64,000 nt of DNA. Origin: Acholoe squamosa (Eukaryota; Annelida; Polychaeta; Phyllodocida; Polynoidae). How positions within the stretch are numbered: position 1 is the stretch's first letter; every line of letters begins with the position of its first letter. The stretch is from positions 36,337,113-36,401,112 of the forward strand of contig OX439038.1 in NCBI GenBank assembly GCA_949317995.1, read 5' to 3'. The notes beneath the pieces were generated by a model. It made no database searches. It was not told where the DNA came from and worked only from the letters and a program-made list of their open reading frames with translations. A program made the position numbers and the translations under genes. Shown here one piece after another: positions 1-64,000 of this stretch.

Positions 1-1122
1 AGACAGGCGTCTGAATCTCCAAGCCGAGCCAGGTCACCACTGGAGGCGCTGGAGAGACAGACAAATGGGGGAAGGAAGAAGCCACATCTTCCATCTCCTA
101 CTGGAACTCCTTCCCATTATGGGCGAGCACCAACTCCACGAGGTGCACAGAACCCGACATTCTTTGGTGTCAGTGGACCGAGTGGCCAGTCCGCCCGGAA
201 ACACGCGCCTTTGAATGTCAAAGACCCGAAGCAGTACCCTGCTATGGGCCCACCCGGACCAGAGATGCAAATCTTTGATCAGTACGGGAGGGTCAAGCAG
301 GAACTGCCGACAGTAGGAGGTCAAGCTCCCCGACCTACAATGAGTGCTGTGGTGAGACAACGTCCACCCGCACCATTGTTGACGGCCAAAGACCTTAGAA
401 GGGAATTGTCACGGTTGCCCCTGGTTCAGGGATTACCAACTCAAGGCCCTTCTTCGACCACTGCTAGTGCGGTTACTACTGCGGTTGCTTCTTCGCACAC
501 GCAGGTAGCTGTCACTGCGAGCGGGTCTGGAGCACAGCCGAAGCCTCAGGGTCAGGTACCCCCACCTGGTGCTGTGGTTCATCGGCCTAAGCTGATCCAG
601 ACAGTGGAGACCTTCTTCAAGAAGGAGGACAAATTGTCTTGCAATATCCAGAGCAAACAATTTGAGACGCTACAGCACCATCTGGAAAACCTCCACCTGG
701 ACATGTATCGTCGGACCGTGTCGAGCACTCTCCAGTGTATTGACGCGATCCAGAAGTCAGAGATCAACCGAATCTCGACTCAGATCAAAGCGGATGTTGC
801 CAAAGATAAGCAGGAAGCTGCTAATCTGCGGCAGGAGGCCCTATCCGAGAAGGAAACAGCTTCTCAGATGCTCGACCTAGAACGAGCAACGAACATGAAG
901 AACCAGCAAAAGTTCTTCAAGGTCTTCGGAGTTATCATGGATAACTGGGACGGTACACCTGAGCATGCTTTGAAGCTGTTCGAAGCACGCCAAAAGGTGA
1001 AACTTACACCTGCTGTCCCCGCATTGGCACCTACGGATGGAACTGGTATGAACCCCCCTGTTCAGCCACTGGCTCAACAACCGGGTCCAAACCAGCCACC
1101 CGAGGAGAACATGGAACAGTAA
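1..1122 (+). CDS. Gypsy element A, third ORF (C-terminal part, partial)
   Basis: The frame is open from base 1 to the TAA at 1120-1122 (about 373 codons), so the gene starts left of the window. The first half is low-complexity and rich in Pro, Ser and Arg. From about base 590 it becomes a charged, probably coiled-coil region ending in a block reading VFGVIMDNWDGTPEHAL near 930-975. The same block (VFGVDLDEWDGTPESAL) and the preceding charged region end the third ORF of gypsy element B (19381-22510, minus strand), which shows that both belong to one protein family. The ORF is followed by a UTR, a polypurine tract and an LTR, so it sits after pol, where env lies in some elements. No signal peptide or membrane segment is visible in this part. 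Function unknown. Confidence 0.75.
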   Translation, partial: RQASESPSRARSPLEALERQTNGGRKKPHLPSPTGTPSHYGRAPTPRGAQNPTFFGVSGPSGQSARKHAPLNVKDPKQYPAMGPPGPEMQIFDQYGRVKQELPTVGGQAPRPTMSAVVRQRPPAPLLTAKDLRRELSRLPLVQGLPTQGPSSTTASAVTTAVASSHTQVAVTASGSGAQPKPQGQVPPPGAVVHRPKLIQTVETFFKKEDKLSCNIQSKQFETLQHHLENLHLDMYRRTVSSTLQCIDAIQKSEINRISTQIKADVAKDKQEAANLRQEALSEKETASQMLDLERATNMKNQQKFFKVFGVIMDNWDGTPEHALKLFEARQKVKLTPAVPALAPTDGTGMNPPVQPLAQQPGPNQPPEENMEQ

Positions 1123-2432
1123 AAAACTGTTGCATGAAGATCGGACATAATTGTGTGTCCCGGGGTTCTATTACCCATGCATTGTTGGATAAGAAACCAT
1201 TTTTTTATCCAACCCGTATTGATTCGGGTACCAAACTGTACCCTAATCCGGAAACTGAAAACAGAAGGAGAAAACAAACAAGTCACTCTGGAGGAGGAGT
1301 ACGAATGCTGTAAACACCATAATTGTACTGTGCCACAATGTAATGACTGTGCCTATTATAAAATCATGGACAATTTACACTAATATGGACTTTTGAACTA
1401 CAAACCGGATTTACTACTACACCACTACTATTTGTGAGCTAGCACTACAGGCATCAGGGTTTAGCTACGCCCATAGAGTCCATCAACAGTCTACAACTGG
1501 ATCTACTATAACCTCCAGTTAGCTAGCACTACAGGCATCAGGGTTTAGCTACACCCACCAACAAGTTTTACTATAGCACTTCAGGCATCAGGGTTCAGCT
1601 CGCCCATACCAAGCCATCAGCAGCATCCGACTCCTGTTACATCCTCCAATCATGAAAACAAGTAACTTTGTTGATATTATTATATTGTATGTAAAATTGT
1701 ATTTATAACTATATAATATCTTTTATAAAGATATATTATTATATAAGGGTACCTATAAATATACTGGATCTGCGAATCCTAAAAGTTATTTAAGGTAATC
1801 CTAGACCTATAACTGTCTATATAGGTCATTCCTGGTCTCAATATATTAAGAGACTATAATTCTTCTGTAACTTGTAAATATAAAACACTAAGGTATAAAC
1901 TGAGTTGCGTCTCAAAAGTATAAATATTTTTCTATAAAATAAGAGAAGGTCCAACGGATTTCTCTAAACTTAGTATTGTATTACTCAGGTTAATACCTAA
2001 TTGTGTTCATATAGTATCAGATTAATTGTCCATATCTGATCATTAATATTTAATTCACTCTGTAAAGTAGACAGAGCTGTTAATTTAAAAAGTCGAAAAT
2101 TTTTTTTCCGGGTTCAATAACCATAATACGATCATTGTTAACAACCACCGGTCCTTTTCAGGACCCTACTGTTGTCAAAACGTTACTATAAATCTGTGAT
2201 AATTGTATATTTATCATTTATGGTTGTTATAAGCTAGTGATGGAAATAACATGAACGACACTCGATGCTATTATTGTATAATTTTTCAGAAATAGGATAG
2301 TCTTATACTATAGCCTATTTCACATCGAGCAAGTGTAATTAATACCCCTTTTTAGTATTGTAAACAATCACTTACTAGGTTATTAATACACTGCGGTTTA
2401 ATTACCCCCAAGTTATTGTCTAAGGGGGGCAG
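1123..2432 (+). other. 3' untranslated region of gypsy element A with polypurine tract
   Basis: AT-rich DNA with no convincing gene. Three imperfect copies of an element around 'gcactacaggcatcaggg' and 'tagctac' lie at about 1440-1475, 1520-1558 and 1575-1610. A polypurine tract (aaggggggcag, 2422-2432) directly abuts the LTR, as expected for the plus-strand primer of an LTR retrotransposon. A 76-codon ORF at 1153-1383 with a Cys-rich end lies here; I do not consider it supported. Confidence 0.6.
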
Positions 2433-2850
2433 TGTAGGGGTATGGTATTTTACACTTTAACGTTCATGCACCCGTGAGACTCAGACCTAGGTCCTTCGGG
2501 TGTGGTGGGGGAATCCGGATGGCAGGTGGCAGCACCTGCCTCTGGGTTCGTATCCACTACACCAGGGGGCCTACCACTCGTCCGCCACACGTCACGTGGC
2601 CGGTCTGAGTTTCGCGGGCTTTTCCCCTATATAAGGCTGGTCCTAGCCCTAGGTTCCTCAGTAGTGGTTTACCCACTGCTCAACCAGGTTGTTACCCGAA
2701 AGGGTAACCGAATGCACTAGCAGCATGTAGTCCTCTGAGGCTGTGATCGTATGTAACGCAAGCTCTGAAATAAAAGCTCGGTTGCCTACCCGGAAACTTT
2801 TCTCTCTCTTCGTTATGATTTAATCTAACTTAACGAGACGAACCACTACA
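2433..2850 (+). repeat. 3' LTR of gypsy element A
   Basis: 418 bp beginning TGTAGGGG and ending CCACTACA, with short inverted ends TGTAG/CTACA, directly after a polypurine tract. It holds a TATA box (TATATAAG, 2628-2635) and, 141 bp on, a polyadenylation signal (AATAAA, 2769-2774), which fits a U3-R-U5 layout. LTRs of elements B and C share the TGTAGRGG start. The 5' copy is outside the window, so length and target duplication cannot be confirmed. Confidence 0.75.
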
Positions 2851-2879
2851 TATTTTACAATATGGGTGGTAATTACAAG

Positions 2880-2905
2880 GTTTCGATCCCATTAGATCTC
2901 ATCAG
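2880..2905 (-). ncRNA. Hammerhead ribozyme core in the PLE2 3' UTR
   Basis: On the minus strand the sequence reads CUGAUGA, a 4-bp helix II (GAUC/GAUC) with a 6-nt loop, then GAAAC. These are the invariant core residues of hammerhead self-cleaving RNAs. Hammerheads are known in Penelope-like elements. Helix II differs from the PLE1 and PLE3 copies by paired changes. Helix I and a standard helix III could not be resolved by eye, so activity is uncertain. Confidence 0.65.
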
Positions 2906-3314
2906 GTGTTACATGAGGTATTCAAGGCATGTGATGTTATCACTATTTTACCATAAATATTCAATTGTTTATTTAGGTTTTTGTTTTTTGGCAGGAGCAT
3001 ACAAGTAGGGGCTGCTGCCAAATTGGACTGGAGATTATATTTTAATTCATTTTATACATTTTATGTATAAAAAAACAGAATTAAGGTTGTGGTATGACAA
3101 ACCAGGGTTTTGTTTTATGGTGGATATAAAATGGTATATCTGCTAGGGCTAGAAATTTTAGACTAGATTTATCTGGTCTTTTTTATTTCTGTTAAACCTG
3201 GCATAAAGATACAAGGTATCATTATATCACATAAATATGGCGGCTACCCGGTAATCTATGGTTTTTTGCACGGAGCTTAAGGGTAGCGGCCTTTGTTTCT
3301 GGTTTGACACTGAT

Positions 3315-4060
3315 CTAAAAATTAGGTGCATCAATTAGATTCAGTCCATGAGGAACTTGGGTACGTAATTTTAGTATCCAGTTCCTCTCTAATTTATTGC
3401 GGATTTTCTGCGCATATTCTGAGTGTGGGTTCTTATTTATGAACTCCACAATGTGGATTTCCACATCTTTGAGGCCTAGGTGTCCATCAGAATTGAAATG
3501 AGCACCCATGTCGGTGTTCATTCTTTTATTCGTGATGTTCCCTATGTGGGGGTAAAACCTTTGTCGGAGGGTTTGTTTGGTTTGTCCCACATATTGTTTA
3601 CCACATCTTTTGCATGATATACAATAGATCACATTGGAGCAAAGACATGAAACTTTGGTCTTTGCTTGGTGTGATCTATTGGTTTGGCCGGAGGTGATCT
3701 CGCCACTCCGGTTCAACAAGGGGCAGCATTGACATTTTTGGTTGTCACATTCTTTGGAGCTTTTTCCCACTTAGGGCTGCTCTGTGCTTGCCACTTCTTT
3801 CAGGATGGTAATCCACCTTTGATCTGACTAACGTATTTCGTATAGATGGTGGTTTACGTAGGCCTACAATAAGACGTGTTTTATGTAGGGTACTGGTTCT
3901 TGCTGAGGTTGCCAGCATGTCCCAGTTTGCCTTGACAATTTTTTGTAGGTTGTTGAAGCTGGGATGGAAGGTTGTGACCAAGATGCACACGTCCTCTTGT
4001 GTGCCACACTTTCTGCTGACCTTATATAGTAAGGGGTCAGGTCTTGGTTGAGCTAAGGAT
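3315..4060 (-). pseudogene. PLE2 GIY-YIG endonuclease remnant
   Basis: Two minus-strand frames carry parts of one protein. The upstream part (3745-3990) is the linker after the RT (QKIVKANWDML, GLRKPPSIRN). The downstream part (3315-3770) holds a Cys-rich zinc-binding linker (CDNQKCQCC) and the GIY-YIG nuclease (VIYCISCKRCGKQYVGQTK) and ends LNLIDAPNF. A frameshift near 3745-3770 separates them. The C-terminus is nearly identical in wording to PLE1 at 12336-12767, so they are the same family. No RT domain remains, so this is a dead fragment. Confidence 0.85.
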
Positions 4061-4100
4061 ACATAGACTTCCTGTGCCCAAACGTAAATAAAGTTAAAGT

Positions 4101-5275
4101 TGAGGGGGCCAGGACATCGCTAAGCCCACACGTATGTGATAACTATGGATAGGGGCCAGGTCTCCGCTAAGCCCAAACATATGGTATACCTAAAAATAAA
4201 GGGGGGGCCAGGACTCCGCGAAACTTGCATGTATGTGTGAATACGTGAAAGCGGGGAGTCGGGCAGCCACGGTTTAGAATTCTAAGGACACTGGAACAAG
4301 GTGGTGGCCTGGAGATGTTAAGGAAAAGTTCCTCAGTTCTTGGGAAGGTGGTACCATGGGGGACTTGACACATCCTCGCTAAAACTTGGGACACGCGGTA
4401 GACCCTAGGGACACTGGGGTCCAAAATAGGGTTGCAAGTTAAACGCCACATCGGTTGAGCTGGGGACTGCGGGAGGCTGCGAGTTTCCAGGGGGGGTGCC
4501 TCCAAGTTGGGCCTCATGAGGGAACTTTGGGAGGCTGCACTTCGAGCTGGGCCTCCAAGATGGTGGGGGAGTTGGACATCACAACTCACAGGGGCCTACC
4601 AAAACTTGGAGCAGCTGCTCCAGGGTAAGGCAGTAGTTTCTGGAGAAAGACTGTCAGAATTGGAGCTGCGCTCCAGGACAGTGCAGTGTGAGAGCCAAGA
4701 TGGGTTCTGTCTGACTGAACAAGCCAGACTGCTTATATAGAGCCTGACTGGGGCTGGTCAGGTGGTCAGCCCCAGCCAATGGGGAGAGGCCTAACAGGAC
4801 CCCATAGGGCCCAACAGGACCCTTACAGGGCTGCCCTCGAATTTCAGCATGAATTTATGGAATAATGAGACAATTTCTTAAAAATACAACAATGCCATGT
4901 TGATCTATGGCCCCAAATTAGTGGGAATCGATTTGGGTGAAATGGCCCAGGATTGGCCGTACTGGCAGTGCACCGATTTGGGTTTGGCGTCGCAGCAGAT
5001 GCACATTTTCCGTGGTTTCCTTGGCCCAAATCAGGCTCCTAATTCACTCAAAAATACTGAGGTTTGAAACGAGGATGCTAGGGGTCGAGAGGGTGCAGCA
5101 AAGCTGCAAGACCACTTTCATGAGGGGTTTAGGAGTTTAGATGGCCGTTTAGATAACATTGACCCTTTTGGTTTGGCAAAAGAGTCATGTGTGGTAGGCT
5201 TTGAGTAGGAGTGTGGGTTATATAGGCTATAAATTTCTTTAAAAGTGTGATGAAGGGAGGATGTGCATGTTAACT
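4101..5275. other. No gene recognised; short degenerate repeats
   Basis: Three imperfect copies of a unit containing 'ggggccagg' and 'ccgctaagccca' occur at about 4104-4145, 4150-4190 and 4200-4235. An open frame at 4167-4589 (minus) resembles no family I know and has a low-complexity composition. The rest is unremarkable. Confidence 0.4.
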
Positions 5276-7400
5276 AACAAATTTGGCATAACTACTGACA
5301 TATTTTGAATAATTGCTGACAAATAGCGACAAAGTACTGACATTCATTGACTTATTGCTGACAAAATGCGAGTAAATACTGACATATTGACTAATATCTG
5401 ACAAATTGTGAGTAATTACTGACATAAATGGACTAATTGTTGTTATATAATGACTAAGTACTGGCATATATTGACTGATTGCTGACAAATAGTGAGTAAA
5501 TACTGACATATATTGACTAATTTCTGACAAATTATGAGCAATTACTGACATATCGAGAGTGAGTGAGTAATAGATGTTTAACGCCATTTCGACAGCTGAG
5601 GTTATATTCATGGCGAGAACTACATTACACAATTTCACAGAGGAATGTGTCAGTGCCCAAGCATATGTGCACCACACACATCTGAGGGGAAAGGAAAAAG
5701 GAGAAATAGACCCTTTTAAGTGAGCTAGGGAAGCCCACTGACATGTCGACTAATTGCTGACAAATAGTGCATAGGTACTGACATATTTTAATTAATTGCT
5801 GACAAATTGTTCATAACTACTGACATATTTTGACTAATTGCTGACAAATAGCAACAAAGTACTGACATTCATTGACTTATTGCTGACAAAATGCAAGTAA
5901 ATACTGACATATTGACTAATATCTGACAAATTGTGAGTAATTACTGACATAAATGGACTGATGGTTGTTATATAATGACTAAGTACTGGCATATATTGAC
6001 TGATTGCTGACAAATAGTGAGTAAATACTGACATATATTGACTAATTTCTGACAAATTATGAGCAATTACTGACATATCGAGAGTGAGTGAGTAATAGAT
6101 GTTTAACGCCATTTCGACAGCTGAGGTTATATTCATGGCAAGAACTACATTACACAATTTCACAGAGGAATGTGTCAGTGCCCGAGCATATGTGCACCAC
6201 ACACATCTGAGGGGAAAGGAAAGAGGAGAAATAGACCCTTTTAAGTGAGCTAGGGAAGCCCACTGACATATCGACTAATTGCTGACAAATAGTACATAGG
6301 TACTGACATATTTTAATTAATTGCTGACAAATTGTGCATAACTACTGACATATTTTGACTAATTGCTGACAAATAGTACATAGGTACTGACATATTTTAA
6401 TTAATTGCTGACAAATTGTGCATAACTACTGACATATTTTGACTAATTGCTGACAAATAGCGACAAAGTACTGACATTCATTGACTTATTGCTGACAAAA
6501 TATGAGTAAATACTGACATATATTGACTAATATCTGACAAATTATGAGTAATTACTGACATAAATGGACTAATTGTTGTTATATAATGACTCAGTACTGG
6601 CATATATATTGAATGATTGCTGACAAAAAGTGAGTAAATACTGACATATATTGACTAATTGCTGACAAATTTTATGTAAATACTGACATGTGTTGACTAA
6701 TTTCTGATATCTAGTGACTGACATATATGGACTAATTGCTGTTATATAATGACCAAGTACTGACTGATTTGGCTGATTGCTGACATATATTGACTAATTG
6801 CTGATATATATATAGTGACTAAGTACTGATATATATCAACTATTTGCTGACAAATAGTGACAAAACACTGACATATATTGACTTATTGGCGACAAAATGT
6901 GAGTAAATACTGACATATATTAACTAATTGCTGACAAATAGTCCATAGATACTGACATATTTTGACAAATACCAGTCAAGGCAAGATGCACAATTGAATC
7001 AATGGCTATTTCTCTGTTATGTACTGACCATAATGCTGAGAGATTGTGAGTAAATAATGACATGTATTGATAATTGCTGATATTCAATGACTAAGTACTG
7101 ACATATATTGACTAATTGCTGACAAATAGTGAGTAATTACTGACAAATCATGCATTATTTCTGACATATTTTGACTAATTACTGACAAAATGTGAGTGCA
7201 TCATGTCAATCTGGCCATGATGCACAAATGATTAAAATGCCATTAATCTTTTTAATGTCAATACTTAGTCACTAGGTGTATACTGACTAATTGCTGACAA
7301 ATTGTGAGTAAATACTGACATATTTCGACTAATTGCTAACAAATAGTGAGTAATTACTAACATAAAAATTATATTGATTAACCACTGACAAATAGTGAGT
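5276..7400. repeat. AT-rich satellite of about 42-bp units with a 525-bp higher-order duplication
   Basis: About 2.1 kb of degenerate tandem units of the type 'ctgacatatattgactaa' + 'ttgctgacaaatagtgagta', period about 42 bp. A 525-bp block starting at 5287 recurs at 5812 with very few differences and begins a third time at 6337. Each full block contains the same non-satellite insert of about 180 bp (about 5555-5735 and 6080-6255, with 'gtttaacgccatttcgacagc'). The duplicated minus-strand ORFs at 5270-5677 and 5834-6202 are artefacts of this repetition. Confidence 0.9.
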
Positions 7401-8493
7401 AATTACTATCATACCATAGCACTAACACTAACCTTTTATAGCCCTAAACTCAATACATGTACCATAAAAACACAGATTAAAACACAAATTAAAACACAGG
7501 ATGACGTCAACATTTTCAAACACCAGAGAATGGAGAAATGGAAAGATATCCATTCAGTGCAAACAGGGCTTGCGCAGGTATTGATGTGTAAAGCTTATCA
7601 ACAGTGATAATGCACTGGTAACTAGCATTTGGATCTAAAAGGTTTAAGCATCTGATCAAGCAATGGCTGCCTCCATTGAACAACTTGTTTGATGCTATAC
7701 AAAGGTAGAGGAGGGGTCTTTCTTTTCTACTGTTCAGATTCCACTAGTCACTAGGTGCAGTCAGTAGTTTATACTTGCAAGCATATGAATTCTATAAGGG
7801 ACCAATGGAACATATCTATATTATATTGAAGAGTACCAAGGTACTGCATAATTATGCTAATTATGCAAATAATATGCGCGGATATGGAATGTTCGGTATC
7901 AATCTGGGGTGTTTCGTCCCCCTACAGAACATGCCCCCCTAAAAAATTTGTTTCGGAAAAGAATAAGCGAAATAATTTTTTTAACTAGCAGCCTTTTCGG
8001 CCTGAGCCGGTCCACCTGCGCCCTACCTCCTGCCAAAACCTATCTGTTTTAAGTGTCACCGGCGAAAAAGGGCAGGTTTGAGGAAGGAATGGATCGAAAT
8101 ATAGGCTTTTTTGGGATGCGGGGGCAGACGCCAGTCCAGGTACTGGCAGAGAGGTCCAAGAACTGGCAGTTTTACAAAATAAATCGTATCTCCCTTAATA
8201 ATAGGAGTTTCCCATAGTGTGACCTATAGATAAAGGGTAGCTCGAGCTGGCGAACGTCATGGCGGTCTTTATTTTCAGATCTGCACAATGGGAACAAAGT
8301 TATCGATGTTTTAAAGCTATGACATCACAAAAATGGCCATAACTTTCCACCAAGTCGTCGTAGGAAAAAAATTCAAACAGCTATGGACTCCTCTGGAAAA
8401 TCGTTTTTCTCTCGGAACCCTATTATCGCCCAACGATGTCTCTCTGGCTTCAGGCTATTTTGGCCTTTCCCCAGCATTTTTGGCCTCTACAGC
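7401..8493. other. No gene recognised
   Basis: Unique-looking AT-rich sequence, then a C-rich stretch from 7900. I see no coding signature, structural RNA or transposon end. An open frame at 8333-8623 runs into the GC-rich repeat and is not supported. Confidence 0.3.
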
Positions 8494-8770
8494 CATGGTT
8501 GGCTTGAACCCGCTGAGCGCCTATAGCCCCCTCCCCTCACCCCCTTCCCCCCAGTGGGTCGGCGTCCTTGGCTGCTACGCCGCTGAGCCTGAGGCAGTCC
8601 CCCCCCCACACCCACCTCTATGAGTTTAAGCTGTCATCGGCACACGGTCGGCTTGAACCCGCTGAGCGCCTATAGCCCCCTCCCCTCACCCCCCCCCCGG
8701 TGGGTCAGCGGTAGTTCCCCCCCACACCTCTATGAGTTCAAGCTGTCATCGGCACACGCCGGGGCCGCGC
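8494..8770 (+). repeat. GC-rich tandem units, inverted relative to 9020-9205
   Basis: Two to three units containing 'tatgagttcaagctgtcatc' followed by 'ggcacacggtcggcttgaac' and a C-rich spacer. The same core forms arrays inside MITEs at 59280-59855 and 63340-63595. A reverse-complement copy lies at 9020-9205, so the two flank about 250 bp as an inverted repeat. Confidence 0.75.
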
Positions 8771-9019
8771 AGCACGCGGTGTCATGCTTTGTTCAAATCT
8801 AACAATTTCCTGCAATTTCTCAGCACCATGCGGCAAACAAGGACGAGTTGTGACAATAATCCATATGTACTGCGACAATAAAGCAAGATTTCTTTCAAAT
8901 AACAACACATTTGGGCTAAAAACACCGACACATCGTCACATTGTAAAAAAACAACACTTTCGCTGGTGCTGCAGCAGTACCAGCGGTACCAGCACATTTT
9001 GGCTTCTGGCGTGAAGAAA

Positions 9020-9205
9020 CTAGGTCAGGCTGGGTGAGGGGGTGAAGAGGGGGGGGGTGAGGGGGGGCTATATGCGCTCGGCGGGCAATACGCCGACCGT
9101 GTGCCGATGACAGCCTGAACTCATAGAGGTGGGGGGGGGGGGAACTGCCTCAGCGGCGTAGCAGCCCACGGGGGGGGGGGAGGGGGTGAGGGGAGGGGGC
9201 CATAG
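9020..9205 (-). repeat. Inverted partner of the 8494-8770 tandem units
   Basis: A G-rich stretch with the reverse complement of the unit core ('gtgtgccgatgacagcctga', 'actcatagaggtggggg'). With 8494-8770 it may form the ends of a foldback element; I could not define outer boundaries or a target duplication. Confidence 0.6.
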
Positions 9206-9302
9206 TCCAGTTAAGGTATGGAACCGGGGTGCGATTGGTACATTGATTTACAGTGGAGGGTAGAGCTCTAGGCAAAGTCTATGGGCCGATGCAGTTGTAA
9301 TA

Positions 9303-9336
9303 TGACCACTTCCGCTGAAGCAGCGGAAAGTGGTCA
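9303..9336. other. Short near-perfect hairpin
   Basis: TGACCACTTCCGCTG is followed after three bases by CAGCGGAAAGTGGTCA, giving 15-bp arms with one bulged base. No gene or terminator context; possibly a remnant of a foldback element. Confidence 0.5.
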
Positions 9337-9795
9337 ATAACATTTTCTCAATAAATCTAACATGCCTACTTTGATAAAGCTCATATCTAACCATAGTGCT
9401 ACTTTATTAGGAGTGACTTTGTACAGATAAGCCATATTTTGCAAAGCTTGGGTAGAAATAGGGGCCGGCGTGCGTGACTGGTATACTAAAGAATACAGAC
9501 TAAACAAAGGTTGGTAGGGGTGCCTAAACTTCCAGTCCACCTCCCTAACTATAACATATAAGTTGTCTTTGTATAGAATTGTTAGATTGGTGTGGGAAAG
9601 AAGGTAACTGTATGGGCAAAAATAGGGCTAACTGCATGCAGACAGGACTCCCGTGAAGGTACGGGGGGAGAGCTGGGGCAGCCCGGCGCGGTACGGGGGT
9701 GGGGGTTGCGATATCGTCTTTTCACCAAACGCCATACCATTTCTTACCCTAACTGGACCACTTTACCTGTACATTTTTTTCATTTTTTTATCAGT

Positions 9796-10030
9796 ACCGT
9801 AATCTCTCGCACCCCCAACTCAGAGAAGGTTTGTTTGCACAGAAGGCGCACCTAACCACTCTGAATTAATAGTATTTTGAAAAACCCTCCATACAAGGTG
9901 CACCCCAAACTCAAGGGGTCTGGTCCACATACACAAAAGGGTCTGTTTGGAGATTCTATGTGGCACTCAGCGGAGACGAATGTTGACGGCGTCGCGGTTC
10001 CGGGGGTGCCCGGCCAAATGGGGGTTGGGG
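9796..10030. mobile_element. Degenerate member of the CCGTAATCTC MITE family
   Basis: Contains 'ccgtaatctctcgcaccccc' and 'aactcagagaaggt', then 'agaaggcgcacctaacc' and 'gtgcaccccaaactcaagg', the internal modules of the MITEs at 59056, 60501 and 63127. No matching right terminus was seen. Ends are approximate. Confidence 0.55.
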
Positions 10031-10225
10031 GGCAGAGCCCCCGATCAAGGATATATGCCAGATCTCATCTGAATTTGAATTAGATTCAGATGAGATCATC
10101 TGAAACTTATGGAAACTTAAATGGAAGATTATTATTCAGATGAGATCTCGTATGAAAACAGTCGAAAGTGTGTGACAGCATGGTCCCACCACGTTCCTGA
10201 GGAACAAAGGCGCCATGAATGTTTG

Positions 10226-10446
10226 TGTAGTGGTCAGCGGAAAATGTCATGGAGAAACCGGGACTTGAACCCGGGACCCTCCAACTTCGAAGCGGAAGCT
10301 CTACCCCTGAGCTACTTCCCCTGGCCTGACATTCTCTACCTTCCAACTACCCTGGATCGGTATGGTATACATAGGGGGAGTGACACAATCAAGTGAACAG
10401 TCCCTCTGAAGGCTCTGCGCACCCGACGGGGGAACGAACCCCTACA
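10226..10446 (-). repeat. Terminal repeat 1 of the tRNA-bearing miniature element
   Basis: 221 bp, TGTAGTGG ... CCCCTACA on the plus strand. It differs from the second copy by a handful of bases and one single-base indel inside the tRNA-like unit. Confidence 0.75.
10251..10321 (-). tRNA. tRNA-like unit 1 (not a confident functional tRNA)
   Basis: A 71-bp minus-strand sequence with acceptor-like ends GGGGAAG/TTTCTCC (pairing with two G-T wobbles), box A TAGCTCAGGGG and box B GGTTCAAGTCC, both good Pol III promoter matches. The anticodon arm is TCCGC-TTCGAAG-TTGGA, only partly paired, so an isotype (CGA, Ser, if taken literally) is unsafe. A TTTT run follows in the LTR and could terminate Pol III. 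Best read as a tRNA-derived promoter in a mobile element. Confidence 0.55.
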
Positions 10447-10679
10447 CTCCTCCCAACCAGCTTCAACCGTATCCCGCCAGAACCGGTCCTCCAGTCCAGT
10501 CTGAACGGTACCAGTACTGAGTCACACACAGCTTGATTTACCCTCCTGTTCCCAGGAGTAACTGTGGGTGCCACCTGTTTCCAAGTCTCCCCAGCACTAG
10601 CAAGTTGAAGCGCTTGTCTATACCATACCGGCCCAGGTACCGAGCTCTCTAAAGGTCCCCCTTGCGAGGCAGGACCACT

Positions 10680-10694
10680 CAGTTTCTCCACCGG
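10680..10694 (-). other. Putative primer-binding site matching the element's own tRNA-like 3' end
   Basis: In element orientation the bases just inside the repeat read CGGTGGAGAAACTG. A tRNA ending like the LTR-borne unit (…CAGTTTCTCC, discriminator A, CCA added) would need TGGTGGAGAAACTG: 13 of 14 bases match. This links the primer and the tRNA-like unit in the LTR. Confidence 0.5.
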
Positions 10695-10914
10695 TGTAGT
10701 GGTCAGCGGAAAATGTCATGGAGAAACAGGGACTCGAACCCGGACCCTCCAACTTCGAAGCGGAAGCTCTACCCCTGAGCTACTTCCCCTGGCCTGACAT
10801 TGTCTACCTTCCAACTACCCTGGATCGGTATGGTATACATAGGGGGAGTGACACAATCAAGTGAACAGTCCCTCTGAAGGCTCTGCGCACCCGACGGGGG
10901 AACGAACCCCTACA
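10695..10914 (-). repeat. Terminal repeat 2 of the tRNA-bearing miniature element
   Basis: 220 bp, again TGTAG...CTACA, nearly identical to 10226-10446. High identity between the two suggests a fairly recent insertion if they were made by LTR duplication. Confidence 0.75.
10720..10789 (-). tRNA. tRNA-like unit 2 (not a confident functional tRNA)
   Basis: A 70-bp minus-strand copy of the unit at 10251-10321, with box A TAGCTCAGGGG and a perfect box B GGTTCGAGTCC. One base shorter in the variable/T-stem region. Confidence 0.55.
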
Positions 10915-11941
10915 CTTGTCTCCAGTGTGACGTCATTCTACTTCCGGCCAGGTAGAAATCCCCAGAAGTCACCCAGATTCTTGTAGCTTTGAGTAAAATA
11001 GTCCTTTAATATATTGGTTTGCACCATTTTGCGCCAGCATATATCAAGAAAACAAGACCAGAACCTCAAAGTTATTATGTTCAGGAAACTTGTGTAAAAG
11101 TGTAACTGTAAGAAACTGAGATGCATATTAAGATTAAAAAATCGTGGTCTGAAGAAAAAAAATCGTTTATAACAAGTGTTGAAGCGACTGATATCGCAGG
11201 TAACTCGGAAAGCATAGGTCTGGCCACTTTGACACTATAGTGTCAGCAATATGAAAGACTTACCAATAATTCTATAAGGCTGTAGTAGTTGTTGATATTA
11301 AGAAATATCCCAAACAAAGAAGAAACGTAGTTCATACGTATTGCACGCTGTCCTCACGCCCGCCATTTTGGATTTTTGCCGTCAACTATGTCGTTCCATC
11401 CTTGAAAATGTTCTCAAATCATTTCTATTCATAGTTATTAGGTTTGTTTTTGCAGGGATCCATCTTCTTCTCCCAACACTCTAACATATCAAATTTAATT
11501 CAATAACTGCCATGTTTGTATCGAAGTGAGACGCAATCGAAATGTTGTAAAAGTTGAGCCGCTCAAAAACATGTTGAGACGAACGCAAACTTTATTATCG
11601 TAATAGAATGAATTTATTTCTATATTTTTAATGCGTATACACAGAGAAATGTCCAAAACAAGCCTAGAAACAAGATTAAGCTCAGGAGGACGGTGTCTAC
11701 ACCTCCACACCTCTACACTACCTTGATGCTACTGGCACGGTAGCCATGCTCGCCTCACCTTATCAACTTCCGTTGCTAAGGTGTGTCTCCATGGCATTCA
11801 GTGATGTCACACACAGGAATGCAATGTCACCCTGGCAACAGTGCTGGTAACTGGTGCCTCCAGGTGCTGGTGAGTGACACTCTCCAGTCCGTGGACTTTG
11901 ACTCCAAACATATGTTTTGAGTATAGCACACCATTGAGTGC
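10915..11941. other. No gene recognised
   Basis: AT-rich single-copy-looking DNA; a minus-strand open frame at 10938-11126 and others are short and unremarkable. The last 100 bp precede the PLE1 3' end. Confidence 0.3.
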
Positions 11942-11958
11942 TATGGGTGAATATCAAG

Positions 11959-11984
11959 GTTTCGACCTCAGTGGGTCTCATCAG
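11959..11984 (-). ncRNA. Hammerhead ribozyme core in the PLE1 3' UTR
   Basis: Minus strand: CUGAUGA, helix II GACC/GGUC closing a 6-nt loop, then GAAAC. Compared with PLE2 (GAUC/GAUC) the second and third base pairs have changed in both arms together, which supports a selected RNA helix. Helices I and III are not resolved by eye. Confidence 0.65.
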
Positions 11985-12335
11985 GTGTATTAGAGGTAAT
12001 TCAAGGCATGTAATCATTGTGGATATCACTGGGGATATTTAATTGTTCAGGTATGGAGTGAATCACATCCCCAAACAATTAAAATAGATCATAGGAGACT
12101 AGATATATATAGTGTTGACTAATTATATTAGTGGAGAATATATCTTAAGTTGGTAGGGTTGTACTGTCAAATGAGAAATAAAGGCCAGGGGAGATTAGTG
12201 TGACACCAATCAATATTTGATTTTTATTCCAAGGATTTCTCAAAGAAAAATCACAGGGCGGATACCACCCGGTATTCAAAATAATTTTCGAATGGAGCCT
12301 AGGGGTGGTATTCTTTACAACAGTACAACACTGAT

Positions 12336-12889
12336 CTAAAAGTTTGGTGCATCAATTAGATTCAGACCATGAGGGACCTGGGTACGTAATTTTAGTATCC
12401 AGTTTCTCTCTAACTTGTTGCGCAGTTTTTCAGCGTAATCAGAATGTGGATTCTTGTTAATGAATTCCACAATGTGGACTTCCACATGTGTTAGGCCTTG
12501 GTGTCCATCGGTGTTGAAGTGAGTTCCCATGTCGGTGTTCAGCTTCTTCTCTCTGATGTTACCAATGTGGGGGTAGAAGCGTTGCATTAGTGTTTGCTTG
12601 GTCTGACCCATATATTGCTTATTGCATTTCTTACATGAAATACAATGACATTTGAACAGCGGCAGGTGATATTTTCTTTTGCTGTATAAGTCTGTTTTGT
12701 CACACCAGATATTATCTGGGCAGTTTTGTTCAGCAGCGGGCACAATTGGCATTTGGCATTGTCGCATTCCTTCGATGCCTTTCCACTTAGGGCTGCCCGG
12801 TGCTTCTTCCCAAGTTCTGGGTGGTAGTTGATTCGGGACCTCACAAGGGCATTCCTTAGTGAGGGTGGTTTCCGGAGGCCTATCACCAC
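12336..12889 (-). pseudogene. PLE1 linker and GIY-YIG endonuclease
   Basis: The linker (GLRKPPSLRN, then Cys-rich CDNAKCQLC) is in the frame of 12587-12889. The nuclease (CISCKKCNKQYMGQTK … HIVEFINKNPHS … LNLIDAPNF) is in the frame of 12336-12767. The frames change near 12640-12650, inside the GIY motif, so this copy cannot make an intact nuclease without frameshifting. The nuclease of Penelope-like elements nicks the target DNA to prime reverse transcription. Confidence 0.85.
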
Positions 12890-14551
12890 ACGTGTCTGGT
12901 GCGTGCTGAGGTACTCAGCATCTCCCAGTTTGTTTTCACGATTTTCTGTAAATCATTGAAGCAGGGGTGGTAGGTGGTTACCAGAATACACACGTCTTCT
13001 CGGTCCTTCTTCCCTTTGTCTATCTGATATTCCAGGGGGTTTGGTCTTGGAGTTGACAAAGCCCTTACAAAGGCCTCAGCTACCAGTTTGTTCGGGTAGC
13101 CTCGGCAGATGAAGTGCGCAGCTTTTATTAGACCTTGTCTAATGTAGTCATCTGTCATGGTGCAGATCCTTCTGATTCTCAGGAACTGACTATATGGTAT
13201 GCCTTTCTTGCAGTGCATCGGGTGGGCAGAGGTGTAATGTAGGTAGTTATGTGCATCGGTTGACTTATTATGTAAGTCGGTGATCAAATGACTACCCATC
13301 TTCTTCACGCAAGTGTCCAGGAATGATATTTCCGAACCTGAGATTTCATGTGTGAATTTGATGTTATCATGTACTTCATTAAGGTACTTGATGAAGTTGG
13401 TTAGCTTCTCCTCCCCATGGTCCCATAGTAGAAAAATATCGTCTATGAACCGAACCCACAGTGTGGGTTGGAAGGGGAATACATAGACAAACCTTTCTTC
13501 GAAGTCTGCCATGAATAGATTTGCGAAGGTAGGTGCAACCCTTGTCCCCATGGCTGTTCCTCCTACCTGCAAGTAATGGTCTCCATTGAAGTCAAAGTTG
13601 TTGAATTCCAATACCATCTTTAGCATGCTAAGTACGCTGGAGTTACTAGGTTCTCCAGGTAGTATGCTATTTTCTGGTCGATATTTAATCAGCCAGTGTG
13701 CTACTGCCCTCCGACCTTCCTCATTTGGGATGTTGGTGTAGAGGGCACTTACATCTAGAGTACAAAGGAGGGTTCTTGGTCCAATTCTGTCTTTATTTTC
13801 CTCAAGCTTATGGAGGAAATGTCCTGAATCTTTGATATAGGATTTAGTTTTTGGAACGATGGGCCGTAATATGATGTCTATTAAGGCAGATATTCGTTCT
13901 GTGGCACAGCCATTGGCTGAGACTATGGGGCGGCCCGGTGGGTTTTTGCCGGGTTTGTGGATTTTTGGCAATAGATAAAAGTTCGGGGTTTTGAACTCAG
14001 TTGTCAATACCTTGTTCAGAATTTGCCTATTTAGCTCGTTCTTTTGGTGGAGGCCATTGAGAAAAAGGTTTACTTTGATGGTATGTTCTTCTGTTAGATC
14101 TTTGTCTACCTTCTTATAGAACTTCTCATCACTTAATTGTCTCATACCTTCACTGATGTAGTCATTGGTTGCCATGACTACTATAGCACCACCTTTATCT
14201 GCAGGTTTAATGATTATGGACTGATCCTCAGCGAGGGTATCCATGGCCATTTTTTCCTCCAGACTCAGGTTGTGACTCTTTGGTCTGACTGTTCTAACCT
14301 TGGAAATGTCTATTTCATTCATGGTTATGAGTGTTTCTAACCTTGATCCCCCCGGTGGGGCTTTTGGACCATCTGTATTCCTAAAAGCTTTGGCTAGTTT
14401 AACCTTACTTGAGAGAGGGGGTTCAGCATTGGGACCCAAGTTACGTTCCCTTTCTTCCCTTTCTTTTTGTTCATTCCAAATTTGTTTGGGGGAACTGAAT
14501 TTGTATTTCCATCTGAGACTATTGTGGAAATGCTCAAGGTCATCGAAACAA
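12883..14551 (-). pseudogene. PLE1 reverse transcriptase
   Basis: An open minus-strand frame of about 555 codons. In order: a leader with EHFHNSLRWKYKF, KPADKGGAIVVM, LLPKIHKPGKNPPGRPIVSA, TLDVSALYTNIP, AMGTRVAPTFANLF, and the catalytic VRFIDDIFLLW. These are the Penelope RT motifs, close to telomerase RT in phylogeny. The frame ends early at TGA near 12883 because of a frameshift around 12905, so it is split from the linker and nuclease. No start Met is identified; upstream stop near 14554. Confidence 0.88.
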
Positions 14552-15037
14552 GATTAACATGCAGTATATTATTTTCCATTGATTTCTTTTCACGTGCATG
14601 AAACCCAACCCGCTCGGACCTGACACCCAATATGATACCCCCATAGCAATGCATTGAGTGCTCCAAGCTTCTAAGTTGGACTTCAGGTGACCTAGTTTTT
14701 TTCAAACCTAAATTTTACAAAGATTAGAATCTTATAAGAGGTAAAAATTACACCTCCATGATCTTGAACACTATCACATGACAGGTTTCATTTAATCTCA
14801 TAGCCTCTACCTGTCTCTTAAAACTCGGCTTTCCGAGTTAAAAACATGATATTTACACCTTTTACATTATTTCTACATTTAGGATGACCCGTGACATTTT
14901 AAGCTTTAAATAGAGGGGTCAAGCATCAAAATCTACCAAGGTTTAAGCATAATATTGCTGTTTTATATCTCTTAGGTTTTGTCGAAAGTCCACTGTGCAT
15001 ACATCCATGCCCCTTCTCTTCAGAACTGATAAGATAG
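14552..15037. other. No gene recognised
   Basis: AT-rich DNA between PLE1 and the tRNA-bearing LTR-like copy. The minus-strand open frame 14394-14705 is a shadow of the PLE1 leader in another frame. Confidence 0.3.
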
Positions 15038-15289
15038 TGTAGGGGCAGGAATTCCCCGTACCTGGTGGAGATACCGAGTGGTCCCGCCTCACGAGGTGGA
15101 TCTCTAGAGAGCTCGGTACCAGGTAATCACTGCCCCCTAGTGCGTGTATCATACCGATCCAGGTGTAGTTGGAAGGTAGAGAATGTCAGGCCAGGGGAAG
15201 TAGCTCAGGGGTAGAGCTTCCACTTCGAAGTTGGAGCGTCCTGGGTTCGAGTCCCAGTTTCTCCATGACATTTTCCGCTGACCACTACA
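15038..15289 (+). mobile_element. Second tRNA-bearing LTR-like copy (solo or rearranged)
   Basis: 252 bp starting TGTAGGGG and ending CCACTACA. The right two-thirds ('catacc' + 'gatccagg' through the tRNA-like unit to the end) match the terminal repeats at 10226-10914. The left part differs: 15061-15120 (CCTGGTGGAGATACCGAG … GAGCTCGGTACC) matches the internal region next to the putative primer site of that element (10636-10694, reverse complement). It therefore looks like a product joining internal and LTR modules. No target duplication seen. Confidence 0.6.
15194..15264 (+). tRNA. tRNA-like unit 3 (not a confident functional tRNA)
   Basis: 71 bp on the plus strand with box A TAGCTCAGGGG and perfect box B GGTTCGAGTCC, acceptor-like GGGGAAG/TTTCTCC, and anticodon arm TCCAC-TTCGAAG-TTGGA with four of five pairs. 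The arm contains an almost perfect palindrome (CCACTTCGAAGTTGG), so the original anticodon is unclear. Followed by a TTTT run. Confidence 0.55.
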
Positions 15290-15997
15290 ATATTTAAACC
15301 GCTGCATTTACAGTAAAATGACCCACATATTCTGATTCCTTGATTATTTTTACATATGATATGTACAAACCATGAGCCGACTAATAATGAAGTGAAAGTG
15401 GCCGAAAATAGAAAATAATTTTAAGCCAATTACTGTAGTGACAGAGAGGGGCCGCAGCACAGGGTGCTTGGGGTGTTATCCCTAGGCTAATGTAATAATG
15501 TATGACATAGGGATTTCTTTTTTTTTGCATTTTCTTATTGTTTTCTTTTTTTTTGTTTTTTTGGGGCATTATTGTTATTGCACCTTGTCAAACCCTTTAT
15601 AGAAAACATGTAAGTACATAAAAGACACATATGCATTGATACATGTTACTCTTTATGAAATAACTAGTAAGGACAAAGTACAACAGCCAAAACAAATGAG
15701 AATAATCAAACACTGACAATCCAAGTACCAATATGTATAACATTATGATCCCAGTTAACCCGTCTATCATATAAGCGCACCTGAGCATGCCATTATATCA
15801 TTTTGTGAGTATGCAGAAAAAGTATGGTGAATACATACAAGCCAAATGTATGATCTTAACGTACATGGGATTAACTTAAAACAATACCAACATGAAGGCT
15901 AGGGATCTTCATGAATAAATACCTTCTTAACAACAAAGGTAGTCATGGACTTGTTAGATATGTACAATTGTGAGTTTCATGAACGTCGCATCAACGC
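15290..15997. other. No gene recognised
   Basis: AT-rich with A/T homopolymer runs near 15510-15565; only short random frames. Confidence 0.3.
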
Positions 15998-16117
15998 GGG
16001 AACGCGTGTAACCATTATCTCATGAACGGCATCATGCAAGTACAATAAATTTTAGATCAGCATCCGCATGACGATGGCCACGGTCTTGTCGTTCTTTTTT
16101 CCATGAAAGCCTTTAGG
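15998..16117 (+). repeat. 120-bp interspersed repeat, copy 1
   Basis: From 'gggaacgcgtgtaaccatta' to 'ccatgaaagcctttagg'. The same 120 bp recurs at 27269-27388 with only a few substitutions and the same length. The identity of the repeat is unknown. Confidence 0.85.
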
Positions 16118-16904
16118 TTATGAAGCCCAAGACATGCTATGCATACTCTGGAAAGAAGAAGGTGAATGTAGAGAACACAGAGATCATGGAGATGCCAGAC
16201 AAGTGCTATTTGAGGACGGGAAATGTCCGAAAGTGACGACGCAGTGATCACCAGTGGGACGACCGGGGCCATCGGATAGGTCGGTCTGGATTGCTGAGTG
16301 GTAGTATCCGGCAGGACGCTGCTGGGACGCAGGGGAAGTCCCTTTTGGTCGTTGTGAGTGTAAACACGTCAGGTTGGCTGGGTGCCAAAATAGACGTGAG
16401 TAGACTTTGTTATGGTACCAAAGGTCGTCGGGGGATAGCAGGAGATGCTGAGTACGACCAGAGACATGTCAGTAACACCAGGAGATGGTGGTTGCAGGTA
16501 GACAATGTGTGCAACATGCAGAGGCATGTAAGGTCAACAGAGGAATATGTTAGGAAGGTTTAGAGGAACATGAAGATTTAAGAAGATTACCATTAGTCAA
16601 TCAAGTTGCGTCAAGTCATTGTGAAGTCAGAATTTAAAAAATTCAGAAGGAGAGAAGTACTGCTTGTTAAATGCTATGAGGTATCAGCTAAGTGTAACTT
16701 TTGGAAGAAAGTGAAGAATTATAGTGCAGCTTTAGAAGAGGACCTATCTATTGTGCATCTGTGGTTATAAGCTGACTTTTCATTAACACACTGTTAAGCT
16801 GAACTATATATATCACAGAGTGTTGTGTTGCACTGTTGCACTGAATTACAGGAGCCCCGACGGACAACATTTTTTAGCAGTTTCTGGTCAATTTCTTCAA
16901 CAAG
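16118..16904. other. Leader region of the copia element; LTR not resolved
   Basis: No gene. A phrase 'aatatatcacaga' near the copia 3' side (18682-18694) resembles 'tatatatcacagag' at 16807-16820, so an LTR may lie around 16600-16850, but I could not fix its ends. Confidence 0.35.
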
Positions 16905-17813
16905 ATGGCAGAGGGACCAAAGATAGATCGTCTGATGGGCAGTAGCAACTATTCATCTTGGAAACTTCAGGTAAAGTGCACCTTAAAGTATAGAAATGTA
17001 TGGAACTCGGGGCAGATGCTAGTGAGGAGCATCGTGTGGCCTTTGAAGTTGAACAAGGCATTCTATACTATAGTTCTCAACATGGATCCGAGTTTGCTAT
17101 GGATGGTGCCTCCAGATGAGGAAGATTCGGTGGTAATCTGGAAGAAGTTATAGGATATGTTTCAGAAAGACACCTTCGCTAACAAGCCAGAACTCCGGAA
17201 GAAGCTATGCACAGCCAAGCTCACCGAAGGGGGGTCAGCAAATGACCATATTAAGCATCTCACCCAGATCTTTGATGAGTTAGTCATCATTGAGGCACCG
17301 TTGGAAGAAAATGATAAGGTGACTTATCTTCTGTCTAGTCTGCCAGAATCCTATGACACTCTTGTCACAGCATTCGATGCCATGGATGCTGTTCCTTCAT
17401 GGACGACGGTGGACGAGAAGGTGTCAGCAAGGGAGGATGAGAAGGCGCTGATGAGCAAGCAGGAGCTACGTTGCTTTGAGTGCAACGAGCCAGGACACTT
17501 CATACAAGATTGTCCAAAGCTGAAGTCCAGCAGGAAGTCTGGCAAGAAATCCAGCAGGAAGTCTGGCAAGAAATCCAGTAAGAAGTCTGGCAAGAAGTCC
17601 AGTGAGAAGTCTGGCAGGAAGTCCAGTGGTAAATCTGGCAAGAAGAACGGACACAGGAAACAGAAGGAAAGCAAGTCGGAGGAGTCTGATAATGAGTCAG
17701 TGTCAGAGGAGTCGGATGAGGAAGTTAACATCAGCCTGTTTGCACAATACGCCTTGTCTGCAGTAGGTAAAGGCAGATGGATCATCAACTCTGGGGTAAC
17801 AGTGCAACGATAA
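16905..17813 (+). pseudogene. Copia-type gag with zinc knuckle and start of protease
   Basis: One frame from ATG 16905 to TAA 17813, interrupted by an in-frame TAG at 17154-17156. The N-terminus (GSSNYSSWKLQVKCTLK) and the segment TYLLSSLPESYDTLVTAFDA are typical of Ty1/copia gag. A CCHC knuckle (CFECNEPGHFIQDC) lies near 17473-17514. A run of SGKKSSRK-like octapeptides follows, then an acidic stretch and WIINSGVT, which sits where the protease has a W-I-x-D-S-G motif; the catalytic Asp is Asn here. Binds and packages element RNA in intact relatives. Clearly defective. Confidence 0.85.
17520..17645 (+). repeat. 24-bp coding minisatellite in copia gag
   Basis: About five tandem units of the type 'aagtctggcaagaaatccag', period 24 bp, encoding a basic Lys/Ser-rich octapeptide repeat right after the zinc knuckle. 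Probably an expansion that adds nucleic-acid-binding charge. Confidence 0.8.
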
Positions 17814-18540
17814 AAGCCTCTTCAGGAAGATAGATAGCACAAAAAAGTCATCAAGTGTGATGGTAGGAGACGGGCGCAGTCTCAGATGTGCTGGAGTTGG
17901 TGAAGTGGTGTTGCTTTGAAGATCCCCGGAGGAAAGACACAGAGGACTGCAGTGAGGGATGTGCGGTATGTGCCTAATCTGACCTGGAATCTGTTTAGTG
18001 TCCAGAAGCTAAATGAGAAAGGATGTGAAGTTGTCTTCAAAGGTACCAAGTGTCAGGTGACCAGGGAAGGAAGAGTGATAGTGGCAGGAAGTCGTACCGG
18101 TCGCTATACTATCTAGACTTTGCATCCATCTCAGACAGCAAGAGACATCGGCAGAAGTCTAGCAAAAAAAGGTTGTCGGTCAACCAAAGAGCTATTGCAT
18201 AGTGCTGTCTCTGGTAAAGTGGACAGTGATCAACTGAAAGTTGTGGTAGAATCAGCTAAAGTTGACAAGCTGGTCAAAACAGGAGATGAAGAGTCAATTG
18301 ATGCACCTAGACCACCAGACGAGGATCCGGATGATCAGTATAGAGTCTGGCAGATGTACGCCGGCGTGATTGCTACAGTGGAAACGGTCGAAAGACCTAT
18401 GAAAAGGCTAAAGCTCCAGAAGAAGAAGTGAGACGTTTCAGTAAGATTGTGGGACTGCCACACCGAGAACATGGTGGCAGATCTTCTCACAAGAGACTTG
18501 TTTGTGAGAAAAGCAAAGTCCATGCAGCGCATGGTGTAGT
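17814..18540 (+). pseudogene. Copia pol remnant with large internal deletion
   Basis: 17916-18116 encodes a protease C-terminal segment (VRYVPNLTWNLFSVQKLNEKG) typical of copia. A frame at 18120-18431 is not recognisable as integrase or RT. At about 18425-18540 the phrase HTENMVADLLTRDL matches the end of copia RNase H. Integrase and almost all of RT/RNase H are absent, so about 3 kb has been lost compared with a normal element. Non-autonomous. Confidence 0.75.
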
Positions 18541-18822
18541 TAGCTGCTGTGCAGTGAAGGCACAGAGTCACCTTGAGTGACAGGGGAGGTAAGAACTAGA
18601 GACCCTGCCTCCTGGATAGTCAGGTTAGCTCAGCTCCTGTACGGTAAAGGTACAGAGTCACTCCTGAAGTGACTGAGTCTTAATATATCACAGATGTTGA
18701 TAGGGCAGCTACCCAGTTCCTCTTGAAGTGCTAAAGTTAATTGTAATATATCCAGATGGAAGAATCATAATATGAAGGCACTCGGGCCAAATAATCCTGT
18801 AGTAGTGTTCGTAATGTCCATG
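18541..18822. other. Copia 3' flank
   Basis: A purine-rich 'acaggggaggtaag' at about 18580-18593 could be a polypurine tract. Two similar phrases 'ggtaaaggtacagagtcac' / 'gtgaaggcacagagtcac' occur (18554 and 18641). LTR ends not determined. Confidence 0.35.
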
Positions 18823-19117
18823 TACCGTAATCTCCCGCGTATAAGGCGCGTCTTATACGGGGGTTTTTAGTTCTCATTGGATCCACAAGGTTGACACCAA
18901 GACCTTTCTTTTGATATGTTACACTCCCATATAAGCTCATCTGCTGCATTTGGGGTCCAGGAGGGTCGCGGGGGTCCAAACAGCACATAGCTTTTTGAAT
19001 TTTGAAAATCCATTCATTAGAACAAAAGTTATGAATTTTTTATGTTTTTGACCATATTCTGAAACTCTGGGTGCGCCTTATACGCAGGATGCGCCTTATA
19101 CGCGGGAGATTACGGTA
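18823..19117. mobile_element. MITE, CCGTAATCTC family, 295 bp
   Basis: Inverted ends TACCGTAATCTCCCGCGTAT and ATACGCGGGAGATTACGGTA, with a GGCGC-type extension. No coding content. Flanks do not give a clear target duplication beyond TA. It lies just 3' of gypsy element B and may have disrupted its 3' LTR. Confidence 0.85.
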
Positions 19118-19380
19118 GTAGTAACAGTGAATTTCCGAAAAGTATTTCCAGTGTTTATTAGTGTATAGTTTCAGGTAGTAAAAGAAACATATACATCTGG
19201 GTGTAGGCAGGACATCATAGTGGTATGGCATCCGTCCGGTACATAAAAAAAAACCTATTCGGATGCTTTAGAAAGTATCCGAAGCTAGGTCGCTAGAATG
19301 TAGAGTTCCAATTAATAGACTGTGTACTCTGTATACATTCCGGGTTAAGGGCTGGTCAGAAAATAGAACCCGGAAGCATA

Positions 19381-22300
19381 CTAAGCTGAATGCTTAGCAT
19401 GCTTCTTCTTAAGAAGCGCTAGAGCGGATTCTGGTGTACCATCCCACTCATCTAAATCCACTCCGAACACTCACATGAATTTAGTATTCAATCGAGTGTT
19501 CCTTTGAACTTCCTCATTCACTCTCTTTTCGAGGACATGGACATTCATGGCTGACTGTTCTTTGGCAGCCAAGGCTTCTTCTTCGAGTGATTTAACATCA
19601 GCTCGAATCTTCGTTTCCAGGAGTTGCTTTTCAGCATTACTAACCTCCTGGAAACACATCAGAGTGTCGTTTAGAAGACCCTGATGGTAATCTGTGGCTC
19701 TCTGTTTTACACACTTCTCCCAGTGGGTGTAGATGGCCTTTTGGACATCTGCTTTCCCCTGGCGAGATTTATCAAACCAGACCTCTGCCGGACTAGCTTT
19801 AATAGTGATGGCATCGGCTGGTTTCGGGATCACAGCAACAGGTGGTGTAGCACTCGGAAGGAGTGCTTGTGTAGCTGTCGCAGTGGCACTAACGGTTCCG
19901 GATGAACTAACCGGTACAGGACACGCACCCGGTTGCCGGACTGTAGGAATACAGTATCCGGGTGGTAAATTTTGCTTCATGCCGAGGGCCATATACTGTT
20001 GTATCTGGTCCTGATTCATCTGTGCTGCAGATCCAGCAGCGGCAGCAGGGGTGGGCTTCTTGGTTCCTAAGCGCCAACCTCTGCCTATGGTCAGAGATTG
20101 ACTCTCCAGTCCGGGTCTCTGAGGCATAGAAGGATATGCCTTCTTGTCCAGTTTACCCGGATGTTGTGCGGCTGATGCATAGGATCCGACAGGCGCAGGC
20201 TGTTTGAAGACAACAGGTACCTGCAACTGCTCATGCGGGTGACGTGCCAGCGGGGATCTGGAACAATCCTCCCTGGCTTGGTTCTGACTATCCGAGACAC
20301 TACCGGGTTGTCCGCGGTTTTGGTCTCTCCGTTTTCTATCTCTGGCACATTTACCCTCTCGGCCAGATTCCTCGCACAATTTCCAAATGCTATCGTGCAT
20401 ATCCAGTTTCCCCCGGCCAGTGGTAAGGACCATCTTAGCACTGAGTTTAGACTCTTTCTCTTTGCTAACCCCACAAAGGACCTGGTCACCTGGTTTAACT
20501 TTAGACCAGGCTTCCATATCTAGCTTATCTACCTCTCGCATAAGCTCCTGATGAAGTTCCATGACCTTCTTCCTAGCGAGATCCAGAAAATCCGCATGGG
20601 CTGTTTTCTGATGTCTCACTAAATCACTACGACGATTGTAAGTTACCATCTTTGTGCACTTCTTCCCTCTTTTACCAATCGCCAGGTCACAGATGTAGAC
20701 TGGATGATGGTGGAAGTGTGTCTCGACGAGATGTCTTTGAAACCGAGCAGAAGTGCTCCAGGTTTTGACAGTCTTGTCGCTTGCATCTTGGCAAATGGAG
20801 AAGGGGCAGGTTTTCTGACGATCGCCATACCACTTTTCCAGTGCCCAACGGAGCTTACGCTTCTGAGTGTTAGTGTAATACTTTTCAGAAGCGTTCAACA
20901 TAAGCCATAGTTTCCTATAGGCTTTGCTTGGGTTCGGATCTTCATCGGATAACCGCATCCAATCCTCATCGTCTGACTCTCCATTTTTATTGGTGGGTCC
21001 CTGACAGGCATACAATGGAGCCCCATCCTTCTTCCGGTATCCGGAAACGCAGTCCTTGAAACAGGTGTGTACCCGTTCCTTGAACCCTGATTTAGCGTTT
21101 CTCCAACGCTCTGCTTCGGTTTGGTTCGATGGTGCTGCATCATCATCGTACTCAAACGAGGACTCCCCTATAGAGTCTTCATCGGAAGAGTCCACTTGCA
21201 TGGAGCCTTCGCTGTTTCCGCTAGTGTTGGTTTTAGCGGCGTGCTCCTCTGCTTTCACAGAGTCTGGGAGGTGTTTCTTCTTCCGGGTCGAAGATCTCCG
21301 ATTCTTGGACAATTCCCATTTGTCCTCTTCTGCTACATCCTTCGCCTTAGCCTCTGGTTCCGGATCCTTGGGGGAATCCTTATCCTTTGGCTTAGGACTG
21401 GGATTGGCAGCAGAAGCACCGCTGGTTGAAGCTTTGGGAGCATCCGGATATCTACCAGCCATTTTTCTAAGCGGGATTCCAGGAGCTTTGGTTTCCCTCA
21501 GTCTCTGTTCCGCCTCGACTTTCTCAGCCTCTTCTCGGGCTCTGTTTGATGATCTTTTTCAGAGCACGGACTCTGTCCAATGGGACAGTAGACGTGGTTC
21601 GAGTGTGGTCGATTTCGGCCTCTACGATGTAGAAGCCATCATCCCACTTCTCGAACTCAGTAGCTGCGGTACGAAACTCCCTCAGGGTATGGAGGTCTTA
21701 CAGGAGGGTATCCGGACGTGTGTAGACTTGCCCAACCTTGTCAGCTAGGCAGCCCACCCAGTCTACATCCATTCTTTCCATATTTTATGCGGTCTTATCA
21801 GGCTTCTGATAGACTCCCATGGCAATAGCTCTATTGGCCTGGTATATCAGGTCGCGGAACTCTGGGTCTACCATCAGTCTGCGTTGGTACCATGTCCAAT
21901 CTGTAAGCCACTCCAGTGGCGTTCTCTCGAGTTGATGGTCTGTCATAATGTTTTCGACGGCCTTCCGGATCAGGGGATCTACGGGAATAGAGTCCCCATC
22001 ACTGTTAACTAGGTTCCTCCCGTCATATACGGCGGGAAGTCGGGAGTCCTCCATGTCTAGGGGTTCCTCCTGCATTCCAGAGTCGCAGGTCTCACCTTGG
22101 GTATCGGTTTGACCATCGACCTGTTCGGTTGACGCAGACGGGGTAGTATCCGAAGTTCCCGATGGCGATGCCAGCAGGGAAATAGCAGCTCCTGGACTGT
22201 TCAAATTGAACTCCTCCAGTCTCTTTTTGAATGACTGATCCGCGTGGGGTGCATCCACTTCCATCAGTTCATCCTCCTCCAGGGTTACTGGAGACAATTC

Positions 22301-22510
22301 CTCATGAGTGAGGGATTCGGAAGCGGGCGTCAGCTTATCCAGGTCACCGGATAGCTTCGCCGCGGTCACGGATTCCTCAGCCATAGGCCTTGAGGAATCA
22401 ATCCGGGAGTATAAACACTCCTTTCCTGACTTAATGGCATCAGGTGCCGGAGCAACACAGGGTCTCTTCCCTAGGGCCTTGACTCTGTCGGGGTGAACGC
22501 CTTTAGTAGT
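19381..22510 (-). pseudogene. Gypsy B third ORF: C2H2 zinc-finger, coiled-coil protein
   Basis: Reconstructed from several minus-strand stretches: an acidic N-terminal part (22384-21785), a segment broken by a stop and a frameshift (21784-21470), a 663-codon open part (21462-19471), an in-frame TGA just after KFM, and the end VFGVDLDEWDGTPESAL to TAG at 19381. The central region has at least one C2H2-like finger (CPFSIC … HLVETH) and a second Cys/His group (YICDLAIGKRGKKC … HQKTAH), near 20570-20790. The rest is Ser/Pro/Lys-rich, then a charged helical C-terminus. The same C-terminus ends element A's ORF (1-1122). It lies downstream of pol, in env position, but shows no membrane features. Could be nucleic-acid-binding; function unknown. 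Confidence 0.7.
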
Positions 22511-22513
22511 AAA

Positions 22514-23949
22514 TCAGAGAGCTGACAAAGGACTCGTCTGCAACATGCAAACAGGGCTACTCCAAGGGCTATTAGACGGGACTATCACATCCTGTTCTAA
22601 CATTTTATTGATTTCCTCTTCTGCTACTCTCTTTTTAGCCAGAGGTAATCGTCTATACAGAATTTTAAATGGTTCCGCATCTCCCGTCTCAATACTATGC
22701 AAGACCTTCATGGTTCGCCCTAAAGGTTCACCAGGTTTAGCAAAGGCATTCTGATATTGTTCCAACAATTCGAGCAAACTCTTTTTATGTTCCGGATCTT
22801 CGAGGGGGGTCTCGTCATACAATTTTCTTAAATCATCTGACATATCCTCAGGATCCTTGTCATTCAGTAATCTAAAGTCACTTCCAGTGACCGTTTCAGA
22901 AAGCTTTACACTTCCGAAAAACATGTCCCTTCTTTAGATAGATAAGTCTAGTCCCTTGATTCGAAATCAGGACTACTGTCCAGGATGCGTTAGCAACAAT
23001 GGTATCCGCGGATGTTAATCCGATACTAGATAAGGCTATCACATCCGGTTCTATTACAGCGGTTTGATTCCTCATCGCGGGATCACTTCATAGAAGTACA
23101 TCACAAGCTACTCCTGCAGGTATCCGGACAGTTTGTGCCACTGAGGCCATACTGCTTACTTGTCGTAATACACATCTTACCTTCACAGGATACAGGTATT
23201 TCACACTCAACACTCCTGATTGTGGTTCCCAAAACCACACCGTACAGGGAGGCGAAATCCAACCCGAGTATCCCCTCATCCGAGATATCCGCAATGGTCA
23301 CACCCATGACAAAGTCATGTATGCCATCCATCTGCAACTTCAAACATGTTCTACCATATGTTCGCATTCTACTGCCGTCGGCCGTCTGGGCACTTCCTCC
23401 TGATATGGGAGTTTCATGCTCATCCGGTATAAGATCATAGAATTTCTTGGAGACACAAGAGTGACTAGCTCCCGTATCAACTAGAAATTCGGCAGACCTT
23501 CCGTTGACAGTAAGGCAAACATACCACCGCCTTCCTTTCAGCAGAGAAGGCGTATCCGTAACAACAGGAATCTCATTGTCAGCACCAGGAATCAATCCAC
23601 ATCCTTTCAGGTATTCCAGACAAGGATGACCCGGGGGTAGATGGGTACTACCAACCCTGGCCAACTCGTAGCTGTCTACCTCTTTACCGATACTGGGTTT
23701 TCCCCGTGCTCCCTGGGCACCTGGTGTATCGGGTTCCCCAACCTTCCGGATACCACTACCCGACCCGGTGTTGGGCGACTTTGCTTCTTCATGGGAACCT
23801 ACATCACGGTTGGTGATACTATGGCAAGTTATGTCACTTGGATCCCCTTGCTTGCCCAACAAGGGACCCCATTTTAGTTTTCCTCTGTAATACAGAATAA
23901 CTACCCGGTGATTTAGGCACCGGTTTATCCGCTGTACACTCGGCAGCAT
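22514..23949 (-). pseudogene. Gypsy B protease and start of reverse transcriptase
   Basis: The frame 23949-23101 contains the aspartic protease motif FLVDTGASHSCVS and ILGLDF, matching element C's protease. The frame 22924-22514 contains the linker and RT entry: PFKILYRRLPLAKKR and VIVPSNSPWSSPV, which precede RT motif A in gypsy elements. The frame then ends in unrelated residues (CMLQTSPLSAL), marking the deletion breakpoint. The stretch 22925-23100 is interrupted. No polymerase active site remains. Confidence 0.85.
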
Positions 23950-26924
23950 AATGCCCCAAAGTTTGGCATCTGAAACACCGCCTTCGTGATTTATCTACTC
24001 GGGGGCACCTCAGGGCTTCAGTCAAACGAATGACTAGGGTCTCCACTAGATCCGTAGGTGCGGCTGAAGCAGCCATAGTGGGGGTATCTACAGTTTTAGT
24101 TACGGGTGGGCAGCAAACAGCAGGCTTATAAATTCCTGATTTGCTCTTGTCTCTCGGACCTATTTTACGGTACCGTTTTTGGTGGTAATACTTGCCTGCG
24201 ATTTGAACAGCGCCGATGTGTTCTCCATTTTCATCAGACACATACTCGTTATCAGAATTAACATCCTGCAACTCTACAGGAGCTATCTGACCCACTCCGG
24301 AAGTTACATATGGTGCTTCCGAATACTGTATTGGGGATGTACGTAAGGGACTATGGGGTAAACCCACTAATCTCTTCTTTCTGTCATAGCCATCTATAGC
24401 CATAAACAGATCACTGAAGGAAGTTTCATCCTTCCACGAATCCCATACTACTTGCTTATGGTCGTCATCTTGTAATCCGCCAAAGAATTGTGTAAACAAT
24501 TCTTGCAGATAACAATCATCATCGTGTGCCCAATTTGGTCAGGCTTTAGACAATAAATCTTGTAATTCCAAACCGAATACCTTATGGGATTCCTTCGGTT
24601 TCTCAGTCCTCTTCTTAAAGGTGACCCATGGATCCTCTCTTACGATAGAGTCGAATAGGCAAGCGGCACACTCGACCAATTGGTCGTATGTACCATATAT
24701 CCCATAGGCAGTTCTCCATTGGTTCAGAGCTACCTTTCCGCCTTAACTTAACCAACAAATGAGGTAAGGCAAGGGTTCTTCCTTAGTCCAACCACTACAG
24801 TTGACTTCATCCACGAAGGCCTGGTACCAGTCCTTCCATGGCTCATTCAGGTCATAAGGAGGGGGCATCCTGGCACTCCTTCTTGCTGGATTAGGGCAGC
24901 CTCGAAGCCTGTTGGTCTCTCGCATGCTCCAATCCATGATTTCCATGCCGTCGGCACCTTTCCAGTAGCAGTCAATACCCAAGTTTTGGATGCATTGACT
25001 CCTATCGAAAATACTATGCATTGCAGCAGGCATGGAGGCTCTACGATTAGGTTTCCTACCATCCCTGCCCGATCCGGAATTTCCGGATCCTGATCCTCCC
25101 GGTGGTCCATTCGGGGGTCCACTTCCACCGGTTGCTGAAGCTCCCTTGCATACCCTCTGGATCCACCAGTATAGCTGGTCGATCCGTAGTTATACGATTG
25201 GTTTCCGGTATAACTAGGATGATAACCATTTTGGTTTTGCCCTTGTTTATATCTGTTCCCTGAGTACCATGATCCCAATCCGGAACCTCCGTACTGTGGT
25301 CTCAGATGATAGCCATTTTGACCATTTCCGATATTTAATATTTTGTCCGGCATTTCCGGGTGGACCCTGGCCACTGGATACTGCTTGGGGAATGTAAGTA
25401 TTTGGTATCACATTCCCTCCTAAACCTGTCATCCCAACCTGAGACAATGGTACAGGCTGAGGGGCTACTCCCGATGGAGGCAGCGCAGTATACCTATTAG
25501 GTGCCTGCGCTCGGACATTTGGACCTGGGGCTGGATATCTGGGTCCAGCCGGGGTACTATGTCCCAGATGCGAATAATAAGAGGGGGGCGTAAGCAAACC
25601 TCTTACTGGAGCCACTGCCTGGGGTGTAAGCAGCAGAACTATTCCTTATAGGAACACTTGCTCGCAGGTGGGGAACACTTGGATCCGCAGGTGGGGATGT
25701 GCTATCAACGAGTGGCTTAGTGGCATTGACTGAACCAGTCGAACTGTCAGAGCCCACTCCCCCGGAACCAATACCATTCGGTTTCGAGTAGACTCCAGAA
25801 CTAACATTTTTGTTTGTGTCATCGTTAACAAAAGGGTTAAATCTGGTAGGTTGTGTCTGCTGCTGGCCAGTAGGTGTGGCAGCTATCTGATTCGATGGTA
25901 TTGTTACCATTCCATCATCATTATTCAGCATTTCAGAAACGATACTCGGATCTATGTTTACTACAGATTTTTGTACCGTTTCCACATACTTGTCTAATGC
26001 CAACGCTGTTTCCTGCAATTCCTGTATGTCTTGTATCATACTTTCTTTATCTTGTTCTAGTTGTTGATTATATGTTATTATCCCCAACCGAACCGATTCA
26101 TTATCCTGAGCTTGCTTGTTACATTGGTCTTTCAGGTTTTCTAACTCAGTACGATAATGTATTACTTCAGCTTCTGTATTTACTTTTTCTCGACAGAGCT
26201 GATCATTCATATCAACATATTCTTGTATAAGATCATGTTTCGAATCATACTCCTTTTGGAATGATTGTCGCATTTCATGGAGTTTGTCTCTTTCGGTCTG
26301 AAGATTCATATAGCTTTTTTTCTTCAGATCAAATTATTTTCTTAATTCAAGAAGTTCGTGTTCGAGTTGTTCCTTTTCTCAAACCACTTCATTCTTTGCT
26401 TTAGTCAAAACATTTAATGTTTCGTTCAAAGCGACATAGGTGTCATTCATCAGGAAGGCATCTGGTTGTCTTAATTCCTCGCCTTCGGGTATGCTGTATG
26501 TTGCATCACCTATGGCACTATAGTCCAAGATTGGCAAACCTGGTCTTGGAACATCATACGGTAATTCTCCAAATGTTACCCTTTTTGTAGGCATAGGAGC
26601 TTGATGTTCCGGATTAGTGTTTCCACCAGCCTCGAACATCGAATTACATAATTCTCCAGCGAGAAAATTATTTTCTATACGCCTCTGTATCGATTGTTCC
26701 CTTCTAACAGAGTCTGGTATATTTTCCTCACTATCCATTTGATAATGGGGACTGGATTGTCGCCAGGCTGAATATCCATCATCCTGGGGATTCAAATGGG
26801 CTTGAACCAATAGGGTACCATTCGCATTGTCTTGGACAGATTCCTGTCCATCAGGGTTAGACTGACTTAAGTCATCCAACCCATGTATATGCCGTTCGGA
26901 CGTTATAGTCTGGGCTATACACAC
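23834..26924 (-). pseudogene. Gypsy B gag (coiled coil, capsid region, zinc knuckle)
   Basis: Starts 25 bp inside the LTR/primer junction. Minus-strand pieces in order: 26924-26379 (acidic N-terminus), 26309-25557 (long coiled coil: RDKLHEMRQSFQKEYDSK …), 25615-24743 (Pro/Gly-rich, then the capsid-like block EPWKDWYQAF matching EPWRDWFSDF in element C), and 24499-23834 ending in a CCHC knuckle CFRCQTLGHYAAEC. Stops or frameshifts occur near 26340, 25560-25615, 24850-25030 and 24500-24740. Intact relatives form virus-like particles around the element RNA. Confidence 0.8.
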
Positions 26925-26935
26925 CAGAATAAACT

Positions 26936-26949
26936 GGTCACGGCACCAA
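26936..26949 (-). other. Primer-binding site of gypsy B
   Basis: On the minus strand, one base after the LTR, TGGTGCCGTGACCAG begins with the TGG expected opposite a tRNA CCA end. The tRNA was not identified. Confidence 0.6.
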
Positions 26950-27266
26950 TGTAATGGTTTGTGTTTCTAACCAGTTGGGTTCGGGTCTTGTGATTCGAAA
27001 GGAAAGACAAAGACAGTATTCCGAGTGTATGCCAACAGTTTTATTTGTTAGACCTTCTGGTTACCCTGTAATTCTATGGATAAGGAAACATGATGCTTCA
27101 TGCGTTATGTACAGAGGCCTACATGGTAGGTGAGCGCCTTTTATAGAGATGCTCCCGGTTCGTCGCCAGGTGTCCCACGGACCCGGATAGGTGCTGCCAC
27201 CTACCCGGAACCTCAGGAACACCAGGCGACACGCCAGACGGCACCAGTTATTATTATACCTCTACA
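26950..27266 (-). repeat. 5' LTR of gypsy element B
   Basis: 317 bp; minus strand begins TGTAGAGG and ends CCATTACA. It contains TATAAAA (27139-27145, reverse) and AATAAA (27040-27045, reverse) in the order expected for U3-R-U5, and is followed by the primer site. Its outer end lies 2 bp from the 120-bp repeat at 27269. Confidence 0.75.
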
Positions 27267-27268
27267 CT

Positions 27269-27388
27269 GGGAATGCATGTAACCATTATCTCATGAACGG
27301 CATGATGCAAGTACAATAAATTTTAGATCAGCATCCGCATGACGATGGCCACGGTCTTGTCGTTCTTTTTTCCATGAAAGCCTTTAGG
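27269..27388 (+). repeat. 120-bp interspersed repeat, copy 2
   Basis: Same sequence and orientation as 15998-16117, a few substitutions only. It directly borders the gypsy B LTR. Confidence 0.85.
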
Positions 27389-28180
27389 ACTCACTTACAT
27401 TTAAAAACAACAAATACAATTATCACCATTTCAAGTTTGCCAAAGAGTATAATTAATGGTCTATTGGAGATCGAGACAAGAGAAATGTGCCTCCAACTAC
27501 AAGATCTATTGATATCAACATCGAGTCTCATATAAGTCAAAATCCCTCACCAACAGAATTCATTAATTACTAACGTGGAGATATTTCCCTTTGCGATCCA
27601 TGGCCAGTACCATTTTTTTTCAAACAATAAAAGCAGGTGTTATTTTCAGAGAAAAGGACTGAATATGCAAACGATAGTCGACCACAGTGTGGACAATATG
27701 CAGTGAAGACATTTACGGTTGTCTTTATGGAGTTAAAACAACGAAAACTGAAGCTAAAATGAGAAATGAGCATTGGCACTAACACAAGATAAGACTAAGT
27801 AATAAACAAACCAGGCTTTCTTTACCACTTGAACAATGTTATAAAGTCATTGATCAAGTATATTAATCCACTTTCCAACAAACTACGGGACTAAATTGGT
27901 CTTTAATATGGTTATAAAGAAACAGATGAATACGAGCTTAGACTAGGATAGAGCAGACTTGACGTAAGTCTAAAAGATGAAATCATATCCAGGACAAAGT
28001 TAGTTCGAATACTGACAGTGGTTAAATAATTTTTAGCATAAGGTTTAACTAGAGATCAGAACCAGAGTGTAATGTTCTGATTCAAGAGATGGAAGTCTTC
28101 AGGGATTTCCCTGATTTCAGGGATTTTCAAGTCATAAATTCCTATACATTCATATACAAAATCATCTCTGTGATTCCTAG
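27389..28180. other. No gene recognised
   Basis: AT-rich; no coding, repeat or structural signal that I can support. Confidence 0.3.
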
Positions 28181-28378
28181 AATAACACCAGATGGCAGCA
28201 CACACTAGGGCAGGATAATTGATTATAATGCTGCATGGATTCTCTTGATTAAAAGGTCAATAATATAATTAACAAATCTATCAGTGAGTGGGGTTAACAC
28301 ATATTGCCAAACACTTTTATGATGAGCAGAATGCTATGCTTCATTCAGCAGTTTAAGGGTATACAGAGCACCATGGTA
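28181..28378 (+). repeat. ~198-bp interspersed repeat, copy 1
   Basis: The reverse complement recurs at 61221-61417 with moderate divergence ('cagtttaagggtat', 'attctcttgattaaaaggtc', 'ataatgctgcatgga' shared in order). Family unknown; no TIRs or coding content noticed. Confidence 0.8.
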
Positions 28379-30133
28379 CCACTTGGAGCCATTTATTTCA
28401 CACCCTTCCCGGCCTCTTTATCATCCCACAAATGTTATCTACCAAATTTACTCCAACTCTCCTCACATAGCTGATGCAGGCATTTACTGGTCTGGGATAA
28501 GTGATCACCTCCTATAATATGTGGTAATGAAGAAGGCTAGAGAAAGGTATGTTAGGGCCAGTTTCAGGGGGAGATCCTACAGGAATTATAACACAGATCA
28601 ACTATGTAACGCTATTCTTAGTAAAAATCTTAATTCTCTCATGGATTGTGATGACATAAATGATCTGTGGAATGGCTTGATTGATATTATTGTAAAGGTG
28701 GTAGATGAATTGTACCCAGTAAAACTTTTTAACTTTGCACGACATAAACCTACTTGGTTGACTTATAGGTTGCTAAGGTTAATGCGCGAGAGGGATACTG
28801 CTCTTAGGCTTGCTTGTAGGAAGAGGACTGCTGAAAATGTACAAAACGCTAAAACTGCTAGAAATAGAGCAAATGATGCTTTTAATTTTGCCCAATCAGA
28901 TTACATTAAAAATAGGTTGGTACAATATAAAAAGGATCCAAAAACGTTTTGGAAGGTGATAGAAGAAATAATTCCTTCTAGGTCTCTTAGGGCACCAGTG
29001 AACCTTTCAGATCATAATTCTCAACCTGTTCCCTCAGAGGAGGTGGCTGACAGAGTGAATCAATATTTTGCGAAAAAAGGGTCAAACTTAGCACGGAATA
29101 TATCTAATATGCCCAACTTTTTGCATATTAATACCCCAGAACCAGACCCACAGGGGAGTGATCCTTTTCAATTGAGAATGTTCACCACTGCCAAAGTTAA
29201 GACTCAGATCGTGAAGATAAATGTGATGAAGTCTACAGGTATGCAAGATGTCTCGGGCAGGTTATTGCTGGATTGTTTAGTATGCCTTCTGAGTCCATAC
29301 ACAAAACTGTTAAATCTCTCTGTTCAAAAAGCTGTGGTCCCTTCCCCTTGGAAAAAAGCTACAGTGGTTCCTATACCTAAAGTTAGTAACCCCTCCTCAC
29401 CAGGAGACCTCAGACCTATCTCATTATTGCCAGTCCCTGGTAAAATTTTGGAAAGGTTGATATATGTAGTCAGCTCTTCCCATATCTTGAAGGCATGAAT
29501 ATGATTTCAGTAGAACAAAATGTCTTCTGCCGTAACAACGGAACTCAGGATGCTGTTTTTCAAGTAGTGGAATCAATCCACAATGGGCTTTCAGATGGGA
29601 GGAGCACTGCCATAATATATCTCAATTTTTCCAAAGCTTTCAACTCTTTGGATCATCCCACTTTATTAAGAAGGTTATCTGGTTTTAATCTCTCCTCTCA
29701 GCTTATGGGATGGCTCCAAGCTTACTTGGGGGAAAGATCACAGCGTACCATCTGTAACAACACTTTATGAGACTGGCAAATGCTCACACATGGCGTTCCT
29801 CAGGGATCTTGCTTAGGTCTGCTCTTATTCTTTCTGTATGTAAATTCATTACCTAAACTTAAAACTGAATGTAAAATGAAAATGTATGCGGATGATACGC
29901 TTATGCATCTTGAGCATCAGGATGCGGAAGTGCTGGAAATAATGTTACAAGAGGATCTACAGTTGGTATCAAACTGGTGTGTTGAAAATGGCTTAACCAT
30001 CAATCCATCCAAATCAAAATATATGTTAATGTGACAGGAGCAAGACATACATGAATTCAGTTTATCTATATGTGGTATAAGGCTAGAGAAAGTAGAAAGG
30101 TATAAATATTTAGGGGTAGCTCTCAACACTAGC

Positions 30134-32641
30134 TTGGATTTCATCCCACACTATGAGGATATGTGTAAGAAAGTGAACCATAAGATCTGGTTGTTTAAGA
30201 AAATAAGACCGTGTCTGGAAGCAGAGGTGGCAGTGAGATTATTTAAAGCCATGATATTACCCTATTTTGTTTACGGCTGTATTTTCCTGACAGGACTCCC
30301 AGTTACCTGTTTTCATAGACTGCACATTTTATGTAATATTGCATTGCGTATTTGTTATGGTGTAACTGACCCTAGGCAGTGCCATGTAAAAGAACTATAT
30401 AAAAGGGCAAATCTCCTTCCGTTGGACTTACGAAGGGTTTACTTTCAGCTTTCACTGTGTCATAGATTAGTGTATTCAGGTAAAGTGGATTGTCTTCCAT
30501 CCACAGGAACTAGGGCTACTCAGGCACCCATCATTGCATTGCCTAGACATAAGTTAACGACCTACATTAATGGCCCAACATACCAGGCCATATCTAGATG
30601 GAATGCTTTGCAGCCTGACCATAGATGGATCTTGGATGGGGAACAATTTGCTATTCAAGTTAAGCGTAGGCTTGATTTTTTTTTTTTTTTTTTTTTGTTT
30701 ATACCTAGAGCTCCTCGAGGCCATAACTTGCTTAAAGAGGAAAAATCTGCTTTACGTGATATTTCCCAAAACCACTCTATAGTAGTAAAAAAGGCAGACA
30801 AAGGTGGCTCCGTAGTCATCATGGATCGACAAGACTACTTACGAGAAGGGCAAAGACAGCTGAAAGATGGTAAGTTTTACAAAGAAACCCCCATTGATTT
30901 AACCACCGACCATTGTCATAAAATAAATTTCAGTATAAATCTCCTTCGCCTCAAAGGTGAAATCGATGAAAAGTTAGAAGGCAAACTCCTAACTACCAAA
31001 CCCCGCACACCCCAACTGTACCTTTTACCTAAGATACATAAGAACCAACATCCACCCCCTGGCAGACCCATCGTATCAGCCAATGGATCCCCCACTGAGA
31101 AGATATCAGCCTTTGTTGATGCTTATCTCAAACCACTAGTCCCAAAGATTAGATCATATCTACGGGATACTAGACACTTGTTACAAATCATCAAGAAACT
31201 AGGCCCTCTACCAAGTGACTCTCTGATTGGGACCCTGGATGTAACCTCGTTATACACCAACATCCCGAACAGAGAGGGACACATTGCCGCGGGTAAACAT
31301 TTACTTAGATACAGAAAGGTACATCAAGATGAACCCTCTAACCAAAGTTTATGTCACCTATTATGGCAGGTACTCACCATGAATAATTTTGATTTTGATG
31401 GTAAACACTATCTACAAATCGCTGGCACGGCTATGGGCACCAGAGTGGCCCCCACCTATGCCAACATCTTCATGGGAGAATTTGAAGAGAATCATGTTTA
31501 CACCTACAAACTACAGCCTTTACTGTGGGTGAGGTTCATAGATGATATCTTCTTCATCTGGACTCATGGTGAAGATGAATACAGGACTTTTGAAAGACAC
31601 TTGAACCAAGTGCATGACACTATTAAGTTCACCGGTGAAATTTCAAATAAATCAATCAATTTCTTGGACACGACGATTAGTCTCAACCAAGACAGGATTG
31701 AAACAGACCTATTTGTCAAACCCACAGATTCGAACAATTACCTACACTTTGGCTCTGCCCATCCCAGACATTGCCTAAGGGGCATCCCCTATGGACAATT
31801 CCTTCGCTTTAGAAGGATTTGCACCAATGACAGGAACTTCATAAGGCATAGCCTTGAGAAGGGCCGACACTTTGTAAGGAGGGGTTATGACCCGTGTCTA
31901 GTCCAATCAGCTTTCCTGAGAGCTTGGGCCCAACCAAGGGACACACTCTTGGAACAGACCCCAAAGAAAAGGGAACGTCACCCTCACATTCTTATCACAA
32001 CTTTCTCTCCAGCCTCAGATTGCTTAAGAAAAGTTGTCAAGAAAAACTGGGACACCCTGACTAGATCTTACAACACCAGGACCATACATGCCCAAGGTTT
32101 TATGACCGCGTACAAAAAAACAAAAAGCATCGGGTCTATAGTGGTCCGTGCTAGACTACCACCACTTCCTAGAGATGGACCAAGTCTAAGGGCAAATATC
32201 TGCAAAACCAAGGGTTGTGGATATTGCACACGGATGAACTTTTCTGGTAAAATAGTATGTGACACTACTGGTCGCACATACTCCAGCAAAAGTAATGTCT
32301 GTTGTAAAAGCTCCAATGTGATCTACAGTCTTGGCTGCAAGAGGTGTGGCAAGAAATATGTAGGTCAAACAAAGGGACCTCTTACGGATTGTATCCGTAC
32401 ACACTTTTACAATATCAGGAACTTTGTTAAAATGAGCATCGTTGGTTCTCATTTTAACTCAGCCTACCATAAAAAGTTGGATGATGTGGAACTCACCATT
32501 GTGGATTTCATTCATGCTCACCCCTCGAGTGAGAAGGCTTCCTACCTACGAAACCTGATTGAATTCAATTGGATTCAGAGGCTTCATGCAAATGCACCAC
32601 AAGGGTTGAATATCGCAGATGCCCCCTTTGGGGCTGGATAG
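30134..32641 (+). CDS. Chimeric ORF: LINE thumb fused to intact PLE3 RT and GIY-YIG nuclease
   Basis: One open frame of 835 codons. Residues 1 to about 180 are the C-terminal RT/thumb of the host LINE. A poly-T run (about 30676-30696) gives six Phe codons and marks the junction. From about residue 190 it is PLE: KKADKGGSVVIM, LLPKIHKNQHPPPGRPIVSA, TLDVTSLYTNIP, AMGTRVAPTYANIF, the catalytic FIDDIF (Asp codons at 31541 and 31544), a Cys-rich linker (CKTKGCGYC) and the GIY-YIG nuclease (NVIYSLGCKRCGKKYVGQTK), ending LNIADAPFGAG. The PLE part has no stops or frameshifts, so it inserted recently, but it lacks its N-terminus. The fusion is an accident of insertion. Confidence 0.85.
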   Translation: MDFIPHYEDMCKKVNHKIWLFKKIRPCLEAEVAVRLFKAMILPYFVYGCIFLTGLPVTCFHRLHILCNIALRICYGVTDPRQCHVKELYKRANLLPLDLRRVYFQLSLCHRLVYSGKVDCLPSTGTRATQAPIIALPRHKLTTYINGPTYQAISRWNALQPDHRWILDGEQFAIQVKRRLDFFFFFFLFIPRAPRGHNLLKEEKSALRDISQNHSIVVKKADKGGSVVIMDRQDYLREGQRQLKDGKFYKETPIDLTTDHCHKINFSINLLRLKGEIDEKLEGKLLTTKPRTPQLYLLPKIHKNQHPPPGRPIVSANGSPTEKISAFVDAYLKPLVPKIRSYLRDTRHLLQIIKKLGPLPSDSLIGTLDVTSLYTNIPNREGHIAAGKHLLRYRKVHQDEPSNQSLCHLLWQVLTMNNFDFDGKHYLQIAGTAMGTRVAPTYANIFMGEFEENHVYTYKLQPLLWVRFIDDIFFIWTHGEDEYRTFERHLNQVHDTIKFTGEISNKSINFLDTTISLNQDRIETDLFVKPTDSNNYLHFGSAHPRHCLRGIPYGQFLRFRRICTNDRNFIRHSLEKGRHFVRRGYDPCLVQSAFLRAWAQPRDTLLEQTPKKRERHPHILITTFSPASDCLRKVVKKNWDTLTRSYNTRTIHAQGFMTAYKKTKSIGSIVVRARLPPLPRDGPSLRANICKTKGCGYCTRMNFSGKIVCDTTGRTYSSKSNVCCKSSNVIYSLGCKRCGKKYVGQTKGPLTDCIRTHFYNIRNFVKMSIVGSHFNSAYHKKLDDVELTIVDFIHAHPSSEKASYLRNLIEFNWIQRLHANAPQGLNIADAPFGAG
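30660..30674 (+). repeat. Target-site duplication, left, of PLE3
   Basis: TTAAGCGTAGGCTTG, identical to 33313-33327. The LINE reading frame is continuous if the insert plus one copy is removed. Confidence 0.9.
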
Positions 32642-33312
32642 CATGTAGTACATTTGCGCATTGTATTTGGAGGGTCATCCCTCCAAAACTCCATAGAGGT
32701 CCAATCTTTCCCCAGCACAACCGTGTTGCACAACCTAGCCGCGTCATAAAAATTTATTCTAAATTTTTGCGCGACACGTATTGGGGATTTGAACCTCCTT
32801 TTGGAAATTTATGCCATAGGCCTAATTTTCTCGGAACACTTGTAAATAAACCTTGTTTTATTCCTGCCATTTGGATCACCCTCCCCCCTTAGAGGAAGGA
32901 TTTCCACTGATAAAATCCCATGTTGACTTTATCTCAGGCCTACACATTCATTGATTAGTGTGGGCATAGTTTGACTAGCAGCATGCTGTCAATCAAGCTT
33001 TCTAAACTCTAGGCCTTCATTAGATCTAGGACCACTTGGCTTAACAGCCACACAGTTTTCACAAACAGATGCCTGATGAGTCCCTATAGGACGAAACTGC
33101 TCACTTCTTGTCAACAACCTTTGTTGCTGACAACAAACTAGGGAAGCATAGCAACCCTGGTGACCCTGACTACTCTCCCTGGAGATTTGTCAACAAGTGG
33201 CTGTTGCCTGGCAACAGTGTTCCGAATGACGTCATAGCCTTTGAGCTAAACCGTCATTCAGAGTGGTAGCATCGTGGAAGAAGGAGGTATCACTCCTAGC
33301 CCTGTCAAAATC
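30675..33312 (+). mobile_element. PLE3, 5'-truncated Penelope-like element inserted in a LINE
   Basis: 2638 bp between exact 15-bp target duplications. It starts with a run of about 19 T, then the RT-GIY-YIG frame to 32641, then a 670-bp 3' UTR with a hammerhead core. It is a different subfamily from PLE1/PLE2 (clear amino-acid divergence, unrelated UTR). Confidence 0.9.
33073..33097 (+). ncRNA. Hammerhead ribozyme core in the PLE3 3' UTR
   Basis: CUGAUGA, helix II GUCC/GGAC with loop CUAUA, then GAAAC. The core wording is close to the well-known schistosome hammerheads. Helices I and III are not resolved. Lies about 430 nt after the stop codon and 215 nt before the 3' end. Confidence 0.7.
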
Positions 33313-33327
33313 TTAAGCGTAGGCTTG
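33313..33327 (+). repeat. Target-site duplication, right, of PLE3
   Basis: TTAAGCGTAGGCTTG, exact copy of 30660-30674. Confidence 0.9.
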
Positions 33328-33410
33328 GCAGACTTTTTATTGATAATCGGGTCAAAGATCACCCTTATCTCCTCTTTGAAGGAATTGATATAGTAGGAGG
33401 TCCAGCCTGA

Positions 33411-34690
33411 AAAACTCTCAGAGAGCCCTACTTCTAATTTTAAGGATAGATAACCTAGCATAGGTCATGCTTGACTGACCATGTGGGTGAGTATTATACA
33501 ATGTCTCATGGTGGATGCGCCTTGTTGATTGTATGACTACACATTGATTGTAATTAATTTATTTACTGTTATTTAAGATAAACCCCTCTGTTTGGGGTTG
33601 GGTTTCATACCTTCATCGTTAAAGTCCAGCTTTCCTTGGGCTTGTCCTTGTTCTCTTGTGTAATGTCTAGTCCAGATTTCTATGTATGAAGGTTAAGTCT
33701 AGGCCACAGGCCTATATGTTATTGGCTTCTAAGTTCTATGCAGCCCCTAAAGGGTTAATGGTTTGTGTGCACCAACAATGAGGTTTCAGTAATCCACCTG
33801 CCACCTTCAAACCCCAATGAACAGCTGACTATGCTCTATCTCTTAGGTGCAAATGCCAGCTGTCCAAGCCATTTTGTCATACCTGGTTCAGCATATTATT
33901 TACTAAATGCATATAAGGTCAAACAGAGATTATTCAACCATGGCCTAGCTGCAGTGGCAATTGTTCAGAGATACAGCATAGACCAGATTTCCCTCTATGT
34001 TCCTATGTCTGTCAGAAACCCTCTTTAATCTAATGTGGTTCTGTGTGGTAGTTTCCATATATATGAATGTGTTATTGACTAAAGTCAATAAGACAATTAT
34101 TCAAGTCCATAATGTCTGTGGTGTTGTTATAAATGTACATCATTTCCTCTGTGTGATGAGTTTATATTACATTCATTCATTATACACTCTGTTTGAAGCA
34201 ACATGTATGTATTTTGTGAAAATTGTAATTCATTTGGGTAAAGACATAATGTTGCCTGCTTGGCGCATGAGCTGGTTAATATTAGGGTCCCGGGCAGAGG
34301 AGGTCGGAAGCAGTACATGAACCGTCCATGACGCACGTTCATTTCATTGATTATCGCACACCAGTCTCGTGAACGGCTCTTTGTTCTATACAAATATATC
34401 TCAGTTTAGACTGTATTTTCATAGAGAAAACTATACTTGCTCCCACTTGCTCAATGAATAAATCCAACATATAAAGTGATAGTCTAATGGTATTTGAAGT
34501 AAGATTTAAAAAGATCCAGACATTGCTGAGTATTACTACTTTTGGTTTAGCTAATTATGAATTGTGGGGCTGACATTTAGGCTCCAACTGTCACCTGACT
34601 TTTTCCTGAATATAAGATAAATCTAGAATTGACAGCTTTAAAGCACACATCAGGTAGATGCAGGGAAGGAGTTGTAATTGGCTTGTATCT
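33411..34690. other. LINE 3' region and unannotated DNA
   Basis: The first 150-200 bp are probably LINE 3' UTR; no 3' tail repeat was located. The rest holds no convincing gene. At 34286-34314 the phrase 'cagaggaggtcggaagcag' recurs inverted at 40586-40616, on the other side of gypsy element C. Confidence 0.35.
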
Positions 34691-34704
34691 GTAGGGAAAC
34701 ATGA

Positions 34705-34984
34705 CTATGTGAGTCCTCGTGCGCGGGTGGCCGACCCGCAGGGGCGGGTCACCAGGGTAGTCACCTCTACACTAATTTTCCACCTACATAAGATTCCTTC
34801 CCTGACCTCTAGCTCGGCCCATTGGGCTAGAAGTCTTCTCATTTCCCTGTTCTCCATACTTATAGCAGGGCGGACAGGTTTGATTCCTAAAGGAACTGTT
34901 TCCAGGAGCTTCCTGGTAATAGGGTCCTTACCCAGGAACTCCCGAATGCTCTCTGGTGACCATTCTATCAAAGTTCCCGGATAG
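34705..34984 (-). pseudogene. Gypsy C integrase N-terminal fragment
   Basis: EWSPESIREFLGKDP, AQWAELEVREGILCR: the spacer and start of the integrase region that follows RNase H in gypsy pol. The zinc-binding HHCC module and the DDE core are absent. A gap of about 65 bp with a shift separates it from the RNase H frame. Confidence 0.7.
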
Positions 34985-35049
34985 TCCCGGAGTGGTATAT
35001 GCGCAGCAGCAATTACTGCATTGTGCTGTCCGCAATCACCACAACTCTC

Positions 35050-37548
35050 TCAACCACATTTCCGGATTGGTTTCCTAGATAGGGCGTCTGCGTTGGTATG
35101 CTTATTCCCTGACCTATGTTGGATCTGGCTGTGTTCCAACCCGAATTCCGAAAGGTGCGCCAACCATCTGCCTATCATCCCTTCGGCATCCTTAAAGTTA
35201 AGGAGCCATCGGAGAGAGGAATGGTCGGTTCTTAGTGTAAAATCAGATCCCCATAAAAAATGTTTAAATTTCTTAGTATACACCACCACAGCCAAGAGTT
35301 CCCTCTTAGTGGTGCAATAATTCCGTTGGGCCTTATTCAGAGTGCTGCTAGCAAACGCGATCGGGACTTCCACACCATCCTGGACCTGGGATAGTGCGGC
35401 TCCAATGCTATCATTATTAGCATCCGTATCCAATATGAAGTGATCTGAAGGGGTTGGGTATTTCAATACCGGGGTATCCGTAAATAAGGCTTTTAGTTTC
35501 CTAAAAGACTCCTCCTGGTCATTCCCCCATGGGAATGGTTCCCGAACTCTCCCAGGCGTCCAATGGGCAATACTCTGCATAGGAAAACTCACCCGAGAGT
35601 ATCCCGGAATGAAGTCTCTGTAGTAACTACAGAACCCCAGGAAAGATCGTACCTGTTTAGCAGTTGTTGGTCTTTCCCAGTCCTGAACACTCTCTACTTT
35701 TTCTGGATCAGCTTTAATCCCATCGGTGGATATGATCCTACCTAGGTAAGTAATCGATTTCTGAAATAATCTACATTTCTTAGGTTTCAGACGTAATCCG
35801 TTGGATACTATCCTCTTGATCACTTCTTCCAAATTATTCAAACATCCATGGAATGTCTTTCCAAAGACAATTACATCGTCCAGGTATACCAGACATTTCT
35901 TCCATAATAGATCACTCAGCAGAGTTTCCATCATGGCTTCGAAGGTAGAAGGTGCATTACATAACCCAAAGGGCATAACCGTATATTGGAATAGGCCTAA
36001 GTGACTGGAAAACGCTGTCTTCTCCATGTCCTTGGGCTCCATTCCGATCTGCCAGTACCCGGATTGGAGATCCAGGGTGCAGAACCAATTATTCCCTCCC
36101 AGGGCATCTAACGTTTCATCAACCCTGGGTAGAGGATACGAGTTTTTCTTAGTTAGCCCATTTAGTTTCCTATAATCCACGCAGAAGCGGATGCTTCCAT
36201 CCTTCTTAGTAGTCATGACGACCGGACTAGACCAGGGACTGGTACTAGGCACAATCACTCCCTTTTCCAATTGGTCCATTATTTCATTTTCACAAATGAT
36301 TTTCTTCTTAAGGGGTAATCGGCGATACGGAATCTTAAAGGGCTCCGCCTCTCCGGTGTTGATATGGTGTAGTACCTTATCATTCCGGCCCAAAGGACCA
36401 CCAGAGTAGCCAAAGGCGTCCTCATATTTCCGTATCAGATTCCGAACCTCCATCTTCTGGTAACTGTTTTCCAGAGAGGATTCTTCTATTAGGTTATCTA
36501 ATTCCATATTCATTTTTTCTTTCCCTACCAATTTATGTTCGGGTTTCCGAATGTCATCTCGTACCTCATTTACTAACGTCATGGATCCAAGTCTGGATCC
36601 CTTCTGCAGATAAATGGTCTTATCTCCTCGATTCATTACTGGTAGTACATTCCAGAACGGATTTCCTACCAGAGTGTCCACAGATTCTAGTCCAATACTG
36701 GCTAATTGAATCACGTCTGGCTCAAATACACCCTCCTGGTTTTTCAGTTTCCGATCCGAAGTACAAAGTACATCACAGGAGACACCCGGAAGTATCTTTA
36801 CTGTATCCACCACGCTAGCTATTGCGCTTATCTGTCTTAATACACACTTCACTTGGATATCGTAGGGTTTCCGAATCCTCAATCGTCCAGTACACGGATT
36901 CAGCTCGGCCTCAAATAGACTCACGAAGTCCAATCCAAGTATCCCGTCATCGTTCATATTGGCTATAGTGGGAGAGAGAACAAACTCCTTCCCGCCGATC
37001 GATGCCTTCATAAATGTTCTACCAAGAACCTGCATACGGGTCCCATCGACCGTACAAGCGTTTACCCTCGTTATGAGGTTCTCACTCTTGTCCGGCAAGA
37101 GGCTGTAAAATTTATTGGAGATCATAGAGTGACTAGCCCCCGTATCAATCAAAAATTCCCCAGTCCTACCCTGGGTCGTAACAGATACATACCATCTTCT
37201 GCCCCCCAGGGGGGAGGGGTTTCCAGTAAATCTATCAAAATCTTCCGAAATGCCGAGATCCAATCCATGGTCTTTCAGATGCTCCAGACTTGGATCGTTC
37301 GGCGGAAGGTGTGCCGCACATACACGTGTGAATACCTCTATCCACCCTTCCTCTTCTCCAACACGGGTACCTTCCTTTCTCACTAACTCGGCGTTCCCAC
37401 TTCTGTTGGAGTCCCCGGCCATAGGAGGGTCGAGGAGATCAATCTTGGATCCCTCCTCCCCGGGTGTAATCATTTCGGATTCATCAGACGGTTTATCGGA
37501 GACAGTACTCTGGCATACATCAAGTTTCCGGGTTGAGCAATCAGCCAC
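35050..37548 (-). CDS. Gypsy C protease-reverse transcriptase-RNase H
   Basis: 832 codons without interruption. Aspartic protease FLIDTGASHSM at about residues 132-142. RT: RRLPLKKK, VIVPSTSPWSSPVVM, RFCVDYRKLN, TLDLQSGYWQI, MPFGLCNAPSTF, catalytic YLDDVIVF near residue 550. RNase H: FILDTDANNDSIGAALSQ, STLNKAQRNYCTTKRELLAVV, TDHSSLRWL. All catalytic residues that I can check are present. It makes cDNA from the element RNA in the particle. The start is not the natural one if gag-pol is made by frameshift from 37563-37766; the frames differ there. Confidence 0.9.
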   Translation of the reverse strand: MADCSTRKLDVCQSTVSDKPSDESEMITPGEEGSKIDLLDPPMAGDSNRSGNAELVRKEGTRVGEEEGWIEVFTRVCAAHLPPNDPSLEHLKDHGLDLGISEDFDRFTGNPSPLGGRRWYVSVTTQGRTGEFLIDTGASHSMISNKFYSLLPDKSENLITRVNACTVDGTRMQVLGRTFMKASIGGKEFVLSPTIANMNDDGILGLDFVSLFEAELNPCTGRLRIRKPYDIQVKCVLRQISAIASVVDTVKILPGVSCDVLCTSDRKLKNQEGVFEPDVIQLASIGLESVDTLVGNPFWNVLPVMNRGDKTIYLQKGSRLGSMTLVNEVRDDIRKPEHKLVGKEKMNMELDNLIEESSLENSYQKMEVRNLIRKYEDAFGYSGGPLGRNDKVLHHINTGEAEPFKIPYRRLPLKKKIICENEIMDQLEKGVIVPSTSPWSSPVVMTTKKDGSIRFCVDYRKLNGLTKKNSYPLPRVDETLDALGGNNWFCTLDLQSGYWQIGMEPKDMEKTAFSSHLGLFQYTVMPFGLCNAPSTFEAMMETLLSDLLWKKCLVYLDDVIVFGKTFHGCLNNLEEVIKRIVSNGLRLKPKKCRLFQKSITYLGRIISTDGIKADPEKVESVQDWERPTTAKQVRSFLGFCSYYRDFIPGYSRVSFPMQSIAHWTPGRVREPFPWGNDQEESFRKLKALFTDTPVLKYPTPSDHFILDTDANNDSIGAALSQVQDGVEVPIAFASSTLNKAQRNYCTTKRELLAVVVYTKKFKHFLWGSDFTLRTDHSSLRWLLNFKDAEGMIGRWLAHLSEFGLEHSQIQHRSGNKHTNADALSRKPIRKCG

Positions 37549-37562
37549 ATCCTCAACCCTCC

Positions 37563-38270
37563 TTAATTTTCCGAATTAGGTTCCATCTCTTCAACTGCCG
37601 ACATATTCCGGGGAACTGGCTCAGTGGCCCGGAATTCGTAAGCTACATGACCCATCTTCTGACAACGATAACATCTGATCCTGGACTTATCATACCTAGG
37701 CCTGTACCGGTGACTTTCAAGGTCCTCCCGGAAAGACTTCAGCATACTTTCCATCATGCTTTTCATATCTAGGTTCCCAGAGGGCCTACTCTCATCCTTC
37801 TTAACTGTAGTTTCCTTGGGTTCGGAAAAGCTCTTATCTCAACTCTCAGGAACTCCCTGCCTTGGCTGAGTAGTCAAGGTCCTCCTGGGAATGAATTTCT
37901 TAGCATTCTTAGGGAACCTCAGGGCGGAGATTGTTCCATCTTCTTCTTCATATTCTACCACCTCATATTCAGTTTCAGTTTCCGAGACAGCGGCTGCTGC
38001 AGTAGGAATCACTGGTTTCAGATCAGGGAGTACCATACTGGCGGTTTCCTGAGGGACAAACCCGGAAAGAAAGGTTTTCTTATTTAAATTGGCTATGGCA
38101 TCACATAGCGTTTTCATAGTCGCACCCGGACCCCATGCTCGGTAAGCACAGTCCTGGTGGTCTTTCTCCCGTAGCCCTTGCACAAAGTGTGAGATCAATT
38201 CATCACTTACATAATCATCATCCATTACCAGGTTAGGCCTAGCCTTCCATAGTAATATCTGAAGCTCCAA
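37563..38270 (-). pseudogene. Gypsy C gag C-terminus with damaged zinc knuckle
   Basis: 37839-38270 continues the capsid region (VQGLREKDHQD, ANLNKKTF). 37563-37766, in another frame, carries the nucleocapsid knuckle RCYRCQKMGHVAYEF, where the last Cys of CCHC is Phe. A stop at 37839 separates them. The lost Cys should weaken zinc and RNA binding. Confidence 0.75.
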
Positions 38271-40049
38271 TCAATAGACCTGAACTGACTCACCCGGCTT
38301 CTGAATTCTCTTCCTATATTGTGTCATTGGATCCTCCGACACTATATTCCCGAGATAGGAACTACAAATCTCAACTAGCTGAGTGTACGTTCCCCTATTC
38401 TTATATTGCCCTCTCCAATGATCGACAGCAATCCTACCTGGCCCCTTTTTCAGGCATCTTACCAGTATAGGTAAGGATTCATCTTCATCATAACCATCTA
38501 CTTCACCGTCGTCCGTGAAATCAGAAAACCAATCCCTCCATGGTTCTGATCCATCGAAAGACTTAGTCTCGATCTGATTCTTTTTAGCTGAGATCTCCCT
38601 ACTCTTCAATCTGGTACATTGTTCCAGACTCCAATCTAACATCTTCTGATCCTTGGTTTTCTTACCACCCCCACCAGATCCCGGACCACCGGATCCCGAA
38701 TGGCTGTTATTCGGACTATTCCAGAAAGTGAATCCATACCCTGTATTCATACCGGGTTGGGATCCTATACCCCCAGGGTCCCGAGCGTGATAAGTCCCAC
38801 TATCACACGAGGTATCGTTACTATTCTGATCTGTGGTAGGTGGGCTACACGTCTGATTACCCACCCTATAGGTCTGATTGTTCGGAATAGACTGACTGCT
38901 GTCCTGTAGTTGGTCAGGTATGTCACCCAGCTCCCCAGCACCCCCTGGAGGGGTGTGGTTGAAGTGACTAGGAGTCAAGGCTTGCCCCCTAGTGTCAATA
39001 TACTGATATTCACCATCAGTGGTGAAGGTGGCATCCTTTTGACCCACACTTAGCCGAACATTCTTGTCGTTGCCGGGAACATATTTGTCCCCTACGACAT
39101 TCCGGGTGGCCTGATTATTCACAAAAGGGTCATACCCCTTCTTCAGGATGGGTTTCGGGGTAGAGGTGATCGACGGACCTTTCTCCCCGTCGTCCCGTGG
39201 GATACAGCTGATATCGGGATCCCCCAAGGCCTCCTCATTCTCATCTGACTCCTCGAGATCCGGTTCTTCCTCACCGGAATCCTCGGACCCTTCTTGCATC
39301 ATCCGTAGCTTAGTAATTTCATATATAAGGTCATCCCTCTCCTGATACAACTCCCGATTGTTATCCTGAATGTCAGTAATCAATCGATCGTTTTCCTGAA
39401 TATGCTGCTCCCGAAGGGCCACATGTTCTTTCTGTTGTTTCTCTATAATCTTCTGATTCTTTTCATAAATCTCATGTTGAGCCTTGATTTGCTTTTTCAA
39501 ATCGGCAAGGCGCGTACTGGCAATATCTAGCCCCGTTCGGTATTGTCCCAATGTCTCGTTTTGCTCTGAAGTCTTAGTTTCCAGGGTGGAGGTTGCCAGA
39601 CTCAGCTGCATCTCGACTTCCTCAACATTCTTCTCGTACCTCTCGTATTCGGCTTTCTTACCCTGAATCATAGCCTCGATCTCTTGGAGTCGAGTACGGT
39701 GGACATCCACCTCTCGTTCCAGGGTTTCCGTGGTACGTTCTAACAATCCCTTGCTCTTATTCAAGTCCCCAATTTCATCTAGGAGATCCTCGATCTCTCT
39801 TTCCAACTCCTTTATCTTATTCTGTTTCCGCTCACCTTCTTTCTTCTGATATTCCAGCAGTTTTTCACCCCTGGACTTTTCCTGATCGCTCATCCGCCTC
39901 CATTCCGCATGAGCTAATCTTTCTGATTCATAATTATTCCTTTCTTCCCGATATCTATCCGAGTGTACCTCGCTCACGGGAGCCGGTTGACTGGATCCAC
40001 CGGGATTAAAAATGGAGTCAGAAAGGAGTGCCAAATGTAAGTGGTTCAA
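38271..40049 (-). pseudogene. Gypsy C gag, long coiled coil and capsid-like part
   Basis: 592 codons. About residues 30-260 form a long heptad-rich coiled coil (KIKELEREIEDLLDEIGDL …), followed by an acidic stretch (DSGEEEPDLEES), a Gly/Pro/Asn-rich linker, and a capsid-like block with LDWSLEQCTRLK and EPWRDWFSDF, which recurs in element B. It ends at a stop (38271) and continues in 38270-37839. The first few codons overlap the LTR end. Such a long N-terminal coiled coil is unusual for gypsy gag and is shared with B. Confidence 0.8.
40022..40035 (-). other. Primer-binding site region of gypsy C
   Basis: Two bases after the LTR the minus strand reads TGGCACTCCTTTCTG, starting with the expected TGG. 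It differs from element B's site, so the two elements use different primer tRNAs. Confidence 0.5.
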
Positions 40050-40426
40050 AAAACTCCTTGACCAGCTAAGGGCACAAGGTGAATCGGATCTCTCCCCCGT
40101 CCTCGTGGTTCGCTACCAGGGACTTGGGCCAGAATGATGGGACTACTGAAATCCCCATCTCTCAATAAATCCGATGATCTTATGTTAGGCGCGGTTTGGT
40201 TCGCCAGCACTATCGGATGGTCGTCGGTTGTAACGTCCAACCCTACCGTAGAAACCTCACTTTCGGAATCCAATGCCTCGGCCTCATTCCGAGATGGATC
40301 CCTATATTCCTGATAGTGCTGCCACCGCCCGCCAGGCGTACCAGGCTCTCAACCCGAAAGGCCGCTCCGCTCGGAACCTAGTCAACCCGTAAGCCATAAA
40401 CATTACTACTAAACCGTGCCCCTACA
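40036..40426 (-). repeat. 5' LTR of gypsy element C
   Basis: 391 bp; minus strand TGTAGGGG … CCACTTACA, similar in length and ends to LTR A. No second copy in the window, so boundaries rest on the TG...CA ends and the primer site. A 75-codon ORF at 40046-40273 lies inside and is not a gene. Confidence 0.65.
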
Positions 40427-41184
40427 TATCTAAGTAGTCATCAAAAATTGTTTATTTTTATGTCTATGAAGACAGATTTGTGATGGCCATTCTATGTCAA
40501 AACCACATGTTTGCATTGTTATGAGTGGCGTGCGGCTGCGCATGGCTGACTGCGTTTGACAAACACTCAGGCAACGCCGAGCTGCTTCCGACCTCCTCTG
40601 GGTCCCGGGATTAGGGTCGAGCAGTATAACTGAACTTGTTAACCAGGATCAAATAAAACCGTTGAAAAAAATATGTGAACAAACGCACATACCCTGGGTA
40701 GGCACTTACCTACCCCCAGCGCATGGTTCTGCTGCGGTGGAGGTGTGAAACTGTGATAAAGCTGAAACTGGGGAGTGCTAAACTCTTCTTTTTTTGCAAG
40801 CTCATTGTGTAACTATTTATTGGAGGATCTTAACAAACATGGGCTCATTTTAAAGGGATTGATTAGGGGTTTAATAAGAATTTATTTTGAGAAATAATTG
40901 ATTCAGATAAACATCCCATTCTCCCCAAGTGAAGTTACCCCATAACTTTGAAATCATTTTTTGGTATAAAGGCCAAATCTCACATAAAAGAGAATTGTTC
41001 CCACACTTTCTACAGAAAAAAATGGTTTAAAAACTGTCTAGGTTTTTTCATTTCATAGGGGAACAGGATGTTTGCCAGACCCCAACAAAATGTTAGCGTG
41101 CCATTCGCGATCACCCTTCCACCAGCTTCTCCATGTTAGGTCCTTGCCTGTTTGCTAGAATATCATCCTATGTATATCATTTAT
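40427..41184. other. No gene recognised
   Basis: AT-rich. Contains the inverted partner (40586-40616) of 34286-34314 and otherwise nothing I can name. Confidence 0.3.
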
Positions 41185-41640
41185 ATAGCAATGGATAGAG
41201 CTGATAAAAATAAGTGGATTTCCTTTTTAAATGAAGTCTTTAAATCAATTTAAAGGGAAATTCTGACTGATTAAAGATCTCATATCAACTCCATAATTTT
41301 GCGTCAATTCTGTTAGATAACTAAACCGCAGATGATATTAGGTCAAGATAAAATCCCTTTAAATTGTTAAATTTTGATATGATACATTGATTTTCAACCT
41401 TTTATGGGGAAATCTTCCATACATGAAAAGAAAATAGTCCAAAATAGTGATTTAAGAGATGTAGCCACTCTTGTATCAGATATGCTTGATCACAAATCTG
41501 GGTCCTATTTAAACTCCTAAGAATTTTGGGTTCGATTTGGGGTCTTTGATCATTCATAACTTCCCTTATACTTGGCTTAAAGACTTCATTTAAAGAGCAA
41601 ATCCATTTCTTTTGATGAGATCTATCCATTGCTTAAAGGA
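41185..41640. mobile_element. MITE/foldback with ~60-bp inverted ends
   Basis: Left arm about 41187-41246 ('agcaatggatagagctgat' … 'ttttaaatgaagtctttaa'); right arm about 41577-41637 is its reverse complement with a few changes. About 455 bp, no ORF. Target duplication not clear. Confidence 0.75.
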
Positions 41641-41670
41641 TAAATTGCATGGGACAAAGTCTTGAAAACT

Positions 41671-42072
41671 AGGTAAGGGAGTGGTCATTATTTATCAACA
41701 GGGGGCGGGTGGTGGGTTTGAGGGGGGGGCGTAAAATTTTCAGACCCCTCCCGAGGGGGGGCTAAAAAAATTTTGAACCCTCTTGAGGGGGGGGCTAAAA
41801 AAATTCACCCTCTTTTTAGCAAAAAAGCCCGCGCGCTGCTATAGATCAAAGAGGGGCGCGAAACCTCTCCGCGACTCCAGTGTGGGGGGGCACAAAAAAT
41901 TTAGACTACCGTCGAGGGGGGGGGCGTAAAAATTTCCGCGTGTCCGCGCAAAAACCCACCACCCCTCCCCGTTGATAAATACAAGACCTGCCCACCTGTC
42001 CCTAGGCATATGATGTTAGGAACGAAGTGCCGAGTGGTGGCCTCCACTAATAAATACTGACCACTCCCTAAG
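41671..42072. mobile_element. G-rich MITE, GGGAGTGGTCATTATTTAT family, copy 1
   Basis: Left end 'aagggagtggtcattattta', right end 'taaatactgaccactcccta' as inverted repeats, with inverted G/C-rich blocks inside ('ggtggtgggtttgagggggg' against 'aaaacccaccacccctcccc'). No ORF. Confidence 0.75.
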
Positions 42073-42204
42073 TGCCTACCCTGGGACTCAAGGCAATCAG
42101 GGCTGTCAAGTTCTGAGAATGGACAGGAGTGAGATTTTGAGAAAATGGACAAATATTGCGCGGTGCACCGCATCGCAGTGCAAAGCGACATGAATGGCAA
42201 GGGA

Positions 42205-42476
42205 AGTAAGGGAGTGATCATTTTTTAACAACGGGGGGGGGGGGGCTGGTGGGTTTGAGGGGGGAGTCAGAATTTTTCAACACCTCTGATGGGGGGGGGG
42301 TCAAAATAATTTCATCTGTTTTCAGTGGAAAACCCCGTGCATTACTATAGGCTAAAAGGGGACATTTGTGTGCGATTTTTTGTCCCTTATGGGGGGGGGT
42401 CGAAAAGATTTTTTTTGCGCATCCGCGCGCAAATGCACCAGCTCCTCTGTTGTTAAAAATGATCACTCCCTAACCC
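42205..42476. mobile_element. G-rich MITE, same family, copy 2
   Basis: Left 'taagggagtgatcatttttt', right 'aaaaatgatcactccctaac'. The same interior order as copy 1 but shorter. Lies 130 bp away. Confidence 0.75.
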
Positions 42477-43252
42477 AACAGAAGTAGAGGGGTCATGGCC
42501 CCCCCCCAGAAAATTTTGAAAATATACAAGCCAAATAGTGTGTTCTGAAGCATTTTGAAGCTGTTTTTAGAAAATCAGTGGGGAAAGCTCCCAACCAGAA
42601 ATTTCCCCACTGGCATCCCCCTCCAGAAATTTCCCACTCGAGAATTACCATCCCCCCATCTCACTCAAGAGTCAAGTTATTCCATTTAATTTACATGTAA
42701 TTTCCAGGACTGAAACCTAGAACTGCGTGTCATCCAAGTTGATCAGTATAGGCCCTACTACAAGTCTGGCATAATATGCCACTCCCTAACATTCTGTCCC
42801 TCATAAATTAATTTCTAAGCCTCTTTTGATATCTGGTTGGGGCATTTTAATTTCCTGAGAAAATTTTGAAAGTGTCTATGTCAAAACATGCATTCTGCTG
42901 GTGACTTCTGAGAATCACTATATAACTGCTTCTAGTTGGAATATTTGAAAAATTCTTTCAGATTTGGAATGCCCAGCCCAGGAGGCCAGAAATGCGTGAG
43001 AAAGCCTTGTCTATGCGTGAGAGCGTGAGAAAGTCTCAAAATGCGTGGGCGTGAGACTTGACAGCCCTGGGCAATGCAAGTAGGCAGAAAAATATTATTT
43101 TCTGGTTTTAACATGATAGTAGGCTATAATTATATGTCTCACTATTCCGCATAACATTTTCTTATATAAGTTATTGTTAGTACACCAAACTAATATAATC
43201 CCGAGTCGCGTATCCAATGACAAAGTAAACAACTTGAACGCAGCGTCCTCAC
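42477..43252. other. No gene recognised; likely intron sequence of the exon at 43253
   Basis: If the exon at 43253-43402 is real, its first intron starts here (donor GTGAGG on the minus strand). No downstream exon identified. The phrase 'gtgagacttgacagccctgg' near 43050 is a diverged repeat also hinted at 42100. Confidence 0.3.
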
Positions 43253-43402
43253 CTTCTTTTCTGAGTTGTAAACTACTCGTTCCTTTGGGATATTATGTTC
43301 AGTTGGTATGAAAGAAAAGGCTGAAAGTTCACACGATCTTCCCTTTAAGTAGAATTCATCTGTATCCGTTTTAACGTACATAACATCTTGACATTTGGCC
43401 AT
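43253..43402 (-). CDS. Candidate host-gene first coding exon (50 codons)
   Basis: On the minus strand an ATG in good context (ACACAATGGCC) opens 50 codons of balanced, non-repetitive protein starting MAKCQDVMYVKTDTDEFYL and ending VVYNSEKK, directly followed by GTGAGG, a good splice donor in phase 0. Composition differs from all transposon ORFs nearby, and no stop interrupts the exon. I do not recognise the family. Further exons would lie at lower coordinates, but none was found before gypsy element C, so the gene may continue with long introns or beyond the window. Confidence 0.5.
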
Positions 43403-44340
43403 TGTGTATTGAAAGCGGGCACCTGTTCATGCGGGGCGGCCAAAATTCGTCTCCAAGTACAACAATGTGTGCGGGACTATCATAAATATTCATGATATTT
43501 TTTCCTATGATCCAAATGATTTAATTAATTCTGAATACCATCTTTTAAAAAAAGTCAAAGTGGAGGTATTTCTTACCATACTTTCAATGTTATTGTTAGA
43601 CAAACGGTGGATAATTTAGTGCGGATCAACCTTCCCACAATCCACAGCCAAAAAACCGCAAATCGTGATTCTAACGTAGGCCTCGTAGTGCAGACTCGCG
43701 AGCGTCACTGTCAGAGCAAATAGCCTTGATCCAATTTTTATAAACTAATAGTTTTGGCAAAAGTAGTTCTACGGCGTAGGGACAGTAATCCTTAGCCCTT
43801 TAATTGTTTCTAGTTCTATTATAGTTTAGAGTATGTAATCATGGTTTGTACGGCCTTACTTATCTGGATCGAGATTAATGCTAGATCACGTGACTAGATA
43901 AGCTGTACCACGTGACTACGTGGACTTTCTGAGATCGCACGCTAGCCCATCAAAACAGACATGGCCGCCGAAGAAGGCGTTAGCTATTTAACGATGCAGG
44001 TGTAAAGAAAACTTTGGTTGTCTTGGAGACTAACCAATCATGAAATGCCATTATATAGATGAAATAACTTCATTTGATTGTATATTGTCATATGACTGAG
44101 TTATACGAACTTCTATAGTATATTAACTTAGCAGAAACACGCCTCTTTGGTTGATTCTATCAAGATTCAAATGGTCTGCTGTCACTTGAAGTTGAAGTCG
44201 AACAACTCAACAAGTTTAACGGGACCCTCAGTGTGAAACTGCCACATTGGACCTACATTATTTCACCGCTAATCTTTCGGATATATCTTTTTGTGAGTAT
44301 GTAATTTTCTGTATGTTGCACTATCTCCCATACTGATGCT
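43403..44340. other. Possible 5' flank of the exon at 43253; nothing else seen
   Basis: No ORF, repeat or RNA signal. If the exon is genuine, the promoter and 5' UTR for a minus-strand gene would be here; no TATA box or initiator can be argued. Confidence 0.25.
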
Positions 44341-44345
44341 ACTGT

Positions 44346-44410
44346 TACCGTAACTGGCGTAAGGGAGTGGTCATTATAATAATGACCACTCCCTTACGCC
44401 AGTTACGGTA
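44346..44410. repeat. Perfect palindrome with 31-bp arms
   Basis: Arms 44346-44376 and 44380-44410 are exact reverse complements around a 3-bp centre (taa). Each includes 'aagggagtggtcatta', the TIR of the MITEs at 41671 and 42205, so this looks like two MITE ends joined head to head, with 'taccgtaactggcgt' outside. Confidence 0.9.
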
Positions 44411-44539
44411 TAATGACTATTTATCCACAGCCTGCACAGGGGTAGGGGGAGGGTTGGTGAGTTATTGAAAATTTGCGCGGACGTGGAACAATTATTATGC
44501 ACTCAACCATCCCCCGACAGTGGTCCAAATATTTTGAGT

Positions 44540-44850
44540 GGTCCATGACGCGAGTCGGAGAGTTAAAGCAGGGACAGTTTAAGCTGAGACGTGGTTGAAG
44601 CAGGGACATGTTGTAGGCCCCCTATCTCTGTCTGACACATCATTGAAAACAAATAATTCATTGAAAATGATTAAAACCACGATAACATCCCTCTCTTCTT
44701 ATAGAATTTGAATGTTAGCCGTAACCCTAGTGATACTGTCCCTACGCCATAGAATCATGAAATGGGTAAAGATAGGACTCTGTCTCTGCTTAAACCGTCT
44801 CAGCTTAAACCTCTCTGTCCCTGCTTAAACTCTCCGACTCGCGTCATGAA
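44540..44850. mobile_element. Foldback element with inverted arms
   Basis: 'atgacgcgagtcggagagtt' at about 44546 and 'aactctccgactcgcgtcat' at about 44829 are inverted, with further inner pairing ('agcagggacagtttaagctg' against 'cagcttaaacctctctgtcc'). About 310 bp, no ORF. Confidence 0.7.
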
Positions 44851-45595
44851 TACATGGATATTTTTTTCATCCCCCACGCTGGAGGTGCGTGCAATTTTCA
44901 TGCCCCTGTTTGATCTAGTGTTAGGGAGCATTCATTATTTATGGCCGGGGTGGGGGTGAGCAAATTGAGGGGGTTTCTGGAACGATAGTGCCACAGGAAC
45001 GATGGTACCACTTCCCAATCCTCAGGAACGATTTGAAAGGAACGATGGTACCATGTCCCTGCATACATGTCTAATCTCTCCCTTCTACTTCTCAAGCATG
45101 GAAATCGGTAGAGTTGATAAATAATCACGAAAAAAAAATGTACCTGGAAATGTACCCAATGCATAAAATATGATCAAGGACATGATAGAGACATGATTTG
45201 AAAATGGCACCATCATAACTTCTTGATGGTACCACTGGGCTGGGCAGCTGTCGCCATGTAGCCAAAAAGTGGCGACAAAGGCCCTTCAATTGGCGATAAT
45301 TATCTCTAGATTCTAGGCTTTCCAACAGTGAAAGAATTTTTCGAAAATTTCAACTAGAACTAAAGTTATGAAATTATTCACAAAAGTTACCAGAAAGCAT
45401 GATTTGACAATGCTTACCACTTCCCTACATTAAGAGGAGGTCTTAAAAACAAAATCTTATTAGGGCCTACAGAATGTGTCATCTATTTTCAAAAAGCACC
45501 AGAATGCACCTTTTGTCCTGGCAGTTTTCAATTTTTTTCTTTTTCCAGATCCCTTACTTCCATCATTGCAACTGCAGACCCCACTGTGCCGGTAC

Positions 45596-45832
45596 TACCG
45601 TAATCTCTCGCGTATAAGACGCGTCCTCTACGCCAAACAAAATGCTGGGGGGTCTTATAGGATTTCCTCAAGTTTGGGGTGCGTCTTATATGAGGGGTAA
45701 TTTTACTATAGAAATGTATTGAATTTACAAAATTGGTACCTAAGAGGTGCGTCTTATATGCGAAAATGCATGTGCTAAGTTTGGGGTGCGTCTTATACGC
45801 GCCGCGCGTCTTCTACGTGGGAGATTACGGTA
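45596..45832. mobile_element. MITE, CCGTAATCTC family, 237 bp
   Basis: TACCGTAATCTCTCGCGTAT … ACGTGGGAGATTACGGTA, flanked on both sides by GTAC. Internal 'gcgtcttatacg' modules as in the other copies. Confidence 0.85.
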
Positions 45833-46699
45833 GTACAAATTAGTAATACAGGCACACCAAAAAGAAATCTTAAGGACTTCATTTCCCCCCATGCTATGGC
45901 TCTTCAGGTGATGTGCTAGTATTATTGCCTCTCCCCATCCTCATCCCCCCCCCTTTATGGTTTGGGGGCACAGGTCAATATCTGACCTTTGCTCCCCCCC
46001 AACTATAAAATGTACACAGTGTATCAGAATGCCTCAGAATGCACCATTTCAAGTCTTCAATTTCAAAATTCAATGCCCCAAAATTTTGGATATCAGAAGC
46101 TTAAGAATATTCCATTTTATATAGTCTTCAATAATGCACCACAATGCATTTCTTTCTGGTAGAGATATTCAAAGCATTTCATTTGTATAGGAGCGGACAT
46201 CCACCCATCCCTCAAGAATCCTTAACATAAAAATGTTATTTACTTTAGGTTGTACAGACCTGCGACTTGATATTTACAATTAATTTTAAGCAAATTTTTA
46301 GAATAAACTCACGCTTAGTCACCCTGACTAAATTTATGATAAGTGGTGTAACACCCCCCGGTATCACACCCACGCCTTCTGAAATAGGAAAAAAATTCTT
46401 TTCTTTGGATTTCAGCCTACTTCAGACACAATTTTACTGGACTTCAATTAAAATCGCAAATCACAGGGTTTTACCCACCATTAAACCTGCCAAAAAGGCC
46501 CCACCCTGACAAAACCACCGTTACCTAGTAACAGTGGTAGGGGGGACTTATTGTATTCACAGAGATAAATCAAACTTTTGTCCTATAATTGATTATTAAT
46601 TTTTTGTATCCCTGACAGACTCACTGTCAGACTCAAAATGTTAAACTAAGACCCATGACACCTGAGATTTGGGCACCGCATGCTTTAATTTACACTGAA

Positions 46700-46990
46700 T
46701 CACCCTAGGTCTTCAGTCAATATTTTAAACTCTTATACAGCCTGAGGATTCACATGATGAAACCGCATTCCCTTCAATCTAGGCCCCACAATGGACTTAG
46801 AACCAACTTCTCCCTGTCAACAAACAAATTTGCTGTCAACAAGAGGTTTCCATGCTACCGGGTTACCATGTTACCTGATGACATCACGTCGCCATGGCAA
46901 AAAGGGGGTCCACTATAAAACCCACTGACTTTTCAGTTTGGGCTCAGAACGCGGTAGCTGTTAGAGTAGAGAGGATAGCAACGTCTCAAC
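46700..46990 (+). mobile_element. Possible diverged PLE3-type 3' end
   Basis: Shares a layout with the PLE3 3' UTR: 'cctgagga…gatgaaacc' (degenerate hammerhead core) then 'cttctccctgtcaacaa', 'ttgctgtcaacaag', 'tgacatcacgtc' and 'cagaacgcggtagc', against the corresponding phrases at 33072-33285. Also has 'ctataaaacccac'. Only short stretches match, so homology is tentative. Confidence 0.35.
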
Positions 46991-48110
46991 ATCTATGATA
47001 TTTACAATTAAAATGCATTAAAATGTACCATTTCCAGGATAAACTTACAAAATTTTCTTGGGGGGCATGCCCCTAAAGCCCCTAATAAGACTGCTGCACT
47101 TCACTTGCAGTGCTCAGGGCAATGTAGGACCTTCCCAGCCAACAAAAAATGTTGCAAAATGTTTCAGAACGTTTCCCTATGGCTCCTTATCGTGGTAAAA
47201 CGTTTTATAATGTTAAAAACGGTTTTTGAAGTTAAATAACATTTTTTTTGTTGACTGGGTTACCACTTTCACCAGGTCTTGGCCCCCTCTACAGAATCAC
47301 AGATCTGTCACTGTGGCTTACATGCAGCTGTGGCTTATATGTAAGGTTTTATGGTAAACCGGCCTTTTTCAAACCCTAGGACCAGACCTGTTTACAGCTG
47401 CTGGGTACAGCTCATTTCAAAGTTATTTCCTGTGGGCCATTTTCCTGAAAATTTTGGTTATACCCTGGTCCTTGGCTACAACCTATCTGGCATTGGCTAC
47501 AGGGTTTTCAAATATGCCCAACGATGGACTAACCATCATTCCTAAAAACGTGGTACCATCGTTCCTAAAAACATGGTACCATCGTTCTGGTACCATTGTT
47601 CCTTGGTACCATCGTTCATGTAATCATTGAGGGAGGGGGGCATTTATTTTCAGTGTATTTATCCAAAATTCCATGAATTTCGTCACCATAAAATGTCTTT
47701 TAATGTATCACAGAGACTCCTTTTCAAAGACTTAAGATAATAAAATCAATCCAGGGCAGTCAAATCTAATTTTCATTTGATCAATTGGCTACCAGTGTGG
47801 TTTTCTTGTTGATGAGTACCTGCTACAGCTGAATTTTAACCTATTTTATCTAGAAGTAGCATATATTCTAATAGAGATAATATGCAGTATGCACCATCTT
47901 CCAAAGAATTTATGAGTCTAATGAACAATGAGATTTGTCATCCTGATGATCTTATATGTTTCCCGGCAGAACGACTGCAACGCTTCATCCCACTTAAATC
48001 TCCTTCAAATTGTACTTTGAAGGTTCAATGAGAGAAAACAAGCTACCGGTACCATAATCTTAAGGCCCATCGTGTGTATAAGATGCACACTGAGTTAAAG
48101 GAAAAGCTAT
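46991..48110. other. No gene recognised outside the GGTACC cluster
   Basis: AT-rich. Apart from the 47519-47617 cluster nothing is supported. Confidence 0.3.
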
Positions 48111-48241
48111 TACTGTAATCTCCCGCGTATAAGGCGCGTCTTGTACACGAATCAGATCGTGGGGGGGTCTTATACACGGGAGGATGGTTGCCTTGAGTTG
48201 GGGGTGCGCCTTATATGCGGGGTTTCTTCATTATTCAAATG
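48111..48241. mobile_element. MITE, CCGTAATCTC family, left part only
   Basis: Starts TACTGTAATCTCCCGCGTAT and keeps 'ttgagttgggggtgcgcctt', then is interrupted at 48241 by a retroposon. The matching right terminus was not found after 49216. Confidence 0.7.
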
Positions 48242-49206
48242 TTTTTTGTTTTTTTTAAGGGTTCGTCCCCCCCAAGCGCGAAGCGTTGAAAGGGGAACAG
48301 GTGCTATAGGGGAGATGACCGTCGCACCATAAAAAAAACAAAAAGACCTGTGAAAGGTGGAGAGAGTAAGAAAGTAGCGAGGTAATAAGCGGTGAAAAAG
48401 AACACCTGCCAAGTAGCAGGGTGAATACAAGGTAATTACAGTCAACCATTACAAACCACTACCTGGTTCCCCCAGGTCAAAACCATGAGGGCCCCACTCG
48501 TCATGGGTCGGCACAGACTGGGTCAGACGGCACCCAGAGACCAAGACATAGGTAACTTAGTTAGCAACAATGCCGCAGGTGTCTGTACCCAATAAATGCA
48601 GAGCAATAAACCCATACATTTAGAGTGCACACACACCAGGGCATGCTGAACCTAGTCAAGGAAACGATTATACTGGGACGCACACTAAGGTCTGCGACGT
48701 GCACCAACACCATGAGCCCGAACTGGAGGTAGCTTCCCACAAAGAGTACACCAATAAAGGAGACCCTTAGTGGGACAGTAAGTAAGGTTGACTTACCAGG
48801 GGAGTTGTAGTGAAATGAGATGAGATGAGGTATGGTCCAGTAGAGAGTGAAGCGATGAAAACCACTGTAGGAAGGTCCAGGTCCATGAAAAGCAAGATGG
48901 CGGCCATGGCCGCCACCATGCCGGTGCCAAATCACCACCGGCTGTCCAACCACAAAGGTCGTCCACAGGGCCCCAGACCAGACTGGCTGGAGGCCACTGG
49001 ACCCCGCAGTGCCCACCATGCTATTCACATACCGTGGACCTACGGGGGACGAAACCGGCTAGAGCCGGCCCGGACTGGACAGGGGGGTTAACCCCCATAC
49101 CAAGCTGGATAGCCGGTCCGCCCAGGCGCCGGGGCGACCAGAAGGGGGGACACCTAATGGTGCCCCGCTGCGCCCTTCCAGTTCGCCACCCGCCAGTCAA
49201 GTGATG
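48242..49206 (-). mobile_element. 965-bp poly(A) retroposon of unknown family
   Basis: Flanked by exact 10-bp copies of TATTCAAATG (48232-48241 and 49207-49216). The low-coordinate end is T-rich ('ttttttgttttttttaagg'), i.e. an A-rich tail on the minus strand. The body is GC-rich and contains no RT. A 155-codon minus ORF (48561-49028) has Trp/Val/Phe-rich wording I cannot place. It could be a non-autonomous LINE derivative, a 5' UTR fragment of a LINE, or a processed transcript. Confidence 0.65.
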
Positions 49207-49216
49207 TATTCAAATG

Positions 49217-50064
49217 GTTATGATGCTGAGCATATAATTTTTTTTAATGCCACAAATGAGGTGTGACCGGAAGTAGATCTTTACTCTAACATTGTATCAT
49301 CAGTTTTTATTTTGTTTCTTTTCTTTATTTGTGCATTCCATCAATGTTAAGGCATGTTAGGGAATGAATTTAAATCATCCCATTATCTAAACATAGTTTT
49401 GAACATCTGTTCTTAAGTCAAATAAATAGCAAGTGTATAGGAACGGGATAGTGGCTTCACCTGGTGGCAATTCTAGGAATCATTCCATCATGTTAAGAAA
49501 TGATTTAAATCATCACTTTATCATATATAGCAAGTGTATAGGTATGGTAGGTAATTTTAGAAATATTTTTTTTTCTAAAATTTTGCTGACATTGTACCAA
49601 AATGTCTAGCTTAAACCTTGATTTGCTGGGGAGGCTCACATTATAATTGGTCTTGGCCTAAGTGGGAACAATTTAAGTGCGATCTAATGGACATTTATAA
49701 GAATGATAGTGTCTGTCATTAATCTCTGTCTACAATATACACTCTTTTATTGGAACCTCCTGTGAGGCATAGGTACCTATAGCCATGGCTACCTTATGAA
49801 GTCTATTGGTCTTGTGATCCTGAAAGTTTGAAGTTTAGAATCATTTATACCCCAGTAGCGTAAATTCTCATGTGTAGGACACAGCTTAATGACCATGCTT
49901 GAAGTCAGGGTGTGGCTTATGGTTACGGATTTTATACGATAGAACAGTACTAAATTGAGCAAAACTTGATCAGATGTGTCTTATAGTATTTCCTTTAACC
50001 CAGGGTGTTTCCTCTATCAACGGTGGGTCCTCCACATGAGGATTTACTGAAGTCAACAGTGTAT
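49217..50064. other. No gene recognised
   Basis: AT-rich. The last four bases (GTAT, 50061-50064) are the left target duplication of the transposon at 50065. Confidence 0.35.
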
Positions 50065-50096
50065 GGGTGATTCCTGTGAACTGCCCCACCTTTGGG
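50065..50096 (+). repeat. Left terminal inverted repeat
   Basis: About 32 bp beginning GGGTGATTCCTGTGAACTGC and ending CCTTTGGG; exact match to the right end over this length, then the ends diverge. Confidence 0.9.
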
Positions 50097-50458
50097 TTTT
50101 TGGGGTCTTTTTGGATACATGTGGCTCCAGAATAAAAACTGTTCAACCAATCTTCTTATTTATGGTCTCATTTGAAAGAAAACATGTTTAGCTTCAAAAA
50201 GAGGGCAAATTTGCGTATGTCGGACCAATATTTTTTGAGCTATGGTGGCCCAAAGTTGGAAAATTGCCAAAAATTTGTTTTTTTTTTCAATTTCCACCTT
50301 ATTCCAGACCAAATATCATCAAGGAAAGCAGTAGTAGTCCACCATATTATTATTTATTTCATAGCTGGGGGTCCTATCTAACAATTCCATGTGTATTGGA
50401 GGTGACATGTCCAGTAATTCTTTTTTAACATCAGGTCTTCTAAGTTGAAATAGTACGT

Positions 50459-51732
50459 GTAACGCGCTTGATCAAAATTGAAAATCAATATAATAGATAC
50501 TATAACTGTTGCATATGGTTTCTCATCTATCAGCATAGAGGGGGAGCATATGGGGTATTTTTGAGGAAAAAAATTTTTTTTGTATCTCCCGGCCTGTGCG
50601 CGCAATACACATTCAAGTAATTTTCAAGTCAGTCATCCCCACTCCCCCTGAAGCAACACTTTCCTCTGTGCAGCCTATATAAATCATCTAGGGGTAATCT
50701 CACCTATTATATAGTGTGTATCTATTGTTGAGGTGTCGGTTTAAAAAAAAAATCGGGTCTCTACATGCTTCGGTTGCCCCAAACCATGGTCGTTTATCAT
50801 ATGTAACGCGCTTGATCGGTATTCGGCAAAATTATGGCGGGAGAAGAAAAACAGCTCCTGTTACCCGGGCGGAAGTCGCCTCCATCCGGGAACTTCCCGG
50901 AAGTTGTTATTGCTTGTCTCAACTTGTTTGGACGGCAAGTCTCAGGTGTTTAACGCCGAAAGTTTCGACAATATTGTCAAAGAGGTGAGTGATATTGATG
51001 GAAACTTGATGAAATATTGATGTTGAATGTCGATTGATGTATTTGATGTGGTTTTTTTGTACCGAAAGTGTGTAAATCGTGTAGAAAACATGTTAGACGA
51101 TCGACGTGGGCGATAATACAAGCGCTGCCACTGTCTCGGTACCTTCTGTAGGCTTACAATTGGCATGTAACGCGCTTGACCAAAATTCAACTCGACGGTA
51201 ACGCGCTTGATGAAAATGATATTATGGCCTGTAGTGGCACATATATGGGCAAATAGATGAATAACTATGGTTAAAACGATAGAATAAGGCCCTGGCTTTG
51301 TTTTAGTGCAGGTTTGGTACCTTCTCCGCCATTTTGGACCCCTCCACCCATGCCAAATCATTTTCTCTTCCCTGCTGGCACTGTTTTAGGTACCATTTCG
51401 ATCGATTTTCTCCATATTCCCACTATTTACACACATTCCTGTGGTTATGATACCTCCTCTATGTGTATTTTATTGTCTAAATGTGTTACATCGCTGCTGG
51501 GTTTGATTATATTGGCACAGTGACCACCAGAAGACGTTAGATGTTATTTTCATCAAGCGCGTTACCGGCGAGTCAAAAATCCCTCCTTTGTACACTGTAA
51601 TAGCAAACTCGTGTATTTTTGGTGTTAATATATTATTTGGGACTACTATCTAATGTCCAGACCTAATATGATGTGTGTTAGACTTTAATTACTATGATTT
51701 ATGGAAGAATTTATTTTCATCAAGCGCGTTAC
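50459..51732. promoter_or_regulatory. Left cluster of GTAACGCGCTTGA motifs
   Basis: Motif at 50459, 50803, 51167 and 51198 (plus) and at 51553 and 51720 (minus); often extended to GTAACGCGCTTGATCAAAAT. The first four and the last two face each other. Likely protein-binding sites of the transposon, for example for its transposase; inferred only from repetition and placement. Confidence 0.7.
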
Positions 51733-52078
51733 ATAACCACTATTATGCATAAAAAAGGCACCTATCCTGTAGTCAGCCCCCCCAAAAATTAACACAATGT
51801 GCGCCTATGGTACCTCTATCATGTGGAATGGTCATCCTTTCATTTCTGAAAAAAAAAATTCAACATGTATCTGGGGTAGGACAATTTTTGATAAATTCTC
51901 AGTTACAATACACATGTCGCTTCCCAGAGGTCTCCCAATGTGTCAGTAATCTTGCACAGTATCCTGGCATGGTCAATACATCCATTCTTTAGAATATAGA
52001 CATATTTCCACCTATTTGTTGTACATGTTACAGTGTTGATATTTGCTCTTTTCTCAGTGCTTTTCTTCTCCTTTTCAG

Positions 52079-52364
52079 AATGGGTCGCAAAAAGTTGCCT
52101 GAGGGTGAGGCGGTGAGCCACACCGCCTCACAGAAGGCGTACATGGCCAGGAGGGAGGAGAAGGAGGGAGAGGAGGTGGTGCGGCGGGCTGAGAACCTCC
52201 GCAAGGCCCAGAGTGCACGGCGGTGCGATGCCCAGCGCTCGGAGAAGGGCAAGGAAAGGAAGAGGAGGATGGGGGCCTTCCGGGCCGCCAAGAAGAGGGC
52301 CCTGGATGATGCCCGGCGCCGGGGCGTCGCACCGCCGGCATGGACAGATGCCAATGCGGCTGAG
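52079..52364 (+). CDS. Sola-like gene, exon 1 (basic domain)
   Basis: A splice acceptor (tctccttttcag) ends one base before ATG 52080, so an upstream non-coding exon is likely. 95 codons, MGRKKLPEGEAVSHTASQKA…, then a strongly basic stretch (RRCDAQRSEKGKERKRRMGA), which could bind DNA or act as a nuclear localisation signal. The exon ends GAG with donor GTATGA in phase 0. GC content is far above the surrounding AT-rich non-coding DNA. Confidence 0.65.
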
Positions 52365-52561
52365 GTATGAAATGATGAAATTAAACTTGTACATGTAAAA
52401 TGCAAACCATAGCAGACATTCAACCAATGTAAATTATAAATGTAATGTACATGTATGTATGTAAAGTAACTATGAATTCTTAATTCTTAATTCTAGTATA
52501 GCATAAACATGCCTGTATTGTATTGCTGACAAATGCAAGTTGTGACCCTTTTCTTATTCAG

Positions 52562-52936
52562 TGGGTAGATGCGGAAATGGCCCGCGAGGAGGCGGAGGCC
52601 GCGGCGGAGAGGGAGGCAGCCGGGGAAGGGTGTTCCGGGGAGGCCGCCCCAGCACCTCCTGCCGCCCCTGCACCTCCTGCTGCTGGTCCCCCGGCGAAGG
52701 CCGCCAAGACCGCCCCCAAGACCGCCGCCAAGACTGCCGCCAAGACCGCCACCCCGACTGCTGCCACTCCAAAGCCACCGGCCCAGGGCAAGGGTAAGGG
52801 GCGCGGGAAGAGCTCCAAGAAGCAGACACCGGCAGGTCGCCCAGCGCGTGGACGTGGGCGCGGCCTGCCGGTCGCGCTGTTCACTTCCCGCTCCCCTACC
52901 ACTTCCTTTGGGTCGGTGGCCTACGAGGAGTATGGA
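52562..52936 (+). CDS. Sola-like gene, exon 2 (Ala/Pro/Lys-rich)
   Basis: Acceptor ttcttattcag, donor GTAAGT; 375 bp, phase 0 at both ends and in frame with exon 1. It encodes WVDAEMAREEAEAAAER, then histone-H1-like repeats of AKTA/KTAAKTA, basic RG-rich GRPARGRGRG, and ends SVAYEEYG. Low complexity explains the many open frames on both strands here. Confidence 0.65.
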
Positions 52937-53139
52937 GTAAGTATGAATTAAAAGTGTCATTTGGTAATTGGTTATCAAAGTAGAATTATACATGTACTTA
53001 AAGAGTAACTCATCAGCACTGTTATTTTGGTAATTGGTTATCAAAGTAGAATTATGTACTTAAAGAGTAACTCATCAGCACTGCATTGGTGCATCGTGTA
53101 AATGTTATTCATGAATATTTTCCTTGTTCTATACATCAG

Positions 53140-53428
53140 GAGACGCCGGAAGACCCGGAGGTAATCTCCAGCGAGGAGGAGGAGGGACGGACGCTGGCAG
53201 GCGATGTCCCTGAGAACCCCCTCCTGCTGTCCGAGGAGGAGGAGGCCCCCGTAGTGCCCGCACCACCACAGCCGCCTACGGAGGCCCCAACACAGGAGGG
53301 GGCCCCGTTGCGGAGGCCCGGCCCGTTCGCCAGGCTGCTCGGCGCGTCTCCCCAGAGAGGCGCCGAAGTGGCCGGGTCCAGGAGGCCTCCCCACCGGGGT
53401 TCAATGTGGGACTGCTCGAGGACATCGC
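53140..53428 (+). CDS. Sola-like gene, exon 3 (acidic), with apparent frame break
   Basis: Acceptor tctatacatcag, donor GTAAGT. In frame with exon 2 it reads ETPEDPEVISSEEEEG …, acidic and Pro-rich. The length (289 bp) leaves phase 1, but exon 4 needs phase 2. In another frame the last third of this exon reads ERRRSGRVQEASPPGFNVGLLEDIA and joins exon 4 correctly. So either a base has been lost within the exon (about 53330-53365) or splicing differs from my model. Confidence 0.55.
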
Positions 53429-53774
53429 GTAAGTATTTGAATCATAGTCCCTTCTTTTGTGTTCTTAACTGTGAAGAATCATAAATTTATAAATAATAAT
53501 TCTAAAACTAAAATTGGCCCTAAAATTCTTGATCAGTAAAGTGCTACTTAGTATGATTTATTCCACACTTCTATTTAACTTAACTTGTTAAATGATAACA
53601 TTTAACTAATTGTTATCAATTTACAGTGCCACCGTCCGTAAAGACAGTGTTCCTCAGTGAATGTAATTATCATAATAAATCTGAGATAAGAATAGTTTGT
53701 TCCATGTTGAATGTTTCCTTGCTTGTTGAATTTTTAGAATTAAGATTATTGTACATGTACTGCCATTTCAATGT

Positions 53775-53893
53775 GTAACGCGCTTGGTCAAAATGATATA
53801 TCCTGGGGTGTAGTAGCCTTACTAGGGCAAAAATGATGAATAACTGTGTATAATATCATAGAATAAGGCCATTTCAATGTGTAACGCGCTTGA
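53775..53893 (+). promoter_or_regulatory. Two GTAACGCGCTTG motifs in the last intron
   Basis: At 53775 (…TTGG variant) and 53881, each inside a near-duplicate of about 100 bp ('aaaatgatat', 'ggggtgtagtagccttac'). Confidence 0.7.
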
Positions 53894-54001
53894 TCAAAAT
53901 GATATCATGGGGACCCCAGGGGTGTAGTAGCCTTACATGTATCTTATAAATAAATGGGGCATGATGAAACTGAAAATTAATGATTGTTCATTTGTTTGCA
54001 G

Positions 54002-56804
54002 CCCGCGTGCACAGCCCCACCACAAGATGACGACACCAGGACCGACCACCAAACCGACACTGACCACTCCTAAAAACCTGAAGAAACAGCAACGGAAGAC
54101 CAACTCTCCCAGAACCAACCGCTACTACTACAAACAAGGGCTACTGAACAGAGACCTGACTGAGGCACATCTACAGATCAAGGAGTTGCAGGCTCAGCTT
54201 GCCCATGCCCAGTCGAACCATCTAACTGTCGCTGAACCTGCTGTAGCGCACATGGAGGAGCGCGTTGCAGCAGCTGCACCGGATGGGGAACCTGCTGTAG
54301 CGCACGTGGAGGAGCGCGTTGCAGCAGCTGCACCGGATGGGGAACCTGCTGTAGCGCACATGGAGGAGCGCGTTGCAGCAGCTGCACCGGATGGGGAACC
54401 TGCTGTAGCGCACGTGGAGGAGCGCGTTGCAGCAGCTGCACCGGATGGGGAACCTGCTGTAGCGCACGTGGAGGAGCGCGTTGCAGCAGCTGCACAGGAA
54501 CAGCTGACGGCGCATGACAGGAGTGTGAAGGCTGTGCTTGAAGGGCTGGCCAACCTTCCTCGCAAGGACAAAACCGCCATCATGAACAAGGTGCTTTCGC
54601 CCGTCGTGATCAAAGAACAGCGGATCGCGGTGAGCTTGGCAAAGACCCTTGGCATGGATAGGCGGTCACTACTCAAAACCCCTTCAGACCAGCCATCTCC
54701 ACGTGTGGTGAATCAGGAGGCCAAGATAGAGAGTGTCAAGGAGTTCTTGTCTGACCCAGAGAACTCCGAAATGAGACCTGGTAAGAAAGACACTAAGACC
54801 TTGAAGAAGGTGAAGCACCAGCAAATGTACCTCAGGGAGTTTATCCATGTGCTCCACAAGAGGTACGAGGCGACACAACCTCCTCACTTGCAGGTCTCAC
54901 GGTCACTCTTCTACAGCATCAGGAAAGAACACCTTCCCTGGTTCATCCCCGTGGATCTCCAAAGCACTGATCTGTGCCTTTGCCAGAAGCACCAGAACTT
55001 TGCACTCCGGCTTGCTGCTGTCAGTATCCCTTTCAAAGATGAGATGTTCATGACATCCTGGGCAGAGTTCGAACAGACTCTCCAGGACAAAGCCCCCGAG
55101 AATGTCAAGTATGAAGTGTGGAAGAATGTGGACTATGAGTATGTGTCGACAGGCAAGGATGAAACTCAGAAGAAGACTACCATCAAGAAGCTCCGCCCTT
55201 GTACAGAGATTGCATCCAAGGCGGACTTCATCAAGAAAACCAGACTGGAGTTCATCACCATGGCTGCCCATGTCGACCGTGCTCACAACCAACACCGCAT
55301 CGTACGTGAGCTACGAGCGAGTATGTCGTCGATGGAAGTTACCATCCAGATGGACTTTGCGGAAAACTGGATGGTATCATACCCCGATGCTCCACAGAGT
55401 ACATATTACGCGAAGGAGCCAGTGACCCTGCACCCTGCAGTCATCCACTACCGTGATGAGGACACTGGCACCACAAACCACCACTCTGTCGCTCTGTGCA
55501 CTGACGACCGGAAGCACGACACTGGCGCCATCTTGGCGTTTCTCCGCTGCCTGGCAGCATTCATCAGGGAGAACCTGCCACACGTCAAGGTGGTCCATTA
55601 TGCTTCTGACTCACCCTCCAGCCAGTATCGAAACATCTCGGTGTTCTCGATACTCGTACGCCACACCGAACTACTTGACGGACTACGGGCAACATGGACC
55701 TACTTCGAGGCGGGTCATGGAAAGGGCCCCTGCGATGGCGTCGGCGCTGCTGCAAAGCGCAACGCTGACAACATCGTCAAGCGCAACAAGGAAGGACATC
55801 CCGTCATCAACAATGCAGAGGAGTTCGCGGCCGAAGGTAACAAACTTGAAGGCCGCGTTCACTACATCCATGTCCCTCTGCAGGATGTCACCTCCGCCCG
55901 CCTCACTCTCGGCTCAGTGGTAGCAGACAAGTCAGTAGAGGGCACCATGAGTGTCCATGCTGCCATGGTCAAACAGGAAGGAAGGTCACTCGCTGTCCGT
56001 GACAAATCCTGTTTTGACCCCTGCTGCTGGGTCGACCTTAGGTCCGTTACTGGCTGCTCCGGATGGATTGAGCATGAGCTGGTTTTCAACAAGAACAAGA
56101 AGCCTCCCCCACCAAAGCAAACACGGCAGAAGAAAACGCGGCCTGCCAGTGTCCCTGCAGAGGTGGACGACGCGGATGCCCGCACCGGCGACCCTGATTT
56201 TGATCCTGTTGTGCGCACCACTGTCTGCAAGCGCACCAGGGACGGCTCACCAGTCGTGGCACGTAAGCACACTCGAAGTGACCGGGTGCCAACTCCTGCC
56301 ACGGCTGACAAGGAGAACATTGCCCCGTGTGCCGCACGAAAGCGTGCCGCGGAGCGTGCCGTCGCCGTCCCTACAACCAAGCGAGCACGACAGGATCCAC
56401 CGACCTCGACCCTCCCTCAGGAGGATGTACAACCAACGGACAGTGTAGGGAAGTTGGTACTGGTGCAGGATGAGTACCATGTAGGTGACATTCTTATCAC
56501 TGCCAGCCTGGCCAGTACCAGCTCAAAGGACAAGTGGTTTATGGGTAAGGTGATAGCCAAGGACAATGACTTCTACCAAGTGCACTACATGCTGCGCTAC
56601 ATGGCGTCGGACAAGAGAAGCTTCAAGTGGGGGAAGGAGATCATCCCAGCTAGGGTCCACCCCCTCAACGTTCTTGGCAGAGTCACTCTGCCCAAGCCAA
56701 GTCGTTATGGCAACACTGAGAACGCTGTCTACAAACTTGATCCCCTCACCATCCAACTGGCTGATCGGAAGCTTCTCAAGTACCGCAGCGAGTGCACTGG
56801 TTAG
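54002..56804 (+). CDS. Sola-like transposase, exon 4 (catalytic region)
   Basis: Acceptor tttgtttgcag at 54001; an internal ATG at 54027 could also be a start (925 codons). In order: basic N-terminus, a coiled stretch, five 18-residue repeats (54235-54500), a helical region (NKVLSPVVIKEQRIAVSLAK), LCLCQKHQN near 54975, and the catalytic core with MDFAEN (Asp codon 55353), YASDSPSSQYRN (Asp 55608) and FEAGHGKGPCDGVGA (Glu 55707, Asp 55734). These match the DDD/DDE pattern and 'GHGKGxCDGxG' wording of Sola-type transposases. A basic Pro-rich tail and a C-terminal domain (GKLVLVQDEYHVGDI …) follow to TAG 56804. No stops or frameshifts: the copy looks young and possibly active. Confidence 0.75.
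54235..54504 (+). repeat. 54-bp coding minisatellite in the transposase gene
   Basis: Five tandem units encoding EPAVAHMEERVAAAAPDG or the Val-for-Met variant. Units are almost identical at DNA level, so the array expanded recently. Predicted helical and acidic; position between the N-terminal region and the catalytic core. Confidence 0.9.
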
Positions 56805-58402
56805 ATGTCATTGATCCCGGTTATCACCTGTTTTACTTTGGCCACTATAACTAAGACCCAAACTGTATTGTACCTATGTTTAACTGCATGACATTGCGTG
56901 TAACGCGCTTGACCGATATCTGTAATGGTACTGCTTCATTGGCTGTGGGCAACCTGAGAGTTATCTGAGCTGTACTACTGCTATTTAATATGTTACTAGA
57001 CATGTGTGGCTGGTATTTTAGGCCTGTTTAGATACTCCTAGTTAATTTTTGGACCTTCTGGCTTGATTGATGTAAGAAAATTAGTCGCAAAAAAGTGCAA
57101 TTTTATTTTCCGAGGCATACGGGAGACCCCAAATAGGTATTAATTGTACATTTCTTGGTTTTAAACAGTAGTCCCATTGCTTAAGTAGTTGTGTATGAAG
57201 CAGCATTATGATATGAAAGGTTTCAGACCATCTAGGAATTGTTTAACTGCATTTCATTGCGTGTAACGCGCTTGACCGATATCTGTAATGGTATTGCTTC
57301 ATTGGCTGTGGGCAACCTGAGAGTTATCTGAGCTGTACTACTGCTATTTAATATGTTACTAGACATGTGTGGCTGGTATTTTAGGCCTGTTTGGATACTC
57401 CTAGTTAATTTTTGGACCTTCTGGCTTGATTGATGTAAGAAAATTAGTCGCAAAAAAGTGCAATTTTATTTTCCGAGGCATACGGGAGACCCCAAATAGG
57501 TATTAATTGTACATTTCTTGGTTTTAAACAGTATTCCCATTGCTTAAGTAGTTGTGTATGAAGTAGCATTATGATATGAAAGGTCTAAGTACCTCTATGG
57601 AGCCTCTATCTATGAGTGACTGTATGTAACGCGCTTGATCGGTATCCGCCTGCGCGGAGGGCATTTGACATGGTATTGCTTCATTGGCTGTGGGCAACCT
57701 GAGAGTTATCTGAGCTGTACTACTGCTATTTAATATGTTACTAGACATGTGTGGCTGGTATTTTAGGCCTGTTTGGATACTCCTAGTTAATTTTTGGACC
57801 TTCTGGCTTGATTGATGTAAGAAAATTAGTCGCAAAAAAGTGCAATTTTATTTTCCGAGGCATACGGGAGACCCCAAATAGGTATTAATTGTACATTTCT
57901 TGGTTTTAAACAGTAGTCCCATTGCTTAAGTAGTTGTGTATGAAGTAGCATTATGATATGAAAGGTCTAAGTACCTCTATGGAGCCTCTATCTATGTGTG
58001 ACTGTATGTAACGCGCTTGATCGGTATCCGCCTGCGCGGAGGGCATTTGACATGGTATTGCTTCATTGGCTGTGGGCAACCTGAGAGTTATCTGAGCTGT
58101 ACAACTGCTATTTAATATGTTACTAGACATGTGTGGCTGGTATTTTAGGCCTGTTTGGATACTCCTAGTTAATTTTTGGACCTTCTGGCTTGATTGATGT
58201 AAGAAAATTAGTCGCAAAAAAGTGCAATTTTATTTTCCGAGGCATACGGGAGACCCCAAATAGGTATTAATTGTACATTTCTTGGTTTTAAACAGTAGTC
58301 CCATTGCTTAAGTAGTTGTGTATGAAGTAGCATTATGATATGAAAGGTCTAAGTACCTCTATGGAGCCTCTATCTATGAGTGACTGTATGTAACGCGCTT
58401 GA
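56805..58402 (+). repeat. Tandem array of ~363-382-bp units with GTAACGCGCTTGA motif
   Basis: Motifs at 56900, 57263, 57626, 58008 and 58390 give periods of 363, 363, 382 and 382 bp. The body ('ttcattggctgtgggcaacc' … 'gaggcatacgggagacccca') is almost identical between units. The last two units carry a longer joint ('ggtatccgcctgcgcggagg'). The minus-strand 73-88-codon ORFs repeated here are shadows. Confidence 0.9.
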
Positions 58403-58915
58403 TCGCTATTTTGCCAATTTTGGGCAGCTGCTCACATAAAAAAAAAATGTGGGAATGGAAGAATGATGATTGTTTAAGAAAATATAGACAATGAAGACAT
58501 AATAACTTGAATTACATGCATACCCAATGCATATTAAGCTTGTGAGAGTAAAGTTAACGTTTTGTGTTAGAAATTTTTGAAAAATCTCAATTTTCTTAAA
58601 AAGTTATGTCTCATATTTTCAAAAGTTTTCAAGACTCAGTCCTAATTTTTGGTACACTTATTCATAACTACTATACAAGTTTGGACATGCAATATGGTAA
58701 TCACAGAGACATTATTGATGAAGTTCTATGCATAAGAAGTTATATCGATCAAGCCCGTTACACAAATTATACCTTTTTACTGCAACTGTGATAAAAACTG
58801 ACATCCTGGGAGTTAATGACTTGAATGGACCTTTTCATACAGCCAAGATATAGGGTTATCAGTAAAATAAAGTCTTAAAATGTAATGCTGAGTTTGTCAT
58901 GTTTGGCCCCTGACC
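58403..58915. other. Right subterminal region of the Sola-like transposon
   Basis: AT-rich. One inverted motif copy with one mismatch at 58749-58761 (TCAAGCCCGTTAC), about 190 bp from the right end; the outermost left copy is about 395 bp from its end. Confidence 0.6.
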
Positions 58916-58947
58916 CCCAAAGGTGGGGCAGTTCACAGGAATCACCC
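58916..58947 (-). repeat. Right terminal inverted repeat
   Basis: Reverse complement of 50065-50096; followed by GTAT. Confidence 0.9.
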
Positions 58948-59055
58948 GTATGAAGTATAGAAATCTGACTCTATGCTTGCGAGAAAGTACTGAAAGTTCT
59001 CAAAGTTTTTCAAATAACTTTTGGAACTTACAACTTGTGTGAAGGTAATGTAAGA

Positions 59056-59991
59056 TACCGTAATCTCCCGCGTAGAAGGCGCAGCTCGCGTAGAAGGCGC
59101 CCCCCCAACTCAGAGAAGGCCTTTTCACGTAGAAGGCGCACGTACCTCTTCTGGATCGATTTCCGGAAAAACCCGCGTATAAGGCGCCCCCCCAACTCAC
59201 AGGGGGGCTGTTTCGCGTAGAAGGCGCCCCCCTCCCCACCCCCCCTTCCCCACCCCCCTATTGTACACCGACCGGGCTGCCGCGCTGCTGGCGCTATGAG
59301 TTCAAGCTGTCATCGGCACACGGTCAGCGTCAAACCGCCGAGCGCCCGTCGACACCTCCTGCTCTTCCGCGCTGTTGGCTATATGAGTTCAAGCTGTCAT
59401 CGGTACACGGTGTGACGGTCGGCGTCAAACCCGCCGAGCAAATCTACACCGACCGGCTGCTGGCTATATGAGTTCAAGCTGTCATCGGTACACGATCGGC
59501 GTCAAACCCGCCGAGCGCCCGTCGACATCTCCCGGTCTGCCGCGCTGCTGGCTATATGAGTTCAAGCTGTCAGCGGCACACGGTCGGTGTATTCCCCGCC
59601 GAGCGCCCGTCGACACCTCCCCGTCTGCCGCGCTGCTGGCTATATGAGTTCAAGCTGTCATCGGCACACGGTCGGCGTCAAACCCGCCGAGCGCCCGTCG
59701 ACATCTCCCGGTCTGCCGAATTGCTGGCTATATGAGTTCAAGCGGGGTTCAAGCTGTCATCGGCGCATGGTGGGCCTTATCCCTGGCGAGCGCGTCGACA
59801 CCTCCCGGTCTGCCGCGGTGCTGGCGCTATGAGTTCAAGCTGTCATCGGCGCATTTTCCCAAATGAGATGTTGGAAAAACCCGCGTATAAGGCGCACCCC
59901 TAACTCAAGGCAATTACCCTCCCGCGTATAAGACCCAGCAGCATTTTGTTTGGCGTAGAAGACGCGCCTTCTACGCGGGAGATTACGGGTA
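59056..59991. mobile_element. MITE, CCGTAATCTC family, 936 bp, with internal minisatellite
   Basis: Ends TACCGTAATCTCCCGCGTAG and CTACGCGGGAGATTACGGGTA. Subterminal direct modules 'cgcgtagaaggcgccccccc' and 'aactcagagaagg' are repeated four to five times near the left end and twice near the right. The middle is the array at 59280-59855. Related in detail to the copy at 63127. Confidence 0.85.
59280..59855 (+). repeat. ~88-bp minisatellite inside a MITE
   Basis: About seven units built on 'ctatgagttcaagctgtcat' + 'cggcacacggtcggcgtcaa' + 'acccgccgagcgcccgtcga'. The number of units differs between MITE copies (fewer at 63340), so the array length is variable. Confidence 0.85.
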
Positions 59992-60500
59992 CTAGACCAC
60001 CTGCATGTATAAGGGTATGTTATAAGGCACATCTCATGTAGGTATAAGCCCCAGGTCAAGGTAAGACCCAATCGGCAAATGTTGGGGTTGAATCTTTATT
60101 AGTTGAATATAAGGCACAGATATTAAGGGTGACTTCAGGAATATTCTTTATGGGCCTGACTTTTGGAAGGAGCTATCCTGATGGATAACCTCCACCTTAT
60201 GCACAAGTTTTTACAGTAGTAATATTCTACATAAAAAATACCTTGTCCATAAGGTGTATCTGAGTTCTATCAGCTATCCCTCCACTGGTTCTGTTAACCC
60301 TTTAAGGGCAGAAGACACATTAGTTATCTGGCCATGGGGGCAGCCTCTAAAAAAGTATAGTTCAAAGTTCCTGTACAATTCCTAAAATGATGAGGGCTTG
60401 AATCTGCATTAAGCCTACCATGGTGTGGACTATATGGTATGTACTATAGTCGACGTTAGGCCTACCATGGTGTATGCTAATCATTAAATGTTTAAAGTAC

Positions 60501-60696
60501 TACCGTAATCTCCCGCGTAGAAGGCGCAGCCCGCGTAGAAGGCGCACCCCCAACTCAGGGAAGGCAGATCCGCATAGAAGGCGCATCTGCTGCTCCTGAG
60601 TCTAATATTTGAAAACCCCGCGTATAAGGCGCACCCCTAACTCAAGGAGCATGGTCCACCCAAAGGACCCAACCCAAAGGGGCATTTCAAATATTG
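60501..60696. mobile_element. MITE, CCGTAATCTC family, left part interrupted by a SINE
   Basis: Begins TACCGTAATCTCCCGCGTAG with the usual 'gaaggcgcacccccaactca' modules, then is cut at 60706 by a SINE. A right terminus was not seen after 61166. Confidence 0.75.
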
Positions 60697-60706
60697 CCTG
60701 CAACTA

Positions 60707-61156
60707 GTGAGTGACGAATTTTATCTCACCTCGTGCCTTCCTTGCGGCCGACACTCAAGGGTGAGAGGTCCCGCGGGTTGTATCCACACCGAAGTGAGAT
60801 TACCCTTGTGGCGTTGCATGCCCGGACCCTAGTCTAATGGGGAGGGGGGGATGATGGTGACCGCATCTATGGGAAGGTAGAAATCACGCCCCTACACATT
60901 TACCGAGGCAATGGTTCTTTAACATCCGTCACTACATAGGCATAGTGAGAGATGGACAGGCCTGTTTCAAGTCATTTGTCTGCCATGACCGCCGAGAGAC
61001 TTTCCAGCACAGCCTAGCCAGAGCAGGGAGGAACTCAAACGACACCTTACGGCGACGTTTGGAACCACCACTATGCCCCGGCCGGGCCGGGAACCAAACC
61101 CACGACCTTACGGCCTGTGAGCGGACGCGCTACCGACTGTGCCACGCCTCCCGACT
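60707..61156 (-). mobile_element. tRNA-headed SINE, ~450 bp, with 10-bp target duplication
   Basis: Flanked by exact CCTGCAACTA (60697-60706 and 61157-61166). The minus-strand head has box A-like TGGCACAGTCGGTAGCGCG and box B-like GGGTTTGGTTCCCGG, typical of Pol III-transcribed tRNA-derived SINEs. The long body shows no ORF; the 3' end (about 60707-60725) lacks an obvious poly(A). Nested in a MITE, so it is the younger of the two. Confidence 0.85.
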
Positions 61157-61220
61157 CCTGCAACTATCAATACCCCAACTGGTCATGTATTTTCTTTAAC
61201 CAAAGAAAAGGTGTAGTCTA

Positions 61221-61417
61221 TACCATGGTGCTCTAAATACCCTTAAACTGCTGAATGAAACATGCCATTCTGCTCACCATAAAAGTGTTTGGAAATGTGT
61301 GTACACCCCACTCACTGAGAGCTTTGTTAATTACACTATTGACCTTTTAATCAAGAGAATCCATGCAGCATTATAATCAATAATCCTGCCATAGTGTGTG
61401 CTGCCACCTGGTGTTGT
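61221..61417 (-). repeat. ~198-bp interspersed repeat, copy 2
   Basis: Reverse complement of 28181-28378, moderately diverged with one internal indel region ('aaatgtgtgtacaccccact'). Confidence 0.8.
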
Positions 61418-61524
61418 ATGAGCTGTATGTCATTCTCTATTCTCTACATTACAAACTACTGGTATCCCAGCATGCCATGTCTCTAGAAGACAGGCCTATT
61501 TCCCTGTTATAACAGTGTGGGCCT

Positions 61525-62482
61525 ATTGATTGATTGATTGAAGCATTTATTGCACAGAATCGCCCTTGGAGGGTGGCGCTCTTCCTCGCACAATTGGCCT
61601 ATAGGAGTAGAAGTAGCGACTCTTAATACTATAACCAGCCACGGTGTATGTAACTAGTCTTTTTGAGATTTTGAAAAATACATAGTTTTATGAGCGTGAG
61701 ACAGTGGCGTTAGTGCATCAATTATTAACTTAAGTTTTAGTATTATTCATAAGTATTTTCTTAGACAGAATATGCCAGATAAGCTAAGAAGTAGATAATG
61801 GGAGTGTCGTATCCGTAGAGAAAGTTTCAGTCAATTAACCAGGTTTTTATGCTGCCATAAACAGGCGCAGCTCCCTTTTGAATTCATTTAGTGTCACTGC
61901 TTTTTGAAGCTCCTCAGGTAATTTATCCCATTCCTTTACACCCCTATAGAAAGGGCCTCTTTGATAGCAGGACGTCCGAGCTCTACGTATCTTGAATTTT
62001 AACTTCCTGTCACCTCTGGTTCTGACTCCCCTTATCACCAGTAAATCATTGAACTTTGATCGTTTCCACATTATAATTAATAATTGGCGTCTACGTCGGA
62101 CTTCAAGTTGTTCTATCTTGGTATTTTCATGCATCTCCGCGACGCTATTACCCCGTACTCTTAGTTTACAGCATATACGGATTGCCTGATTCTGGAGTCT
62201 TTGAAGCTTAATCAGTTCTGTTTGTGCACCTCCACCAATGTAGAAGCTGCAGTATTCAAGAGTTGGGCTAATCATAGTTCTGTATATCCTTAATGAGTCA
62301 TCCTGACTAATAAATTTGCGTATTTTTGTCAATTTGTACAACTTATTGCCCATACTCTTTTTTATTTTATTTATGTGCGGCTGTATAGTTAAAGCCCCGT
62401 CTAATTCAACACCGAGATAGCGATCAGGCAGTTTTGATATTACATGTACTAGTCTGTGGCAATCCCTGCCTGTAAGGTGCAC
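61525..62482 (-). pseudogene. LINE fragment: RT C-terminus and 3' tail
   Basis: The minus frame 62482-61847 (211 codons) reads KLPDRYLGVELDGALTIQPHI, NKLYKLTKIRKFISQDD, TMISPTLEYCSFYIGG, KEWDKLPEELQKAVTLNEFKRELRLF: the typical end of CR1/L2-like reverse transcriptases. The 3' end is a short (TTGA)n-type tail at 61526-61542. The RT catalytic part is missing, consistent with usual 5' truncation during target-primed reverse transcription. Different from the LINE at 28400. Confidence 0.85.
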
Positions 62483-63126
62483 CCCCAGATTTTGCCAATC
62501 TTATAAGGAGAAATCAAGCCCCATCGGATTTTTTGGAAGAGGCCATATTAAAGCTCAGAAGCCCTACACTAGTACCACTGCTTGGAAGAAGTACCAGAAA
62601 CCAGACCATGAAGCAAAGAGCGTGAAGCCATCAAATCTAATAAGTTGATCACTGTGGTTGATCCTACATATTTCTACAGGTTTAGGACTAAGTCATTTAT
62701 TGCTAGGTTCAGGGGATGGTCTTGTTGGATATGGGGTGATGGTGGGGGGGTCATTTTGGAAACAGCCCATTGGTGGGGGGGGGGCAGAGCGGGCAAAAGC
62801 CAATAGACCTTTACAGTTGGGGAGAGGTCAAAACTAGATATGGGTGATTCAAGTGCATATAGATAAGGGCCAGGAGATTCAAACCTTCCAAAGGTAGATG
62901 TAAAATCTATTTTACACATATATGCATGAAAAACCACTGACTTCCTTGTTGAATGATAATTAAGCACTCAAGGCCTCAAGGATTGAGGGGGGATACCAAT
63001 TGAATACATTCGATGCATGTAGATTCCACCAACACATTCACTCCTCGTGACAAATTTATCCCCAGGTGCACTCTATAGGATCCGTTCAAGTTGGGGTTGC
63101 GTCTTAGAGGTGGGCTGTGCCACATA
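62483..63126. other. No gene recognised
   Basis: Includes a G-rich run near 62740-62790; no coding or repeat structure that I can support. Confidence 0.3.
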
Positions 63127-63841
63127 TACCGTAATCTCCCGCGTAGAATGCGCAGCTCACGTAGAAGGCGCATCCCCATCTCAGAGAATGCCTTTTCACG
63201 TAGAAGGCGCACCTACCTCTTCTGGATCGATTTCTGGAAAAACCCACGTAGAAGGCGCCCCCCCCCTAACACACAGGGGGGTTGTTTCGCATAGAAGGCA
63301 CCCCCCACCCCATCCCATTGTACACCTCCCGGGCTGCCATGGTGCTGGCTCTATGAGTTCAAGCTGTCATTGGCGCATGATGGGCCTTATCCCCGGCGAG
63401 CGCGTCGACACCTCCCGGTCTGCCGCAGTGCTGGCTCTATGAGTTCAAGCTGTCATCGGCACACGGTCGGCTTGATGCCCACCGAGCGTGTTGACACCTA
63501 CTGGTCTGCCGTGGTGCTGGCTCTATGAGTTCAAGCTGTTATCGGCACACGGTCGACGTGTTGCCCGCCGAGCGCCTTGACACCTACTGGTGTTAACTCG
63601 CTTTTTTTTATTGCTCCAAAGTACACAACTATACATGTTATGAACTCATAATTAGATTGATATATAAAGGTTAGCTATTGATTTTGGGGTGTTTTCCTTA
63701 GGCACATCAATCATTTGAAAGTCAGAAAACCCCACGTATAAGGCGCACCCCAAAATCAAGGCAATGTTCCTCCCGCGTATAAGACCCAGCAGCATTTTGT
63801 TTGGCATAGCAGACGCGCCTTATACGCGGGAGATTACGGTA
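63127..63841. mobile_element. MITE, CCGTAATCTC family, 715 bp, with minisatellite
   Basis: TACCGTAATCTCCCGCGTAG … ATACGCGGGAGATTACGGTA. The left subterminal part closely matches 59056-59270, including 'acctcttctggatcgatttc'. Contains about three units of the 88-bp array at 63340-63595. Confidence 0.85.
63340..63595 (+). repeat. ~88-bp minisatellite in MITE, second array
   Basis: About three units of the 59280-59855 type, each with 'ctatgagttcaagctgt' and 'ggcacacggtcg'. Confidence 0.8.
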
Positions 63842-64000
63842 CTGAAAATTACACCCTGCTACAGGTCACTTTTAATTGAATATGCATGTAAACCACTTTT
63901 AATTGAATGTGCATGTAAACCTGTGTTATAGCAATACAGTCAAGGGAGGGCTATTGGCAATCTATCAAACTTCTTTTTTTCCTGTAGGTTACATATATTC

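Follow-up and report, generated by a model that had tools for sequence, protein, structure and literature searches.

Anatomy of the element

The window, by which we mean the whole 64 kb stretch of DNA analysed here, carries at positions 50065-58947 an element of 8883 bp with terminal inverted repeats (TIRs), a 4-bp target-site duplication (TSD) and a DDE-type transposase (Table 1). Bordered by TIRs and a TSD, and encoding an RNase H-like catalytic core with a conserved acidic triad, it is a DDE/D cut-and-paste transposon. The TIRs span at least 32 bp, and a matching 4-bp TSD is present in 5/5 copies for which both TIRs were located at up to five mismatches (the window copy, L046, L050, L051 and L055); the TSD of a further copy, L061, is likewise 4 bp long (ATAT). 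Three exons are predicted upstream of the transposase open reading frame (ORF), and the basic product of the first shows a weak match to the N-terminus of the relative P0010 (E 0.066).

Table 1 Features of the window copy (family 1), with distances of motif sites from the nearer element end and those of the corresponding sites in family 2, taken on copy L186 for the left end and copy L188 for the right end
Feature	Positions	Strand	Distance from end (bp)	Family 2 distance (bp)	Remarks
Left TSD	50061..50064				GTAT; matches 58948-58951
Left TIR	50065..50096	+			GGGTGATTCCTGTGAACTGCCCCACCTTTGGG
Motif site L1	50459..50478	+	395 (left)	394	20 bp
Motif site L2	50803..50822	+	739 (left)	740	
Motif site L3a	51167..51186	+	1103 (left)		
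Motif site L3b	51198..51217	+	1134 (left)	1125	
Motif site L4	51546..51565	-	1489 (left)	1487	
Motif site L5	51713..51732	-	1656 (left)	1666	
Predicted exon 1	52080..52364	+			MGRKKLPEGEA..., basic; candidate DNA-binding domain
Predicted exon 2	52562..52936	+			GT-AG boundaries by reading
Predicted exon 3	53140..53428	+			GT-AG boundaries by reading
Internal (intron-like) motif site	53775..53794	+			variant ...TTGG
Internal motif site	53881..53900	+			within 106-bp repeat
Transposase ORF	53937..56804	+			955 aa; D473/D558/E591; C-terminal small beta domain
Right tandem array	56877..58361	+			363/382-bp units, one motif each
Motif site R6	56900..56919	+	2047 (right)		
Motif site R5	57263..57282	+	1684 (right)	1699	
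Motif site R4	57626..57645	+	1321 (right)	1336	
Motif site R3	58008..58027	+	939 (right)	952	
Motif site R2	58390..58409	+	557 (right)	568	
Motif site R1	58742..58761	-	198 (right)	200	variant GTAACGGG, common to copy L061
Right TIR	58916..58947	-			
Right TSD	58948..58951				GTAT

No Pfam family was detected at E 0.1 or better for three window ORFs, and a Pfam search with the aligned transposase relatives gave weak matches only (best E 0.0057). A profile search of proteins returned nine proteins, all of them among the ten relatives already found. AlphaFold modelled the full-length protein poorly (pLDDT 61.5), and querying the PDB with this model recovered nothing at E 0.001 or better. There was no match in a tblastn search against phages and no relative in a scan of viral contigs.

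Other repetitive sequence is present in the window. A separate repeat of ~86-88 bp (ATGAGTTCAAGCTGTCATCGG...) adjoins it at window positions 59214-59857 and 63271-63553, and other repeats by the element end in CGCGTAGAAGGCGC. By eye, ORFs at 12883-14439 (minus strand) and 30134-32641 (plus strand) resemble Penelope-type elements with a reverse transcriptase, the latter also possessing a GIY-YIG-like end, and an 832-aa ORF at 35050-37548 (minus strand) resembles a Gypsy polyprotein. A 21/42-bp tandem array (ACTGACATATATTGACTAATTG...) occupies positions 5270-7364, with ORFs of repeated sequence on its minus strand.

A 20-bp word iterated along both ends

The original prediction described fourteen copies of a 13-bp motif confined to the non-coding parts of the transposon. 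All fourteen coordinates and strands are correct, with twelve copies exact and two carrying one mismatch: the copy at 53775 has a final G for A, while that at 58749 reads GTAACGGGCTTGA, its variant base at motif position 7 being common to copy L061. The length of 13 bp, in contrast, proved too short. The real unit is the 20-bp word GTAACGCGCTTGAYSRVWAT, in which positions 14-18 are degenerate and separate the sharp 13-mer from an AT fixed at positions 19 and 20; the AT is present at 14/14 window sites and in 82/82 distinct instances (139 in total, from 14 loci and the window).

Confinement to the element held, as no further match was found at up to two mismatches anywhere in the 64 kb window, where shuffling gave a mean of 0.61 matches and a maximum of 3 at the same threshold (100 shuffles). 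The absence of the motif from coding exons was likewise borne out, with 14/14 sites falling outside the predicted exons (p 4.6e-4 for 14 sites; p 4.1e-3 for 10 independent contexts only, the exon limits being our own reading). No 13-mer appeared more than twice when the element was simulated 300 times under a Markov model; the real 13-mer occurs 12 times, and still 7 times once the tandem arrays are removed. Together with genome-wide controls for the words of both families described below, these shuffles and simulations led us to reject a chance origin. A splice or stop-codon role, raised by the GT and TAA that the motif contains, was dropped because sites are found near either end and in both orientations.

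That the bodies around the sites differ was true only in part. It does not apply to the array sites at 56900, 57263, 57626 and 58008, each of which opens a 363/382-bp tandem unit; the 300-bp bodies of these units are 98-99% identical. The site at 58390 closes the right tandem array, so that five right-hand sites belong to one array, and we therefore count about ten independent motif contexts rather than fourteen. The internal sites at 53775 and 53881, which do not resemble the end sites, are separated by 106 bp inside a repeat. Within window positions 57220-57680, two types of array unit with bodies 98-99% identical carry flanks of ~30-45 bp that are unlike on either side of an identical motif, a pattern that by eye looks like recombination breaking at the motif.

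Across the 1.48-Gb genome the word has 1702 exact copies, compared with 2 of the reversed word; in the material examined, the motif is not common in unrelated DNA, and it is present in the other copies of the element examined. The 100 places listed of the 1702 are on two contigs and all fall inside 14 fetched regions, each of which holds the element (14/14), most pieces being ~82-99.8% identical. Selecting copies by transposase rather than by motif gave the same association, the fetched stretch of 5/5 such copies containing 13-15 sites at no more than one mismatch. Transposase matches numbered 58, from 48 scored candidates, and were 97-100% identical; family 1, as we call this element family, is recently active, with dozens of near-identical copies. 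One of these, L061 (C4:36067050-36076500), is a 99.8% identical copy situated ~310-320 kb from the window copy. Beyond this genome, the 20-bp pattern occurred at background, once in each of 15 stretches in IMG/VR and, among at least 120 stretches in GTDB genomes, once in each of the 80 listed.

In an alignment of family 1 left ends the sites occupy orthologous positions; some single changes and a single deletion were seen. Mismatches affect 50/1443 motif bases (3.5%) versus 617/10,578 flanking bases (5.8%), and among the 50, approximately 12 seem to be variants peculiar to the window, and a single deletion in L059 accounts for 9. Conservation of the motif over its flanks is modest, and the within-family data by themselves are weak. 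Among motif instances with a single mismatch, CpG transitions at positions 5-8 account for 16/27, which is the decay pattern expected of old, methylated copies. The number of right array units differs among copies. In a young subfamily (L064/L065), T2 is altered in three neighbouring left sites (GAAAC, AAAAC and GGAAC, at L064:880, L064:1243 and L064:1274), so that the motif loses GT and TAA while the core AACGCGCTTGA stays intact. An internally deleted copy, L058, has 14 exact motif sites; its right TIR (L058:6540-6615), located in an AT run, has diverged by several bases from that of the family, as has the inner sequence.

A sister family with a different core

A second family came to light when the same genome was searched with the relative P0001: of 1655 candidates, 64 matches were scored, and 57/64 of these have an open frame of 817 aa. 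Four copies were fetched, of which L188 and L189 come from matches with shorter frames; L188 is 7729 bp long. The DDE core of the transposase is 62% identical between the families and exon 1 is 30% identical (26/86), a difference that would make exon 1, with its predicted splice joins, a good candidate for the part that reads the sites. Neither the family 1 motif (at up to two mismatches) nor the family 1 TIR (at up to seven) was found in the four fetched copies. Family 2 has instead its own motif, GTAACGATGGTCACWTTTAT. AT runs aside, the most repeated word in its copies is GTAACGATGGTCAC, usually followed by WTTTAT, which is present on both strands, ahead of exon 1 and within a 384-bp right array, and the gene region of the fetched copies contains no motif site. 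The 14-mer core occurs 10, 15, 13 and 15 times in the four copies and 1753 times genome-wide, compared with 20 for the control, with the 100 places listed being clustered. An AT at positions 19 and 20 is present in 49/53 family 2 instances, the four exceptions being one site in 4/4 copies.

The layout of the sites is closely matched in these two families (n=2). At corresponding sites the strands are equal and the distances to the ends are kept within 1-15 bp (Table 1), and on the left side the agreement was equalled by random placement in 0/200,000 trials. Additional left sites are present in family 2 at 573, 1889 and 1913 bp, and in family 1 at 1103 bp from the left end and, in the window copy, 2047 bp from the right. 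Most steps between sites measure 345-395 bp, and the series extends as far as 2 kb inward; the steps are not uniform, the last two left sites being 167 bp (family 1) and 179 bp (family 2) apart. By comparison, the exon-1 ATG and a conserved motif of the transposase are 2895 versus 2318 bp apart, a difference of 577 bp, an imperfect control in that this stretch takes in introns and repeats. On the right, the inner positions agree because unit lengths (363/382 versus 384 bp) and unit numbers are similar in the copies measured; informative evidence on that side comes only from the unit length and the outermost spacings, and the inner positions provide no independent evidence on spacing. Forced alignments of the two families give 55-60% identity for the DNA between sites, and 7/9 inter-site segments score above shuffles while 2 do not, so the layout may have been inherited with few length changes rather than selected.

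Within this shared layout the core of the site has changed in concert. In 10/10 site pairs compared (five left sites, the outermost right site and four array sites, one of these paired as first in the array), positions 7-10 and 12 differ, whereas GTAACG, T11, A13 and AT19-20 are common. A single genome holding two young multi-copy families of like layout and unlike core offers a natural experiment on recognition-site change, which bears on how a recognition site can be changed at many dispersed places without loss of function and on how sister families escape cross-mobilisation.

Possible role of the sites and relation to known transposons

We consider it probable, from sequence comparison, that an element-encoded protein binds the 20-bp word, which would be arrayed for pairing of the ends, for regulation, or for both. 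The protein would be either the transposase or the product of the upstream basic exon. It would load on a row of sites at ~395, 740, 1130, 1490 and 1660 bp from the left end and ~200, 560, 940, 1320, 1685 and 2050 bp from the right, covering the two ends and the region on the promoter side, and once loaded it would join the ends for cutting and/or regulate the element. Several observations count against this reading: the modest conservation over flanks within family 1, the altered T2 of the young subfamily, the two variant sites of the window, the internal sites of family 1 (which have no counterpart in the gene region of family 2), the family 2 site lacking the AT, and a layout that may be inherited. 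Among the options offered by the original prediction, a site for an element-encoded protein is favoured by the presence of the element at every one of the 100 places listed and by the core switch between sister families in one genome, and the latter disfavours the host factor that had also been proposed.

That the element captured the site of a host transcription factor, insulator or chromatin factor seems very unlikely to us. The constant GTAACG...A.....AT common to both families could still be host-bound; however, the core differs in all ten pairs within one host, 4/4 family 2 copies lack the family 1 word, and the places listed for that word are all in element-bearing regions. One would not expect the site of a host protein to switch from one family to the other within a single host, and the simplest candidate for the reader of the sites is a protein of the element that has diverged together with it. 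Such a protein might bind solely to control its own transcription, from the promoter side, the introns and the 3' side, with no synapsis of the ends. This would suit the left sites, all of which lie between the TIR and the predicted exon-1 ATG in both families, and the internal sites of family 1, but we judge it rather unlikely, as a matching series continues beyond the gene to 200 bp from the right end in arrays of varying length. Retention of 14 exact sites by L058 also argues against it, weakly, L058 being a single derivative with a diverged right TIR. We assign the lowest probability to a word that has no function and was multiplied by gene conversion and tandem duplication. Tandem copies with almost identical bodies do make up both the right array and the 106-bp repeats, and conservation within family 1 is modest; yet sites with unrelated flanks share one 20-mer with a sharp edge, they occur on both strands, and their positions match in family 2 though the intervening DNA aligns weakly.

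Returning to sites for an element-encoded protein, a more specific form of this reading is tentative, and we would sooner doubt than accept it. The spacing of ~345-395 bp, which by our own observation would lie near two nucleosome repeats, may have been selected, such that a lattice of sites marks the ends as a chromatin-scale nucleoprotein array rather than a short complex at the ends. All sites of a family would have been rewritten together when the DNA-binding protein changed specificity, with GTAACG and the AT serving as a fixed second contact. If so, sister families in one genome would be orthogonal systems with one architecture.

Iterated subterminal motifs are already known. In En/Spm and other CACTA elements, a short iterated motif bound by TNPA is present in both subterminal regions, and such motifs vary by family and comprise a GC-rich and an AT-rich part (PMC2613891). 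The present motif resembles these in being iterated, subterminal, family-specific and composed of GC-rich and AT-rich parts, with binding here putative by analogy. Unlike CACTA elements, the TIR is GGGTGATTCC and does not begin CACTA/CACTG, the TSD is 4 bp rather than 3 bp, and the sites extend as far as 2 kb into the element, mostly at intervals of 345-395 bp, and keep their positions between two families. Membership of CACTA was rejected on the TIR start and the TSD length. What is new is the long conserved layout with a concerted change of the core.

Subterminal repeats are also reported for hAT elements (Ac/Ds, Kat1, Hermes and Tgf2), where they are important for activity in Kat1, and Tgf2 and Hermes bind DNA via N-terminal zinc-finger/BED domains. 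The hAT sites are short and near the ends, unlike the 20-bp site in a long layout described here.

Sola elements possess a 4-bp TSD, a length of about 2-9 kb and a variable TIR (PMC10741241). The 4-bp TSD here agrees with that description, as do the lengths of family 1 (8883 bp) and family 2 (7729 bp, on L188). Neither an iterated subterminal motif in Sola nor such a layout in Sola-like elements is described in the titles and abstracts surveyed. A protein hallmark of Sola, ...HGKG.CDG..., would be a further point of likeness. E591 of the transposase is followed by a conserved D600, and either may be the third acidic residue, the Sola triad being DDD.
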